From contig JANQAE010000001.1 of assembly GCA_024707225.1 (NCBI GenBank), positions 1,550,001 through 1,614,000 on the forward strand: a stretch of DNA of 64,000 nt. The letters run 5' to 3'. Under the pieces are notes generated by a model. The model made no database searches. It saw only the letters and a list, made by a program, of their open reading frames with translations, and was not told the DNA's origin. Of this stretch, positions 1 through 64,000 are shown piece by piece. How positions within the stretch are numbered: the first letter of the stretch is position 1; each line of letters begins with the position of its first letter. The DNA comes from Dokdonella sp. (lineage in GTDB: Bacteria > Pseudomonadota > Gammaproteobacteria > Xanthomonadales > Rhodanobacteraceae). Made by a program: the position numbers and the translations under genes.

Positions 1-497
1 GCATCGCCGGAATGGACCTGATCGGCCGAGACCCAGCCGGCCTCGGCGGCGAGGCCGCTGCCGTCGTTGAAATAGACGAAGTTGCGCCAGTCCTCGTACG
101 GCGGAAAGCTCGAGGACTGGTAGCACACGGCCGCGAGGTCCGGCCGGCCGTCGTCGTTCAGATCGCCGGTCGCTAGCCCGCCGACCTGGAGGCGCAGCGT
201 GTTCTGCCAGTCCGGTGCGTCGCCGAACGGCAGCCCGGCGTCACCGCGCGGCGCGACGACCGGTCCCGATTCCCCGGCATCGGCGCGCGCGACCGTGCGT
301 GCGTCCGGACCGATCTCGATTGCCGGCGCGGCGGTCGGACCGCTGTCGATCGCGCGCCCGTCGATCGCCACGGTCGCGAGCGCATTGCGCGGCGGCATGA
401 GCGAGGCGGCCGAGGCCGGGTCCGGCACGATCGCGCTCAGCAGCGCCGCGACCGTGGCGGCCGCGATGCCGTGCAGCGGAACGGAGCGGGCCGGCAT
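1..497 (-). CDS. FG-GAP/VCBS-repeat exported protein (C-terminus outside window)
   Basis: Open from an ATG at 497 down to the window edge, so only the N-terminal 165 or so residues are visible. They begin MPARSVPLHGIAAATVAALL, a signal-peptide-like stretch followed by an AxA-type site, then a low-complexity Ala/Asp linker. Further on comes a clear FG-GAP/VCBS calcium-blade pattern, GDLNDDGRPDLAAVCY, which in this repeat family folds as a beta-propeller blade. The protein is probably secreted or surface-exposed. It starts 11 bases after the aceF stop on the same strand, so it could be cotranscribed, but the functions are unrelated. Specific function is unknown because most of the protein is missing. 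Confidence 0.7.
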   Translation of the reverse strand, partial: MPARSVPLHGIAAATVAALLSAIVPDPASAASLMPPRNALATVAIDGRAIDSGPTAAPAIEIGPDARTVARADAGESGPVVAPRGDAGLPFGDAPDWQNTLRLQVGGLATGDLNDDGRPDLAAVCYQSSSFPPYEDWRNFVYFNDGSGLAAEAGWVSADQVHSGD

Positions 498-508
498 CGC
501 GGCGCGCC

Positions 509-1906
509 TTAGAGCAGCACCCGCCGCATGTCCGCCAGCACCTGGCCGAGATACGTCGTGAAGCGCGCGGCCGAGGCGCCGTCGATGACGCGGTGGTCGT
601 AGCTCAGCGACAGCGGCAACAGCAGGCGCGGCTCGAAGTCCTTGCCGTTCCAGACCGGTGCCGTCTGGCTCTTGGAGACGCCGAGGATCGCCACCTCCGG
701 CGCGTTGATGATCGGCGTGAACGCGGTACCGCCGATGCCGCCGAGGCTCGAGATCGAAAAGCAGCCGCCGGACATGTCGGCCGGCCCGAGCTTACCGTCG
801 CGCGCCTTCTTGGCCAGCGCGCCGGTTTCGGCCGCGATCTCGAGCACGCCCTTGCGGTCGGCGTCGCGCAGCACCGGCACGACCAGGCCGTTCGGCGTGT
901 CGGCGGCGAAGCCGATGTGGAAGTACTGCTTGAGGATCAGCGTATCGCCGCCCGGATCGAGCGAGGCGTTGAACTCCGGAAACTTCTTGAGCGCCGCGAC
1001 CACCGCCTTGATCAGGAACGCCAGCATCGTCAGCTTGATGCCGGCCTTCTCGTTCTCCTTGTTGAGCGCGACACGCAGCGCTTCCAGGTCGGTCACATCG
1101 GCATGGTCGTGCTGGGTGACGTGCGGGATCATCGCCCAGTTGCGCGCCAGGTTCGCGCCGGAGATCTTCTTGATCTTCGACAGCGGCCGCTGCTCGACCG
1201 GGCCGAACTTCGAGAAATCGACCTGCGGCCACGGCAGCAGCTGCAGGCCGCCGCCGGCCGCGGGCGCCGCGGCCGCGCCGCCGGCCAGCGCCTTCTTGAC
1301 GTAGGCCTGCACGTCGTCGCGGACGATGCGGCCGCTGCGCGCGCTGCCGCTGACCTTGCGCAGGTCGACGCCGAGCTCGCGCGCGAACAGGCGCACCGCC
1401 GGGCTGGCGTGCGGCACCTTCTCCGGCAGCACGGTATCGGCACCGAACGCGACCGGCGGCGTGCGCGGGCCCGACGCCTCCGGATCGAGATCGGGCGCGA
1501 CCGCGGCGGTCTGCAGTTCGCTGAGCGCGGCCGGCCGGCGCGTGTCGACGGTCGCCTGCCCGGGCTTGTCGGCCGGTTGGGCGGGCGCCGCAGGCGCGGG
1601 TTCAGCGGCCTTGGCAGGCTCGGCCGCCTTCGCGGCCGCTGCGGGCTTGGCCTCGGCGGCCGGCGCGTCGCCGGCCTCGACGATCGCGACGATCGAGCCT
1701 TCGCTGACCGTGTCGCCGATCTTCACGCGCAGTTCCTTGACGATGCCGTCGGCCGAGGACGGCACTTCCATCGTCGCCTTGTCCGATTCGAGCGTGACCA
1801 GGCCCTGGTCCTTGCGCACGCTATCGCCCGGCTTGACCAGCAGCTCGATGACGGGAATGTCGGTGTAGTTGCCGATGTCGGGGACTTTGACTTCTTGGCT
1901 GGCCAT
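509..1906 (-). CDS. aceF: Pyruvate dehydrogenase E2, dihydrolipoyllysine acetyltransferase
   Basis: E2 core of the pyruvate dehydrogenase complex, transferring acetyl groups from lipoyl-lysine to CoA in the cytoplasm. The 465-residue protein has one N-terminal lipoyl domain (residues 1 to about 80, lipoylation Lys43 in SDKATMEVP), an Ala/Pro-rich flexible linker, an E1/E3-binding domain around residues 160-200 (ASPAVRLFARELGVDLRKV), and a C-terminal acyltransferase domain ending in the DHRVIDGA catalytic motif. The start MASQEVKVPDI is chosen because the lipoyl domain begins there and GGAG lies about 7 bases upstream. The open frame extends upstream to 2113, but that part is not homologous-looking. 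Most enterobacterial AceF proteins carry three lipoyl domains; this one has one. No aceE or lpd gene is in view. Confidence 0.92.
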   Translation of the reverse strand: MASQEVKVPDIGNYTDIPVIELLVKPGDSVRKDQGLVTLESDKATMEVPSSADGIVKELRVKIGDTVSEGSIVAIVEAGDAPAAEAKPAAAAKAAEPAKAAEPAPAAPAQPADKPGQATVDTRRPAALSELQTAAVAPDLDPEASGPRTPPVAFGADTVLPEKVPHASPAVRLFARELGVDLRKVSGSARSGRIVRDDVQAYVKKALAGGAAAAPAAGGGLQLLPWPQVDFSKFGPVEQRPLSKIKKISGANLARNWAMIPHVTQHDHADVTDLEALRVALNKENEKAGIKLTMLAFLIKAVVAALKKFPEFNASLDPGGDTLILKQYFHIGFAADTPNGLVVPVLRDADRKGVLEIAAETGALAKKARDGKLGPADMSGGCFSISSLGGIGGTAFTPIINAPEVAILGVSKSQTAPVWNGKDFEPRLLLPLSLSYDHRVIDGASAARFTTYLGQVLADMRRVLL

Positions 1907-2235
1907 CAAGCTGCTCCGGATGATCGCCGACACGGGCCCGCTCGGCGTTGCAATCGGGCTATTGTGGCGCCGAAGCGCGATCCCGCCAACCGCGATCGGC
2001 GAGCCGGCGCCGCCGGTGCCGGGCGATTCGCCGCAGCCGGACCGTCCGATCGCGTCATCCGCATGCGCCGTTCGCAGGCGATCGCGGCCGCCGCTGCCGG
2101 CGCTCGGGCACACGGCGCGCGCTGGACGCGGCGCACGAGGAGTCCAGTACCGCCGGCCGCAGCCATGACGTCCGGCCCCTGCCGATGCGCGGCCAAGCCG
2201 CTATCGTCGCTGCGCCACCCAAGGAGACCTCCGTC

Positions 2236-3126
<891 letters not shown>

Positions 3127-3136
3127 GGACGCGCCG

Positions 3137-6100
3137 ATGCTCGGACATCTCCTGCGTTTCGAACGCCGCCTGCTGCTCGGCAGCGGCCTGTTCTGGATCG
3201 TCGCGCTGGTCTACGGCGCGATCGGCTTCGGCGCGATGGCGTCGGACAACGTCAGCTTCGGCGGCGGCGTCGGCAACGTGCTGCGCAATGCCCCGGCCGT
3301 GGTCGTCACACTGCTCGGTGCGTTCAGCGTGATCAGCGTGCTGCTGGCGACGATCTTCGTCGGCGGCATCGCGCTGCGCGACTTCGAGCAGCGCACGGCC
3401 GAGCTGTTCTTCGTCACGCCGATGAAGAAGCGCGACTACCTGCTCGGCCGCTTCGGCGGCGGCCTGCTCGCGGCGATCGGCATCATGCTGATGCTCGCGC
3501 TCGGCCTGTGGGTCGGCTCGATGATGCCGTGGCTCGACGCGACGCGACTGGGCCCGACGCCGTGGACCGCCTATCTGTGGTCGTTCGTCGTGCTGGTGAT
3601 CCCGAACCTTCTGTTCGTCTCGGCGCTGATGTTCCTGCTCGCGACGGCGACCCGTTCGATGCTCTACACCTACCTCGGCGCGATCGCGTTCTTCGTGCTG
3701 TGGCAGATGTCGGACTTCCTGACACGCGACCTGGACTCGCGCTGGATCGCCGCCCTGGTCGATCCGTCCGGCAGCAACGCGATCTACGACCACATGCGCT
3801 ACTGGTCCAGCGCCGAGCTCAACTCGCGCCTGCCCGAACTGACCGGGCTGCTGCTGGCCAATCGTGCGCTGTGGCTCGGCATCACCGCGCTGCTGCTGAT
3901 CGGCGCGTTCGCTCTGTTCCGCGTCGACCGCGAAGGCCTGGTGCTGCGCCGGCGCAAGCAGGCCGAGGCCGCCGCGCCGGCCGCCTCCACCGCCGCGCGC
4001 GTGCCGCTGGTGCCGGTCGCGCTGCGCACCGACCGTGCCGCGCAGTGGAAGCAGTACCTGCACCAGGCCGCGTTCGACCTGCGCGGCGCGGTGACCGGCG
4101 CGCCGTTCATCGTGATGCTGCTGCTCGGCCTGCTGCTGACCTTCAGCGTGCTCAAGTTCAGCGGCGTGATGTACGGCACAGAGCTCTATCCGGTCACGCG
4201 GCAGATGCTTTCGACGCTGAGCGGCAGCCTCAACCTGTTCCTGGTCATCGTCGTCACGTTCTATGCCGGCGAGCTGATCTGGCGCGAGCGCTCGATGCGC
4301 GTATCGGAGGCGACCGACGCCTTCCCGGCGCCGAACTGGGTGCCGCTGGCCGGCAAGCTGACCGCGCTGCTCGGTCTGATCGTCGTGCTGTTCGCGGCCG
4401 GCGCACTGTTCACGATCGGCTACCAGATCGCCAGCGGCTACACGACGATCGAGCCGATGCTCTACGTCAAGGGCATCGCGCTGGAGATCGTGCCGTTCGT
4501 GCTGATGGCGGTGCTGGCGGTGTTCCTGCAGGTCGTCAGCGGCAACAAGTTCGTCGGCTATCTGCTGATGATCGTCTACCTCGTCAGCCGCTTCGCGATG
4601 ACGATGTACGACTTCGATCACCTGCTCTACCGCTACGGCGGCGCCTCGCGCACGCCGTACTCGGACATGAACGGCTACGGCCACTTCATCGGGCCGCACC
4701 TGTGGTTCCGCGCGTACTGGGCCGCGTTCGCGGTCGCGCTGCTGGCACTGGCCGCGGCGTTCTGGCCGCGCGGCACCTCGCTGGCGTTCCGCGACCGCGT
4801 GCGCGAGCGCGCGCGCGGCTGCGCCGCGGACCGGGCCGCTTCGTGCTGGCCGGCAGTCTGGTCGCGTTCGTCGCGCTCGGCGGCTGGATCTTCTACAACA
4901 CCAATGTGCTGAACCGCTACGTGCCCGGCGATCTGGCCAAGGAGCGCAGCGCCGAGTACGAGAAGACCTACCGTCCGTTCAAGGACCTGCCCAAGCCGCG
5001 CATCACCGCGATCCGCGCCGACGTCGACATCGATCCGGCAAAGCGCGCCGTCGCGATCCGCGGTCACTACCGCCTCGTCAACGAGACCGCCGCTCCGATC
5101 GCCGAGCTGCACGTGGCGATCGACCCGAGCGTCGAGGTCGACCGGCTCGAGTTCGCGCCGCACAGCGTCGTCAAGGCCGACGACGTGCACGGCTACACGA
5201 TCTACCGCCTCGACACGCCGATGGCGCCGGGCGCGACGATGGATTTCGCGTTCGACCTGCGCTTCGAGCCGCACGGATTCCCGCTCGACGGCGGCGACAC
5301 CCAGGTGGTCTACAACGGTACGTTCTTCAACAACATGGCGCTGCCGCAGTTCGGCTACAGCGAGGGGCGCCAGCTGACCGACCGCAACGACCGCCGCAAG
5401 TACGGCCTGCCGGACCTGCCGCGCATGCCGAAGATCGACGACGAGGCCGCGCGCGCGAACACCTACATCAGCGACAGCGCCGACTGGGTCGACTTCGAGA
5501 CGATCGTGTCGACCGCGCCGGACCAGATCGCGCTGGCACCGGGCTATCTGCAGCGCGAATGGACCGAGAACGGCCGCCGCTACTTCCACTACAAGTCCGA
5601 GGCCAAGCTGCTGCCGTTCTTTTCGTGGCTGTCGGCGCGCTGGGAGGTCAAGCGCGACCGCTGGAACGACATCCCGATCGAGGTCTACTACGACGCCAAG
5701 CACCCCTACAACGTCGACCGCATGATCGAGTCGGCGAAGAAGTCGCTCGACTACTTCACGCGCAACTTCTCGCCGTACCAGTTCCGGCAGTTCCGGATCC
5801 TGGAGTTTCCGGGCTACTCGAGCTTCGCGCAGGCGTTCGCCGGCACGATCCCGTATTCCGAATCGATCGGCTTCATCGCCGACCTGCGCGACCAGGACGC
5901 CATCGACTACGTGTTCTACGTGACCGCCCACGAGGCCGCGCACCAGTGGTGGGCGCATCAGGTGATCGGTGCCAACGTGCAGGGCGCCACGATGCTGTCC
6001 GAATCGCTCGCGCAGTACTCGGCACTGATGGTCATGGAGCACGAGTACGGCCCGCAGAAGATGCGCAAGTTCCTCAAGTACGAGCTCGACCGGTATCTGA

Positions 6101-6717
6101 TGAGCCGCGCGACCGAGCGTGTCGAGGAACTGCCGCTGGCGCTCAACGAGAATCAGGACTACATCCATTACCGCAAGGGCTCGGTCGTGTTCTACGCGCT
6201 GCGCGACATGATCGGCGAGGACACGCTCAACGCGGTGCTGGCGCGCTTCCTCAGGGACAAGGGCTTCCAGCAACCGCCGTACACGACCACGCGCGAGTTC
6301 CTGGCCTACCTGCGCGAGGGCACCGATCCGAAGTACCACCGGTTCATCGAGGACCTGTTCGAGAAGATCACGTTCTGGGACAACCGCGCGGTCGAAGCGA
6401 CGGCGGTCAAGCGCGAGGACGGCAAGTACGCGGTCACGCTGAAGCTGCGCTCGGCGATGCTGCAGACCGACGGCAAGGGCGCCGAGACCGAGGCGCCGCT
6501 CGACCAGTGGGTCGACATCGGCGTGTTCGCGCGGCCGCCCGGCGGCAAGGAGTCCGACGAGCGCGTGCTCTATCTCCAGAAGCATCACGTGACCGAACAG
6601 GACACGACGCTGGAGCTCGTCGTCGACGAGGTACCGTACGAGGCCGGCATCGATCCGTACAACAAGCTGGTCGACCGCAGCTCCGAGGACAACCGCAAGC
6701 GCGTCACGCTCAAGTGA
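3137..6717 (+). CDS. ABC-2 permease fused to M1-family metallopeptidase (apparent frameshift)
   Basis: About 1190 residues when read across one frame change. The first half, in one frame to about 4810, has two ABC-2 membrane blocks of roughly six helices each with a charged linker. The second half, in another frame from about 4820, has one more helix (FVLAGSLVAFVALGGWIF) and then an M1 aminopeptidase-like domain. That domain carries the zinc motif HEAAHQWW and a downstream Glu in SESLAQYS. Such permease/M1 fusions are known next to ABC ATPases in Xanthomonadales. The frames change at a (GC)5 tract, 4807-4817, which fits one lost base or one extra GC unit. Without the shift, the first frame ends in nonsense at 4912. 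A GTG at 4843 could start the peptidase half separately, but I see no good ribosome-binding site. Confidence 0.75.
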
Positions 6718-6722
6718 CCCGC

Positions 6723-6758
6723 CCCGGCCGCGGCGGCTGAATCGCCGCCGCGGCCGGG
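6723..6758. terminator. Perfect GC-rich hairpin after the ABC/M1 gene
   Basis: Two perfectly complementary 15-base arms, 6723-6737 and 6744-6758, are separated by a 6-base loop. It sits 5 bases after the stop of the permease/peptidase gene and before the glycosyltransferase start. No T-run follows, so intrinsic termination is plausible but not proven; it may instead stabilise the mRNA 3' end. Confidence 0.5.
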
Positions 6759-6826
6759 CCACGACCGACATTCCCCCGCAACCGGCGGTCGGCTAGGATG
6801 CGCGCATCCCCGCCGCGATACCGCCC

Positions 6827-7807
6827 ATGCGCACCCTGGCCGTCGTCGTCCCCGCCTACAACGAAAGCGAAGGCCTCAACACGTTCCACGACCGCCTCGC
6901 CGCGGTCTTCGACGGCATCGACGGACTGGCCTGCTCGGTGCTGTACGTCGACGACGGCAGCCGCGACGACACCTGGCAGGTCATGGAGGCGCTGCGCTTG
7001 CGCGACGCCCGCGTCGCGACGCTGCGGCTGTCGCGCAACTTCGGCAAGGAGCTGGCACTGACCGCCGGCCTCGACCACGTCGACGCCGATGCCGTCGTCG
7101 TGATCGACGCCGACCTGCAGGACCCGCCGGAGCTGATCCCGACCTTCATCACGCACTGGGAGGAAGGCTACGACGTCGTCTACGGCACGCGCGCCTCGCG
7201 CGCCGGCGAGACCGGCCTGAAGAAGCTCACGTCCTCGGCGTTCTACCGCGTGATGGACCGCCTCAGCCAGACGCCGATCCCGCGCGACACCGGCGATTTC
7301 CGCCTGCTGTCGCGGCGCGCGCTGCAGGCCCTGTCGCAGGTGCGCGAACGCCAGCGCTTCATGAAGGGCCTGTTCACCTGGGTCGGCTATCGCCAGAAGG
7401 CCGTCGTCTACGACCGCGATCCGCGCTTCGCCGGCGAGAGCAAGTGGAACTACTGGCGGCTGTGGAACTTCGCGATCGACGGCATCACCTCGTTCTCGAG
7501 CGCACCGCTGAAGATCGCGACCTACTTCGGCTTCGCGGTCGCGCTGGTCGCGTTCCTGTTCGGCATCTGGGTGCTGTGCAAGGCGATCCTCTACGGCGAT
7601 CCGGTGCAGGGCTACCCGTCTCTGATGGTGGTGATCCTGTTCCTCGGCGGCGTGCAGCTCATGGCGCTGGGCGTGCTAGGCGAGTACATCGGCCGGCTCT
7701 ACGTCGAGGCCAAGCAGCGTCCGCTCTACTTCATCGACGCCTGGCATCCGCCGCAGGCGGCGGCAGGCGCCGCCGCGATGCGCAGCACGGCGGCCGCTCC
7801 GGAGTAG
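6827..7807 (+). CDS. Family 2 glycosyltransferase, GtrB/DPM1-like
   Basis: Membrane-bound glycosyltransferase of 326 residues, expected to load a sugar from a nucleotide donor onto a polyprenyl phosphate at the inner face of the cytoplasmic membrane. The GT-A fold is marked by VVPAYNESEG at the N-terminus, DDGS at 42-45 and the metal-binding DADLQD at 94-99. Two C-terminal transmembrane helices (IATYFGFAVALVAFLFGIWV and a second from about residue 265) match the bactoprenol glucosyltransferase (GtrB/YfdH) and ArnC layout. The exact sugar cannot be read from sequence. It stands alone, with no flippase beside it, followed 38 bases later by a CBS protein. Confidence 0.85.
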   Translation: MRTLAVVVPAYNESEGLNTFHDRLAAVFDGIDGLACSVLYVDDGSRDDTWQVMEALRLRDARVATLRLSRNFGKELALTAGLDHVDADAVVVIDADLQDPPELIPTFITHWEEGYDVVYGTRASRAGETGLKKLTSSAFYRVMDRLSQTPIPRDTGDFRLLSRRALQALSQVRERQRFMKGLFTWVGYRQKAVVYDRDPRFAGESKWNYWRLWNFAIDGITSFSSAPLKIATYFGFAVALVAFLFGIWVLCKAILYGDPVQGYPSLMVVILFLGGVQLMALGVLGEYIGRLYVEAKQRPLYFIDAWHPPQAAAGAAAMRSTAAAPE

Positions 7808-7845
7808 ACTGACCGTCCGTTCCGGTCGCGCAGCGAGGAGACCCC

Positions 7846-8274
7846 ATGATCCTGGTCAGGCAGCTTCTGAACGATAAGGGCGATGCGATCTACTCGACCG
7901 CACCGGATGCGCCGGTGCTCGAGGCGATCCGCACGATGGCCGAGCGCAACGTCGGCGCCCTGCTCGTGCTCGACGGCGGCGCGCTCGTCGGCATCGTGTC
8001 CGAGCGCGACTACACGCGCAAGGTCATCCTCATGGGCCGTTCGTCGGCCGATACCCCGGTCTCGGCGATCATGTCCGCGCCGGCGATCACCGTGTCCTCG
8101 AGCGATACGGTCGACCACTGCATGCAGGTCTGCACGCGCAGCCACGTCCGCCATCTGCCGGTGGTCGACGGCGGCGCGATCCTCGGCGTGCTGTCGATCG
8201 GCGACCTCGTCAAGGCCGTGATCAGTGACCAGGCCGAGGCCATCGAGCATCTGCAGCGCTACATCGCCGGCTGA
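7846..8274 (+). CDS. Tandem CBS-domain protein
   Basis: 142-residue protein made of two CBS domains and nothing else. The first is about residues 10-65 (GALVGIVSERDYTRKVI), the second about 75-130 (GAILGVLSIGDLVKAVI). Such stand-alone CBS pairs usually bind adenine nucleotides and sense energy charge. A GAGGAG box lies about 7 bases before the ATG. No effector domain or obvious partner is present, so the target is unknown. It converges with the methyltransferase gene downstream. Confidence 0.88.
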   Translation: MILVRQLLNDKGDAIYSTAPDAPVLEAIRTMAERNVGALLVLDGGALVGIVSERDYTRKVILMGRSSADTPVSAIMSAPAITVSSSDTVDHCMQVCTRSHVRHLPVVDGGAILGVLSIGDLVKAVISDQAEAIEHLQRYIAG

Positions 8275-8430
8275 GCGGATGCGCACGGCTCGGGTGCGGA
8301 ACCGGCCCGGCGCACGGCGAGGACGTGAGACGGTGCCCGATCGAGGCCGGCCCGATGCCGGTTCGATCGCGTACCGCTGGCGTCAGACCTGCCGGACCCG
8401 GACCCGGCGAGCACCGCGCGGACCGGACGC

Positions 8431-9084
8431 TCAGCGAGAAGCCGGCGCGCGCGCCGGGATCGCGGTCGATCGGTTGCGCGTATAGGTATAGACGGTCGCC
8501 GGCGGCACGTTGATCCAGGCGACCGAACCGCGCCGCGCACTGAGCCCGAGCTCGGCCAGCAGCTCGCGCGAGACCGGGCTGGCCGGACCATAGGTGAACT
8601 GGATCAGGCGCCCATGCGGCGCCAGCACCGAGAATGCCGAGCGCAGGATGTCGCGCTGCATGCCGCGTGACATCGACAGCAGGCCGAGGCCGCTGACGAC
8701 CGCGTCGGCCGGTCCGTGATCGAGGAAATGCGTCTGCGTGGCCAGATCGGCGAGCTCGCGCGCGTCGCCGCGGACCACCTGCACACCCGGAAAGCGGTGC
8801 TGCAGCACCCGGTGCAGGGCCTCGTTGAGCTCCACGACCATCAGATCGGCAGGCGCGATGCCGTGCTCGAGCAGCGCCCGCGTGAACACGCCGGTGCCGC
8901 CGCCGAGCTCGATCACGCGCCGTGCACCGGCCGGGAGCTGCGAGACCATCGCCTTCGCCAGCTGCTTGCCCGACGGCGAGAACGCCGCCATCGACAGCGG
9001 ATTCTTGAGCCATTGCCGGAAGAACGTCCAGGCGACCGGCGACTCGCAGGTCGCCGCCGTGGCCTTTCGGCGGAAATGGCTCAT
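8431..9084 (-). CDS. SAM-dependent methyltransferase, phospholipid N-methyltransferase-like
   Basis: 217-residue class I methyltransferase. The SAM-binding glycine motif is VIELGGGTGVFTRALL, followed by the acidic VVELNEALH and a DARELADL motif. The order and the N-terminal FFRQWLKNPLSMAAFSPSGK resemble the PmtA-type phosphatidylethanolamine N-methyltransferases and rRNA adenine dimethylase relatives. The start at 9084 (MSHFRRKA) is the first plausible one; the frame stays open much further upstream, but that region is covered by another gene. Lipid methylation is an inference from family resemblance; other small-molecule substrates are possible. Confidence 0.72.
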   Translation of the reverse strand: MSHFRRKATAATCESPVAWTFFRQWLKNPLSMAAFSPSGKQLAKAMVSQLPAGARRVIELGGGTGVFTRALLEHGIAPADLMVVELNEALHRVLQHRFPGVQVVRGDARELADLATQTHFLDHGPADAVVSGLGLLSMSRGMQRDILRSAFSVLAPHGRLIQFTYGPASPVSRELLAELGLSARRGSVAWINVPPATVYTYTRNRSTAIPARAPASR

Positions 9085-9163
9085 GGACGGTACCGGCAGG
9101 GCGAAGGACGCATCATACCGCCGAGGCTCGGAGGCAACGCAAGAGGGTCGACCGAGAAAAGAA

Positions 9164-9199
9164 GGCCCCGCGACGATCAGGGGAAATCGTCGCGGGGCC
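9164..9199 (-). terminator. Rho-independent terminator of the Tyr/Gly-rich protein gene
   Basis: Perfect 14-base inverted repeat, arms 9164-9177 and 9186-9199 with an 8-base loop. Read on the minus strand it is followed by TTCTTTTCTC, a T-rich tail. It lies about 110 bases after the stop of the minus-strand gene at 9312-9758 and upstream of the methyltransferase gene. Confidence 0.75.
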
Positions 9200-9311
9200 G
9201 AACGCCGGACGGCAGAAGGGGGAGGAGCCGTCCGACGTTGAACCTTGAAACCGCACGAGCGAGAAGAAGCGTGGCGACGACGCGAGCTGGAGATGTCGCG
9301 CGCGAATCCGC

Positions 9312-9758
9312 TCAGCGGTCGTAGTAGCGGGCGCGCCGGCCGCCGTAATCCTCGTCGCGTTCGTAGCGGTCGTAGCGGCGGTCGCGGCGATCCTCGTCGA
9401 CATAGACGGTGCGCACGACACGGCGCACGACCGGCCGCTCGTGATAGACGACGCCATAGCTCGGGTAGTAGCCACCACCGTAGTAGCGCGGCGGCGGATA
9501 GTCGTAGTAGGCGGAGCGGTACGGCCCGCCGTAATGCGGCCGCGGATACGCATTGACGTAGCCGCCCCAGTAGCCGCCGCGATGACCGTCGACGTAGCTC
9601 AGGCCGATACCGGGCAGGCCGATGCTGACGCCCCAGCCGCCGCCATGATGGTGGTGGTGACGGCCACCGGCCTGGGCCGCGGGCACGCCGATCAGGAAAC
9701 CGGCCAGCACGATCGCCACCCACGCCCAGCGCGACCGCTTCGACACCTTCGATACCAT
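9312..9758 (-). CDS. Exported Tyr/Gly/Arg-rich protein of unknown function
   Basis: 148 residues starting MVSKVSKRSRWAWVAIVLAG, a signal peptide with a likely AQA-GG cleavage site near residue 28. The mature part begins with a His cluster (GGRHHHHHGGGWG), continues as a Tyr/Gly/Pro-rich low-complexity stretch and ends in an Arg/Asp/Tyr-rich tail (DRRDRRYDRYERDEDYGG). GGAGAGAG precedes the chosen ATG. The His run might bind metal, but nothing shows this. Small exported proteins of this composition are common in Xanthomonadales and uncharacterised. A terminator-like hairpin follows. Confidence 0.7.
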   Translation of the reverse strand: MVSKVSKRSRWAWVAIVLAGFLIGVPAAQAGGRHHHHHGGGWGVSIGLPGIGLSYVDGHRGGYWGGYVNAYPRPHYGGPYRSAYYDYPPPRYYGGGYYPSYGVVYHERPVVRRVVRTVYVDEDRRDRRYDRYERDEDYGGRRARYYDR

Positions 9759-9857
9759 GACCGCTCTCTCCACATCCGACGTCTGCAACGGACCGGATGC
9801 TGGGGTCGGCGCGCTGAATGCGCACTGAGTATCAGCGTTCAGAATCGGCGTTCAGAA

Positions 9858-12054
9858 TCAGCGTGTTGCCGCATCAGCCGGCACCTCGCCGGCCGCGTCC
9901 GGACGCAGCTCGAAGCACTGATGGATGCGCGGGTTGCGCGCGAAGTCGAACGGCACCGTCGCCGCCGTGATGTCCCGGACCGACAGGTCCCGCAGCGCCC
10001 GCGGCGTCGAGGCGGAAGCGCCGGTTGTTGTTCGAGAACACGATCAGGCCGTCCGGCGCCAGACGCTGCGCGCACAGCTGCAGCAGGCGCACGTGGTCGC
10101 GCTGCACGTCGAAATCATCGGCGCGCTTGGAGTTCGAGAACGTCGGCGGGTCGACGAAGATCAGGTCGTAGCGGCCGCGATCGTGCTCGAGCCATTGCAT
10201 CGAATCGGCCTGCAGCAGCCGGTGTGCCGGCCCGCCGATGCCGTTGAGCGCGAAATTGCGCGCGGCCCAGTCCAGATAGGTCGCCGACAGGTCGACGCTG
10301 GTCGTCGACGCCGCGCCGCCGGCAGCCGCGTGCACGCTGGCCGAGGCCGTGTAGCAGAACAGATTCAAGAAGCGCAGCCCGCGCGCGGACTGGCCGATGC
10401 GCAGCCGGATCGGCCGGTGGTCGAGAAACAGGCCGGTGTCGAGATAGTCGTGCAGATTGACGCGCAGGCGCACGCCGCCCTCCTCGACGATCACGAACTC
10501 GCCGCGCGCGTCGTGGCGGCCATACTGGCTGCCGCCCTTGGCGCGGTAGCGCGTCTTGATCGCGATCCGCTCGCGCGGCACGCCGAGCGCATGGCCGGCG
10601 CCGCGCACCAGCTCGTTGAGGCGCGTGCGTGCGACCGCCTCGGGGATCTCGCGCGGCGGTGCGTACTCCTGCACGTGCAGATAGGTGACGTCAGGGCCGC
10701 CGGCGTCCTCGGGATGGCCGGTGTAGAGGTCGATCGCCGCGGCGTACTCGGGCAGGTCGGCGTCGTAGACGCGCCAGCAGCCGACCGCCTCGCGCTCGAG
10801 CCGCTTGCGCAGATGCCGCGCGGTCTTGGTGATGCGGTTGGCGACCGCCTCGGCGCCCGGCGACAGCGGCGCCTCGTTCGCCGGACGCTGCGCCGGCTCG
10901 CGGCCGAGCGCGAACGTGTACAGCCGGCATTCGAGCGCGCCGTTGAACAGCGCATAGCGCTTGTCGGCGCGCAGGCCGGTCGCGCGCGCCAGGCCCTCGT
11001 CGGACGTGATCAGGGCCAGCCGCCAGCCGTCGAACTGGGCCGTCGCGCGCGCGCCGAGCGTGCGGTAGACCGGCACCAGGCCTTCCTGATGGCCGATGCG
11101 CTCGCCGTACGGCGGATTGGTGATCACCAGACCCGGCGCCTCGCAGCCGGCCGGCCGCTCCAGATGCGCGACGTCGCGGCGCGCCAGCTGCACGAAGCCG
11201 GCGACGCCGGCCTGCTGCGCATTGCGCTTGGCCTCCTCGAGCACGCGCGGATCGTGGTCGTAGCCGAAGAACCGCGCCGGCAGTGCGGTCAGGCCGGCCT
11301 GCGCCCTCGCCTTCGCCTCGGCCAGCAGTCCGGCCCAGGCTTCGCCGTCGTGGCCTTTCCAGCCGAGAAAGCCGTAATAGCTGCGCTGCAGGCCCGGCGC
11401 GACGTCGGCCGCGATCCAAGCCGCCTCGATCAGCAGCGTGCCCGATCCGCACATCGGATCGACCAGGGCGCCGCCGCCGGCGAAGATCGCCGGCCAGCCG
11501 GCGCGCAGCAGCAGCGCGCTGGCGAGGTTCTCCTTCAGCGGCGCCTCGCCCTGGCCGACGCGGTAGCCGCGCCGGTGCAGCGGCGTACCGGACAGGTCCA
11601 GCGCCAGCGTCGCGCGCTGCTTGCGCAGCAGCAGGTTCAGGCGTATCGACGGCTCGCGCGTGTCGACGCTCGGCCGCGCGCCGGCGCGATCGCGGAACTG
11701 GTCGACCACCGCGTCCTTGACGCGCTGCGCGAGATAGCGCGTATGGCGCAGCGCCTCGCTGCTGCCGTGCGCGTCGACCGCCAGCGTGCCGTCCACGGCC
11801 AGGTGCTCGGACCAGTCGATCCGCGCGACGCCGTCGTAGAGCACGTCCTCGTCGGCCGCGTCGAACTCGGCCAGCGGCATCAGCACGCGGCTGGCCAGGC
11901 GCGACCACAGGCAGGCGCGGTAGGCCGTCGCCAGCGTGCCGCGGAAATGCACGCCGGCCAGCGCCTCGCGCACGTCACTGCCGCCGAGCGCGACCAGCTC
12001 GTCGCGCAGCAGATATTCCAGACCCTTCGGACAGGTCGCGAAGTACGCCCTCAT
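9858..12054 (-). CDS. rlmL: Bifunctional 23S rRNA methyltransferase RlmKL (apparent frameshift near C-terminus)
   Basis: Fusion enzyme making m2G2445 (RlmL half) and m7G2069 (RlmK half) in 23S rRNA. The protein begins MRAYFATCPKGLEYLLRDEL, has a THUMP domain, then the first catalytic domain with DPMCGSGTLLIEAAW and ITNPPYGER. The second catalytic domain has FLNLFCYTASASVHAAAGG and IFVDPPTFSNSKR. After the FSNNNRRFRLD motif the frame turns to nonsense. Removing one base near 9998-10000 (a CCC run) restores an expected tail: LRDLSVRDITAATVPFDFAR, then NPRIHQCFEL and a stop at 9858. Read without correction, the frame closes at 9874. The start overlaps the upstream hydrolase stop as ATGA. Loss of the last ~50 residues would remove part of the RlmK fold, so a sequencing error is more likely than a true mutation. 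Confidence 0.85.
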
Positions 12055-12569
12055 CGGCGCTCGAGCCCGTGCAACAGGCGTGCGAACGCCTCGGCGCAAT
12101 AGGCCACGTGCGCGCCGAGGCGATGATCGTCCGGCACCAGATGCAGCGTGTCGCCGCGCGAGCGCGCGAACGCGATCGCCGCCTCCACCGGGCACAGCTC
12201 GTCGTCCCAGGCGTGCACGAGCACGGTCGGCACGCGCGCGGCCTCGAACGACCGTGGATAGTCCGGGATCGCCAGCGGCAGCGCCATCAGGAACAGGGCC
12301 TCGGCCGGCCGCCGGCACGAGGCGAAGCCCGACGTGAATGCGCCCATGCTCGAGCCGGCGAACACGACCGGTCCGTCCGCAGGCGCGTTGGCCAGCGCGC
12401 GCGCGATGCGCTCGTCGATCGCCATCGGATCGCGCGTGGCGTCCAGGTCGCGGTAATCGGGCCGGACGCTGGCCCAGCCGAGCGTCTCGGCGACCTCGGC
12501 CAGCGCCGTGACCTTGCTGGCCTGCGGCCCGCTGTCCAGGCCATGGGAAAGAACGACGGTACCTTTCAT
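12051..12569 (-). CDS. Small alpha/beta hydrolase
   Basis: 172-residue alpha/beta hydrolase. The nucleophile elbow is GSSMG near residue 70, the likely acid is the Asp in HAWDDELCP, and the likely base is the His in DDHRLGAH near the C-terminus. The N-terminal LSHGLDSGP gives the oxyanion-hole HG motif. The size fits the YdeN/YqiA-like short esterases. Its stop overlaps the rlmKL start (ATGA), so the two are translationally coupled. The substrate is unknown. Confidence 0.75.
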   Translation of the reverse strand: MKGTVVLSHGLDSGPQASKVTALAEVAETLGWASVRPDYRDLDATRDPMAIDERIARALANAPADGPVVFAGSSMGAFTSGFASCRRPAEALFLMALPLAIPDYPRSFEAARVPTVLVHAWDDELCPVEAAIAFARSRGDTLHLVPDDHRLGAHVAYCAEAFARLLHGLERR

Positions 12570-12649
12570 CGCTGTCGCCGCGTGCAAAGTCGGGCATGCT
12601 AACACCCGCAGCATCCTCGCCCCGGATGCATCCGCCGACCCGCCGCCCG

Positions 12650-13216
12650 ATGCCCGCCCCGCTCGTCGAAGACTGGCCGATTCCGTATCACGCGCAGCTC
12701 GGCACGCGGCCGGCCGATGCGGTCGACCTCGTCGTGATCCACTGCACCGAGCTGCCGGACATCGCGACGGCGCGCGCGTTCGGCGAGCGCATCCGCTATC
12801 CGGACAGCGGCACCGGCGCCTGCGGCCACGACTACGTGGATCGCGACGGCCGCTGCTGGCGCTTCGTCGAGCCGACACGGATCGCCCATCACGTCGCCGG
12901 CCTCAACGACCGTTCGGTCGGCATCGAGCTGGTCAATCTCGGCCGCTATCCGCGCTGGGCCGATTCGCGCCATCAGCGCTTCGAGGAGCCCTACCCCGCC
13001 GCGCAGATCGAGGCGCTGATCGGCCTGCTCGGAGACCTCAAGCGAACGCTGCCGAACCTCGGACGCATCGCCGGACACGAGGACCTCGACCGGCGCCTCG
13101 AGCCGGCCAGCGACGATCCGTCGATCCTGTTGCCGCGCCGGCGCGATCCCGGCCCGCTGTTTCCGTGGGACGCGGTGCTGGCCGCGACCGGGCTGCCGCG
13201 CTGGTACGGCGACTAG
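12650..13216 (+). CDS. N-acetylmuramoyl-L-alanine amidase, AmpD-like
   Basis: 188-residue amidase_2-fold zinc enzyme that cuts the bond between N-acetylmuramic acid and L-Ala in peptidoglycan or its anhydro-muropeptides. Zinc ligands are visible as the His of VVIHCTELP, the His of IAGHEDLDR and the Asp of RRDPGPLFPW. DPGPLFPW is the usual AmpD-type C-terminal signature. No signal peptide is seen from MPAPLVEDWPIP, which favours a cytoplasmic recycling role, but the frame is open back to 12596, so an upstream start is possible. It is divergent from the hydrolase/rlmKL operon. Confidence 0.85.
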   Translation: MPAPLVEDWPIPYHAQLGTRPADAVDLVVIHCTELPDIATARAFGERIRYPDSGTGACGHDYVDRDGRCWRFVEPTRIAHHVAGLNDRSVGIELVNLGRYPRWADSRHQRFEEPYPAAQIEALIGLLGDLKRTLPNLGRIAGHEDLDRRLEPASDDPSILLPRRRDPGPLFPWDAVLAATGLPRWYGD

Positions 13217-13358
13217 CAGGCACGGTCCCGGCACATCGCCGGGACGATGCGCGCAAGCCGGCCGCGACTGCGCGGCGCGTGATCCTGCGTGCGCGGCCGC
13301 ATCGGCGCGACCGGCGCGGCCGCTATACTCGTGGGCCTCATCCGCTGCCCGATCGCTC

Positions 13359-14222
13359 ATGAGCCATACCGTCGTCGCCGAACTCGTCGAGCTGCTGCAG
13401 CTCGAGCGCCTGGAAGACAACCTGTTCCGCGGCCAGAGCCGCGACATCGGCACGCGCTGCGTGTTCGGCGGCCAGGTGCTCGGCCAGGCGCTGTCGGCGG
13501 CGCAGCAGACCGTCGCGCCGGACCGCGCCGCGCATTCGCTGCACGCCTACTTCCTGCGGCCCGGCGACATGCAGGCGCCGATCGTCTACAACGTCGAGCC
13601 CACGCGCGACGGCAACAGCTTCTCGGTGCGCCGCGTCGTCGCGATCCAGCACGGCAAACCGATCCTGAACGGCACGGTCTCGTTCCACATCGCCGAGGAC
13701 GGCGTCGAGCACCAGGCCTCGATGCCCGACGTGCCCGATCCCGACGATCTCGATCCGCCGCCGTCGCCGTCGCCCGAGGAACTCGCCCGGGCGCCGGCCA
13801 AGGTGCAGCGCTGGCTGACGCGCCAGGGGCCGTTCGAGTTCCGCCCGGTCTATCCGCGCAGCGACCTGCATCCGCCCAAGCGCCCGCCGTACCAGCCGGT
13901 CTGGTTCCGCCTGATAGCGCCGGTCGCCGACAGCCCGGTCCTGCACCGCACGCTGCTGGCCTACGCCTCGGACTTCCATCTGATCGGCACGACGCTGTTT
14001 CCGCACGGCGTGTCGTATCTGCAGCCCAACGTCACGGTGGCCAGCCTCGACCATGCCTTGTGGTTCCACCGGCCGTTCCGCACCGACGACTGGCTGCTCT
14101 ATTCGTGCGACAGCCCGACCGCGCAGAGCGCGCGCGGCCTGGCGCGCGGCCAGGTGTTCACGCGCGACGGCCGGCTGGTCGCCTCGACCGCGCAGGAAGG
14201 CCTGATCCGCCTGCAGGACTGA
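13359..14222 (+). CDS. tesB: Acyl-CoA thioesterase II
   Basis: 287-residue double-hotdog thioesterase that hydrolyses medium and long acyl-CoAs. It shows the TesB patterns VFGGQVLGQALSAA and HSLHAYFLRPGD in the first hotdog. The second hotdog has the HALWFHRPFRTDDWLLY, SARGLARG and STAQEGLIR regions that supply the catalytic Asp, Thr/Ser and Gln. It is full length for the family. A small membrane-protein gene begins 3 bases after the stop, so the two are likely cotranscribed. Confidence 0.93.
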   Translation: MSHTVVAELVELLQLERLEDNLFRGQSRDIGTRCVFGGQVLGQALSAAQQTVAPDRAAHSLHAYFLRPGDMQAPIVYNVEPTRDGNSFSVRRVVAIQHGKPILNGTVSFHIAEDGVEHQASMPDVPDPDDLDPPPSPSPEELARAPAKVQRWLTRQGPFEFRPVYPRSDLHPPKRPPYQPVWFRLIAPVADSPVLHRTLLAYASDFHLIGTTLFPHGVSYLQPNVTVASLDHALWFHRPFRTDDWLLYSCDSPTAQSARGLARGQVFTRDGRLVASTAQEGLIRLQD

Positions 14223-14225
14223 CCG

Positions 14226-14615
14226 ATGCGCCAGATCTACACCTCGCCCCGCCACGAGAACGTCCAGCGCGTCGTCGCGCTGCTCGAGTCGCACGGCATC
14301 GAGACCACCACGACCAACCGCAGCGACTGGCGCGGCGGCAGCTGGAAGCGCTTCAGCTACAGCGCCGGCGGCCAGAGCCGCGACAGCTGGCCGCAGGTCT
14401 GGGTGGTGCGCTCCGACGACCAGGTCCGCGCGCGCCAGATCCTGCGCGATTCGGGTCTGGAGCCGGCCACGCGCTTCGCCGACGAGCTCGCCGCCTCGCG
14501 CGGCACCGCCGAGCCGGGCCGCCACAACGCGCTGTCCAAGCGCATGAAGCTGGTCCTGCTGGCGCTGATCGGCGGCGTCATCGTGCTGATCGCGCTGAGC
14601 CAGCTCGCCCGCTGA
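14226..14615 (+). CDS. Small DUF2007-like protein with C-terminal membrane anchor
   Basis: 129 residues. The N-terminal ~75 residues (IYTSPRHENVQRVVALLESH, then WPQVWVVRSDDQVRARQIL) have the two beta-alpha-beta halves typical of the PII-like DUF2007 'putative signal transducing protein' fold. A single transmembrane helix, LVLLALIGGVIVLIALSQLA, closes the protein. It starts 3 bases after tesB. Its function is not known in this family; in Xanthomonas relatives it is sometimes labelled 'pathogenicity-like'. Confidence 0.7.
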   Translation: MRQIYTSPRHENVQRVVALLESHGIETTTTNRSDWRGGSWKRFSYSAGGQSRDSWPQVWVVRSDDQVRARQILRDSGLEPATRFADELAASRGTAEPGRHNALSKRMKLVLLALIGGVIVLIALSQLAR

Positions 14616-14695
14616 GCGCCGCCCGGCGCGAACGCGCGCTGAAGGCCGCAGCGTCCGCGCCGGCCGAGGCGCGGCGGACGGCTTAGAATCGGCGC

Positions 14696-15451
14696 ATGCG
14701 CTCGGATGTCGTCCGGCTGTTCCAGACCCTGCCCCACCGTTGCGGCTATTTCGAGACGCGCAACGCGCAGAACCTCGTCGTCGATCCGAGCGTGCCGCAG
14801 CTGGCGCAGATCTACGATCTGGCGCTGACGCGCGGCTACCGGCGCGCCGGTGGCCACGTCTACTTCCCGCATTGCAGCGGCTGCCGCGCCTGCGTCGCCT
14901 GCCGCATTCCGGTCGAGCGTTTCGAGCCGGACCGCAGCCAGCGCCGCTGCATCCGCCGCAACGCCGACCTGCGCGCCGAGGTGCTGCCGGCCGGTTACAC
15001 CGACGAGCGCTTCGCGCTGTATTGCGACTATCTGCGCTCGCGCCATCCCAACGGCGGCATGGACGACGCCACGCCCGAGGACTTCGCGCGGTTTCTGTAT
15101 ACCGACTGGAGCCCGACGCGCTTCGTCGAGTGGCGTCTGCACGGCCGCCTGATCGCCGTGGCGGTCACCGACGTCTGCACGACCGGCCTCTCGGCCGTCT
15201 ACACGTATTTCGATCCCGACGAACAGGCGCGAAGCCTCGGCACGTTCGCGATCACCGAGCAGGTCCGCATCGCGCGGGCGCGCGGCCTCGATCACCTGTA
15301 CCTGGGCTTCTGGATCGACGGCCATCCGAAGATGGACTACAAGCGGCGCTACCGGCCGCTGGAGATCCTGCGTGCCGGCCGCTGGATCGACGCCGTCGCA
15401 GCGGCGCACGCAGCGCCGGGGCACGCTCCGCCGGGCGCTACTCGACCGTGA
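14696..15451 (+). CDS. bpt: Aspartate/glutamate leucyltransferase (Bpt)
   Basis: 251-residue aminoacyl-tRNA-protein transferase that adds Leu to N-terminal Asp or Glu, making N-degrons for ClpS/ClpAP. The N-terminal Cys cluster [11 protein letters not shown] and [18 protein letters not shown] is diagnostic. The C-terminal domain has [31 protein letters not shown] and the closing PLEIL segment. The last 14 bases overlap the 3' end of purT on the other strand. Confidence 0.92.
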
Positions 15452-16622
15452 TCGTCAGGCAGGCCGCGGCCGCGACGGCCTTGGCGCGCGCGGCCTCGAG
15501 CGTGTCGGCACGCGCCAGCGTGACCGCCAGGCGGCGCTGTCCCTGCACCTCGGGCTTGCCGAAGATGCGCAGCATCGTATCCGGCTCGGTCAGCGCGTCG
15601 GCGACGCCGCGGTAGCGGATCGTCCGGCCGTGGCCTTCGCCGAGCACCGCGCACGAGGCCGACGGCCCGGCCAGCTCGATGCCCGGAATCGGCAGACCGA
15701 GGATTGCGCGCGCATGCAGCGCGAACTCCGACAGCGGCTGCGAGATCAGCGTGACCAGGCCGGTATCGTGCGGCCGCGGACTGACCTCGGAGAAGATCAC
15801 CTCGTCGCCGCGCACGAAGAATTCCACGCCGAACAGGCCGCGGCCGCCGAGCGCGGCGGTGACCGCCGCCGCCTGCCGCTGCGCCTCGGCCAGTGCCGCC
15901 GCACTCATCGGCTGCGGCTGCCAGGATTCGCGGTAGTCGCCGTCCTCCTGACGGTGGCCGATCGGCGCGCAGAACGCGGTGCCGCCGACGTGGCGCACCG
16001 TCAGCAGCGTGATCTCGTAGTCGAACGCGACGAAACCCTCGACGATGCAGCGACCGCGGCCGGCACGGCCGCCGGCCTGCGCATAGGCCCAGGCCGCCTC
16101 GGCCTCGGCTGCATCGCGCACGATGCTCTGCCCCTTGCCGGACGAGCTCATGACCGGCTTGATCACGAACGGCAGGCCGATCTCCGCGATCGCGGCGCGG
16201 TAGGCCTCGGCCGTGTCGACGAACCGGTACGGCGAGGTCGGCAGGCCGAGCTCCTCGGCGGCGAGGCGGCGGATGCCTTCGCGGTTCATCGTCAGCCAGG
16301 TCGCGCGCGCGGTCGGCACCACCGTGAAGCCTTCCTGCTCGAGCTCGACCAGGGTCGGCGTGTGGATCGCCTCGATCTCCGGCACGATCAGGTCCGGCTT
16401 CTCCTGCTCGATCAGGGCGCGCAGCGCGGCGCCGTCGAGCATGTCGATCACGTGCGCGCGATGCGCAACCTGCATCGCCGGCGCGTCGGCGTAGCGATCC
16501 ACCGCGATCACCTCGACCGCGAAACGCTGCAGCTCGATCGCCACCTCCTTGCCGAGCTCGCCCGAGCCGAGCAGCATGACGCGCAGGGCGGAATCGGTAT
16601 GCGGCGTGCCGAACGGTTTCAT
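15438..16622 (-). CDS. purT: Formate-dependent phosphoribosylglycinamide formyltransferase 2
   Basis: 394-residue ATP-grasp enzyme that makes FGAR from GAR, formate and ATP in purine synthesis. The N-terminal part has [19 protein letters not shown] and [20 protein letters not shown]. The ATP-grasp part has [32 protein letters not shown] and [20 protein letters not shown], followed by the C-terminal [13 protein letters not shown] block. The start MKPFGTPH is chosen over upstream codons because the family begins about there. It is convergent with bpt and divergent from alkB. Confidence 0.95.
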
Positions 16623-16707
16623 GCGGGTCTCCGGACCAGGACATGCCATTGTAACGGCTCGCCGGCGGCCGCCTGCCGATACGCGAGCCCAGAAGCAGCG
16701 GGACACG

Positions 16708-17352
16708 ATGACGCAGGATCTGTTCGACACGCATGAGGACGGCCGCCTGCGGCTCGGCGACCAGGCCTTCGTGCTGCGCGGCTTGGCGCGGGACCGGGCC
16801 GGGGCACTGCTCGAGGCGGTCGCGACGGTCGCGCGATGCGCGCCGCTGCGCCGGATGCAGACGCCCGGCGGCTACACGATGTCGGTCGCGATGACCAACT
16901 GCGGCGTGCTCGGCTGGACGTCCGACCGCCGCGGTTACCGCTATGCGCCGGTCGATCCGCTGAGCGGCCAGCCCTGGCCGCCGATGCCGCCGCCGTTGCG
17001 AAGACTCGCCGCCGACGCGGCCGCGGCGCGCGGCTTCGCCGGTTTCGAGCCCGATGCCTGCCTGATCAACGAGTACCGGCCCGGCACGCGGCTGGCCCTG
17101 CACCAGGATCGCGACGAGCGCGACTTCGCCGCACCGATCGTCTCGGTCTCGCTCGGCATGGACGCGGTGTTCCTGTTCGGCGGCCACGCCCGCGGCGACC
17201 GCGCGATGCCGGTGCCGCTGACGCACGGCGACGTCGTGGTCTGGGGCGGCGTCGATCGCCTGCGCTTCCACGGCGTGCGGCCGCTGCGCGACATCCCGCA
17301 TCCGCTGCTCGGCAGCCGCCGCATCAACCTGACATTCCGCAAGGCCGGCTGA
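16708..17352 (+). CDS. alkB: AlkB alpha-ketoglutarate-dependent DNA repair dioxygenase
   Basis: 214-residue Fe(II)/2-oxoglutarate oxygenase that reverses 1-methyladenine and 3-methylcytosine damage. Iron ligands are the His and Asp of LHQDRDE and the His of LRFHGVRP; the 2-oxoglutarate Arg is in [26 protein letters not shown] and VVSVSLG-like segments match the AlkB core. The start at 16708 ([12 protein letters not shown]) matches family length. The gene is not beside ada. Confidence 0.93.
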
Positions 17353-17775
17353 GCACGACAGGCACCACCCAGGGCAGCGGCGCGCGCGGCGACAGACGAG
17401 ACCACACGACGCAGCGCGAGCGTGCCCTGCTCCGGCGCGGACGCGCAGTCCCCATCCGATCACATCCTCACCGGCATACCGGCGTCCCGCCGGAATCGCC
17501 CAAGCCTGGACCCGGCGGACATGCCACATAGCCAGCCGGGTCGCAGACGCCGATGCTGCCCGCACCGCTCCCGGGGACGAATCGCAGCCGTCCGCCTCGC
17601 ACAGTCCGTTCCGGAGATCCCTGCATCCACGGCTGCCGATCACCGCCCGGTCAGGCGGCGCACGAGGCCGGGGCATCGCGGCGCCGGCCTCGGCCAGGGC
17701 CGGATCGCGCGACGGGGCCCGACGATCGGACTATGCTGAACCGAGCCCTCGGACATCTTCAGGGACGAGGTTCCC
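17353..17775. other. Gene-free stretch upstream of the P-type ATPase
   Basis: About 420 bases between alkB and the magnesium-ATPase gene. I see no credible coding frame on either strand and no recognisable Mg2+ riboswitch or leader peptide. The gene downstream is preceded by AGGGACGAGG just before its ATG. Confidence 0.5.
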
Positions 17776-20566
17776 ATGTCGGATTCAATCGAGGCGACCG
17801 GCCACCGCACCCGCGCTCCGTTGCGGCGTTTCACCGAGGGCTTCAGCCGATTCCTGCAGCGGCGCCGGGCGCTCAGACACTTCGCCCGGCACCCGCTGCT
17901 CGGCGCGCTGGCTCGCGGCCATGCGCCCGCGGCTTCCGGCCGGCTCGCCGCTGAACTGCTGAGCGCCGCCGCGGAATCGCAGTCCGAAGCGCTGCGCCGG
18001 CTCGATTCCGACATGCAAGGCCTCTCGGAAGCCGAAGCGATAAAGCGCCTGGCTCGCGACGGTCCCAACGAGGTGGATCACGAGAAGCCCCTGCCGGGCT
18101 GGCTGCGGCTGTGGCACTGCTACCTGAATCCGTTCAACCTGCTGCTGACCGCACTGGCCGGGCTGTCCTGGCTGAGCGCCGACGCTCGAGCCACCGTGGT
18201 CATCGGCCTGATGGTGACACTGAGCACGCTGCTGCGCTTCGTGCAGGAAGGCCGCTCGCACAAGGCCGCCGAGAGCCTGCGGTCGATGGTCGGCAACACC
18301 GCAACGGTGGTCCGGCCCGCCGCCGCATCCGGTACACCGCAAGCGCACGAACTGCCGGTGCGCCAACTGGTGGCGGGCGATGTGGTGGCGCTGTCGGCCG
18401 GCGACATGGTGCCGGCCGACTGTCGCGTGCTGACCGCACGCGACCTGTTCCTGGCGCAGTCGGCGATGACCGGCGAGGCCGTACCGGTGGAAAAGTTTGC
18501 GGATCCGGGCGATGCCGCAGCCGGACCGCTGGAGGCGCGCAATCTCGTCTTCATGGGCACCAGTGTCGCCTCGGGCACGGCCACGGCCCTGGTGCTGGCC
18601 ACGGGCCCGCGCAGCTACTTCGGCACGCTGGCGGCGCGCGCGCAGGCGGTGGAGACCGTACCCAACGCATTCCAGGCGGGGGTCAACAGCGTGAGCTGGC
18701 TGCTGATCCGTTTTGCGCGGTGATGGTCCCCATCGTATTCGTACTCAACGGCTGGACCAAGGGCGACTGGCTGCAGGCCTTCCTCTTCGCCGTGTCGGTC
18801 GCCGTCGGCCTCACGCCCGAGATGCTGCCGATGATCGTGACCTCCACGCTGGCCAAGGGCGCGGTACTGCTGTCGCGCCGGAAGGTGGTCGTCAAGCGCC
18901 TGGACGCGATCCAGAACCTGGGTGCGATGGACGTACTGTGCACCGACAAGACCGGCACGCTGACGCAGGACAGGATTGCCGTGGCGCGCAAGACCGATGC
19001 GTTCGGACGAAGGTCGGCAGACGTCATGAAATTCGCCTTCCTCAACAGCTACTACCAGACCGGTCTGAAGAACCTGCTCGACCATGCCGTGCTGGACCAA
19101 GTCGAGCTGGCCGAGGAGCTCAGGACACTCGCGCAGGCCTACCACAAGGTCGACGAGCTTCCGTTCGACTTCGTGCGCCGGCGCATGTCGGTCGTGGTGG
19201 CCGAACGCGATGCGCACGGCGAACACCACGAGCTGATCTGCAAGGGCGCGGTCGAGGAGATGCTGGTCATCTGCAGCCGGGTGCGCGCCGCGCCGGAGAT
19301 GGGACCGGCGCCCGAGGCCGCGCCGATCGATGCGCCACTCGACGCGGCGGCGCGTGCACGCGTGCAGGCTTACGTGCAGGAGCTGGGTGCCGAAGGCCTG
19401 CGCGTGGTCGCGGTGGCGATGAAGGAGCTGCCAGCCGACCAGACGGCCTACACCGTGGCCGACGAGGCCGGTCTCACCCTGGTAGGCGTCATCGCCTTCC
19501 TGGACCCGCCCAAGGAGTCGGCTGCACCGGCGCTGCGCGCACTGGCCGCGCACGGCATCCGCGTCAAGGTGCTCAGCGGCGACAACCTGGCCGTGACGGC
19601 CCATGTCTGCGACCAGGTGGGGCTGCCGGCCACGGCAACACTGCTGGGCGTCCAGGTGGAGGCCTTGGACGATGCCGCCCTGCAGATCGCAGCCGAGCAG
19701 CACGACGTATTCGCCAAGCTCGCACCGCTGCACAAGGAACGCATCGTGCGGGCGCTGCGTGCAGGCGGCCACGTCGTCGGCTTCCTGGGCGACGGCATCA
19801 ACGACGCGCCGGCGCTGCGTGCCGCCGACATCGGCATCTCGGTGGACACGGCGGTGGACATCGCCAAGGAGGCCGCCGACATCGTCTTGCTGGAAAAAGC
19901 CTGATGGTGCTGGACCACGGCGTGATCGAAGGCCGTACCACCTTCTGCAACATGCTCAAGTACATCCGCATGACGGCCAGCTCGAACTTCGGTAACGTGC
20001 TGTCGGTGCTGGTGGCCAGCGCCTTCCTGCCGTTTCTGCCGATGCTGCCGCTGCAACTGCTGGTGCAGAACCTGCTGTACGACGTGTCGCAGACCGGCAT
20101 TCCGTTCGACGACGTCGACGCCGACCTGGTCAGCAAGCCGTTGACGTGGAATCCCGCCGACATCGGCCGCTTCATGCTCTTCTTCGGGCCGCTGTCCTCG
20201 CTTTTCGACCTCGTCACCTTCGCCGTGATGTGGTGGGTGTTCGCGGCGGACAGCGTGGCGCAGCAGGGTCTGTTCCAGACCGGCTGGTTCGTCGTCGGGC
20301 TCTTGACGCAGACGCTGGTGGTGCACCTGATCCGCACGCCCCGTCTGCCCTTCGTCCAGAGCCGCGCCGCGCCGCCATTGCTGGCGTCGACCGGAGTGAT
20401 CGCGCTCTTGGGGCTGTGGCTGCCGATCAGCCCGCTGGCGCCGTACTTCAAACTGCAGGCGTTGCCGCCGGCCTACTTCGGCTGGCTGGCCGCCATCGTG
20501 TTGGGGTACTTCGGCCTGGCGACCCTGATGAAGCGCTACTACGTCCGGCGTTTCGGCTGGCAGTGA
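17776..20566 (+). CDS. mgtA: MgtA/MgtB-type P-type magnesium-translocating ATPase (two apparent frameshifts)
   Basis: About 930 residues when two single-base losses are restored. The first part (to ~18715) holds the N-terminal cation-ATPase domain and actuator domain with TGEAVPVEK. The second part (18722-19900) carries the phosphorylation motif CTDKTGTLTQD, the nucleotide-binding domain and GDGINDAPAL. The third part (from ~19905) has the C-terminal helices, with DVSQTGIPFDDVD and QTLVVHLIRT typical of MgtA. The joins are LLIRFAR to MVPIVFVLNG, where one G seems missing near 18717, and VLLEK to LMVLDHGVIEG, where an A5 run near 19900 should be A6. Expected role: Mg2+ uptake across the inner membrane. 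Both shifts lie in simple repeats, so I favour sequencing error; as written the gene would be inactive. Confidence 0.82.
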
Positions 20567-20919
20567 CTGCCGCGCCGGTTCGCAAACGGCCTTCGGACGT
20601 GCGACCGTGCACCCCTCGCGCAGAACCACGGGGTCGCGCCGCCGCGTTCCGCGGCATCCGGCGCGGACCTGAAGCGCGAGAAGGTTTTCACCACAGGCGC
20701 GATGGCGAGCACGGCCGCCGGACCCGAGCGCGTCACCGCCACCCGCGCAGTCTCCGGCTCCGTGTTGCGCGACACGCTCGATGCGGCCTCGTTGTCCGCG
20801 CTACCGGCGACCGTCGAGTGCTGCGAGCACATCCGCGCTCGCAGCGGAAGATGCGAATCTCGCCTCGACGCGACGCGCAGGCACGGGCTGGTGACGCCAA
20901 TCCCGGGACATCGCCCGAC
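20567..20919. other. Gene-free intergenic stretch
   Basis: About 350 bases between the converging ATPase gene and the minus-strand membrane-protein gene. Open frames exist on both strands, but none has a start signal or protein-like composition. No clear terminator was found. Confidence 0.4.
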
Positions 20920-21513
20920 TTATTCTTCGCGTGCCTTGCGCACCTGCTCGCGCAACGCTTCCAGTTCCTTCTGGTATCCGTCGGCGTCGCCGAAATCGGC
21001 GAAACCGCTGTAGCGCGGATGCGCGGCGACCAGCTTGCGCGCGTGCTTGATCGGACACCAGTACTGCTCGGTCAGCGAAGCGATCTCCCTCACGTACTCG
21101 ATCACCCCGTTGGCATAAGAGCAGTACGCGCAATTGAGTTTCTCCAGCGCGTTCAAGTACGCCAGATAGCGCCGGTCGAAGACCAGATAGCGGCTGCGCC
21201 GGACCTTGGGAATGCCATAGACCGGAAAGCACACCCACTGGTAGACGGTGACGAAAAGATCGAGCAGCACCAAGGGCACGATCAGCATGTAGATCACCGG
21301 CGCGGTGATCAGGATCAGGAGCCGCGCTCCGAGCACGTAGCGCAACAACCGCTTCTTCATCTGCTCGTGGCGCTGGCGCACGGCCTGCTCGAAATCGATC
21401 CTGCCGCCCTCGATGCGCAGTTTGAGGTCCGCCCGCGTCAACGCCAGCTGCATCTCCAGCTCCTGTTCCAACGCCCGGATTCTTTGCACAAGATCGGCGA
21501 TGTTCGGGTTCAT
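20920..21513 (-). CDS. Membrane protein with paired cysteine motifs, unknown function
   Basis: 197 residues from MNPNIADLVQRIRALEQELE, an amphipathic coiled-coil-like start. A long hydrophobic region follows (LLILITAPVIYMLIVPLVLL and about 15 more hydrophobic residues), forming one long or two short transmembrane helices. The C-terminal cytoplasmic-looking part has LNCAYCSYANG and, about 25 residues later, QYWCPIKHARK, a CxxC plus a single Cys followed by His. That arrangement could bind zinc or a cluster, though this is inference. It ends in a charged helix. I know no characterised homologue. It stands alone on its strand. Confidence 0.6.
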   Translation of the reverse strand: MNPNIADLVQRIRALEQELEMQLALTRADLKLRIEGGRIDFEQAVRQRHEQMKKRLLRYVLGARLLILITAPVIYMLIVPLVLLDLFVTVYQWVCFPVYGIPKVRRSRYLVFDRRYLAYLNALEKLNCAYCSYANGVIEYVREIASLTEQYWCPIKHARKLVAAHPRYSGFADFGDADGYQKELEALREQVRKAREE

Positions 21514-21732
21514 GCGGGCGGGTTCCGTTGGGCGGGGTCTGTCGCGCTGGCCACACTGCCGATCCATCGCGGCCGATTCGATAGCACACGACAGCCGCTG
21601 CGATTCGCTTCCGCGTCGACGTGCGAGCCCGTTCTACGCCCTGTGGTCTGCCCCTGCAATGGTGCGTGTACGCGCGGGGTACCCCGCAGGATGCCCCCTG
21701 AATGCCGGCCGGATCGCGATGGATCGGTCGCG

Positions 21733-22179
21733 TCAGGACGCCGGCTCGAACAACGCGGTGTAGCGCCGCTGCATCTCCTCCGGCGTCACCGTCTCGATCG
21801 CATGGCCGATCAGCCAGCGGTGGCCGAACGGATCGCGCACCGTGCCGGAGCGCTCGCCGTAGAAGTGGTCCTGCAGTCGGCGCTCGAGCGTGCCGCCGGC
21901 GGCCACGGCGCGCGCGACCAGCGCATCGGCATCCTCGACGTGCAGGTGCAGCGTGACCGGCGTCGCGTCGAGGTGCTCGGGACTGCGCACGCCCAGTTCC
22001 GGATATTCCTCCGACAGCATCAGCACATGGCCGTCCAGATCGATCTCGGCATGGCCGACCCGGCCGCTCGGCTCGGTCAGGCGGAACAGCTCGCGCGCGC
22101 CGAACGCGCGCGCATAGAAATCGATCGCTGCCGCGGCGTCGCGCACGCACAGATAGGCATAGAGTTCCTGGACGGCCAT
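21733..22179 (-). CDS. VOC-superfamily (glyoxalase/PhnB-like) protein
   Basis: 148-residue two-module VOC fold: AYLCVRDAAAAIDFYARAFG, then HAEIDLDGHVLMLSEEYPEL, and in the second half TLHLHVEDADALVARAVAAG and RDPFGHRWLIGHAIE. The PhnB-like layout suggests a small metal-dependent or resistance-type enzyme, but the substrate is unknown. GAGGAG lies 7 bases before the ATG at 22179. An AraC-type regulator follows upstream on the same strand. Confidence 0.8.
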   Translation of the reverse strand: MAVQELYAYLCVRDAAAAIDFYARAFGARELFRLTEPSGRVGHAEIDLDGHVLMLSEEYPELGVRSPEHLDATPVTLHLHVEDADALVARAVAAGGTLERRLQDHFYGERSGTVRDPFGHRWLIGHAIETVTPEEMQRRYTALFEPAS

Positions 22180-22255
22180 GGCCACTCCTCGTTGGACGAT
22201 GCGCCATTGTGAAGCGCCGTCCGTACGCCGTCTTGCAGCGATTTGACCTGCAATC

Positions 22256-23089
22256 TCAGCGCGGCACGTGGCGCGGCGTGGCCGGATCGGCCCGCAGCCG
22301 CCACGCGGACGGCGTCAGTCCCGCCGCGGCGCGGAACGTATTGGACAGATGCGCCTGATCCGCGAAACCGCTCGCGGCCGCCACCTCCGCCCATCCCAGG
22401 GACTGGTCGCACGCCAGATCGAGCGCCCGCGAAAAGCGCTGCAGCCGCAGCCATTCGGCCGGTCCCAGGCCGGTCGCCTGCCGGAACACCGCGATGCAAT
22501 GCCGGTGGCTGAGTCCGCTCGCCTGCACCAGCTCGCCGACGCGCATCGCGTGATCGGCGGGCCGCAGAACGATGCCGGCCAGGGCCGGATGCAGGGCCGA
22601 GCCGCGGCCGCCGGCACGTCCGCACAGCCAGCGCTCGAACACGGCCAGCCGCTGCATCGCATCGCTGCATGCATGCAATCGCGACAGCAGCGCATCGATT
22701 TCGCCGGCAGCCAGCAGGCACTCCAGCGGCGTATGGTGCCCCGCCAGCGCGGATTCCGGCGCGCCGAGCAGAACCGCCGCCGCACCCGGGCGCAGCACCG
22801 CGCCGACCGAGACCGACGGCTGCGAGATGTCGCGCAGGTGATAGGCCGTGCGCGCGCCGCCGGCCACCGCATGGCCGAGGCGGTGTCCGCGCCGGTCGGC
22901 CGCATCGTCGAAGATCCGCAGCGGCCCGCCACCGACACGCACGGCGACATGCGTCGCACCGGTCGGCAGCACGTGTTCGAGCACGGGTCGCCGCGCCGCC
23001 GCTACGGGCGGCGGACCCGGGTCGTGCGCCCAGACCGAGGCGACGAGGCCGCGCAGGGCCGCGATCGGAAGTCGATGCAGCGAAGCCAT
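22256..23089 (-). CDS. AraC-family transcriptional regulator
   Basis: 277 residues. The N-terminal half is a sensor-like domain of the DUF6597 type (LEHVLPTGATHVAVRVGG). The C-terminal ~100 residues form a two-helix-turn-helix AraC domain: MRVGELVQASGLSHRHCIAV for the first, and WAEVAAASGFADQAHLSNTF followed by AAGLTPSAWR for the second. The gene lies just upstream of the VOC gene on the same strand and may regulate it; that is inference from position. Confidence 0.85.
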   Translation of the reverse strand: MASLHRLPIAALRGLVASVWAHDPGPPPVAAARRPVLEHVLPTGATHVAVRVGGGPLRIFDDAADRRGHRLGHAVAGGARTAYHLRDISQPSVSVGAVLRPGAAAVLLGAPESALAGHHTPLECLLAAGEIDALLSRLHACSDAMQRLAVFERWLCGRAGGRGSALHPALAGIVLRPADHAMRVGELVQASGLSHRHCIAVFRQATGLGPAEWLRLQRFSRALDLACDQSLGWAEVAAASGFADQAHLSNTFRAAAGLTPSAWRLRADPATPRHVPR

Positions 23090-23298
23090 GGGCCGATGCT
23101 ACGCCGACCGGTGAGGCGCCGGCCAACCGCACCGGAAAATTACGGCTCGCTCGCATCCGATCGCCGGGCGCACCGGTCGGCCCCGGCCGAACGGCTGTGT
23201 CGTGATCGAGGCGGGTCCCGTCTCGGCGCGGCTCGAGACTGCCGTCATGCGCCGCGGCCGCTCGCTCGCCGTGCCCGCCTCGACGACCATGCCTGAGC

Positions 23299-26200
23299 TC
23301 AGGCCGGCGCACGCGGCCAGCGTGCCTGCACCTGATGCACGCCGCCATCGTCCCGCAGCGCGAAGCCGAAGCCCGGTTGCTCCACGCCATCCAGGTGCAG
23401 CGTCGCCGTGCCGGCATCGACCTGCCGGACGCAGATGACGTAGAGAGTGGCGCCGAAGCGGTAGCGCAGCTCGTACTCGGGCCAGTCGCGCGGCAGGCAC
23501 GGCGCGAGCTCCAGCTCACTGCCCCTGCGTTGCAGGCCGAGCAGCGACTCGGTCAGCAGGCGATACATCCAGCCGGCCGAACCGGTGTACCAGGTCCAGC
23601 CACCGCGCCCGACGTGCGGCGCGACGCCGTACACGTCGGCCGCCAGCACGTAGGGCTCCACCTTGTAGACGGCGACCGCGTCCGCGTCCTGCGTATGGCG
23701 TATCGGGTTGATCATGCGCGCCAGCTCCCAGGCGCGCTCGGCATCGCCCTGTTGCGCGAACGCCATCGCAGCCCATACCGCGGCATGGGTGTATTGGCCG
23801 CCGTTCTCGCGCACGCCCGGCACGTAGCCGCGGATGTAGCCGGGATCGTTCGAGGTCCGGTCGAACGGCGGATCGAGCAGCTGGATGATGCCCGCCTCGC
23901 GCTTGACCAGATGGCGATCCAGCGACGCCATCGCCTGTCGCGCGCGCGCCGGGTCCGCCGCGCCCGACAGCACCGACCAGCTCTGCGAGATCGAGTCGAT
24001 CCTGCACTCCTGGCTCTGGCTGGACCCCAGCGGCGTGCCGTCGTCGAACCAGGCACGCCGGTACCACTGACCATCCCAGGCATGTGCCTCCAGATTTTCG
24101 CGCAGCAGCCGCGCCTGCGCTGCGCACTCCTCGGCGAAGTCCGCGTCCCCGCGCTGCCGGGCCACCGCGATGAAACGCTGCAGGGCGTCGTAGAGGAAGA
24201 AGCCCAGCCACACGCTTTCGCCGCGGCCCGCCTCGCCGACCCGGTTCATACCGTCGTTCCAGTCGCCCGTGCCGATCAGCGGCAGGCCGCGCTGGCCGAG
24301 CAGACGGCAGCCGCGCCGCAGCGCCAGCACGCAATGCTGGTAGAACGATTGCCGCAGGTACGACGTCGCCGGCATGTCGTAGTAGGACTCCTCGTCGGCA
24401 CCGACCGGACGCCCGTCGACGAAACCGACCTCCTCGTCCAGCACGCTCGCATCACCGGTCACCTGCAGGTAGCGGGCCGCCGCCAGGGGCAGCCACAGAT
24501 AGTCGTCCGAGCAGCGGGTGCGGACGCCGCGCCCCTGCGGCGGATGCCACCAGTGCAGTACGTCGCCCTGCGGGAACTGGTGCGCCGCGCACAGCAGCAG
24601 ATGGGCGCGGGTCAGCGCCGGCTGGGCGTGCAGCGTGGCCATGGTGTCCTGCAACTGGTCGCGGAATCCGAAGGCGCCGCCGGACTGGTAATAGCCGCTG
24701 CGCGCCACGTACCGGCACGCCAGCGTCTGGTACGGCAGCCAGCCGTTGACCAGCGCATCGACGCTGGCATCGGGCGTCCTGACCTGCACGGACGTGAGCA
24801 GCTCGCGCCAATGGCTGCGGACGGCGGCCAGCGCATCGCGCGCCTGCTGCGCGCCCTGTACGCGCCGCGCCAGCTGCAGGGCCGCGCCGTAGTCCTTGCC
24901 GGCGCCGAGCCGGAACACCGTCTCCGAGCTTGCGCCATCGGACAGCGTCAGCGGCACCTGGATGGCCGCGCACGGATCGAGCCCGACGCCGAGCCGGCCG
25001 GACAGACGCTCGCGCCGCAAGGCAGCCGGATCGCCCGGACTGCCGTTACGGCCCAGGAACTCGGTGCGGTCGCCGGTGAAGCTGCAGTCGCCGGCGTCGG
25101 TATCGAAGAAGGCGACCCGGCCGCTGAAGTCGGTGCTGTACGGATTGCGCGCGGTGAGCACCCCGCTGTCGGCGTCCTGTGCGGTGACCACGTGCATCTG
25201 CGACTTCACGCGCAGATCGCCCAGCACCCACTCCACGTATCCGGTCGCCGAGAGCCGGCGTGCGCGTCCGGACCGGTTGTGCACCTTCAGCACCGAGTAC
25301 TTGACCGCGTCCTCGACCGCCACGTACACCCACAGTTCGCTGGCGATGCCGTCCTCGACGTGCTCGTACACGCTGTAGCCGAAGCCGTGGCGCGTGCGGT
25401 AAGCGCCGCGCCCGCGGCGCGGCAGCGGCAGCGGCGACCACACGTATCCGGTGTCCTCGTCGCGCAGATAGAACGCCTCGCCGCCGCTGTCGGCGACCGG
25501 GTCGTTGTGCCAGGGCGTGAGACGGAACTCGTGCGCGTTTTCGAACCACGTATAGCCGGCCATGCTTTCGCTGACGACCGTGCCCAGCCCGTCGTTGGCC
25601 AGGACGTTGGACCACGGCGCCGGCGTCGGACTGCCCTCGCGGATGTCGATCACGTACTCACCGGCATCGGCGGTGAACGCGCCGATGCCGTTGGCGTGGA
25701 GACGCGCGCCTGGCGCCGCGTCGACCGGCCGCTCAGCGCCACCGTCGGCGAGGTCCGAGGACACCGCCAGACCGGCCGCTGCCGCAGGGTCCGCCGGCTC
25801 GGCGCGACTCTCGCCGGCGGCTGCGGCCAGCAGCGGCGGCAGGATCCAGCCCGGGGGTTCTCGCCGCCCGATCTGGGCGGCCAGCGAGCCGTGCTGGTCG
25901 TGGATGATCACGCGCGCCACCGATTGCAGCAGGATGCGATCCTCCTGCGACATCTGATGGCCCTGGCGCACGAAGATGCCGCCCGGGCGATCGAGCACGT
26001 TGGTCTCCGGATCGGCCGAGACCATGCCCAGGATCAGATCCTGCAACTGCTGGCGGTAGCCGGCCTGGCTCTCGTTCCAGATCACCAGATCCGCGCGCAG
26101 CCCCTTCAATCTCCAGTACGCATGCGCCTGCACCATCTGCCGCACCAGTTCGATGTGCTCGGCATCGGAAATCTGCAGCAGCACCAGCGGGAGATCGCCC

Positions 26201-29200
26201 GAGATCGCATGCCCCCACAGTCCCGACTGGCCGCGCTGGTTCTGCAGCAGGATGCGGGCGTCGGCGCGCAGCAGCGGGTGCGCATAGACGATCAGTCCGG
26301 CCAGACGCTCGTAGAGCTGCGCGTCCGCCTGGGAGGCGTTGATCTGACGTCTGACGACCTGGCTCTGCGTCCAGGCCAGATCGAAGACGCGATCGGCCAG
26401 GCGACGGTCCCGGTACTTGTCGATCAGTCCGATGCAGGCCTCGCGATCGACGCCCACGCCGTAGACCATGTCGACCGAGGCGGTCTGCCCCGGCGCCAGA
26501 TCGATCCGGCAGCGGATCGCCACGATCGGATCGAGGACCGACCCCTCGCTGTCCGACAGCGCGTCCTGTTCCGTCAGCGCGCACGGCGCGCGCGGCGTGT
26601 TGCCGCGACCGAGGAAGCGCGCGCGATCGGTCTCGTAGGAGATCTCACGGATGTCGGCGTCGTGCACCGCCACCAGGTGGAACATCCACGGCGGCACCTC
26701 GTCGTGCGCGCGCGGCCGGCGCGTGCACAGCAGCGCCTGCTTCTCGCGCACGATCTGCGACTGCACGAACAGATTGCTGAAGGCCGGATGCAGCTCGTCG
26801 GCGATGGCCGGCGCCAGCACCACCTCCGCATACGTGGTGATCTCGATCGTGCGCGTGTGCCGGCTGCGGTTGCTCAGGCGCAGCCGGCGCAGCTCGATGT
26901 CGTCCTCGGCGGAGATGGCGATCTCCAGATGGCTCTCGTAGCCGCGCCTGCGCCCGCGGAATTCGGCCTTGGCATCGGAGAAGATCGCCTCGTACTGATC
27001 GACCGGAACGCAGGTCGGCTGCAGCGACGTGGACCAGAACTCGCCGCTCTGCACGTCGCGCAGATAGCAGAAGCTGCCCCAGTGGTCACGCGTGCCGTCC
27101 TCGCGCCAGCGTGTGATCGCCATGTCGCGGTGGCGGCTGTAGCCGCCGCCGGCGTGGGTCAGCAAGCCGTGGTAGCGCCCGTTGGAAAGCAGCTGCACCG
27201 CCGGGCGCGAGGTGCCCGGGTCGCGGAAGACGCGCAACTGGGTTTCGGTCTCGCCGGGCGCTGCGCGCGAGTCCTGCGCCTCGGCCTCGTGCGGGTGGAA
27301 CACGCCGGTATGGGGGATGCGCTCCTGCAACAGCAGCACCGTGGCCTGGAACTCCGCGTCGGCCTCGAACCGGCGCTGCATCGGCTGCTGGCGCAGCAGA
27401 TGGACCAGCGAGAGAAAGCCCATGCCCTGGTGATGCGCCATGAAGGACCGCACCACCACGTGCGTCTGCCCGGGCGGGATGCGGGCCGCCGTGTAGTCGA
27501 TGGCTTCGTACAGCCCGAACTGTCCGCCGAAGCCGAGCGCCGCCTGGCGCTGCAGGTTATGGCAGGCCGCCTCCGGCGCCACCATCAGCGCCATCATGCT
27601 GGCGTAGGGCGCGACGACCAGATCCTGGCTCAGTCCGCGCTTGAGGCCCAGACCCGGCACACCGAACGCGCGGTACTGGTAGTTCATGCGCGCATCGACG
27701 GCGTTGTAGCCCGACTCGGAGATGCCCCATGGCACGCCGTGGCGTTCGCCGTATGCGATCTGGGCGTCCACCGCGTGGCGGGCGGTCTGATCCAGCAGCG
27801 TGTCCGGATAGCTCGGCATGATCAGCTGCGGCATCAGGTACTCGAACATCGAGCCGCTCCACGACAGCAGCGTCGCGTTGCCGTCGACCTCGGTCAGCAG
27901 GCGGCCCAGCGCGAACCAGCTCTCCTGCGGCAGCTGCCCCTGCGCGATCGCGACGAAGCTGCACAGGCGCGCCTCCGACGCCAGCAGGTCGTAGAGGCCG
28001 CTGTCGAGGCGGTGCTCGTCGACGTTGTAGCCGATCGCCAGCAGGTGGCGCGCGCGGTCGTAGAGGAAGTCGTACTCCATCAGCGAGAACTGCCCGGCGA
28101 TGTGCGCCAGCCGTTCGAGCTGGTGGATCCGTTCGCGCGCGCGCCTGGCGGCCAGCGGATCGTCAGCACGATCCTGCAGCTCGCGCAGCGTCGGGATGCG
28201 CTGTCCGGTCCAGGGGCCGGCGTCGGGCAGCAGGAACTGAAGTTCCGCCCGTGCGTATCGGCAGCTCTCGATCAGTGCGGTCGGCCAGTGATGCGGATGG
28301 ACCGGCTCGGCAGCGCCGGCCGGCCAGACGGCCGCGATACCTTCCGCGTACTGCAGCAGCCGCGCCAGCAGCCGATCGGCGTCCGCGACGGTGTCCGCCG
28401 GCTCCCGCCGTGCCTGCGCCAGTGCCGCCCGGAACCCGGCCATCGCCTGCACCAGCACATCGCTTTCGGCAGGCAGGTCGGCAAGCTCATCCTCCAGTAC
28501 GGCCAGCGTGTCGGCCAGACCGGCGAACGTGGCGGGCGCCAGGATCGGCGCATCGGCCAGCGCCAGCAGACCCTGGCGCAGGGTCAGCAGATGCCCGGCC
28601 AGGTTGCCGCTGTCGACCGTGGACACATAGGCCGGCGGCAGTGGCTGCAGCGTCTGCGTGTCGTACCAGTTGTAGAAATGCCCGCGATGGCGCTTCAGCG
28701 TTTCGAGCGTATCGAACACCCGACGCGTGCGTTCGATCACGCTGCCGACCTGCAGGTAGCCGAAGTCGCAGGCGGCCAGGTTCGCCAGCAGCGACAGGCC
28801 GATGTTGGTCGGCGAGGTACGCCGCGCCACCACCAGGGCCGGATGCTCCTGCACGTTGTCGGGCGGCAGCCAATGATCCTCCGCGCGCACGTAGGTTTCG
28901 AAGAAGGCCCAGGTGCGACGCGACAGCTTGCCGAGGAAGGCCGACTGCATCGCCGACAGCTTTCCGTCGCCCCTGCCGCGCGGTCGTCCCAGCCAGGCCA
29001 TCAGCGCCGGCGACAGCAGCCAGGCCAGCAGCAGCGGCGCCGCCACCCCCAGCGCTACCGGCTGGCGTACCGCCAGCAGCACGGCGATCGCCGCGGCGAT
29101 CACCGGCGCCGGCGCCATGCCGAGCAGTTCCGCGCGCACGCCGCCGCCCAGGCTGCGCTCCACCTCGCTGGACGGATGCCACTGCAGCAGGTGCCGCCTT

Positions 29201-32000
29201 GTGACCAGCAGGCGCCACAGCGTGCGCACGATCGCGGCCAGGCTGTAGCAGGCCTCGTACGGCAGGCAGGCCACGTCGACCGCCGCGCGCAACAGCTGCC
29301 GCAGGCTGGACCGGCCGACCTGGACCAGATGCGCCTCCAGCGGCATGTCGACCGGCAGGGCGAACAGATCGCGCAGCGCCGGCAGCAGCACCGGCAGCGC
29401 CCACAGGCTCAGCAGCCACACCGTCCAGCCGAGCGGGTCGGGCGAGAACAGCCAGCCGATCAGCAGCAGGGCGAGGGTCGACGGCGGCACCAGGCTGCGC
29501 CGCAGATTGTCGAGCAACTTACCGCGCGACAGCCACGAGAGCGGATTGCGCTCGAACCCGCCGTCGCGGCGCGGCACCCACGGCAGCAGCCAGGGCAACA
29601 GCTGCCAGTCGCCGCGGATCCAACGGGAACGGCGCCTCACGTCCGCCGCATAGCGGGTCGGGTAGTCCTCGTACAGACGCACGTCGCTGATCAGGCCGGC
29701 ACGCGCATAGCAGCCTTCCAGCAGATCGTGGCTGAGGATGCGGTCGTCGGGAAAGCGGCCGGCCAGCGCGTGTTCGAAGGCATCCACGTCGTAGATGCCC
29801 TTGCCGACGAACGAGCCCTCGCCGAACAGATCCTGGTACACGTCCGATACCGTGCGCGTGTACGGATCGATGCCCGGCTCGCTGCCGAACATGCGCGCAT
29901 AGCGCGTGCTGGGCCGCCCGCTGAGACTGGTACCGACGCTGGGCTGGAGAACGCCGTAACCGCGCACGACGCGGCGCCGGCGCTCGTCGAAGACGGCCCG
30001 ATTGAGCGGATGGGCCAGTGTGCCGGCCAGCTCGCGCGCCGCGTCCCGCGGCAGCCGGGTATCGGTATCGAGCGTGATCACGTAGCGCACCTGCGACAGC
30101 ACGCCGACGTTGCCGGTCACCTGCATGAAGTCCGCGGCGCTTCCGCCGCGCAGCAGCCGGTTCAGCGCCGCCAGCTTGCCGCGCTTGCGCTCGTAGCCCA
30201 TCCAGCGCCGCTCGCGCGGATTCCACAGGCGCGGCCGGTGGAACAGGAAGAACAGATCGCCGCCTCTGGAGTCGGTCCGCTCCGGCGCGTAGCGGCGGTT
30301 GAGCTGCTCGATCCGGCCAGCCGCGTGCGCCAGCAGCGCGTCGTCGCCCGGCATGCCGGCCTGGTCGGCGTCGAGGAAGTCGCTGAGCAGGGCGAAATGC
30401 AGGTGACGGTCACGGTTGGCCAGGAAGCGCACTTCCAGCGCCTCGACCAGACGGTCCACGCCCGCTTCGCCGTCCAGCATGCAGGGCACCACGACCAGCG
30501 TGCGCGCCGTCGCCGGAATGCCCTTGGAGAAATCCATCCGCGGCAGCGGATGCGGGGGCACCAGCACGGTCGCCGTCCAGTTCACGAGCGCGATCGCCAG
30601 CTCGCTGAACGCCAGCAGCGCCAGCACGACCGGCAACCCGATCGGCACGCCCTGCACGGTCAGGCCTGCGCTCAGCAGGCCCTGCGTGAACAAGACGACG
30701 ATCACCGCGATCGGGATCAGGTAGACCGGCAGCGGAATGCGGCGCAGGCGCAGGCGGGCCCGCCGTGCACCGGACGCCGTCGCGGCCACGGCCTGCTGGG
30801 TCCGGACGACGCCGTCGTCGATCAGATAGAAACCGACGTGTGCCTCGTAACGGGCCGGATCGGTCGCGGCGGCGGTCCGTGCCAGGTCCAGTGCGATCTG
30901 CGCCACTGCGCGCTCGTCGATGCCGGCCAGGCGCGCGATCTTCTCGATCACGTGCCGGTAGTTGTCGCGGGTGCTGAAGTCCATCTGCGCATAGATGCCG
31001 GCCGGATCGCTGCGCAGCGTGTGCTCGACCGCGCTCATGTCCTCGACGAATTCGCGCCAGTCCATGTCGGCGAGGAAGCGCAGGCTGCCGATGCTGTTGC
31101 TGATCGATACCTGGTCCGCGGCCTGCTGCTGACTTTCCAGATGGACCAGTTCCTCGATGCGCTGACCGCCGTGGGCGGCCCACTGCTCGAGCCAGGTGAT
31201 CGGCATCGAGAACACGCTGCCGCGCCCCTGCAGTCCACGCATCAGTTCCGAGATGAAGGCACCGCTCAGCGGCGCATCCGAGCGCGCCATGTCGGCGATC
31301 ACCAGGACCACGTCCTTGGGATCCTCGGCCGCCGTCCGGTTGAGCAGGCCGGCCCACTCGCTGGCCAGGCGATGATCCTCTCCGTCGCGCATCAGCCGCA
31401 CCGCCATGCGACGCAGATTGTCGATCAGTGCCAGGCGCAGCATGATCGGAATCGCCCACAGCTCGCCCAGCTTCAGCGGCGTGACCGTCTGATAGGCGGC
31501 GAAGAAGCGCCTGAGCGTCTCCGCATCGATGCGACCGTCGCCGTGCGCGATCGCTTCCAGCGACAGGTCGTATACACGCGGCAGGCCGGCGGAAGGCCCG
31601 TCGCTCAACGAAGGCAGCTGGCGGCTGTAGCCCTTGGGCAGATGCCGGCGCGCGGTGACGATCTGCTCTTCCACCAGATAGTAGTTGTCGAGCAGCCACT
31701 CGCCGGCCGGCGTGACGCGCATGTCGTCCTTGACCATCCGCGTGAGCAGATTGCAGGCATCGTCGAGCAGGCCCTCGTTCTCGGCCAGACGCTCCAGCAG
31801 GCGTTCCGGCCCGGCATGCGCCTGCACCCGGTGAACCAGCGCCAGCGCACGCCCGTGCTGCTCCATCTGTTCGACGTTGAACAGCTGCGCGCGCAGCGGG
31901 CTTCGGCGCGCAACGGCTTCTGGGACGCGGCACGCCGCCAGCGCCACAACCGACGTCGCAGGCGCAGCCAGCGGCTGAAGACCCTCCACAACTGGGGCAT
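23299..32000 (-). CDS. ndvB: Cyclic beta-1,2-glucan synthase, NdvB-like (apparent frameshift near N-terminus)
   Basis: About 2900 residues, similar to rhizobial NdvB/Cgs. After an N-terminal domain and hydrophobic helices (residues ~460-540), a glycosyltransferase domain follows with DTDTRLPRDAARELAG (residue ~670) and the RRSRWIRGDWQLLPW region (~825). Then come more transmembrane helices (~900-1060) and two glycoside-phosphorylase-like blocks (GH94); the last has GTGDWNDGMNRVG near residue 2610. The expected product is periplasmic beta-1,2-glucan. The continuous frame reaches 32088, but its first ~65 residues look random. A better N-terminus, MPQLWRVFSRWLRLRRRLWR, starts at 32000 in another frame after an AGAGG box. 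One A added at the AA near 31902 joins it to PLRAQLFNVEQMEQHG. Confidence 0.85.
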
Positions 32001-32460
32001 CTGGAATCCTCTGGCAGCCACTGGCCGACGGTGCATCCTGCTGAGCCCGCCTCACAGGCGACGGCGAGGCCGATGTGAGCGGTGCCATGGAGACGATCCG
32101 GTCCCGACTCTGCCTACGACCTGCCGACCGCCCCTGCCTGCGGTCGGAAACGAGGTATCGGGCCCGGCTCGACCGAACTCGGGCACACGGTCGCCCGTGG
32201 GTTACGCTCGGCCGCGAGTGTCACACATCGATTCTGTACGTGTACGTACGCGGGCTGTGCTGATCGGCGGACCGGGCTCGGATCGAGCTGAGGCGGAGGC
32301 ACTCCTCTGCAGAGGGCTCGCAAAGTCATGGGCCGCTCCGGCAAGGCTGCGCCGGCCGCTGGCCGCGCTTCACACAGCGCCACGAGCACGGCGGATGCTG
32401 CAGGCGCCAACTCCTTGGCTTGCCTCGCGAAGACTCTTGCCGACGACGGTACGGAAGGCC
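32001..32460. other. Upstream region of the ndvB-like gene
   Basis: About 460 bases without a convincing gene. It includes a short tandem GTACGT repeat near 32236-32250. No clear sigma-70 promoter is visible for the minus-strand ndvB-like gene. An acetyltransferase remnant begins at its right end. Confidence 0.35.
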
Positions 32461-32469
32461 CGACGATCA

Positions 32470-32900
32470 TGACGCTGTTGAAGAGATCCGGCGACCACGG
32501 CGGTCGAGGTGTCCGGGCTGTTCGAGGCTCGCTCCTCGGCCGTCGATAGCGCGCCGAGCCATGAAGAACATGCCACTCTCGGCATCATCACCGAAACCTC
32601 GATCGCCGAAATGATCGTGCGGGCCCGAACGCCTGGGTCGCCGATGACGGGCCCCCCTCGTCGGCCTCTCGATGGCCGATCTCGACGAAGACGCACTGTT
32701 CGGGGCGTTCGCACCGCCGGGTCATGAAGGCTGCGGCATCGGCCACCGCCTCGTGCAGCCGCCGGTCGAGCATGCTCGAACATGCTCGAAATCGACTCCG
32801 CAGGCTTGGTCAGAGGTCCCCGGGACAGTCCATGTATGGCTTGGAGATGGCTACTGAAGCCAGGGCGATTCAGTCCGCTTGGGGTCGCGAACGGACACGC
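32470..32900 (+). pseudogene. Remnant of a GNAT-family N-acetyltransferase
   Basis: Joining three frames gives a GNAT-like order. First comes EVSGLFEARSSAVDSAPSHE and LGIITETSIAEMIV, then NAWVADDGPP, then LVGLSMADLDEDALFGAF with PPGHEGCGIGHRLVQPPVEH. The last matches the acetyl-CoA loop (Q/R-x-x-G-x-G/A) in position, with HEGCGIG. A PGT segment follows before the frame is lost. One shift lies in a C6 run at about 32649-32654; others are less clear. Either a decayed gene or one with several base-calling errors. It overlaps the end of the TetR gene region. Boundaries are approximate. Confidence 0.45.
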
Positions 32901-33514
32901 GGGGGACGATAGCTGTCCAGCAGGGCGCGGAGACCTGCCTCGAACAAAGGCTCGACGCCGCCGGCATGCTTGAGATGTTCACCCCGTGCCAGGACGGCAA
33001 TGCCGTGCGTGAAAGCCCACAGCACGTTGACGATCAGCAACGGATCACCCGGCAGAAGTAGCCCGGCCTTCTGAGCGTCCACAATTCCGTGCACCAGAAT
33101 GCCGAACGCGTTGCGTGCGGCTTCACTCGAGTACGAGTACTCCCCGCTCGGGGAATCGCTGTCGCTGTGCGTACGGTCGCGCTTGAGCCCGACCGAGAAC
33201 ATCAGGTGGAAGAAATTCCAGTCGTCCCGGGCGAAGTCGACGTAGGCGCGCAGACCGGCGCGCAGCTGCTCCAACGGATCGCGATGTGCACGCACGGCCT
33301 CTCCGATCCGGGCGCCCATGCGGCTGAAACCCAGTTCGCCGACCCGCGCGACGAGCACCTCCTTGTCGGAGAAGTAGTAATACGGCGCCCCGCGGGAGAC
33401 GCCGGCGCGCCGCCCCAATTCGCGCAGCGACAAGGCCTCCAGGCCCGCCTCTTCGATCAGCGCCGCCGCCGCGACGAGCAGGTGTTCTTCGAGGTTCGGG
33501 ATGCGTTGGGCCAT
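32870..33514 (-). CDS. TetR/AcrR-family transcriptional regulator
   Basis: 214 residues. The N-terminal HTH (AALIEEAGLEALSLRELGRR, then AGVSRGAPYYYFSDKEVL) is a standard TetR DNA-binding domain. The C-terminal ligand domain is of the WHG type (FHLMFSVGLKRDR). It is divergent from the serine hydrolase gene, 75 bases apart, with a perfect TGACA-C-TGTCA inverted repeat between them. This is the usual layout for a repressor controlling itself and its neighbour. Confidence 0.9.
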   Translation of the reverse strand: MAQRIPNLEEHLLVAAAALIEEAGLEALSLRELGRRAGVSRGAPYYYFSDKEVLVARVGELGFSRMGARIGEAVRAHRDPLEQLRAGLRAYVDFARDDWNFFHLMFSVGLKRDRTHSDSDSPSGEYSYSSEAARNAFGILVHGIVDAQKAGLLLPGDPLLIVNVLWAFTHGIAVLARGEHLKHAGGVEPLFEAGLRALLDSYRPPRVRSRPQAD

Positions 33515-33532
33515 TGGTTCGGGCCATCATTG

Positions 33533-33548
33533 TTGACACTGTCATAAT
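33533..33548. promoter_or_regulatory. Candidate TetR operator over a -35 box
   Basis: TGACACTGTCA (33534-33544) is a perfect inverted repeat with 5-base arms. It overlaps TTGACA (33533-33538), a consensus -35 for the rightward serine hydrolase gene. Binding here would block that promoter and probably the regulator's own. Confidence 0.5.
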
Positions 33549-33589
33549 TACACCATAGCGTTGCATCATCGTCTATCAGGGGACGCTCC

Positions 33590-34765
33590 ATGCTTCGCAT
33601 CACTCCATTCGCGCTGGCCGCCCTGTGCGTCATCGCCCTGGCCGGCTGCCAGACCTATATAGGTCGCATGCTGACGCTGCGCACGATCGACGTCGAGGAC
33701 TACAGGCACCTCCCCACCCGACCGGTGCTGGCCGCTCCCGGCGCGACGCCGCTCGAATCGGCGCTGACCCAAGACTGGATCTCGCAGGCCCCATTCGATG
33801 CTGGCGGCAGGCGCCTGACATCGCAGGCAGAACTGGATGCCTTCATGGAATCCCACGACACCACGGCACTCGTGGTACTACAGAACGGCAAGCTGGTCGA
33901 CGAGCGCTACTACAACGGGTATACGCGCGACTCGCTGTTCAAGACCTTCTCGATGTCGAAGTCACTGCTGTCGGCGCTGGTCGGTATCGCCCAGTCAGAC
34001 GGCGTGCTCGACGTGACCGAGCCGGTCGGCAACTACGTCCCGCTCGAGCACAACCCGCAGGTCGCCGCCATCACGCTCGAACAGCTCGGCGACAACGTGA
34101 GCGGCTTGCGCTACCGGCGCGGGATCGCGCCGTGGAAGGAGCAGCCGCGGATGTACTACACGTCCGACGTGCGCGCCCTGCTGCGTGAGGTCGAGGTCGT
34201 CCGTCCGCCAGGCCAAGTCTTCGAGGCGGAAGAGCTGAGTCCGCTCTTGCTCGCCTATGCTCTCGAACAAGCTCTGGTCAGGAAGTACCCGGAGATGACG
34301 CTGGCTCGTTACACGCAGGAGCGCATCTGGCAGCCCATGGGCGCGCAGTACGACGCGCTGTGGGTGATCGACCATGCGGGCACCGGACTGGAGAAATCGG
34401 AGAGCGGGTTCGTCGCGAGGGCCGTCGACCTGGCGCGGTTCGGCCAGCTTTATCTCGATGCAGGACGGGCACAAGGCCGGCAACTGGTGCCGGAATCCTG
34501 GGTCGCCGCGAGCGTCTCGGAACCACCCGCGAAATCCCCTACCCTGACCCACGACGGATTCCATCGCAGGCTCTGGTGGGGTCAGAACGTGGAAGGTCGT
34601 ACGACGCCGGACTTCTACGCGAACGGCCATTTCGGCCAGCGGATCTACGTCAACCCGGACAAGAAGCTCGTGCTTGTGAGGCTGGGCAAGGACGGCGCCG
34701 GCATCAACTGGACGGCCGTGATGGGCCGCATCTCACAGGCCTGGGTACTCCCCACCACCCATTGA
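33590..34765 (+). CDS. Serine hydrolase lipoprotein, beta-lactamase/class C PBP fold
   Basis: 391 residues. It starts with a lipoprotein signal (MLRITPFALAALCVIALAGC, lipobox LAGC), so it is probably anchored in an envelope membrane. The beta-lactamase-related domain has SMSKS (SxxK nucleophile and base) near residue 124, a Tyr-containing YYTSD in the YxN-like position, and HFGQRIYV as the third motif. Such proteins are esterases, D-aminopeptidases or similar; true beta-lactamase activity is not implied. It is probably controlled by the divergent TetR gene. It is the last gene before the proposed attachment site. Confidence 0.82.
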   Translation: MLRITPFALAALCVIALAGCQTYIGRMLTLRTIDVEDYRHLPTRPVLAAPGATPLESALTQDWISQAPFDAGGRRLTSQAELDAFMESHDTTALVVLQNGKLVDERYYNGYTRDSLFKTFSMSKSLLSALVGIAQSDGVLDVTEPVGNYVPLEHNPQVAAITLEQLGDNVSGLRYRRGIAPWKEQPRMYYTSDVRALLREVEVVRPPGQVFEAEELSPLLLAYALEQALVRKYPEMTLARYTQERIWQPMGAQYDALWVIDHAGTGLEKSESGFVARAVDLARFGQLYLDAGRAQGRQLVPESWVAASVSEPPAKSPTLTHDGFHRRLWWGQNVEGRTTPDFYANGHFGQRIYVNPDKKLVLVRLGKDGAGINWTAVMGRISQAWVLPTTH

Positions 34766-34855
34766 TTGAATCGTCCCGGCTTCGGTAGCCCTACATGGAC
34801 TTTCCCGGGGACCACGAAAAATCCGGCCCGGCGACAGCCCCGGAAAGACGTTCTG

Positions 34856-34871
34856 TCACTCCCACTCGATC
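34856..34871 (-). other. Putative attachment site: guaA 3'-end sequence
   Basis: On the minus strand this reads GATCGAGTGGGAGTGA, which encodes I-E-W-E-stop, the near-invariant C-terminus of GMP synthase (guaA). The codons before it do not encode GuaA, so only the 3' end is present. The 3' end of guaA is a known target of tyrosine integrases, and insertion leaves a partial copy at the far end of the element. Left of it is chromosome-like; right of it begins the defence and conjugation cargo. Confidence 0.6.
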
Positions 34872-35312
34872 ATCAACGAGTCACGCAAGTCCGCGTGATT
34901 AAAGGGATTGGCTTTGATCGACATGAGCCTTTACCGTCGCTTTTACCGTCAGAAAAACACACCCTTTGCTGGCGCGGGTTTACGCGGCATCGGCTCATCA
35001 TCAATCAGCGTCAATCATACCGAACAGGCGACCGCACTTCAGCCCCTCACGTCGAGCGCAACCCGATGTGCTCCATGCTCGGCAGCCACACGGGATGTTC
35101 GGTCGGACAGCCATTTTTGCTGTTCAGCGAATCTTGCTCGTCCCCGCAACCGCCCCCTGCGCAAGCCATCGGTGACTTGGAATTGTTGATCCAGTCGTAG
35201 CCAGACTACGACAACCACAACTTATCCAAACGACTCGGGCGCAACCCCTCGACGCTCGTCCGGCACTGCGGCAGAGAAGAACACCGCCCCCTTCTTTGCC
35301 GCTGCCAAGATG

Positions 35313-35339
35313 TCAGAAACTAGTGTATCATTTCTCTGA
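35313..35339 (+). promoter_or_regulatory. Candidate promoter/operator of the AbiE pair
   Basis: An imperfect inverted repeat, TCAGAAA and TTTCTCTGA, flanks a TATCAT -10-like hexamer (35326-35331), 22 bases before the antitoxin ATG. AbiEi antitoxins repress their own promoters through such repeats; the assignment here is from position only. Confidence 0.35.
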
Positions 35340-35353
35340 TTGAGAGGTGCCCC

Positions 35354-35950
35354 ATGAACACGCTGCCCGAGACCATCCTGCAACAAGCACGATCTCTCCC
35401 CGAGGGAGGCGTGCTGTCACCCAAGGAGTTCCTGCACCTGGGAAGCCGGTCGGCGGTGGATCAAGCGTTCTCGCGGCTCGCCAAGACCGGCAAGCTGCTG
35501 CGCGTGGCGCGTGGCGCCTATGCCGCCCCGGTTTCCAGCCGGTTCGGCTCACGCGCTCCCGCTCCCGAGAAGGTCGTCAAGGCGCTGGCCGAACAAAGCG
35601 GCGAAGTCGTCGTACCGCACGGCGCCAGCGCGGCCAATGCCCTGGGCCTGACGCAGCAAGTGCCCATCCGCGAGGTCTATCTCACTTCGGGCCGCACCCG
35701 GAAGCTGAAGCTCGGGCGCTCGGAAGTGCTGGTCAAGCACGCACCGCGCTGGATGCTGGCGCTGGGCACGCGGCCGGCCGGCGCAGCCGTGCGCGCGCTG
35801 GCCTGGATTGGACCCACGCACGCCGGCAAGTCGCTGGCGTCGCTGCGCCGTACCCTTTCCCGCTCCGAATGGCAGGCGCTGGCCTCGGCGCGTGCGACGC
35901 TGCCCGGCTGGATGGCGCGAGCCATCGGCGAGGAAGCCGCGCGTGGCTGA
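35354..35950 (+). CDS. AbiEi/DUF6088-type antitoxin
   Basis: 198 residues, winged-helix N-terminus (FLHLGSRSAVDQAFSRLAKT, then GKLLRVARGAYA) followed by an AbiEi-like C-terminal domain (VVVPHGASAANALGLTQQVP, LKLGRSEVLVKHAP). In type IV toxin-antitoxin systems this protein represses the operon and neutralises the nucleotidyltransferase toxin without direct complex formation. Its end overlaps the toxin start by 8 bases, so the two are translationally coupled. First gene inside the proposed island. Confidence 0.82.
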   Translation: MNTLPETILQQARSLPEGGVLSPKEFLHLGSRSAVDQAFSRLAKTGKLLRVARGAYAAPVSSRFGSRAPAPEKVVKALAEQSGEVVVPHGASAANALGLTQQVPIREVYLTSGRTRKLKLGRSEVLVKHAPRWMLALGTRPAGAAVRALAWIGPTHAGKSLASLRRTLSRSEWQALASARATLPGWMARAIGEEAARG

Positions 35951-36965
35951 GTATTTCTTCGACCTGAGCAAGAAGGATCAACGCGAGGCGCTGGAATACG
36001 GGCGGGCCGAAACCGGCCGCCCCGTCCACCTGCTCGAAAAGGACGTGTGGGTGGTGTGGACGCTGCGCGCCCTGTTCGATGCACCGCTCGCAGCCGACCT
36101 GACTTTCAAGGGCGGCACCTCGCTGTCGAAGGTTTACAAGGTCATCGACCGCTTCTCCGAAGACATCGACCTGACCTACGACATCCGCAAGCTGATCCCG
36201 GACCTCATCGGCAAAGGCGGCGAGCTCCCGGCCAGCCGCAGCCAGGCCGGCAAATGGACGCAAGCCGTGCGGCATCGGCTGCCGGACTGGATCACGCTGA
36301 ATGTGCAGCCGGCGCTGCAAGCGGCGCTGACGCGCGAGCGCTTGGCCGCCCGACTCGAACTTGGCGGACAGGAGAACGACAAGCTGTTCCTGCACTACCC
36401 CGCCCTGACGCAAGGAACGGGCTACGTGGCGCCCGTCGTCACGCTGGAGTTCGGTGCGCGCGCCACGGGCGAGCCGCATCAGGTATTCACGGTGACTTGC
36501 GACATCGCCGCGCACTTGGCCGACGTGTCGTTTCCCACCGCCTCGCCACTGGTCATGAGCGTCGCGCGCACCTTTTGGGAGAAGGCTACCGCTGCGCACG
36601 TATTCTGCGCACAAGGCCGCATCCGCAGCGAACGCTATGCCCGGCACTGGCACGACTTAGCCGCGATCACACGAAGCCCCAATTTCGCCGCTGTCATCGC
36701 CGATCGCACAGTGGCAGCGGCCGTCGCCCGTCACAAGTCCTACTTCTTCATCGAGAAGGACGCAGACGGTCAGGTGATCGACTACATGCCCGCGACCACA
36801 GGGCATCTGAAAATCGTCCCCGAAGGCGAAGCCAGGACGGCACTCGCCAAGGACTATGCAGCCATGCTGGCGGACGAAGTGATGGTAGGCAATGCCGTAC
36901 CCTTCGACGAGCTGTTGGAGGCATGCGCCGACCTCGAAGCCAAGGTGAACAGGGCTGCCGTGTAG
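35943..36965 (+). CDS. AbiEii/AbiGii-family nucleotidyltransferase toxin
   Basis: 340 residues from a GTG at 35943. The nucleotidyltransferase core shows FKGGTSLSKVYKVIDRFSED followed by IDL, the GGTxLxK and SEDIDL motifs of the AbiEii family. Family members act on tRNA acceptor ends or as NTP transferases to stop growth during phage infection. The alternative upstream frame to 35808 lies inside the antitoxin gene and is not credible. The pair also stabilises mobile elements, which fits its place at the end of an integrative element. Confidence 0.85.
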   Translation: MAEYFFDLSKKDQREALEYGRAETGRPVHLLEKDVWVVWTLRALFDAPLAADLTFKGGTSLSKVYKVIDRFSEDIDLTYDIRKLIPDLIGKGGELPASRSQAGKWTQAVRHRLPDWITLNVQPALQAALTRERLAARLELGGQENDKLFLHYPALTQGTGYVAPVVTLEFGARATGEPHQVFTVTCDIAAHLADVSFPTASPLVMSVARTFWEKATAAHVFCAQGRIRSERYARHWHDLAAITRSPNFAAVIADRTVAAAVARHKSYFFIEKDADGQVIDYMPATTGHLKIVPEGEARTALAKDYAAMLADEVMVGNAVPFDELLEACADLEAKVNRAAV

Positions 36966-37002
36966 CGACAACAAGGTCAACAAGGACTGCTTTGGGGGAG
37001 CC

Positions 37003-38838
37003 ATGCGTGTTTCACGGTTGCAGATAGAGAACTTTCGCGGCATCAAGAAGACGGAGCTTCACTTCTCAGGGCATACGCTCCTGATCGGCGGCAACAATGT
37101 CGGAAAGAGCACGATCTGCGAAGCACTTGATCTCGTACTTGGTCCGGATCGCCTGAATCGAACACCCCCTGTTGAAGAGTTCGATTTCCGTAATGCCGCC
37201 TATCTGAACGAAGATGGCGAGACCCCCGTTCCTATCCGCATCGAAGCCGTCCTCGTCGATCTCACCGACGACATCAAGAAGCTCTGCGCCGCCAACTTGG
37301 AGTTTTGGCACAAGGCCGATAAGCGAGTTCTCGGCGAAGGCGAGGTTGGCAACGCAGACGATCCCAATGTGGAACTCTGCCTTCGCCTAATTACCGTCGC
37401 CCAATACGACATTGAAGAAGACCAGTTCTTCGCCAAGACGATCTACGGCCGAAGCGACGACGATGACGACGCCGATCCCAGGTCGATACCCATCAAGGTC
37501 AAGCGGGCGATAGGCTTCCTCTACCTGCGCACCATCCGAACCGGCTCTCGTGCGTTGAGCTTGGAGCGCGGCACGCTGCTCGACAACATCCTGCGCATGA
37601 AAGAAGCCCGTAAGGGGATGTGGGAAAGCATCCGCCGGCGACTGGCTACCCTCGATCCGCCAATAGACGCGGACGCCACCGAGTTGGGGCCGATCCTGGA
37701 CGAAATTGAGTCACGACTGTCGGAATACATTGCGCCCGGTGGCGAGGGCCGCTCTACCCGTCTGTTCGTCTCCCAACTCACGCGCGAGCACTTGCGGAAG
37801 ACCATCGCCTTCTTCCTGACGATGGGCCGTGGAGAGGAAGCCGTACCGTTCCAGCAGGCCGGCAGCGGGACGCTGAACACGCTTCTGCTGGCACTACTAA
37901 CCTTCATCGCCGACCTCAAGAAAGACAACGTCATCTTTGCGATGGAAGAACCCGAGATCGCCCTTCCACCCCACACTCAGCGACGGATTGCGAACTACCT
38001 TCTCGAAGAAACTTCGCAATGCTTCATCACGTCCCATTCTCCCTACGTCATCGAACGCTTCGAGCCCGACGGGATACTGAAGCTCAACCGCGACGAGCAA
38101 GGCACACTGACCGGCACGGCGATCAAGCTACCCTCCGGCATGAAGGCCAAAAACTACCGACAGAACTTTCGCCGAGCCATCGCGGAAGCCATGCTCGGCC
38201 AAGGCGTGATCGTCGGCGAAGGCATCACTGAACAGGATGCCTTGCTGGTGGCCGCACAGAAAATGGAGGACAACGATCCTGCCTTGTTTCCCTTGGACGT
38301 GGCCGGTCTGTGCGTCATCAACGCTGACGGTGATGGGAACCTGGAGAAGCTGGGCGCCTTCTTCAAGGAGATCGGCACGCCAGCCTTTGCCTTCTTCGAT
38401 CGCAAGAAGCGCACGGATGCGGAAGTTACTGCTCTTCAGGGCAGCTACGTGGTAGCCAAGGAAATCCAGCAAAAAGGCGCCGAGGTGCTGATGGCCGAGG
38501 AGGCACCCCTGGATCGTCAGTGGCAATACTTGGAAGCCCTACGCGCTGAGGACACTGATGGCCGGTTCGGGATTCCGGCCGCCCGCCCCGCTGACGACGA
38601 ACTACGCAAGCTGACCACCTCCACGCTTAAGGGTCTGAAGGGCGAAGGCGGCGCGGCAAAGCTGCTGCAACTCTGCGCCGTAGCCGAGTTGCCCAAGACC
38701 ATCACCGACTTCCTCGCGGACATCTATCAACGCTACCCGACGCCAAGGCGCAAGGACGTGCCTGCCCCTCAAGCCGACGCCAACGCGGAAGCGGCAGGCA
38801 ACAACCAAGCGGCCGCCGAAGACCCCGAGGAACTTTAG
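37003..38838 (+). CDS. gajA: Gabija nuclease subunit GajA (OLD-family ATPase plus TOPRIM)
   Basis: 611 residues. The N-terminal ABC-like ATPase has VSRLQIENFRGIKK and Walker A LLIGGNNVGKST. Past a coiled insertion come the signature-like QQAGSGTLNTLLLALL, Walker B IFAMEEPEIALPP and the FITSHSPYVIERF His region. The C-terminal TOPRIM domain has the catalytic Glu in VIVGEGITEQDALL and the acidic VINADGDGN motif. GajA assembles with GajB into an anti-phage nuclease complex sensitive to nucleotide levels. A GGGGGAG box precedes the ATG. gajB begins 3 bases after the stop. The last ~40 residues are a low-complexity Ala/Asn tail. Confidence 0.85.
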   Translation: MRVSRLQIENFRGIKKTELHFSGHTLLIGGNNVGKSTICEALDLVLGPDRLNRTPPVEEFDFRNAAYLNEDGETPVPIRIEAVLVDLTDDIKKLCAANLEFWHKADKRVLGEGEVGNADDPNVELCLRLITVAQYDIEEDQFFAKTIYGRSDDDDDADPRSIPIKVKRAIGFLYLRTIRTGSRALSLERGTLLDNILRMKEARKGMWESIRRRLATLDPPIDADATELGPILDEIESRLSEYIAPGGEGRSTRLFVSQLTREHLRKTIAFFLTMGRGEEAVPFQQAGSGTLNTLLLALLTFIADLKKDNVIFAMEEPEIALPPHTQRRIANYLLEETSQCFITSHSPYVIERFEPDGILKLNRDEQGTLTGTAIKLPSGMKAKNYRQNFRRAIAEAMLGQGVIVGEGITEQDALLVAAQKMEDNDPALFPLDVAGLCVINADGDGNLEKLGAFFKEIGTPAFAFFDRKKRTDAEVTALQGSYVVAKEIQQKGAEVLMAEEAPLDRQWQYLEALRAEDTDGRFGIPAARPADDELRKLTTSTLKGLKGEGGAAKLLQLCAVAELPKTITDFLADIYQRYPTPRRKDVPAPQADANAEAAGNNQAAAEDPEEL

Positions 38839-38841
38839 ATC

Positions 38842-40575
38842 GTGGCCCTGGTCATCTGCGCGCAGCGACAAAGCATCCTCGACGAGGACGGTGCCATCCT
38901 CGTGACGGGTGGCCCAGGCAGCGGCAAGACGACCATCGCTTTGGCCAAGGCCAGACTTGTCATAGAACGGGGCCTGTCACCTGGTCAGTCCGTCCTGTTT
39001 CTCAGCTTCTCGCGTGCTGCCGTAGCGCGCGTCGCCGAAGCGAGCAAGACGCAGTTGCCGGCTGCCCTGCAAGGAAAGCTCTCAATCCAGACGTTCCACT
39101 CGTTCTTTTGGCGCATCTTGCAGGCTTACGGATATCTGCTGGGCGCACCAAGATCCCTGCGGTTGCTGATGCCTCACGATGAGGCAGCGATGCGGCACGA
39201 GTTCGAGAGCAACGGCGGCGATTGGAACGTCGAGCGCGAGCGCCTGTTCCGTGAGGCCGGCAGGGTCGCGTTCGACCTGTTCGCCCCGAAAGCTCACGAA
39301 CTACTGTCTCGAAGCGCGCGCCTGCGAGAACTCTTCTCGTCGTGCTATCCGCTGATCGTTGTGGACGAGGCCCAAGATACCGCAGAAGATCAGTGGCAAT
39401 GCGTCCGGCTGTTATCCGCTGGCACGCAAATGATGTGCCTCGCGGACCTGGACCAGCAGATTTACGACTTCCGGCCTGGCGTCAGTTCCGACCGGGTAAC
39501 GCACATCATGGCCGCCCTGCAACCGTTGCGCGTGGATCTGGCAGGCGAGAATCACAGAAGCCCCGATTCGGAAATCGTCGCCTTCGGCAACGACGTGCTA
39601 CTGAACACACCGCGAGGGGCAGCCTACCGAGGCGTTTCGCGCATGAACTATCGCGCCAATCGAGAGTACCGTGACCGTGCGATCCGCCAGGCAATCGGAA
39701 TCGCCATCCAGCGCGCCAAGGAAGCGGCTCAGGGCGACATCGAGAGCCTAGCCGTTCTGGCAACATGGGGGCGTGGTGTCAACGTCATCTCCCGCGCGCT
39801 GACCGGCGATGGCACGAACCTGATCCCGCATCGGGTGATGATCGACGAAGCGTCGGTGCTTCTTTCCAGCCGCATGGTGGCATTCATGCTGGAACCGCGC
39901 AGGCCAGCAGCGGAGGAGCTGTTGGACCTGTCCGATGGACTTGATCTTGCTGCGACGGTTTTTCGCGCGCGCGGCGGAAACACCAACCTTGGCGCTGCAC
40001 AGCGGTTGGCAACGAACGCGATACAAGGCCGCAGCGGAACTTCCCCTCGCGCCAACGGAGTGGCATCCAAACTTTTGGATGCACTGCGCATACTGCGCGC
40101 CCACGAGTTCACGGGAGACCCGAAGCGGGATTGGCTGGACGCGCGCAGCATCCTCCGCAACGCGGGTGCCAACCCGTTTCAATCCATAGCCGAGGATGCC
40201 GAACAGCTTGTCGCCTTTCAGCGTGGCCGCCGCATTTCCGCGGCACTGAGCGAACTCTGGCAAACGCAGGGAGCATATCGAAATGCTCGCAGCGCGCTCG
40301 ATGCGGCCATTGCCGAAGACCAGCTCCTGTCTGGCGGAAACGACCTGAGAGGCATCCACGTCATGACCATCCACAAGTCGAAGGGCAAGGAGTTCGACGC
40401 GGCGATCCTCTTCGACGACCCGAACAGCAGCCCCCTGCTTTTCACACAAGAAGCTGCGCCGCACCCACGCTGCCGGAAGCTGACGCGGGTCGGCATCACC
40501 CGCGCTCGGCATCATGTGCTGATGCTCTGCGACATGTTCACTCCGACCGCTCTACTTCAAGGTCATCGGCTCTAG
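38842..40575 (+). CDS. gajB: Gabija helicase-like subunit GajB (UvrD family)
   Basis: 577 residues from a GTG. UvrD/Rep SF1 motifs in order: ILVTGGPGSGKTTIALAKA (motif I), FLSFSRAAVARVAE (Ia), IVVDEAQDTAEDQW (II), MCLADLDQQIYDFR (III), and near the C-terminus IHVMTIHKSKGKEFDAAILF (V) and KLTRVGITRARHHVLML (VI). The order gajA-gajB with a 3-base gap is the standard Gabija layout. The protein is in the size range of known GajB proteins and looks intact. Confidence 0.87.
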   Translation: MALVICAQRQSILDEDGAILVTGGPGSGKTTIALAKARLVIERGLSPGQSVLFLSFSRAAVARVAEASKTQLPAALQGKLSIQTFHSFFWRILQAYGYLLGAPRSLRLLMPHDEAAMRHEFESNGGDWNVERERLFREAGRVAFDLFAPKAHELLSRSARLRELFSSCYPLIVVDEAQDTAEDQWQCVRLLSAGTQMMCLADLDQQIYDFRPGVSSDRVTHIMAALQPLRVDLAGENHRSPDSEIVAFGNDVLLNTPRGAAYRGVSRMNYRANREYRDRAIRQAIGIAIQRAKEAAQGDIESLAVLATWGRGVNVISRALTGDGTNLIPHRVMIDEASVLLSSRMVAFMLEPRRPAAEELLDLSDGLDLAATVFRARGGNTNLGAAQRLATNAIQGRSGTSPRANGVASKLLDALRILRAHEFTGDPKRDWLDARSILRNAGANPFQSIAEDAEQLVAFQRGRRISAALSELWQTQGAYRNARSALDAAIAEDQLLSGGNDLRGIHVMTIHKSKGKEFDAAILFDDPNSSPLLFTQEAAPHPRCRKLTRVGITRARHHVLMLCDMFTPTALLQGHRL

Positions 40576-40602
40576 AAACGTCTTTCGGCCGTAGCAACGC
40601 GA

Positions 40603-41520
40603 CTACTTCTGCTCTGACGACTTCCGGCGAAAGTCCCGATCCCCTGCCATGAACGCCTCTAGCATGACAGCTCCAGCAGGTACGTCCTGCGGCTGGTGGT
40701 GATGACGAGATTGGTCTTGAGGCCCGAGCGGACGGGCTTGACCAGCACGTTCACGCGCAAGTCGGCGCCGTTGCCGCTGGACGTGTCGCCCACGATCCAG
40801 CGCACGGTATCGCCGGCGGCCACCGTCACCAGTTCCTCGCCCGGTTGCAAGGCAATCACGGTCACGCGGCCCAGGGCCGCATAGACTTGGTAGAGCGCGC
40901 CACCGGTGAAGGGCCACACCTGAATCGCGTTGACGTAGCCCTCGCGCGTCGGCGCGACGCGCCTCGGCATTGGCACGCGAAACGCGCACCTTCTCGTCTG
41001 CTGGCTCCGGCACAGGCTTGGCGTCCTCGGCTTCAGGCAACGGCTTCAACTGCGCCGGCATCGGCAACACCTCGAGCACGGCCACCACCTCCACCGGCAC
41101 AGGTGGCTCCGGCAACGGCTGGGCCTGCACCGGCTCATCGAGCGAGATGGTCGGCGGTGGCTTGCCCGGCGTGGCGCAGCCCGTGAACAGAACAGTCGAG
41201 GCCAGCAGGACTACCGGCAAGGCGGTCCACCCAGCCCAGCGGTACCGGAAGCCGACCGCTGCGCCGACCACGGAACGCCGGTGAAGAGGCCCTAACAGCG
41301 GGTCATCCAGGCGCTGTAGCTGCTGCGCAATCACCTCCAGGCCACAGGCGCTGCCACGCTTAAACTGCTGCGAGACATGCTGCGCGGGTTCTCCGGGGCG
41401 GTACCACCAGGGGGCAGCCCAGGTAACGGGGGCGGTAGGCGCAGCACTGAGGGGAGAACGAATTGTCGATGTCACTGCGCCATAGCCTAGCCGAACAGTT
41501 TGACAGGCTGGCCCAGCCAT
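40603..41520 (-). pseudogene. Truncated trbG joined to a DUF2274 gene tail (second conjugation-module remnant)
   Basis: Reads as the start of a TrbG lipoprotein (TALPVVLLASTVLFTGCATP, then GKPPPTISLDEPVQAQPLPE) through AIQVWPFTGGALYQVYAA to NLVITTSRRTYLLEL. At about 40668 it then jumps into MLEAFMAGDRDFRR, the last residues of a DUF2274 protein. The 3' third of trbG, all of trbI and most of DUF2274 are missing between. A frameshift near 40970 also breaks the trbG part. The intact trbG at 47756-48746 is clearly related but differs at many positions, so this is not a recent duplication. The upstream ~270 bases (41250-41520) are not recognised. Confidence 0.75.
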
Positions 41521-41636
41521 GACGCTAGCTTTAACAATTGGTTAGCCAACAATTCTTACCTGATACGGCATATGATCCGGCTGAGCCGTCGAGGACCAAG
41601 AGGCGGCAGGTAGGCAGCGCTATGTTCACCCGCCGT

Positions 41637-41664
41637 CACCTACACCTACACCTACACCTACACC
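41637..41664. repeat. CACCTA hexanucleotide tandem repeat
   Basis: Four and two-thirds copies of CACCTA in a row, 97 bases before the ATG of the Gp37/Gp68-family gene. It could be a slippage-prone tract in the leader of that operon; no function is shown. Confidence 0.8.
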
Positions 41665-41733
41665 TGAACTGAAACGCAGGATCGAACGCAATATAGATGT
41701 GGAAGACCGGGCGGCTGACCTTGGGGAAACGAA

Positions 41734-42486
41734 ATGGCCGAGTCTCAAATTGAGTGGACCGACGCGACCTGGAATCCGGTTGCCGGTTGTGCGCTTGCTA
41801 GCACGGGCTGCAAGAATTGCTACGCGATGAAGATGGCGTGGCGCTTAGACGCGATGGGGGTTGAGAAGTACCAGGGCCTGACCAAGAAGGTCGGTCGCAA
41901 CATTACCTGGAACGGTGTTGTCCGCGAAGATCCAACCGCGCTCCATATTCCGCTCTCTTGGCGGAAACCACGGAAGATCTTTGTGAATTCAATGAGCGAC
42001 CTATTCCACAGCGATGTCAGCGAGCAGTTCATCATGGCTGTCTGGGATGTGATGAAGAAGACCCCTCAACACCACTACCAGATCCTAACTAAGCGCCCGG
42101 AGCGTATGAGTCTCCTAGCGAATTCTCGCAGGATTGCGGTGCTGCCCAACGTCTGGCTCGGCACCAGTGTTGAAAACGCTAAGACCACACATCGCATAGA
42201 CGAGTTGCGCCGGACTCCGGCCGCAATCAGATTCGTCTCATTCGAGCCACTTATCGGCCCTGTCGGCAGAGTCAATCTCAAGGATATCCACTGGGCAATC
42301 GTGGGAGGGGAAAGCGGGCCCGATGCGCGCCCAATCAAAGAGGCATGGATCGATGAGATTCACGCCCAATGCGACCGTTTCGGCACGGCCTTCTTCTTCA
42401 AACAGTGGGGTTCCTGGGGAAAAGACAACCAAAAAACGCTCGAAGAAGGCCAACGGCAGAGAATATCGCGGACAAATATGGGATGA
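41734..42486 (+). CDS. Phage Gp37/Gp68-family (DUF5131) three-Cys protein
   Basis: 250 residues starting MAESQIEWTDATWNPVAGC. The family's Cys cluster is GCALASTGCKNCYAMKMAWR, three cysteines arranged like a radical-SAM or metal site. PRKIFVNSMSDLFH, QILTKRPERM, WLGTSVEN and WAIVGGESGPDARPI are the other conserved blocks of PF07505. The biochemical role is unknown. The next gene encodes TcmP, named for its regular pairing with three-Cys-motif proteins. GC content is clearly lower than the conjugation genes, which fits separate acquisition. Confidence 0.85.
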   Translation: MAESQIEWTDATWNPVAGCALASTGCKNCYAMKMAWRLDAMGVEKYQGLTKKVGRNITWNGVVREDPTALHIPLSWRKPRKIFVNSMSDLFHSDVSEQFIMAVWDVMKKTPQHHYQILTKRPERMSLLANSRRIAVLPNVWLGTSVENAKTTHRIDELRRTPAAIRFVSFEPLIGPVGRVNLKDIHWAIVGGESGPDARPIKEAWIDEIHAQCDRFGTAFFFKQWGSWGKDNQKTLEEGQRQRISRTNMG

Positions 42487-42534
42487 AATGCCAGCAGTAA
42501 GACAATACAGCTAGCAAAGGGGCCGTCAGGGATC

Positions 42535-43771
42535 ATGACAAGAAAAAACTACGAGTGGAAAGAGGGAGCAGAACTAAAGGATCACACGAAGAAGAAGCAC
42601 GCCATACTCGGCGAATACTTCAGAGAATATCTCATTACCCGTTGTCAGTTGCCGCATAGGGAAAAGTTTCGGCTGGCGGTGGTCGACGGATTTTCCGGAG
42701 GGGGCCTGTACAAGTGTGGCGCCTATGGCTCCCCGCTCCTACTTATCGACACGCTCATCAGAGCCACCAAAGAGATCAACTTTCATCGAACTGGTCAGTC
42801 CCTAAAGCACATAGATATCGAGTGCCTACTGATTCTCAATGACAGAGAGCGCGACGTACTGGATCTACTTGAAAAAAAACGTATCAAACTATCTGTCAGA
42901 AGCAGGCGGCACAGGCCCCAACCTGAAGCTGGTCGTTGAGTATCATAGTGAGTCGTTTGAATCGCTGTACCCAACAATCAAAGCGCGCATCAAGCAGGCG
43001 AAATGCAGCAACATCATTTTCAATCTTGACCAATGCGGATACACGCACGTTACAGCACAGTTGATTCGAGACATCATGACGTCCTGGCAGAAGGCGGAAG
43101 TCCTGCTGACATTCATGATCAGTACGCTGCTTGCATATCTGTCTCCTGACAAGGAGAAAGGCGGCGCGCGTCTTGACCCAGTAGTGCGGGAAAAGATCGA
43201 CACGGTTCTTCGCGATCAGGGACTTCTAAAAAAACAGGAGTGGCTGGGAGAATGCGAAAAAATCGTATTCGATCACCTGCGGAGTTGCGCGCCTTACGTG
43301 AGTCCATTCTCGATCGCCAACCCCGATGGCTGGAAGTACTGGCTCATGCACTTCGCAAACTCTTATCGCGCCCGACAGGTCTACAACAACGTTCTACATG
43401 CCGACGGATTGGCTCAGGCCCATTTTGGCAGACTTGGTTTGAACATGCTGGCGTATGACGCCCTTGCCGGCGGTGGTCAACTTTACATTTTCGATCGAAG
43501 CTCTAGAGTGCAAGCGATCGAGTCCCTAAACCACGACATTCCTCGCTTCATCGCCGAGTCCGGCGACATGATGGGCGTGGAAGAATTTTACGCTGCCGCT
43601 TACAGTGAAACACCGGCACACAGCGATGACATTCATAAGAGCATCATTGATAATCCAGACATTGAAGTCATCACGCCAAATGGCGGAAGGCGCCGGGAGG
43701 CCAAGACGATTGACGTTGGCGACACGTTAAAGCTCAAGTCTCAGCGCAGCATCATTTTCGGATTCAAATGA
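42535..43771 (+). CDS. tcmP: Three-Cys-motif partner protein TcmP (apparent frameshift)
   Basis: About 412 residues when one base is removed from an A8 run at 42872-42879. The first frame gives MTRKNYEWKEGAELKDHTKK, AVVDGFSGGGLYKCGAYGSP and LLILNDRERDVLDLL. The second continues NYLSEAGGTGPNLKLVVEYH, IIFNLDQCGYTHVTAQLIRD and the C-terminal region to FGFK. The FSGGG and NLDQCGYT blocks resemble methyltransferase-like motifs of the TcmP family. It follows the Gp37/Gp68 gene by 48 bases. Left uncorrected, the first frame stops at 42939. Function unknown; the pair is often found in defence-rich mobile regions. Confidence 0.8.
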
Positions 43772-43888
43772 TCCAAGCTCTATCTATCCCAATTTAGATA
43801 AATGGCCTTGTGGTCGCCGAAAAATGGATCTGCGAGAGCGATACTTTCTGATCTGAGGACCCTCGCTCGATACATATTGTCACTCGCT

Positions 43889-44880
43889 TTAGAGCCCCCC
43901 TTGACTAAGCCACCACAATAGCAAATACCGCGTTGTGTCCCGTAGCGTCTCAGGCACTGGCGTGATGATTCGATTTCCAGGTCTAGTTTCAGCCATCTGA
44001 TATGTGCTCATCGCGTCACAGATTGCACCAGCAGCCAAGTCGGGTATAGCGACAAAGTCTTCGACGCAGCGCCCGCCTTCATCAGAAGCTGTGGTGGCAA
44101 TTCTCATATGCCCAAGATTGATCTTGAGCACATTGCTAGAGACATTACTAAACATGTCGACAAACTGCCGATGGCGATTATCGTTCGCCACGACATCGTC
44201 AGCATCTGTAATCCACAGGACATCCTGCCCCTGACGCGAAAGGCCCGAGAGAATTACTGATACCAGTGTGGCGGCGCACATCGCACGCTCCAGCACTACT
44301 GGAGGCCATGTCGCTATCGGCCTTCGACGTTCGTCCAGATCTGCGATATCGACATTGGCACTGAATAGCTTCCCCACAGACTTGTGGATAAGCACCACCA
44401 GCAGAAGGCCAGTCAGGCTTTCAGCTGCGGAGAGAAAGTGTGGTAGCGCGGTTCTACGAACCCCATCCCTCATGTGTTTGAAGCCAAATCTACGGCTATC
44501 CGGCATCAGAACTTCTCGGATTGCCTTCTGCTTCGCTATCCAGGAATTGCTTTTAGACCAGTCAGCGATCAGAAAAGACAGGGCCTCATACTTCGAGGTC
44601 TTGTGCTGTCCGCTGTAATCAGAACCGATCAGCAGGAGCGGTCCGCTCCGAAGATCTGGCAGACAGCCCGGGCGTGTCAGCTCGGCGTTATGGAGCAGGC
44701 GACCGAGTCCATTAACGAAACCAAGCTCAGGGCGATCGGGGGCTTGCCAGCGGCCTCGCATCTCTTCTCCCAGATTCTTATGAACTGACGCGTAACCCGT
44801 AGAACGGGGTCGCTCACTTCCCATCGCTCTATCGCGCGCAGCCTGTCAAGAACCTGTGAGCCATACAAGCTATCGCGCAT
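43889..44880 (-). CDS. Unrecognised protein, possible RNase H-like (DUF3800-type) nuclease
   Basis: I do not recognise this gene with confidence. The best stretch begins PLLLIGSDYSGQHKTSKYEA, an Asp-containing first strand, and later has VLWITDADDVVANDNRHRQF; together these recall the acidic residues of DUF3800/RNase H-like proteins. The continuous frame starts at 44824 with unlikely residues. Another frame from 44880 (MRDSLYGSQVLDRLRAIERW and on to PPIALSLVSLMDSVACSI) reads better and would join the first after one lost base near 44690-44700. It lies 47 bases downstream of the HEPN-like gene on the same strand, so the two may act together. Lower GC than the flanks. Confidence 0.5.
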
Positions 44881-44927
44881 GTGGGAGAAGTCGAATTCCA
44901 GCAGCTACTATAAGGTCCAATCTGCCG

Positions 44928-46178
44928 TTACGGAGCAGGACCCGAGCCGTTCAGCGACACATCCTTCTCGATACACGCCACGGTGAGCCATTGAAGAACT
45001 GGAATGACGTAACGTAAGGCCTTCGCATGTGCGGAGTACGGATAGAATGCCGCTACCGGCTGGCCTCGGCGCGTCTTCTTAGAGTGAACAACAGCGCATC
45101 GAGTTTCATAGAGCCAGCGCGCCAACTCAGCGCGCAAGCTTGGCGCAGCAGGATTGAAAGCCTGAATCTCAATGCCTGACGATGTGATCATGTTTTCACA
45201 CATCATACGAGACTCTTCTGGAGAGAGGCGCGCGACCTCGTTTGCGACATCACCTTCGCTCACAAGCAACTCGACCAAACACTGCAGTTGCATTCGTTCG
45301 GTCGTCGCCACACGCTGGAGGAGGAGGGGCGCTTCCTCGAAATAGTACTCCAGTACATTGTAGAAGCCGACGAAGGCTTTCATTGGATTGCGTTCTTTCA
45401 ACCCGGAAAAGTAATGCGATAGCAGTATCGGGGAACGGAGTCCACTAACTTCAATTCGCTCGATAGGCAGCGCATCGACCACCTGTCGACATTCGGATGG
45501 AGCCAATTGGAACTGCGTGGCATCGGGTAAAATGGAACGCCAGCGGATCTCAGTCAGCTCGATGGCTTGCTGATAGTCGATGAGCATGTTATCCGGCTTC
45601 AGAACGCGCAGTCTTCCGATATAGCCGTCTCGCAAGTGGCTGGGTGCGATGAGCGTGTTTACTCGCTTCTCCAGCAACGCCCCCACTGCCCTCCGATAGG
45701 CGTGAAAAGGCTTTTCCACATAGTTCACACCAATGTTCCAGTCCATGAGATTGACCTGATCGGTCTTTTCAACTGGCTCGACAAAGGAAACCGCGGGGTC
45801 GTTCAGGGAATCAATTGCCAAAGCCAGCGTGTTCCCTCGATCAACGTGGCGGTAGTAATCGGAAGAATCTTCGATCGAGAATTTTCCTTGCGCGACTTTG
45901 AAGCTTACTCTCGACTCCGGATGCCGCTTGCTATACGCAAAGAGGTAGTTGTCGACTAAGCACTCGATCTGTTCTTCCGATAGTTCGCCGCGCCCTTCAT
46001 CAAAACTAATCAGCGCTGCTGCATCGAGTTCCGCCATGTAGTAAAGAGCTTGGCGCGTAAGCGTCGGCTCCCCTAGTAAAACTGGGTGCATAATCATTGA
46101 GTGGGACAGCCCCTGAAACATAACAACGGACATCAGCCCCTCGCCATCAGCGAGCTGCATCATTACGTTGGTTGTCAT
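44928..46178 (-). CDS. Candidate HEPN-domain protein (RX4H motif), unknown function
   Basis: 416 residues, no recognised family name. The N-terminal ~200 residues look like a mixed alpha/beta domain. From about residue 270 it is helical: KAFVGFYNVLEYYFEEAP resembles the first long helix of HEPN domains, and YETRCAVVHSKKTRRG carries R360-x4-H365, the catalytic RX4-6H motif of HEPN ribonucleases. A GGGGGA box precedes the ATG. HEPN RNases are common effectors in abortive-infection and toxin-antitoxin systems. The next gene downstream, 47 bases away, may be a partner. RNase activity is inference from motif and layout. Confidence 0.6.
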   Translation of the reverse strand: MTTNVMMQLADGEGLMSVVMFQGLSHSMIMHPVLLGEPTLTRQALYYMAELDAAALISFDEGRGELSEEQIECLVDNYLFAYSKRHPESRVSFKVAQGKFSIEDSSDYYRHVDRGNTLALAIDSLNDPAVSFVEPVEKTDQVNLMDWNIGVNYVEKPFHAYRRAVGALLEKRVNTLIAPSHLRDGYIGRLRVLKPDNMLIDYQQAIELTEIRWRSILPDATQFQLAPSECRQVVDALPIERIEVSGLRSPILLSHYFSGLKERNPMKAFVGFYNVLEYYFEEAPLLLQRVATTERMQLQCLVELLVSEGDVANEVARLSPEESRMMCENMITSSGIEIQAFNPAAPSLRAELARWLYETRCAVVHSKKTRRGQPVAAFYPYSAHAKALRYVIPVLQWLTVACIEKDVSLNGSGPAP

Positions 46179-46264
46179 GCATTCCCCCTGCGCCAGATGG
46201 ATCGGTCTGATGTGAGACTACCTCACAGACTTGGATTACCACGACTGTCGTGGGCACTACCGGC

Positions 46265-46492
46265 CTACGATCCGGCCGGCCGGCAGCGTCTGAACCCCCT
46301 GTCCGCGGCCATGAACGCCTCCAGCATGTGCGGGATCAGCGTGGCGGCGTCGACTGTTTCGCCATACGCCTGCGCGTGCAGCGCAGCGTAGCGGTCGAGG
46401 TCGGCTTTCAGGCTGGCCGGGCAGGCAAAGGTCAGCTTGACGCTCTCGGTCTTGGGCAACGGCCCGAGCCGCAGCTTCTTGGTCGCGCTCAT
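46265..46492 (-). CDS. DUF2274 conjugation-associated protein
   Basis: 75 residues, MSATKKLRLGPLPKTESVKL through TLIPHMLEAFMAADRGFRR. It is a small ribbon-helix-helix-like protein always found after trbI in Tn4371-type elements. Its start overlaps the trbI stop as ATGA. A second copy of its last ~17 residues is found in the remnant at 40603-40668. Exact role unknown. Confidence 0.85.
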   Translation of the reverse strand: MSATKKLRLGPLPKTESVKLTFACPASLKADLDRYAALHAQAYGETVDAATLIPHMLEAFMAADRGFRRCRPAGS

Positions 46493-47754
46493 CGTACAGT
46501 CCCTACGTCGAAGAACAACGGCTGATACGGCCGCAGCACCAGATCCCGGTTCACGATGATCCGCACCGGCAGGCCCGGCCGCTCCGTCAGCGTCGGCTGG
46601 ACGTTGAGGTTGCGGCGGGTCATCTCCTGGCCGACCTGATTGATGCTCTCTTGCGCGCTGTCGCGCCCGGCGATGACGACCCGATCGCCGTCCTGCCGGT
46701 TCTCGGGCGCGGCCAGCTCGGCGCCCACGCCGAGCAGCGTCGTCAGCGCCGCACCGGCGAAGATGCGGCCCCAGTGGTAGTCCACGCCGTCCTCCAGCCC
46801 GGCATAGCCGGCCGGATCGGTGCCGACCAGGTTGTCGAGCGTGAGCGAAGACGTGTCCGGCAGGATGATCCGGTTCCACACTACCTGCACGCGGCTCTGC
46901 CCGTAGCTGACCTGGCTGTTGTAGCGGCCGAGAATGCGCGATCCCTGTGGGATCAGCAGGTGGCCGCCGGTCGCGGTGTCGTAGACGGGTTCCGTCACCG
47001 TGGCAATCACGTCGCCCGGCAGATCCGACTTGATGCCCGTGACCAAGGCGCCGGCGATCACCGTGCCGGCCATCACCTGGTACGGCGAGCCGGGCAATTG
47101 CAGATTTCCGGAATTGCGGGTTTCCGTAGAACTGCCTTTCAGGAACGCCTCCTTCTGCTCTTGCCGGTTCTGCGCGGCGGTCGGGTCATCCATCTGCGCG
47201 GCGGTCGAAGCCGGCCCTGCGGCCATCGGGTCGAAGCGGGTCAGGTCGCCGGCCAGCGCGGCCGCGGCCTGTGCCGGCGCGGACGCCGCCTGCCCGCCGG
47301 CGCGGAAGAACACCGACGAGGCGGCCGCCTCGTCGGCCTCCTTTTGCTGTGCGATCCGCATCGCTTCGGCGGGATCTTCGCCGGGCGCGGCATAGGTCGG
47401 CACCGCCTGCTGCTGCGACCTGACGATCGCCGGTCCCAGGTCGCCCGGCAGTGGCGGCCCCAGCTCGGGCACCTTCGGCGGCAGCTTGGAATAGTCGGCC
47501 GGCAGCTGCTCGAGCCGTTCGGACCGGGTGACACGATCGACGTTGAACAGCTCGTCGCCTTCACTGCCACCGCGGCGCTGCACTGGCTGCAGCGACCAGA
47601 TCGCCGCGCCGAGCACCGCGGCCGCCAGCACGCCGGCGACGACAACGAGCGTACGGCGGTTCAAGCGCGTGACCGGGCGCGGCTGGGCGCGTAGCGCCAC
47701 CGCTTCGGGCGCCACCTTGCCCGCGGCAGGATCGGACGTGTCGTTCGGGCGCAT
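46489..47754 (-). CDS. trbI: TrbI/VirB10-type conjugal transfer protein
   Basis: 421 residues. A short cytoplasmic N-terminus leads into one transmembrane helix (TLVVVAGVLAAAVLGAAIWS), a Pro/Ala-rich periplasmic linker, and a C-terminal TrbI/VirB10 domain with LLIPQGSRILGRYNSQVSYG, VVWNRIILPDTSSLTLDNL and the closing PVRIIVNRDLVLRPY. It bridges inner and outer membrane parts of the mating channel. The chosen start MRPNDTSDP is one base after the trbG stop. Confidence 0.92.
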   Translation of the reverse strand: MRPNDTSDPAAGKVAPEAVALRAQPRPVTRLNRRTLVVVAGVLAAAVLGAAIWSLQPVQRRGGSEGDELFNVDRVTRSERLEQLPADYSKLPPKVPELGPPLPGDLGPAIVRSQQQAVPTYAAPGEDPAEAMRIAQQKEADEAAASSVFFRAGGQAASAPAQAAAALAGDLTRFDPMAAGPASTAAQMDDPTAAQNRQEQKEAFLKGSSTETRNSGNLQLPGSPYQVMAGTVIAGALVTGIKSDLPGDVIATVTEPVYDTATGGHLLIPQGSRILGRYNSQVSYGQSRVQVVWNRIILPDTSSLTLDNLVGTDPAGYAGLEDGVDYHWGRIFAGAALTTLLGVGAELAAPENRQDGDRVVIAGRDSAQESINQVGQEMTRRNLNVQPTLTERPGLPVRIIVNRDLVLRPYQPLFFDVGTVR

Positions 47755-47755
47755 G

Positions 47756-48746
47756 TCACTTCCCTCGCGGCCGGCCGTCCGTGCGCTCGATCCGCACGAC
47801 GTCGCCCTTGTCGCCGCCCAGGCGCAGCTCGGCAGCACCGAACAGCCGATCGACGATGTAGTACGGCGGCCGGAAGCGGTAGTTGACCAACTGGCCGTCG
47901 CCCTGCGGCCCGATCACGAACAGCGGCGGCAGCTCGCCCTGCGCGATGCCGGCCGGGAACTGGATGTAGACCTTTTCCGAATCGTCGAACGCACGCAGCG
48001 GCTTCCACGGCGGGTTGCTACCGCTGATCGCATAGCGGAAGCGGATGCGTTCCAGCGACAGGCCGGTCTCGACCGGCGCCGCCGTCTGCGCGTCCTGGGA
48101 CTGCTTCTGCAGGGCGAGCATGCGGTCCTTCGGATACTCCCAGGACACCGATGCCATCCACGCCCGCTCGGTCGAGGTCAGCTCGATCAGGTACGTGCGC
48201 CGGCTGGTGGTGATGACCAGGTTCGTCTTGAGGCCCGAGCGGATCGGCTTGACCAGCACGTTGACGCGCAGCCCTTCGCCGCTGCCACTGGACGTGTCGC
48301 CGACGATCCAGCGCACCGTGTCGCCGGCGGCCACCGTGACCAGTTCCTCGCCCGGTTGCAGCGAAATCACCGTCACGCGTCCCGGCGCCGCATAGACCTG
48401 GTACAGCGCACCATCGGTGAAGGGCCAGACCTGGATCGCGTTGACATAGCCTTCTCGCGTCGGCGCGATGCGCGCCTCAGCGTTGGCGCGCGACACGCGC
48501 ACCGTCTCGTCGGACGGCTCCGGCGTCGGCGGCGCCTCGGATTCGGGCAGCGGCTTCAACTGCGCCGGCAGGGCCAGCGGCTCGGGGACCGTGACGACCT
48601 CCACCGGCACCGGCGGCTCGGGCAGCGCTTGCGCCTGCACGGGCTCGTCGAGCGCGATCGTCGGCGGCGGTTTGCGCGCGGCTGGCACAGCCGGCCAGGG
48701 CCAGCATAACGAGCAGCAGAGCGGATCGACGGAAGAACGGGTTCAT
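47756..48746 (-). CDS. trbG: TrbG/VirB9-type conjugal transfer protein (apparent frameshift)
   Basis: About 330 residues when one extra base near 48690 is ignored. A lipoprotein signal MNPFFRRSALLLVMLALAGC starts at 48746; after the shift the mature part runs PAARKPPPTIALDEPVQ, a Pro-rich linker, then the VirB9-like AYVNAIQVWPFTDGALYQVY-type region and TVRWIVGDTSSGSG. The C-terminal domain has RYAISGSNPPWKPLRAFDDS and FVIGPQGDGQLVNYRFRPPY. It forms part of the outer-membrane ring. The start overlaps the trbF stop as ATGA, supporting this start over the GTG at 48688 that opens the second frame. Confidence 0.87.
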
Positions 48747-49446
48747 GGTTTGGCTCCTTCGGTCGCATCGAGTTCGCGGGTCCACGAGAGACCGTTGACG
48801 TAGATGCCGAGCGGGTTCGCGCGCAGCCGCTGTTCGGTGCGCGGGGTCTGCAAGACGATCGACACGACGGCGGTCCAGCGCTCGACGCCGGCCGGCGCAC
48901 CGTTGGCGAAGCGTTGCTCGGTCCAGCGCACCGCGAACGAGCTGTCGCTGGCGCGCACGATGCTGGTGATCTGCACCGTCACCGACTCGCGGCCGATCCG
49001 TGCAAAGGGATCGTTCGCGCGCGCGTACTCGTTCAACACGGCCGCGCCGCGTCGGTTGTGTAGTCGTAGGCGTCCAGCCAGTTCTGCCGCACGATGACGG
49101 GATCGATCGACAGCGAGCGCACCAGCGTTACGAAGCGCGCCAGGTGGTGCGCGATCTGCGCGTCGGTCGGCTGGTACGCGGTCGCCGCTTCCCCTACTGC
49201 CCGGACTTGTCCGGCACGGTCGACCTCGACGACGTACGGCGTCACCACCGATTGTGCGGAGCGCCAGACAAGGCCACCGGCCATCAGCAGGGCAAGGATC
49301 AGGCAGCCGAAGGCCATCAGGCGCCAGTTCCTGGCCTGGACGCGCGAGGCGCCGATCCGCTCGTCCCACACCTGGGCGGCGGCCTGGTACGGCGTGGCGG
49401 GCTCCGGCGTCTGGGAGTAGCGCACCTGGGGTCGCTTGAATCGCAT
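48743..49446 (-). CDS. trbF: TrbF/VirB8-type conjugal transfer protein (apparent frameshift)
   Basis: About 234 residues, VirB8-like. N-terminus MRFKRPQVRYSQTPEPATPY, one transmembrane helix (LMAFGCLILALLMAGGLVW), then the periplasmic NTF2-like domain: VVEVDRAGQVRAVGEA, VRSLSIDPVIVRQNWLDAYD, and in the second frame LNEYARANDPFARIGRESVT and YVNGLSWTRELD. The frames join at about 49050, where one C seems missing between DYTTD and RGAAV. Uncorrected, the first frame ends at 49033. Confidence 0.87.
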
Positions 49447-49458
49447 GGCTCAATCCTC

Positions 49459-50874
49459 TTAGGTGTCCGAATCGCGCAGGCTCGGTCCGCTGCCGGCGCT
49501 GCCGCTGTCGCCGCCGCGCATCGTGTGCGCGAGGGTCGTGGCGGCATGGGTGATCTGCTGGCGCCGGTGCAGGCGCTTGGCCCAGGCGGGCTGCGCGTCG
49601 GTGCCCTTGCCCGGCGCTTTGCCCGCGGTCTCGGCGTCCTGTGCGCCCGATCCGGCGGCGCTTGGGGAACCCGCAGCGGCAGCGGGTGCGGTTGCAGCGC
49701 CGGCGCCAGACGGCGGCGCTGCGCCCTCGCGGAAAGCGGAGACCGCCCGGTCCTTCAGCGCGCGCGCGCCGGACGCGGCGTGCTCGCCGACCGCCTGCGC
49801 GCCGCGCTTGGCGACGTTGCTGACGCCGGCCATGACGCCCTTCGCGCTGCCGCCGGCCGCAGCGGAGCCGGCTTGGTAGGCCGAGCGCGCGCCGCTGGCC
49901 GCGCCGCTTGCCATGCGCGCGCCGGTACCGGCCATCTTGGCGGCCGCCGGCGCCATCCGCGCCCCGGCCGCAACCGCCCCGCCGACGCCGGTCGCGGCGG
50001 CGCCAACCGCGACTGCGGTGCCGGCCGCGCCGAGCGCGGCGCCGGCCATCGCGCCGGCGCCCAACTGCGGACCGCCTGAGATCAGCCCGGTCGCGATGCC
50101 AGGCCCGAAAATCGCGAGCGCGAGCAGCGCGAGCGAAGCCAGCATCACGACCAGCGCGTGGTCGATCGACGGCTCGTCAGGCACGGTCTGAAACTCAAAG
50201 AACAGCCCGCTGCCAATGCCGACGATGACCGCCAGCACCAGCACCTTGATGCCGGACGACACCACGTTGCCAAGCACCTTCTCGGCGAGGAACGCGGTCT
50301 TGCTCCAGAGCGCGAACGGCACCAGGACGAAGCCGGCGAGCGTGGTCAATTTGAACTCGATCAGCGTGATGAACAGCTGGATCGCCAGGATGAAGAAGCA
50401 CAGGATCACGACCAGCCACGCGAGGAACAGCACCAGGATCGAATCGAGGTTCAGGAACACGTCGGGGAAGCCCATCAGGTCGTCGAGCTGAAGGAAGATC
50501 GGTGTACCCGCATCGAGGCCGGTCTTCGCCAGCCGACCCGGCTGAAGAAAATTCTCCATCGAGATGGCCGAGCCGGTGGCCGTCAGGCCCAGACCGGCGA
50601 AGGAGCGGAACACGATGCCGGCCAGCCAGTTGAAATTGCCGATGATGTAGGCGAAGGCGCCAACGTAGAGCACCTTGCGGATCAGCTTGGCGATGACGTC
50701 CTCGCCCTGCCCCGTCGCGTGGCTCATCGCCCAGTACAAACCCGCAATCGTCATGTCGATGACGATCAGCGTCGCGGTCAGGAATGCGACCTCGCCCTGG
50801 AGCAGCCCGAACCCCGAGTCGATGTAGCGCGAGAACGTGTCGAGGAAGCGGTCGATGACGGTGACGTCGTTCAT
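49459..50874 (-). CDS. trbL: TrbL/VirB6-type inner-membrane conjugation protein
   Basis: 471 residues. After MNDVTVIDRFLDTFSRYIDS come about six to seven transmembrane helices between residues 25 and 290, including FLTATLIVIDMTIAGLYWAM and VLFLAWLVVILCFFILAIQL. The C-terminal ~180 residues are a Gly/Ala-rich, probably cytoplasmic tail. This is the usual TrbL layout. The start overlaps the lipoprotein gene's stop as ATGA; the longer open frame to 51165 runs through that gene and is not used. Confidence 0.9.
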   Translation of the reverse strand: MNDVTVIDRFLDTFSRYIDSGFGLLQGEVAFLTATLIVIDMTIAGLYWAMSHATGQGEDVIAKLIRKVLYVGAFAYIIGNFNWLAGIVFRSFAGLGLTATGSAISMENFLQPGRLAKTGLDAGTPIFLQLDDLMGFPDVFLNLDSILVLFLAWLVVILCFFILAIQLFITLIEFKLTTLAGFVLVPFALWSKTAFLAEKVLGNVVSSGIKVLVLAVIVGIGSGLFFEFQTVPDEPSIDHALVVMLASLALLALAIFGPGIATGLISGGPQLGAGAMAGAALGAAGTAVAVGAAATGVGGAVAAGARMAPAAAKMAGTGARMASGAASGARSAYQAGSAAAGGSAKGVMAGVSNVAKRGAQAVGEHAASGARALKDRAVSAFREGAAPPSGAGAATAPAAAAGSPSAAGSGAQDAETAGKAPGKGTDAQPAWAKRLHRRQQITHAATTLAHTMRGGDSGSAGSGPSLRDSDT

Positions 50875-51206
50875 CGTGTCGCCTCCGCGTTGTCGGCGGA
50901 CTGCGGCCCGGCGTCGCCGCCCGCTTCGTCCTCGGGCGGCGTGTCGAAGCTCGCCGGGATCGGCGGCAGTTCGTCGAGCGTGTTGTACTCGTCCGGCCCC
51001 GTGTCGCCGGAGAAGAACCGCAGCCGGAACCCCTCGGCCGCCGCGCGGCACGCGTCCTCGCCCGCAGCCGGCCGATCCGCCTCGCATTGCGCGCGCAGTG
51101 CTTTCAGCCGCGCCGGATCGGCGGCCAGCGCGGCGGTCAGGTCTTCGGCCGGCGGCTGGCTGCACGCGGCCAGCAGCAAGGCCAGCAGGACGGGGACGGT
51201 TCTCAT
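50871..51206 (-). CDS. trbK: TrbK/EexN-like entry-exclusion lipoprotein
   Basis: 111 residues, lipoprotein signal MRTVPVLLALLLAACSQPP with lipobox LAAC. The mature part has the EexN-type block DPARLKALRAQCEADRPAAG and EDACRAAAEGFRLRF. It lies between trbJ and trbL, the classic position of trbK, and ends in an acidic tail. Entry-exclusion lipoproteins block redundant mating into cells that already carry the element. A paralogue is at 58769-59026. Confidence 0.8.
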   Translation of the reverse strand: MRTVPVLLALLLAACSQPPAEDLTAALAADPARLKALRAQCEADRPAAGEDACRAAAEGFRLRFFSGDTGPDEYNTLDELPPIPASFDTPPEDEAGGDAGPQSADNAEATR

Positions 51207-51217
51207 GGCAGCCTCCG

Positions 51218-51955
51218 TCAATTCCCGTAGAACTGCACGGGATAGGGCGTGTACGGCGTGCCCTCGCCGATGAAACGTCGGCGCACCTCGCGCGAGCGTT
51301 CGACGGCGGCCGCCTGGCGCGCCAGCTCGAGCGAGGCCGCGCGCTCCTGCGTCAGCTGCAACTGTTGCCCCTGGATCGTCTGCTTGGCCTGCAGCGCGAG
51401 CAGCTGGTTCATCGCCTGCATCGTCTGCAAGGCGCCTTCCGCCGACTGGCTGCGGTTGACCAGATCGGTCAGCATTTCCTGGTCATCACGGACCAGCGCA
51501 GACACCTGAGCCTGCACCCGCATCGCCGTGTGCAGACCCTGAAGCGTGAACTTCCAGCGCTCACGTGCATCCTGGTACATCTGGTCGCCGCTGACCGTCT
51601 CGGCGTACTCCTCCGGGTACAGCATCTGGAACTGGTGATCGAGGTTCTGGACGTCGAAGGCCAAGCCCTCGGCCTCGGCGATCAGCCGCTGGGTCGTCGC
51701 CAGCGCGGAACGCAACCGATCAACGACCGTGAAATCGAGGTTCGCCAGATTGCGCGCCTGGTTGGTCAGCATCCGGGCTTCGTTCTGCAGCTGCTGGATC
51801 TGGTTGTTGACCTGCTCCAGGGCCTGGATCGCGGTGATGGTGTTCTGGATCAGATTCACCGGGTCGACGAAGGTGACGGCGGACGCGGGCGGCGCGGACA
51901 GGACGGCGATCGACAGCGCGGCGGCGAGCGATGCGGACAGCAGACGGGTCTTCAT
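51218..51955 (-). CDS. trbJ: TrbJ/VirB5-type conjugal transfer protein
   Basis: 245 residues with a signal peptide (MKTRLLSASLAAALSIAVLS, cleavage after ASA). The mature part is mostly helical: TFVDPVNLIQNTITAIQALE and repeated Gln-rich coiled segments, then FQMLYPEEYAETVSG-like blocks, typical for TrbJ. It is a periplasmic or pilus-tip component. The start overlaps the trbE stop as ATGA. Confidence 0.9.
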   Translation of the reverse strand: MKTRLLSASLAAALSIAVLSAPPASAVTFVDPVNLIQNTITAIQALEQVNNQIQQLQNEARMLTNQARNLANLDFTVVDRLRSALATTQRLIAEAEGLAFDVQNLDHQFQMLYPEEYAETVSGDQMYQDARERWKFTLQGLHTAMRVQAQVSALVRDDQEMLTDLVNRSQSAEGALQTMQAMNQLLALQAKQTIQGQQLQLTQERAASLELARQAAAVERSREVRRRFIGEGTPYTPYPVQFYGN

Positions 51956-54396
51956 GGCGAGTTCTCCGAAAGTCGAGGGACGGACGCTGCGGTCGGCGCC
52001 GATGACAGCAGGTCGGCCGCCCAGTCCAGGCGGCGATGGCGCAGCCAGGCGCCGGCGAAGCCCGACGTGCCGGCGTCCCGCAGCACGCGGTCGATGTCAC
52101 GCTGGTCCTGGGGCGTGGACGCGCCGGCGAACGCCAGTGCCACGTCCCCAAGGTCCAGGTCGAACAGGCGATTGCCGAGCCGCGACTGGTAGTAGTAGTC
52201 GCGCTTGGGCTCGGCGGTCGCGACGATTTCGATCTGTCGTGCGTTGAGCCCGAACGACTCGTAGATCGAGCGGATCAGCGGCTCGGTCGCCTGCGGGTTT
52301 GGCAGGAAGATGCGGGTGGGGCAGCTCTCGATGAGCGCCGCCGCAATCCCCGAGTCCTTGATGTCGGCGAGCGATTGCGTATCGAAGATCACCGAGACCT
52401 GCTTCTTGCGCAGCGTCTTGAGCCACTTGCGCAGCCGCGCCTCGAACAGCGGATCGTCGAGCAGAACCCACACCTCGCCCAGCAGCAGCACGGTCGGCGC
52501 ACCGTCAAACCGTTCCTCCAGCCGCTGGAACAGGTACTCCAGCACCGCCACGGTGGCGGCCTTGCTGTGCATGAGGTCCGCCATCTCGAAGCACTGCACG
52601 TCGGCGTCGCCGATCCGTTCGTGGTCGGCATCGAGCAGCCGTCCGTGCGCGCCGCCGAGGACGTAAGGCGCGATCGCCTGCCGCAGCGCGTTCGATTGCA
52701 GCAGCACGGAGAAGCCGGTCAGCGTGCGCTGTTCGACCGGGGCGCTGGCGAGACTGCCGAGCGCCGACCAGACCGCCGCCCGCTCGTCCGGGCCGACGGT
52801 CACGCCCTCGTGCCGTAGCCGCGCTTCGATCCATTCGGCTGCCGACGTGCGATGGGCGGGTTGATCGATGCGCGCCAACGGCTGGAAGGCGACACCGCTG
52901 TCGGCACCCAGATCGTAGTGCTCGCCGCCCAGCCCGAGGATCGTGGCGCGGATCGAGCGATCGACGTCGAACGCGAAGATGCGCGCACCGGGATAGCGGC
53001 GGAACTGCATCGCCAGCGTCGCGATCAGCACCGACTTGCCCGAGCCGGTCGGGCCGACCACCATTGCGTGCCCGACGTCACCGACGTGCGTCACCAGCCG
53101 GAACGGCGTGGCGCCCTCGGTGCGGGTCACGATCAGCGGCGGGCCGTCCAGATGCGCGTTGCGCTCCGGCCCCGCCCAGACCGCCGAGACCGGGATCATG
53201 TGCGCCAGGTTCAGCGTCGAGACGATCGGCTGGCGCACGTTGGCGTAGGTGTGGCCCGGCACCGACGACAGCCACGCCTCGACCGCGTTCAAGGTCTCCG
53301 GCATCGTGACGAAGCCACGCCCCTGGATCACCCGCTCGATCTGGCGCAGCTTCTCGTCGGCGCCATCGGGATCGGCGTCGAGCACGGTCACCGTCGCGGT
53401 CACGTAGCCGTAGGCCACCTGGTCGCCGCCCAACTCCTGCATGGCCGCGTCGGCGTCGGCCGCCTTGTTGCTGGCGTCCGTGTCGAGCAACGGCGACTCC
53501 TGCTGGAAGATCGTCTCGCGCAGCAACGCGAGCACGCTCTTGCGCTTGGCGAACCATTGCCGGCGCAACCGCGCCAGCTCGCGCTCGGCTTCGGACTTCT
53601 CCAGGCACAGGAAGCGCGTGGACCAGCGATAGGCGAAGCCGAGCCGGTTGAGGTCGTCGAGCAGGCCCGGCCAGGTCGAGGTCGGAAAGCCGCGCACGGT
53701 CGCCACGCGCAGGTGTGCATCGCCGAGCATCGGCGCCAGCCCGCCGATCAGCGGGCAGTCGGTCAGCAGCGCGTCGAGGTGGAACGGCACTTCCGGTACG
53801 GCGACGCGATGCCGGCGCGTGGACACCGTACCGTGCAGGTAGGTCAGCGTCTGGCCGTCGTCGAGCCAGGCGATCTCCGGCATGACGCCATCGAGCAGGT
53901 CGAAGATCCGGTCGGTCTCGGCGACGAACGCCTTCAGGCGCTCGTGCCAGTCCACGCCGCGCGTGGCCGCATCCTGGTACAACAGCTTGGCGGCACGCGC
54001 CCGCGATTCCTCGGGCGGCAGGTGCAGCAGCGTCAGGTGGTAGCGGGCCTCGTAGTGGCTGCCGGCCTCGTCGAACGCCGCGCGCCGCTCCTCGTCCACC
54101 AGCCAGGACACCGGATCGGGGAACGTCGAGTGCGGATAGTCCGCCGCAGGCCGGCGTTCGGCATCGACGAACAAGGCCCAACCCGATCCGAGCCGGCGCA
54201 GCGCGTTGTTCACACGGGCCGAGGTGTCGATGAGTTCGCCCTGCGTGGCGCTGTCGAGGTCCGGACCGCGAAACCGCGCGATTCGCATGAATGCCCCGTC
54301 CTTGTTAAGGACCACACCGCGCGCGACCAGGCCGGCCCAGGGTAGCCAGTCGGCGAGCTGCGCTGGACGCTGGCGGTATTCGGCAAGGTTCATCAT
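51952..54396 (-). CDS. trbE: TrbE/VirB4-type conjugation ATPase (altered Walker B)
   Basis: 814 residues from MMNLAEYRQRPAQLADWLPW. The N-terminal CagE/TrbE domain is followed by the ATPase part with Walker A VVGPTGSGKSVLIATLAMQ near residue 450 and VSVIFDTQSLADIKDSGI downstream. The Walker B region reads VLLLGEVWVLLDDP where relatives have LLLDEAW, so the first acidic residue is replaced by Gly. If real, ATP hydrolysis could be weakened; a base error is also possible. The protein energises assembly of the mating channel. A longer frame to 54603 overlaps trbD and is not used. Confidence 0.92.
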   Translation of the reverse strand: MMNLAEYRQRPAQLADWLPWAGLVARGVVLNKDGAFMRIARFRGPDLDSATQGELIDTSARVNNALRRLGSGWALFVDAERRPAADYPHSTFPDPVSWLVDEERRAAFDEAGSHYEARYHLTLLHLPPEESRARAAKLLYQDAATRGVDWHERLKAFVAETDRIFDLLDGVMPEIAWLDDGQTLTYLHGTVSTRRHRVAVPEVPFHLDALLTDCPLIGGLAPMLGDAHLRVATVRGFPTSTWPGLLDDLNRLGFAYRWSTRFLCLEKSEAERELARLRRQWFAKRKSVLALLRETIFQQESPLLDTDASNKAADADAAMQELGGDQVAYGYVTATVTVLDADPDGADEKLRQIERVIQGRGFVTMPETLNAVEAWLSSVPGHTYANVRQPIVSTLNLAHMIPVSAVWAGPERNAHLDGPPLIVTRTEGATPFRLVTHVGDVGHAMVVGPTGSGKSVLIATLAMQFRRYPGARIFAFDVDRSIRATILGLGGEHYDLGADSGVAFQPLARIDQPAHRTSAAEWIEARLRHEGVTVGPDERAAVWSALGSLASAPVEQRTLTGFSVLLQSNALRQAIAPYVLGGAHGRLLDADHERIGDADVQCFEMADLMHSKAATVAVLEYLFQRLEERFDGAPTVLLLGEVWVLLDDPLFEARLRKWLKTLRKKQVSVIFDTQSLADIKDSGIAAALIESCPTRIFLPNPQATEPLIRSIYESFGLNARQIEIVATAEPKRDYYYQSRLGNRLFDLDLGDVALAFAGASTPQDQRDIDRVLRDAGTSGFAGAWLRHRRLDWAADLLSSAPTAASVPRLSENSP

Positions 54397-54406
54397 CGCC
54401 CTGCCC

Positions 54407-54670
54407 CTATGCGTCCAGCAGCGGCCGCTGCCGCAGGTGCCGCGCGAACACGGCCATGAACTGCGCATCGACGCGCGCGCCCCACACCGCCAGCGCATGG
54501 CCGACGATCCACAGCGCGATGCCGGGCAACCAAAGCTGCAGGCCGAGACCCACGGCCGCCGCAAGCGTGCCGTTGGCGATCGCGACCGTGCGCGGCGCAC
54601 CACCGAGCAGGATCGGCTCGGTCAGCGAGCGGTGCAGCGGCACCTCGAAACCGGGCAGGTCGCCACTCAT
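54407..54670 (-). CDS. trbD: TrbD/VirB3-type conjugal transfer protein
   Basis: 87 residues: MSGDLPGFEVPLHRSLTEPI, then a hydrophobic hairpin (TLAAAVGLGLQLWLPGIALW, IVGHALAVWGA). This matches the VirB3-like TrbD family in length and motif LTEPILLGGAPR. It is an inner-membrane part of the transfer apparatus. Its start overlaps the trbC stop as ATGA. Confidence 0.88.
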   Translation of the reverse strand: MSGDLPGFEVPLHRSLTEPILLGGAPRTVAIANGTLAAAVGLGLQLWLPGIALWIVGHALAVWGARVDAQFMAVFARHLRQRPLLDA

Positions 54671-55044
54671 ACGACCGCACCGCCCGAGAACGAAAAGAAC
54701 GACAGGAAGAACGACGAGGCCGCGAAGGCGATCGAGAGACCGAACACGATCTGGATGAGCTTGCGGAAGCCGCCGGAGGTGTCGCCGAACGCGAGCGCCA
54801 GGCCGGTCGCGATAATGATGATGACCGCGACGATGCGCGCCACCGGCCCCTGGATCGAATCGAGGATCGATTGCAGCGGGTCTTCCCACGGCATCGACGA
54901 TCCGGCGGCCTGCGCCGTACCGGCGCTCACCAGCATGACCGCCGCCAGCAGCAGGCCGCGGTGCGCCGGCCCGGCCAGCTGGCGCAGGCGCGAAAGGATG
55001 GGAAACGGATTGACGGAAAAGCGCAATGCATGGACGTGCGTCAT
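54667..55044 (-). CDS. trbC: TrbC/VirB2-type conjugative pilin
   Basis: 125 residues. A long N-terminal signal region (with LLLAAVMLVSAGTAQAAG) precedes the pilin core: SSMPWEDPLQSILDSIQGPV, then two hydrophobic helices (ARIVAVIIIIATGLALAFG and LIQIVFGLSIAFAASSFF) joined by the DTSGGFRK loop. This is the expected pattern for a VirB2/TrbC pilin. Start follows the trbB stop closely. Confidence 0.9.
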   Translation of the reverse strand: MTHVHALRFSVNPFPILSRLRQLAGPAHRGLLLAAVMLVSAGTAQAAGSSMPWEDPLQSILDSIQGPVARIVAVIIIIATGLALAFGDTSGGFRKLIQIVFGLSIAFAASSFFLSFFSFSGGAVV

Positions 55045-56086
55045 GGCAAGCCTCCTGGGCGGTTTGCGGATCGGGAAGTGAACGTGGGTGGCGCGGAAGG
55101 CGGCGCGGCCAGCGCGTCCACCAGGTGATAGCCGTCGGCGTCGAACCCGACGACGCGGCTGATGCTGTCGATACGGCGGGTGCGCCCGCGCCCCGTGATG
55201 AGCACGACGACGTTCACCGCTTCGGCGATCAGGGCCGCGGCGCGGCCAGGGCCACCTCGAGAATCAGCTGCTCGATGCGAAGCAGGCCGCCCTGCGCCGA
55301 GCCGCCGTGGAGCGTCGCGATGCCGCCGGGATGTCCGGTGCCCCACACCTTCACCAGGTCCAGGGCTTCGCCGCCGCGTACCTCGCCGACCGCTACCCGG
55401 TCAGGGCGGAATCGCATCGCCGCGCGCACCAGGTCGGCCATCGAGACGACGCCGGGCAGCGTGCGCAGCGATACGTGGTCGCGCGCCACGCATTGCAGTT
55501 CCACGGTGTCTTCGAGCACCAGCACGCGATCGCCGGTCGCCGCGATCTCGGCGAGCAGCGCGTTGGCCAGCGTCGTCTTGCCGGTACTGGTGCCGCCGAC
55601 GATCAGGATGTTCTGCCGCTCGCGCACGGCGCGCACCAGAAAGCCCGCCTGCGCCGCGGTCATCATCCCTTCGGTCACGTAGCGCTCCAGCGGGATCACG
55701 CCGACCGCGTGCTTGCGCAGCGCGAAGGTCGGCGCCGGCGCGGCTGGCGGCAGCACGCCCTCGAAGCGTTCGCCGGTCTCCGGCAGCTCGGCGCTCAAGA
55801 GCGGCTTGGCCCGGTGGACCTCGGCGCCGACGTGCGAAGCCACCAGGCGGATGATCCGCTCGCCGTCGGCCTGCGACAGTCGCGCGCCCAGCGGTGCGCG
55901 CCCGCTCGTCAGCCGGTCGACCCACAGCGAGCCATCCGGGTTGAGCATGACTTCCACCACGTCCGGCTCGTCCAGCGCCGCGGCGATCAGCGGTCCCATT
56001 GCCGAGCGCAGCATGCGGATGCGCCGGTCCAGCGACGTGGCAAAGGCGGAACGCGTCTCCGGCGCCGCCTGCGGCACGGCGCTCAT
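55041..56086 (-). CDS. trbB: TrbB/VirB11-type conjugation ATPase (apparent frameshift)
   Basis: About 348 residues when one lost base near 55235 is restored. N-terminal MSAVPQAAPETRSAFATSLD, domain with EVMLNPDGSLWVDRLTSG, Walker A ILIVGGTSTGKTTLANALL, the Asp box VLVLEDTVELQC, Walker B RPDRVAVGEVRGGEALDLVK and His box GHPGGIATLHGGSAQGGL. After LRIEQLILEVALAAP the frame is lost; the other frame gives ALIAEAVNVVVLITGRGRTR and a normal tail. Uncorrected, the frame ends at 55229. The start overlaps the upstream copG stop as ATGA. Confidence 0.9.
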
Positions 56087-56546
56087 GACGCACGCTCCTG
56101 CGCCGCGAGCGCCGCGCCGCATCGTCCAACCGTGCCGTATCGGGCTGCAGTTCCTCCACGACGTCGCGCACCAGGCTGCGCCCGCGCAGCAGGTGCCGGC
56201 CGAGCTGCTCGACGAACTCGCCGAAGCGGGCCTTGCCCTGCGCCTGCGCGGCGTCCCGATGCGCTTCGGCGACCGGCACGGTGACGGTCAGGTAGTACCG
56301 GACGAACAGCGCGACGGTCTCGATCAGGATGTTCTGGTCGCGTTCCAGGCGTTCGATCTGCCGGGACAGGCGATCCAGGCGCTTGGCCATCGCCGCCTCG
56401 CGCCGGTCGCCGGCGTCCGGCGACAGCCAGGACGCCAGCGCCGCCGCGACGATCGAGGACTTGGACACGCCCTTCATGGCGGCCAGCTCGTCGAGCCGGC
56501 GGGCATGCTCGGGCTGGATAAAAAGGTTGAGGCGGGCCTGACTCAT
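56083..56546 (-). CDS. CopG/ribbon-helix-helix protein of the conjugation operon (apparent frameshift)
   Basis: About 154 residues: MSQARLNLFIQPEHARRLDE and AAMKGVSKSSIVAAALASWL form a ribbon-helix-helix DNA-binding domain. A helical region follows (LDRLSRQIERLERDQNILIE, then VEQLGRHLLRGRSLV). The tail joins LQPDTARLDDAA to LAAQERAS after one missing base near 56111, which places the stop exactly at the trbB start (ATGA). Without correction the frame runs on through trbB. A CopG-like gene between traG and trbB is typical for Tn4371-family elements; it may regulate the operon. Confidence 0.82.
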
Positions 56547-58598
56547 AGCCGGATTCCATCGTCGGGATCGAGGGACGCCAGCCGAGCCGAGCGTTGCAGG
56601 GCGGGATCGAATTGGCGCGGAAGCGAAAGCGGACCGTCGTCGTCGTCGAGCAGCGATAGGTCGGTGACCGTCGGCTCGGGAGCGGCGCGGTAATCCGATA
56701 CCTCGGCCAGCTCCGGCTGCTGGCGCGGGCCGCCGTCCTCGGGAGCTTCGTCCGCGCGCGCAGGCGCCAAGCGCGGCTCGGGCGCCGCCAGCGGTGCGCG
56801 GCCGCTCCAGTCGTCGGCGCGTTGCGGCGGTGCATCGGCGTAGTGCCCAGCCGTCAGCACCGGCGGGGGAGCACGCGCCGGGTGAAGTTCAGATCCTCGT
56901 AGAACCGCAGCTTGCCCGCCTTAATAGGCGGGTGGCCCTGGAGACCATCACGACGGCCTCGTCGGGCGGCAGCTGCATCACTTCGCCCGGCGTCAGCAGC
57001 GCCCGCGCGGTCTCCTGCCGCGAGACCATCAGATGCCCGAGCCACGGCGCCAGCCGGTGTCCGGCGTAGTTGCGCTGCGCGCGCAGCTCGGTCGCCGTGC
57101 CAAGCATTTCCGAGACGCGCTTGGCGGTGCGCTCGTCGTTCGTCGCGAACGTGATGCGCACATGGCTGTTGTCCAGGATCGAGTGGTTGACGCCGTAGGC
57201 TTTGTCGATCTGGTTGAGCGATTGGGAGATGAGGTAGCTGCGAATGCCGTAGCCGGCGATGTAAGCCAGCGCGGTCTCGAAGAAGTCCAGCCGGCCGAGC
57301 GCCGGAAACTCATCGAGCATCAGCAGCAGTTCGCGCTTGCGCTCGATGCCGTCCGAGCCGTCGAGCGATTCGGTCAGGCGCCGGCCGATCTGGTTGAGGA
57401 TCAGTCGCACCAGCGGCTTGGTGCGCGAAATGTCCGACGGCGGCACGACCAGGTAGAGCGACACCGGATGCTCGGCCGCGATCAGATCGGCGATGCGCCA
57501 GTCGCAGCGCGACGTGACCTCGGCGACCGTCGGATCACGGTAAAGGCCGAGGAAGCTCATCGCCGTGGACAGCACGCCCGAGCGCTCGTTGTCGGACTTG
57601 TTGAGCACTTCGCGTGCGGCCGAGGCGACGACCGGATGCGGCGCCTCGCCCAAGTGCTGCGTCGTCATCATCCGGCGCAGCGTCAGCTCGAACGGGCACG
57701 CCGGGTCGGACAGGAAATTGGCAACGCCGCGCAGCGTCTTGTCTGCACCGGCGTAGAGCACGTGCAGGATCGCGCCGACCAGCAACGCGTGGCTGGTCTT
57801 CTCCCAGTGATTGCGCCGCTCCAGCGCGCCTTCCGGATCGACGAGGATGTCGGCGATGTTCTGGACGTCGCGCACCTCGTGCGTGCCGCGGCGCACTTCC
57901 AGCAGCGGGTTGTACGCCGCGGACCGGGGATCAGTCGGATCGAAGCGCAAGCAGTGCGAGTAGCGCGAGCGCCAGCCCGCCGTCAGCGTCCAGTTCTCGC
58001 CCTTGATGTCGTGGACGACAACGGAGGACGGCCATGCCAACAGCGTCGGGACGACCAGACCCACGCCCTTGCCACTGCGCGTCGGTGCGAATGCGATGAC
58101 GTGCTCGGGGCCGGCGTGGCGCAGGTAGCGCAGCGTGCGGCCGAGCATGCGGCCGAGGAACACGCCGGTCGGCCCGGTCAGTCCGGCGCGCGCGATCTCC
58201 TTCTCATCGGCCCAGCGCGCCGAGCCGTAGGTCGTGACCAGGCGCGACTGGCGCGAGCGCCACACCGACATCGCGATCGCGACGAGGACGGACAGCAGGC
58301 CGCTGCCGCCGGCAATCGCCCCGCCCACGTCGAAAATGTCCGGCGCGTAGCCGTCGAAAAAGAACCACCACTCAAACAGCCGCCACGGGTGATAGACCGG
58401 CGTGCCAAACAGATCGAACCAGGGCGGACCCAGGCGTAGCTGGTAGCCGAGGGCCGCAGCCGTCCATTGCGTGGCGAACCACACACCGGCGAGGACGATG
58501 CCGATCACGGCACCGATCTGCCCGAACAGGACTTGCGTCCCTTGCATCCCGACCTCCGACAGCTTCCGATCGACACGCGACACAAGGACGTGCCGCAC
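56543..58598 (-). CDS. traG: TraG/VirD4-type coupling ATPase (two apparent frameshifts)
   Basis: About 686 residues. N-terminal transmembrane helices (VLFGQIGAVIGIVLAGVWFA and a second), Walker A FAPTRSGKGVGLVVPTLL, LRFDPTDPRSAAYNPL and Walker B ELLLMLDEFPALGRLDFFE, then QSLNQIDKAYGVNHSILDN. After DEAVVMVS near 56940 the frame is lost; a second frame gives GHPPIKAGKLRFYEDLNFTR. A third, after a C5 run near 56870, gives VLTAGHYADAPPQRADDWSG and the acidic C-terminal tail to 56543. Each join needs one lost base. Couples the relaxosome to the channel. The stop overlaps the copG start as ATGA, which supports the reconstruction. Confidence 0.88.
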
Positions 58599-58768
58599 GC
58601 GCGAAGTTCGGTGCAGAGTCGGTGTCGGTCAAAGACCGTTTTCGGGATAACGGTCGATCAAAACGGAAGAATTCGTGCCGCGTCGAAGGCGCGGCATGCG
58701 CGGCGTACACCAGCGCATGACGGCGTGTCGGCGAAAAATTTCACCGACTCGCCCGAAACGATCGCCGA

Positions 58769-59026
58769 TCAGAATTTAGGCGGGTCTTTCGGCGGTGTGT
58801 AGGGTGCCGTGGCGTCGTTGACAAATCGTTTACGCGTCGCCTCGGCCACGCGCAGGCACAGGTCCTCACCGACCTTCGCGCGTTCGAGCCGGCACTGCTG
58901 GCGCAGTTCCTTCAAGCGCACGGGATCGGCGGCCAGTTCCTCGACAGTCGGCAGGTCTTGGGGCGCCGGCGCCTGGCCACAAGCGGCCAGCGCCAGGATG
59001 CACAGCAGCAATGAGGCGTGCTTCAT
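58769..59026 (-). CDS. EexN-like entry-exclusion lipoprotein (second copy)
   Basis: 85 residues with a lipoprotein signal, MKHASLLLCILALAACGQAP, lipobox LAAC. The block ELAADPVRLKELRQQCRLER and GEDLCLRVAEATRKRF matches the trbK product at 50871-51206 almost position by position. Its start overlaps the LysR gene stop as ATGA, so the two are coupled. It stands upstream of traG. It may be an additional exclusion specificity. Confidence 0.8.
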   Translation of the reverse strand: MKHASLLLCILALAACGQAPAPQDLPTVEELAADPVRLKELRQQCRLERAKVGEDLCLRVAEATRKRFVNDATAPYTPPKDPPKF

Positions 59027-59967
59027 GGCTCGATCTCCTCCGGTGTATTGGGTCGGGTCGGAACGATACCGCCGTCGTCCTCCGGCGAGTCGAGGTGCGC
59101 GACACGCTCGACGAAGCGCGCCAACACCTGCGAAGGGTCTCGGCCGGGCCGCAGCAGGTAGGTGGTCAGCATCGGCGATCGTCCGGCGAGCGGCCGCGCG
59201 ACGACGCCCGGATGACGGCTGGCCGCGAGCTGCGAGGCGCCTGCGAGCCCGAGTGCGAACCCGGCCGCGACCAGCGTCATCATCAGGTCGAACGATGCGA
59301 CGCGATCGAGTACGAGCGGGTCCAGGTCCACGGCCCGCAGCGCCCGCTCGACCTGCCGCGCGTGGCCCTCGCACACCTGCGGGTCGCACAGCACCAGCGG
59401 GAAGCGCAGCACCTCGTCCAGCGGGATGCGGCTCAACGCCGCGAGGTCGTGTTGCGCCGGCAACGCGACGACCAGCGGATCGCGCCAGGCCGGCTCCGCC
59501 AAGAGACGATCCCCCACCTCGTCCGACTGCGCGAAGCCGACGTCGTAGAGATCGTCCTGCAGCCCTTTGATCTGCTGTGCCAGCGGCACCTCGTACAGGC
59601 GGAACTCCACGTCGGGCTCCTCCTGCCGGCACTGCGCCAGCAAGGCCGGCAGCCGCGAGGGCGTGATGCCATCGGACAGCGCGATGCGCAGCTGGGCCTC
59701 GCAGCCGTTGGCGCCGGCCTTCGCCGCGTCGCGGGCCTGCTGGACGGCCGCGAACACGCGCGGAACGTGCGCCAGCAGCAGTTCGCCGGCACGGGTCAGC
59801 CGCGTGGTACGCGTGGTGCGTGCGAACAGCTGCGCGCCGAGGTCTTCTTCCAGTTCCTTGATCGCGCGCGACAGCGGCGACTGCTCCATGTGCAGTCGGT
59901 CGGCCGCACGCGCGAAGCTCAATTCTTCCGCGACGGCGAGAAAGCAGCGCAGGTGCCGGAGTTCCAT
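59023..59967 (-). CDS. LysR-family regulator of the conjugation module
   Basis: 314 residues. N-terminal winged HTH MELRHLRCFLAVAEELSFAR with AADRLHMEQSPLSRAIKELE, then a LysR substrate domain (LRIALSDGITPSRLPALLAQ). It is first in a minus-strand series leading to the EexN-like gene and traG. A LysR-type 'traR' gene is usual upstream of traG in Tn4371-type elements, so it may control transfer; effector unknown. Confidence 0.87.
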   Translation of the reverse strand: MELRHLRCFLAVAEELSFARAADRLHMEQSPLSRAIKELEEDLGAQLFARTTRTTRLTRAGELLLAHVPRVFAAVQQARDAAKAGANGCEAQLRIALSDGITPSRLPALLAQCRQEEPDVEFRLYEVPLAQQIKGLQDDLYDVGFAQSDEVGDRLLAEPAWRDPLVVALPAQHDLAALSRIPLDEVLRFPLVLCDPQVCEGHARQVERALRAVDLDPLVLDRVASFDLMMTLVAAGFALGLAGASQLAASRHPGVVARPLAGRSPMLTTYLLRPGRDPSQVLARFVERVAHLDSPEDDGGIVPTRPNTPEEIEP

Positions 59968-60785
59968 CGGCCATGCTCCCGGTGGTCTGGATGCTTCCCG
60001 AAGCGTTCGCGCGGTGACCGCGCGCCATGCACCGACAGAGCGCCCGTCCCGAGCGCATGGGTTCCCGCGTGGGACGAGCGGCGGCGCGGCAGCGCCGAGC
60101 GCATTCGGAACCTAAGCGGCCAGTGTAGCGCCAGCTTTGGGCCATGCGCCGGTCTCGCATCGCCGGCTATCGGCGCCAAGCGCCGCCTGATCGTGCGGCC
60201 TGGCCCCTCTGCGTCGTTGCATGCGCCCTCCCCTACCGCTGCTTTCGTACGAGGGCGACGGGAGTTCGCTCGGGGCCTTGTAGGAAATATCCTACGCAGG
60301 GTCGGGGGGATTTCTTACGGCGTCGTCAGTCGCCAATGACCGCGAGCATCCCCGTCGAAGCCCGGAGGCTGCGCGCTGCGTTCGATGGTGGGCGAAAGCC
60401 TTTACATGCTGCGCGGTCTTCATGTGCGGTTGCGCACGGAATTGGGCTGTAGCGGGTCGATACGCTCGGAACCAGGGCGAGGGAGCTACGTGTGAACAAG
60501 GAGTTTTCCGATGAGAGCCAGGGGCTCGCGGAGCGGGCGGCCGTGCGATGACGCGCGCCGCTCACGGACGGACTGGGTGTCCGCATCCCGTACGGTGAAG
60601 ACACGTCGGCGAGGCGCCAGCGATAGTGACGGCGCGCCCGCAAGCGAACGCCTCAAGGTGCTGAGGACGGCACGGTCCGACGACCTTAACCGTCGCACTC
60701 GACGGGTGCCCCGCATCCCCGCGCTGCTGACCGAATCGCTGGCGACACGCCGACGCTGATTCGGCACGCAAGGAGGAGCAACCCG
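59968..60785. other. Non-coding stretch between conjugation and lasso modules
   Basis: About 820 bases without a convincing gene. It contains the palindrome GTAGGAAATATCCTAC at 60280-60295. A short frame from 60511 has an AAGGAG box, but its Arg/Ser-rich product looks like a GC-driven frame. A different short frame from GTG 60492 is stopped after 19 residues. No integrase, tRNA or oriT was recognised here. Confidence 0.45.
60280..60295. promoter_or_regulatory. 16-base palindrome GTAGGA-N4-TCCTAC
   Basis: Perfect 6-base arms around AATA. It resembles binding sites of LuxR/NarL-type response regulators (TAGGA-N4-TCCTA). It lies between the LysR and GntR-like genes, about 310 bases before the divergent LysR start's right side and 500 bases before the GntR-like gene. 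Confidence 0.4.
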
Positions 60786-61415
60786 ATGGAAGCCAAGCGC
60801 TCGAAGGTCGAGCAGATATGCGATGCCATTCGGCTCGGCTTGGAGAAGGGGCGACACATTCCGGGAGACCGTATCGATGCTGACGCGCTTGCGCTCAAGT
60901 TCCGTACGAGCCTGACGCCCGTACGATACGCGCTCTACTGCCTTTGGACCGAAGATGTCCTGGAGAATCACGGGCGCGCCGGATTCTGTGTGCCCCTGCT
61001 GGACGAGGCCGATCTGATCGATCTCTACGACTCCGCGGAGAGCCAGCTCATACCGTCGTGCGGAATCGGGCATGGGCCATCCAAGGGGACCGTCGGCCAC
61101 CTGGATCTCAAAAAGCGAAACAGCGACGTCGTCGTGCTGACGCGACAGCTGTTCGGCGCGATGGTGTTCGCCAGCGGCCGTCGTTCGCTATGCATGGGCA
61201 TGCGGATAGCCAACGGACGCCTGGGATCGATCAGAAGAATCGAGCGCAAGCTGATCGACGACGCGCGCGGCGAACTCATCAGCATCCATCGGCTTTGGCA
61301 GAGAGGCGATCCGGGACTGCGAGCAGCGTTGTTCGAGTACCACGAGCGACGCAGGCGGATGGCGCCGAAAATCGTCGCGGTCATGAGAGCCGGGGTTCGA
61401 CGCGCCGACAAATGA
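60786..61415 (+). CDS. GntR-like regulator at the head of the lasso peptide locus
   Basis: 209 residues. The N-terminal ~70 residues form a winged HTH: KVEQICDAIRLGLEKGRHIP, then DALALKFRTSLTPVRYALYC. The C-terminal helical part (ELISIHRLWQRGDPGLRAAL) resembles an FCD-like ligand domain but is short. AAGGAGGAG lies about 8 bases before the ATG. Its stop is 139 bases before the first precursor peptide. Regulators of this kind are found beside lasso peptide clusters in proteobacteria; direct control here is an inference. Confidence 0.72.
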   Translation: MEAKRSKVEQICDAIRLGLEKGRHIPGDRIDADALALKFRTSLTPVRYALYCLWTEDVLENHGRAGFCVPLLDEADLIDLYDSAESQLIPSCGIGHGPSKGTVGHLDLKKRNSDVVVLTRQLFGAMVFASGRRSLCMGMRIANGRLGSIRRIERKLIDDARGELISIHRLWQRGDPGLRAALFEYHERRRRMAPKIVAVMRAGVRRADK

Positions 61416-61473
61416 CGGCGTGAGTATGGACGTCCAAAGCGCGCCCAACAAATCTTTAAGAAGTTTCGTGAAA

Positions 61474-61510
61474 GTTACTTGAGTGTTTTGAAGATTCGGT
61501 TCTTAGATGG
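61474..61510 (+). promoter_or_regulatory. Candidate promoter for the lasso precursor operon
   Basis: AT-rich stretch in otherwise GC-rich DNA. TTGAGT (around 61479) and TTAGAT (around 61503), separated by 18 bases, could be -35 and -10. It precedes the first precursor ATG by about 45 bases. Weak match, so tentative. Confidence 0.35.
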
Positions 61511-61554
61511 ACGCGCCATGACAGGCATGGCAGCAACCCAACTAGGAGATCGAC

Positions 61555-61701
61555 ATGAAGACCAGCAAGAACGTCGCTTCACCCGAAGCGCAGAAGCAGG
61601 ACGTCATCGTGCTCGGCGCCGTGAGCATGGAGACCAAGGGCAATCTCGCCAAGGACGAAACGGTCGGTGGCATCCGCCCCGCCGGCATTTCCAACGAGTA
61701 A
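61555..61701 (+). CDS. Lasso peptide precursor A1
   Basis: 48-residue precursor, too short for most gene finders. Leader residues 1-28 start MKTSKNVASPEAQKQ and end VIVLGAVSMETK, matching the proteobacterial lasso leader pattern LGxxxxxTxG with Thr27 at the -2 position. The predicted core is residues 29-48: GNLAKDETVG followed by GIRPAGISNE. Gly1 and Glu7 of the core (residues 29 and 35) would form a seven-residue macrolactam ring; the E7-x-V-G-G spacing is that of xanthomonins. AGGAG lies 6 bases before the ATG. It is followed by a paralogue and by the processing enzymes. The product is inferred, not proven. Confidence 0.85.
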   Translation: MKTSKNVASPEAQKQDVIVLGAVSMETKGNLAKDETVGGIRPAGISNE

Positions 61702-61731
61702 GCGGCTCGGGCCGCGAGGAGATGTATCCCC

Positions 61732-61869
61732 ATGAAGACCAGCAAAAACATCGAGGACAGCAAGCCCGTCGTCATCGTACTCGGTGCCGTGAGCACCGAG
61801 ACGAAGGGCACGCTCGCCAAGGACGAAACGGTCGGCGGCATGCGTCCGGCCAGCCTTTCCGACGAGTGA
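61732..61869 (+). CDS. Lasso peptide precursor A2
   Basis: 45-residue paralogue of A1. The leader starts MKTSKNIEDSKPVVIVLG and ends STETK, with Thr24 at -2. The predicted core is residues 26-45: GTLAKDETVG followed by GMRPASLSDE. Ring residues 3-7 and the V-G-G segment are identical to A1; differences lie at core position 2 and in the tail (12, 16, 17, 19), so two related peptides are made by one machinery. A GAGGAGA box lies 9 bases before the ATG. It is 30 bases after A1 and 47 bases before the B gene. Confidence 0.85.
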   Translation: MKTSKNIEDSKPVVIVLGAVSTETKGTLAKDETVGGMRPASLSDE

Positions 61870-61916
61870 CCCACACGGGGCGCGCCCACGGGCGCGCCTC
61901 TCTCCGGGAGAACGCC

Positions 61917-62597
61917 TTGTCATATGGACTGCGCGATGATCTTTCTTACTGCCGAGCGGACGGTCGGCTGATCTTCCTCGACGTCGAACAGGATCGCTAC
62001 TTTCGACTCTCGGATGCAATGGAGCAGACCCTCGTCGCGTTCCTGGAAGGCGATGCCGGCGGTGGAGTCGACATCGGTCCGCTGATCGAGGCCAACATCC
62101 TGACGCCGGCGCAGCCGGAGACCGCCGGATCTGTCAGCCCGGCCATCGAGCTACCGCGGCGCAGTCTCGTTGAACGGCGGCCACCGCCACGCAAGATCGC
62201 AGCGAGCGTACTGATCGACGCCTTCACCATTGTCTGTACGACGCAATGGCGGCTGAAACGGCGCAAGCTCAAGCAAGTGCTCGACGCGCTCGTCGCATAC
62301 AGGCAACAGCACACTCCGCAGACCATCAAGACATCCAACGGCGTGCGTCAACCAGGCCTGATGGAAACCGTTGACGACTTTCGTCGCGTTCGACGCTACG
62401 TCCCAATCGAACCGATATGCCTCCTTGACTCGCTCGCAATGACGCGATTCCTGGCGAAGCGTGGATTGAACGCGAGCATCGTGTTCGGCGTCACGACCGA
62501 TCCTTTCTCCGCGCATTGCTGGGTCCAAACCGGCGACTTGGTTCTGAACGATACCGTCGGACATACCAGCGCCTACGTTCCGATTCGGGTCGTTTGA
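61917..62597 (+). CDS. Lasso peptide B protein: RRE (PqqD-like) fused to leader peptidase
   Basis: 226 residues from a TTG at 61917, chosen because GGGAG precedes it and the RRE domain starts there. Residues 1-75 (LIFLDVEQDRYFRLSDAMEQ) are a PqqD-like RiPP recognition element that binds the leader. Residues ~95-226 are a transglutaminase-fold cysteine protease with Cys168 (EPICLLDSLAMTRFL), His200 (FSAHCWVQ) and Asp212 (LNDTVGH), as in McjB. The enzyme cuts off the leader after the -1 residue. The frame is open upstream through both precursor genes in another frame, which is not coding. Its stop overlaps the C-gene start (TGATG). Confidence 0.88.
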   Translation: MSYGLRDDLSYCRADGRLIFLDVEQDRYFRLSDAMEQTLVAFLEGDAGGGVDIGPLIEANILTPAQPETAGSVSPAIELPRRSLVERRPPPRKIAASVLIDAFTIVCTTQWRLKRRKLKQVLDALVAYRQQHTPQTIKTSNGVRQPGLMETVDDFRRVRRYVPIEPICLLDSLAMTRFLAKRGLNASIVFGVTTDPFSAHCWVQTGDLVLNDTVGHTSAYVPIRVV

Positions 62598-64000
62598 TGA
62601 GCTATTCCTACATCGTCCTGATAGAGGACGAGAGCCGAGCCACGAGCAGGATGGATGGACAGGTCGACCTGGCCCTCGATGCCCTCGGCATGCGGCTTCG
62701 CTACGCGTCCGGTCCGATCAAGGTATTCGCTCAAGAGCAAACGCCGATCATCCTCCTGCCCGGAAGCGGGGTGGTGATCGGCGACCTCTTTACCAGGATC
62801 GGCAGAGTCGTTTCGGACGGCAGGCAACTTCCGACGTTGACGCAGCCGTCGCAGTTCCGCGATCACCTGCTCAAGCATTACTGGGGGGACTACGTACTCG
62901 TGCAGCCGTCGGTCGACGGCACCCGAAGCCTGAGTTTCACCCGAGACCCGTCCGGGGGCCTGGGTTGCGTCTACGTTCTGCAAAGCGGTTCTGGTTTCGT
63001 CGCGTCCGACGTCTCGGTTGCAGCTGATACCGGGTTGTATCGGAGGCAGATAGACTGGGACGCCGTTGTCCAACTGCTGACTTACCCGAACCACAAGGCG
63101 CAGCGCACAGCACTGGTCGACGTCCGCGAGTTGTTGCCTGGATGCTCCCTGCAGCTGCACGGACAGGACGTCTCTGCAACGCTCGCCTGGTCGCCTTGGG
63201 ATCACGTCGCCGCTGCAAATCGCCATCGTGACTTCGCCGAAGCGGCGGCCGACGTTCGTTCCGCTGTTCTGAGCGTCATCAAGGCCTGGGCAAAGATCGA
63301 CCCATTCATCCTGCTGGAGCTGTCCGGAGGCCTGGATTCGTCGATCGTAGGCATGTGCCTGCATCAGGCCCGGGCTCGTGTAGCCTGCTGTACCCTCGTG
63401 ACGCCGGTTCCCGGCGCCGACGAGCGTCAGTACGCCGACCTCATCGCCCAGCGTCTCGGCGTCACGCTTCACGCCATCGAGTTGAAGTACGAAGACGCGC
63501 GCTTCGATTTCGTACCGCCGGCACACTTGGCGAACCCAAGCATCACCGCGCTCCAGTACGCCACGAACTCGGCGTTCGACGCAATGGGCGACAGGCTGGA
63601 TGTCGGCAGCTTCTACTCCGGCGGCGGTGGCGACACGGTGTTCTCGTTTCTCGGAAGCGCGGCACCTGCTGCGGATGCGGTCAGAGAGCGCGGCTTTGCG
63701 ACAGGCATTGCTGCGATCCGGGACCTTTCCGCCTTGCACGAATGCACGTTCTGGAAGGCGGCTCGCTTGACGGTGCGCAAGCTGCTGAGACAACGTAGGA
63801 GCCTCGGCAAGCCGGACGGATCGTTTCTCAATCCGGCCAAGGTTTCGCGCAGTGTGCAAGACCATCCGTGGTTTGCAGCTGCGCCTGCCCACGCCTTGCC
63901 CGGCGACCGGGACAGAATCTTTGATCTGGCCGGCACGCAGGTTTTTCGGGACTACCTGCCGCGCGGCATGCGCCGACCGCTACGCATGCCGTTGTTGTCG
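62596..64000 (+). CDS. Lasso cyclase C protein, asparagine-synthetase-like (3' end outside window)
   Basis: At least 468 residues, running off the window. N-terminal glutaminase-like domain starts MSYSYIVLIEDESRATS but lacks the N-terminal Cys needed for glutamine use. The synthetase domain has the ATP-pyrophosphatase loop LLELSGGLDSSIVG near residue 240, then PGADERQYADLIAQRLGV and YSGGGGDTVFSFLGS. In McjC-type proteins this domain adenylates the ring Asp/Glu side chain and joins it to the Gly1 amine. Start overlaps the B stop, so translation is coupled. Any transporter or isopeptidase gene would be beyond 64000. Confidence 0.9.

Follow-up and report, generated by a model that had tools for sequence, protein, structure and literature searches.

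Two groups of described systems are closest to the locus analyzed in this work, i.e., the isopeptidase-type lasso peptide clusters and the Tn4371-like integrative conjugative elements (ICEs). According to the available part of PMC9266682, the former combine a GntR regulator, the A-B-C genes, an isopeptidase, a TonB receptor and a sigma/anti-sigma pair, usually with the GntR gene ahead of the precursor; the isopeptidase AtxE2 acts on the threaded form only, and the role of the peptides is still enigmatic. A seven-residue ring was predicted in print for a core similar to those described here, GILQGNEPMGGEPVPGISEE (PMC4675943). The latter, as presented in the accessible portion of PMC2789088, are built on a RepA-ParA-TraF-relaxase-(variable region)-TraR-TraG-trb scaffold, in which the variable region between the relaxase and TraR genes is a hotspot. 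A lasso cluster is not among the accessory genes given in that portion, and no report of such a cluster within a Tn4371-type element was found in the open-licence literature searched.

The 3' end of the window (the whole stretch of Dokdonella sp. DNA that was analyzed, 64,000 nucleotides) holds a genuine but textbook-type gene set for two closely related lasso peptides. Profile searches gave family matches for each gene from GntR through FecI. The genes for the GntR regulator, the precursors A1 and A2, B and C are all placed on the + strand, in the order and at the coordinates given in the preliminary description, which considered the cluster complete save for the 3' end of C; the remainder of C was found intact in the genome beyond the window. 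The second half of the cluster, located outside the window and convergent to C, encodes an isopeptidase, a TonB receptor with an STN domain, FecR and FecI. The profile matches of A1, A2 and B, the catalytic residues, the cognate-type isopeptidase gene and the gene order of relatives support the view that this is a lasso peptide biosynthetic cluster with two tandem precursors, as proposed earlier, lasso formation itself being predicted. The preliminary description did not recognize the cores as those of a described product, and neither was found elsewhere in our searches; the architecture, the leader motif, the type of ring and the use of tandem precursors have, however, all been described before, and only the core sequences are new relative to what was searched.

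The first gene (60786..61415, + strand) encodes a 209-aa GntR regulator with a FadR/FCD-like fold (PF00392, 27.2 bits, cut-off 27), whose structure model (pLDDT 86) had McbR (4p9f, E 6.6e-7) as its best PDB match. Of the 32 genomes making up the best count for either this gene or B (32 and 32 of 233), 30 have both. The tight GntR linkage was considered as a possible novelty and rejected, since the available part of PMC9266682 describes it as usual.

Precursor A1 (61555..61701, + strand, 48 aa) has a leader ending in VLGAVSMETK and the core GNLAKDETVGGIRPAGISNE, and it exceeded the cut-offs of both NF033522 (38.6 bits, cut-off 33) and PF24178 (39.4 bits, cut-off 27). Precursor A2 (61732..61869, + strand, 45 aa), with the leader end VLGAVSTETK and the core GTLAKDETVGGMRPASLSDE, scored just above the PF24178 cut-off (28.0 bits against 27) and 0.1 bit below that of NF033522 (32.9 bits against 33). 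Both leaders fit the LGxxxxxTxG pattern, as previously noted, and end in T-K, and both cores start with Gly and have Glu7 in place, which is conserved in most relatives. The statement that such precursors would be missed by standard gene calling needs correction, as curated precursor models exist and pipelines using them need not miss these genes. A search for ORFs combining LGxxxxxTxG, an upstream Met and a 15-30-residue core that is acidic at one of positions 7-9 gave two in the window and one in total across 30 mononucleotide shuffles. The homology search with A1 was insensitive, as it found 9 of the 398 genomes of the order, and it missed clusters that are detected via B. A hairpin between A2 and B (-28 kcal/mol, z -1.32) was not clearly above chance and was rejected as a candidate, and an Rfam scan of window positions 50000-64000 gave no match.

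The B gene (61917..62597, + strand, TTG start) encodes a 226-aa protein matching NF033537 (79.5 bits, cut-off 33) and PF13471 (65.9 bits). The triad C168, H200 and D212, counted from the TTG, is intact, as had been claimed; an alignment of 38 B proteins shows C168 and H200 in every sequence, with D (21 proteins) or E (17 proteins) at position 212. The structure model (pLDDT 89) gave weak matches to lasso B1 structures (best E 0.042) and the leader-binding fold a weak profile match (E 0.14). B is predicted to be a transglutaminase-like Cys-His-Asp protease combined, more tentatively, with an RRE-like leader-binding domain. The C gene (62597..64000, + strand, continuing to 64342 past the window) is intact and encodes 581 aa, about 468 of which fall inside the window, with 342 bases beyond it. 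Its product is a predicted asparagine-synthetase-like lasso cyclase (PF00733, 98.6 bits, cut-off 21) in which the SGGLDSS loop, reported previously as intact, is indeed so, at residue 243; none of the lasso-cyclase NCBIfam models reached its cut-off with this protein (NF033535, 54 of 525). In the C tree, a long branch leads to the window protein, whose neighbor is L044 (support 90/85); this placement does not point to a particular donor.

Two class II lasso peptides of 20 residues each are predicted from the cores given above, with neutral monoisotopic masses of 1979.007 and 2014.963 Da, corresponding to [M+2H]2+ ions of 990.511 and 1008.489, and probably with a xanthomonin-like seven-residue ring closed between Gly1 and Glu7. 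Neither core is identical to any of the 44 others collected. The cores of locus L110 of genome G490 are presumably xanthomonins I and II. Judging from PMC4675943 and the available part of PMC7549694, a 20-residue class II core with Glu7, a mid-core GG and a GIS-type tail is shared with the xanthomonins and the predicted lasso peptide of Stenotrophomonas acidaminiphila, and xanthomonins I-II likewise come from tandem precursors (as in L110). Unlike in those peptides, Lys5, Asp6 and Arg13 are present in both cores. The locus predicts two charged lasso peptides of the xanthomonin-like kind, uncharacterized so far, whose masses can be stated exactly.

Beyond the window (in window numbering), the - strand carries genes for the isopeptidase (64339-66450; NF033523, 649.5 bits, cut-off 400), the TonB receptor (66506-69193; STN, Plug and barrel domains over cut-off), FecR (about 69268-70251; FecR domain over cut-off) and FecI (about 70253-70801; ECF sigma domain over cut-off). 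The isopeptidase aligns with AtxE2, and its Ser534 and His646 stand opposite the Ser and His of the AtxE2 chain. An Atxe2-family isopeptidase, a TonB receptor and FecR/FecI place the cluster in the isopeptidase-type subgroup, and the set of GntR, A-B-C, isopeptidase, TonB receptor and sigma/anti-sigma pair is that of the astexin, benenodin and sphingopyxin clusters, as far as the accessible part of PMC9266682 describes them; the two precursors and the apparent location inside a conjugative element differ. In all 17 named relatives the isopeptidase and TonB genes are convergent to C. FecR/FecI do not accompany the TonB gene in most of them: FecR was found in 3 of the 17 loci (tblastn, 1e-4), a search that missed one FecR, in L048, which Pfam shows.

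These genes suggest a working order in which the GntR protein would control A gene expression, the leader would be bound by the RRE-like part of B, and the Cys-His-Asp site of B would recognize Thr-2 and cleave after Lys-1. C would then use ATP to activate the Glu7 side chain and bond this residue to Gly1 around the tail; in this way A1 and A2 would each yield a 20-residue lasso whose ring has seven residues. The TonB receptor may re-import the product, or a molecule bound to the product, and may signal via STN, FecR and FecI, after which the isopeptidase would open the ring.

The lasso cluster appears to be cargo in a Tn4371-type ICE of about 77 kb at the 3' end of guaA. It is located in the accessory slot between the relaxase gene and traR, flanked on either side by conjugation genes; those inside the window are TraG and trb genes (46489..58598, - strand; TraG PF02534, 312.8 bits; TrbE PF03135/PF19044), and a LysR-type regulator (59023..59967, - strand; PF03466, PF00126) is found at the TraR position, which is conserved in sibling elements. 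The relaxase, RepA/ParA, TraR, TraG and trb genes follow the fixed order given for Tn4371-like ICEs in the available part of PMC2789088. The integrase gene adjoins guaA, and a putative attL (34856..34871, no strand assigned), TCACTCCCACTCGATC, is identical in 15 of 16 positions to the guaA 3' end at G000:C1:1661613-1661628; the ends of the element rest on this one short imperfect repeat, and no further same-strand site within five mismatches of the 20-base site was present in the 192-kb stretch. As insertion is at guaA and not at the Tn4371 attB TTTTTCAT (PMC2789088, same part), the element is called Tn4371-type by its scaffold only. Insertion at guaA is also reported for ICERsy1 in the accessible part of PMC7385641.

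Four sibling elements (G079, G103, G055, and G049) have the same backbone and gene order, and their relaxase-traR slots, of 4.6, 19.9, 1.7, and 19.8 kb versus 23.1 kb here, contain no lasso genes. Together with G076, they represent five of the 14 other RepA genomes. G076, considered as a possible second case of an ICE-borne cluster, has the same backbone and a 3.1-kb slot without lasso genes, and two distant clusters of lasso type begin 5.0 kb past trbI; its integrase gene adjoins tRNA-Ser, but a repeat of the end of this tRNA gene was not detected. At guaA of G008 there is an integrase 58% identical to the one described here, and neither the G008 nor the G002 guaA stretch shows a conjugation backbone within the stretch compared.

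It might be argued that the cluster is real but immobile, i.e., a chromosomal resident beside, or stranded in, the remains of a conjugative element. The end repeat is imperfect, the genes left of attL have no homologue beside guaA in nine same-genus loci, where the empty site was not seen, and among the 17 named relatives (flanks of at most 9 kb) the only non-lasso matches to the G000 element were guaA and its neighbor in L046; flanks nearly devoid of element genes indicate that most such clusters seem chromosomal. We nevertheless regard this as unlikely here, because the cluster is enclosed by the backbone, with the gene order of the four siblings and in the hotspot slot of Tn4371-like elements, B is present in just one of the ten genomes of the genus and absent from the nine others, and the GC content of the cluster is 64.4% versus 69.5-72.2% in the backbone blocks.

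A different objection accepts the genes as intact and concerns the product, which might have another ring position, be a branched cyclic form or not be made in the host at all. Asp6 adjoins Glu7, and threading is not readable from sequence. Such an outcome seems improbable given that Glu or Asp at position 7 is the first acidic residue within positions 7-9 in 42 of the 46 distinct cores collected (position 8 in the other 4/46), with a filter that demanded an acidic residue at 7-9, and given the dedicated isopeptidase, AtxE2 acting on the threaded form only (PMC9266682, available part). An isopeptidase-type class II lasso cluster carried as cargo by a Tn4371-type ICE at guaA is by far the most probable explanation, and the complete trait, sensing and degradation genes included, is likely to travel as a single cassette of this ICE, which may still be mobile.

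The cargo-slot location offers isopeptidase-type clusters a concrete potential route of spread, and it is a natural setting for asking what their peptides do. A far more speculative idea, to which we give little credence, is that the peptides serve the conjugative element and not the host, the cassette making, sensing (TonB-STN-FecR-FecI) and destroying its own peptide signal; if true, carrier cells might recognize each other or adjust transfer. Relatives of the isopeptidase were also detected in 20 of 72,556 plasmid records, all below 60% identity, and plasmid-borne isopeptidase-type clusters exist.

The preliminary description placed a regulator, two tandem precursor genes (A1 and A2), B and C in this order at the right end of the window, and this arrangement was borne out. 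On the plus strand throughout, a GntR-type regulator gene (60786-61415) is followed by A1 (61555-61701), A2 (61732-61869), the gene of the leader-binding and cysteine protease protein B (from a TTG start at 61917 to 62597) and the gene of the asparagine-synthetase-like cyclase C (62597-64342 in window numbering), which ends beyond the window and is complete in the genome (581 aa). Past the window edge, convergent to C, lie genes for a lasso isopeptidase (649.5 bits against NF033523, cut-off 400), an STN-domain TonB receptor, FecR and an ECF sigma factor. We rate the whole as a lasso cluster of a known kind with an unusual carrier, probably a Tn4371-type integrative conjugative element (ICE).

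The proposed leader pattern LGxxxxxTxG was found in both precursors, whose leaders share LGAVSxETK with Thr at position -2. The cores, of 20 residues each, differ at positions 2, 12, 16, 17 and 19, and three further codons differ silently; Glu7, GG at 10-11 and a terminal Glu are present in both. A1 scores above the cut-offs of both the benenodin model of NCBIfam and the Subterisin model of Pfam, and A2 lies 1 bit over the Pfam cut-off and 0.1 bit under that of NCBIfam. In 398 genomes of the order, A1 found matches in nine, including its own, with 43-49% identity in the other eight. Applied to 47 loci from the searches with B and C (the window's own locus among them) and to 11 from that with A1, a script extracted 46 different cores, including both of the window, in which the first acidic residue within positions 7-9 was at position 7 (42 of 46) or 8 (4 of 46); as the script demanded such a residue, exceptions cannot be counted by it. 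No plausible precursor lacking an acidic residue at 7-9 appeared in an earlier listing made without this filter, in which two loci (L025 and L032) offered no plausible candidate whatever. Precursors are likewise arranged in tandem in three other genomes (G158, G455 and G490), the two cores of G490 being presumably xanthomonins I and II. A similar core was reported in PMC4675943, with a seven-residue ring predicted as in xanthomonins.

The enzymes likewise agree with the preliminary description, which had named C168, H200 and D212 in B and the SGGLDSS loop in C; all of them are in place, the B residues with numbering from the TTG. An alignment of 38 B proteins shows no variation at C168 and H200; at position 212, 21 of them have D and 17 have E. 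The structure model of B (pLDDT 89) has as its nearest matches 5v1v and 6jx3, both leader-binding B1 domains from lasso systems (probability 0.99, with E-values of only 0.042 and 0.080, respectively), and 6jx3 was also matched in a profile search at E 0.14. Aligned with AtxE2 (5txc; E 7.6e-49), the isopeptidase has Ser534 and His646 opposite a Ser and a His that we take to be the AtxE2 catalytic residues.

A scan of named genomes with C yielded 18 loci, one of them a weak fragment that was set aside; the other 17, at 46-52% identity, belong to Rhodanobacter, Luteimonas, Stenotrophomonas, Xanthomonas, Pseudoxanthomonas, Fulvimonas and Oleiagrimonas. In the C tree, several family members are at zero distance from the Rhodanobacter and Fulvimonas loci, so that the family of the host is very probably Rhodanobacteraceae. 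An isopeptidase gene directly downstream of C and convergent to it, as well as a TonB match, were present in all 17. By Pfam, L048 has FecR and FecI next to its lasso TonB gene; in L044 and L051 the pair is next to a different TonB gene. Tblastn at 1e-4 missed the L048 pair, and thus it cannot prove the absence of FecR/FecI at other loci. Among the TonB proteins, that of L047 has an STN domain, that of L048 has one scoring below the cut-off, and that of L036 has none. The gene before TonB encodes an HTH_3-type regulator rather than FecR or FecI in all five loci scanned there (L036, L037, L040, L041 and L045).

The GntR protein combines a winged helix (PF00392) with an all-helical second domain, and its model (pLDDT 86) resembles FadR/FCD-type regulators, with E. 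coli McbR as the best match. Among 233 family genomes, B and the regulator were each found in 32, and both in 30. In a sample of 47 loci (own included; some clusters counted twice, from two collections), the regulator was detected in 43, always on the same strand as the B match, 373-642 bases before it in 32 loci and further off or elsewhere in 11. This linkage is not new, because section 12 of PMC9266682 gives a GntR-like regulator as almost constant before the precursor gene of isopeptidase clusters; the same section describes such clusters with a TonB receptor and a sigma/anti-sigma pair downstream. Of the lasso-linked GntR genes in G142 (L022:2588-3184 and G142:C11:500153-500734), one is interrupted by an in-frame stop.

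The cluster is flanked on the left by LysR, TraG and trb genes (window 46489-59967) and on the right, outside the window, by genes for a DUF3363 relaxase, an S26 peptidase at the TraF place, ParA and RepA, and by a tyrosine integrase gene adjoining guaA. A copy of the guaA 3' end (1661613-1661628), identical at 15 of 16 bases, lies at 1584856-1584871 (window 34856), and no further same-strand copy of the 20-base site within five mismatches was found in a 192-kb stretch. Judging by this repeat, the putative element is bounded at 76,773 bases. The attachment site of Tn4371 itself is not applicable here; ICERsy1 is described in PMC7385641 as an ICE in guaA. Of the 233 family genomes, 15 gave a RepA match, spread over 11 of 26 genera, with no match in other listed members of the genus, and B had none in the nine other genomes of the genus. 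The genes left of the putative left end had no homologue beside guaA in the nine same-genus loci (1.5-kb flank, one shorter), so an empty site was not seen.

The cluster occupies the accessory region between relaxase and LysR, and PMC2789088 names the variable region after the relaxase and before TraR as an insertion hotspot of Tn4371-like elements. Four sibling elements with the same gene order, in other genera, have gaps here of 4.6 (G079), 19.9 (G103), 1.7 (G055) and 19.8 kb (G049) versus 23.1 kb in the Dokdonella element, and at 1e-10 none of them yielded a hit to the genes for GntR, C, isopeptidase, TonB or FecR. A fifth sibling (G076) lacks lasso genes in its slot of 3.1 kb, and has two distant, back-to-back lasso-type clusters 5.0 kb beyond trbI (L119-L120, G076:C1:834193-853547), with B, C, isopeptidase-like, TonB and FecI/FecR genes, C proteins 27-30% identical to that of the window, and a precursor-like ORF ending GSTTPPNNDGGVLFKPQPGTAA. 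A serine recombinase gene (PF00239, PF07508; L004:162-1571, G000:C1:1623162-1624571) shares the slot with the lasso cluster, and its product could have imported part of the cargo. The isopeptidase matched 20 of 72,556 plasmid records by tblastn, all below 60% identity and from alphaproteobacterial genera, so mobile lasso clusters of the isopeptidase type are not new as such; no publication on lasso gene clusters within a Tn4371-type ICE was found in the open-licence literature searched.

The element begins on its left side with anti-phage defence genes, namely those for AbiEi and AbiEii (window 35354-36965) and for the Gabija pair GajA-GajB (37003-40575; PADLOC 779 and 680 bits). The G079 sibling encodes GajA and GajB with 95% identity to these. 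A DUF5131 protein with its partner (41734-43771) matches the PADLOC candidate defence systems PDC-M30/M41. Outside the element, a 2929-aa frame (window 23299-32088) with GH94 and glucoamylase-like domains resembles cyclic beta-glucan synthetases. The right part of the element contains a gene for a type II DNA cytosine methyltransferase (L066:8047-9243, G000:C1:1650047-1651243), preceded by a short ORF that on visual inspection resembles a Vsr repair nuclease.
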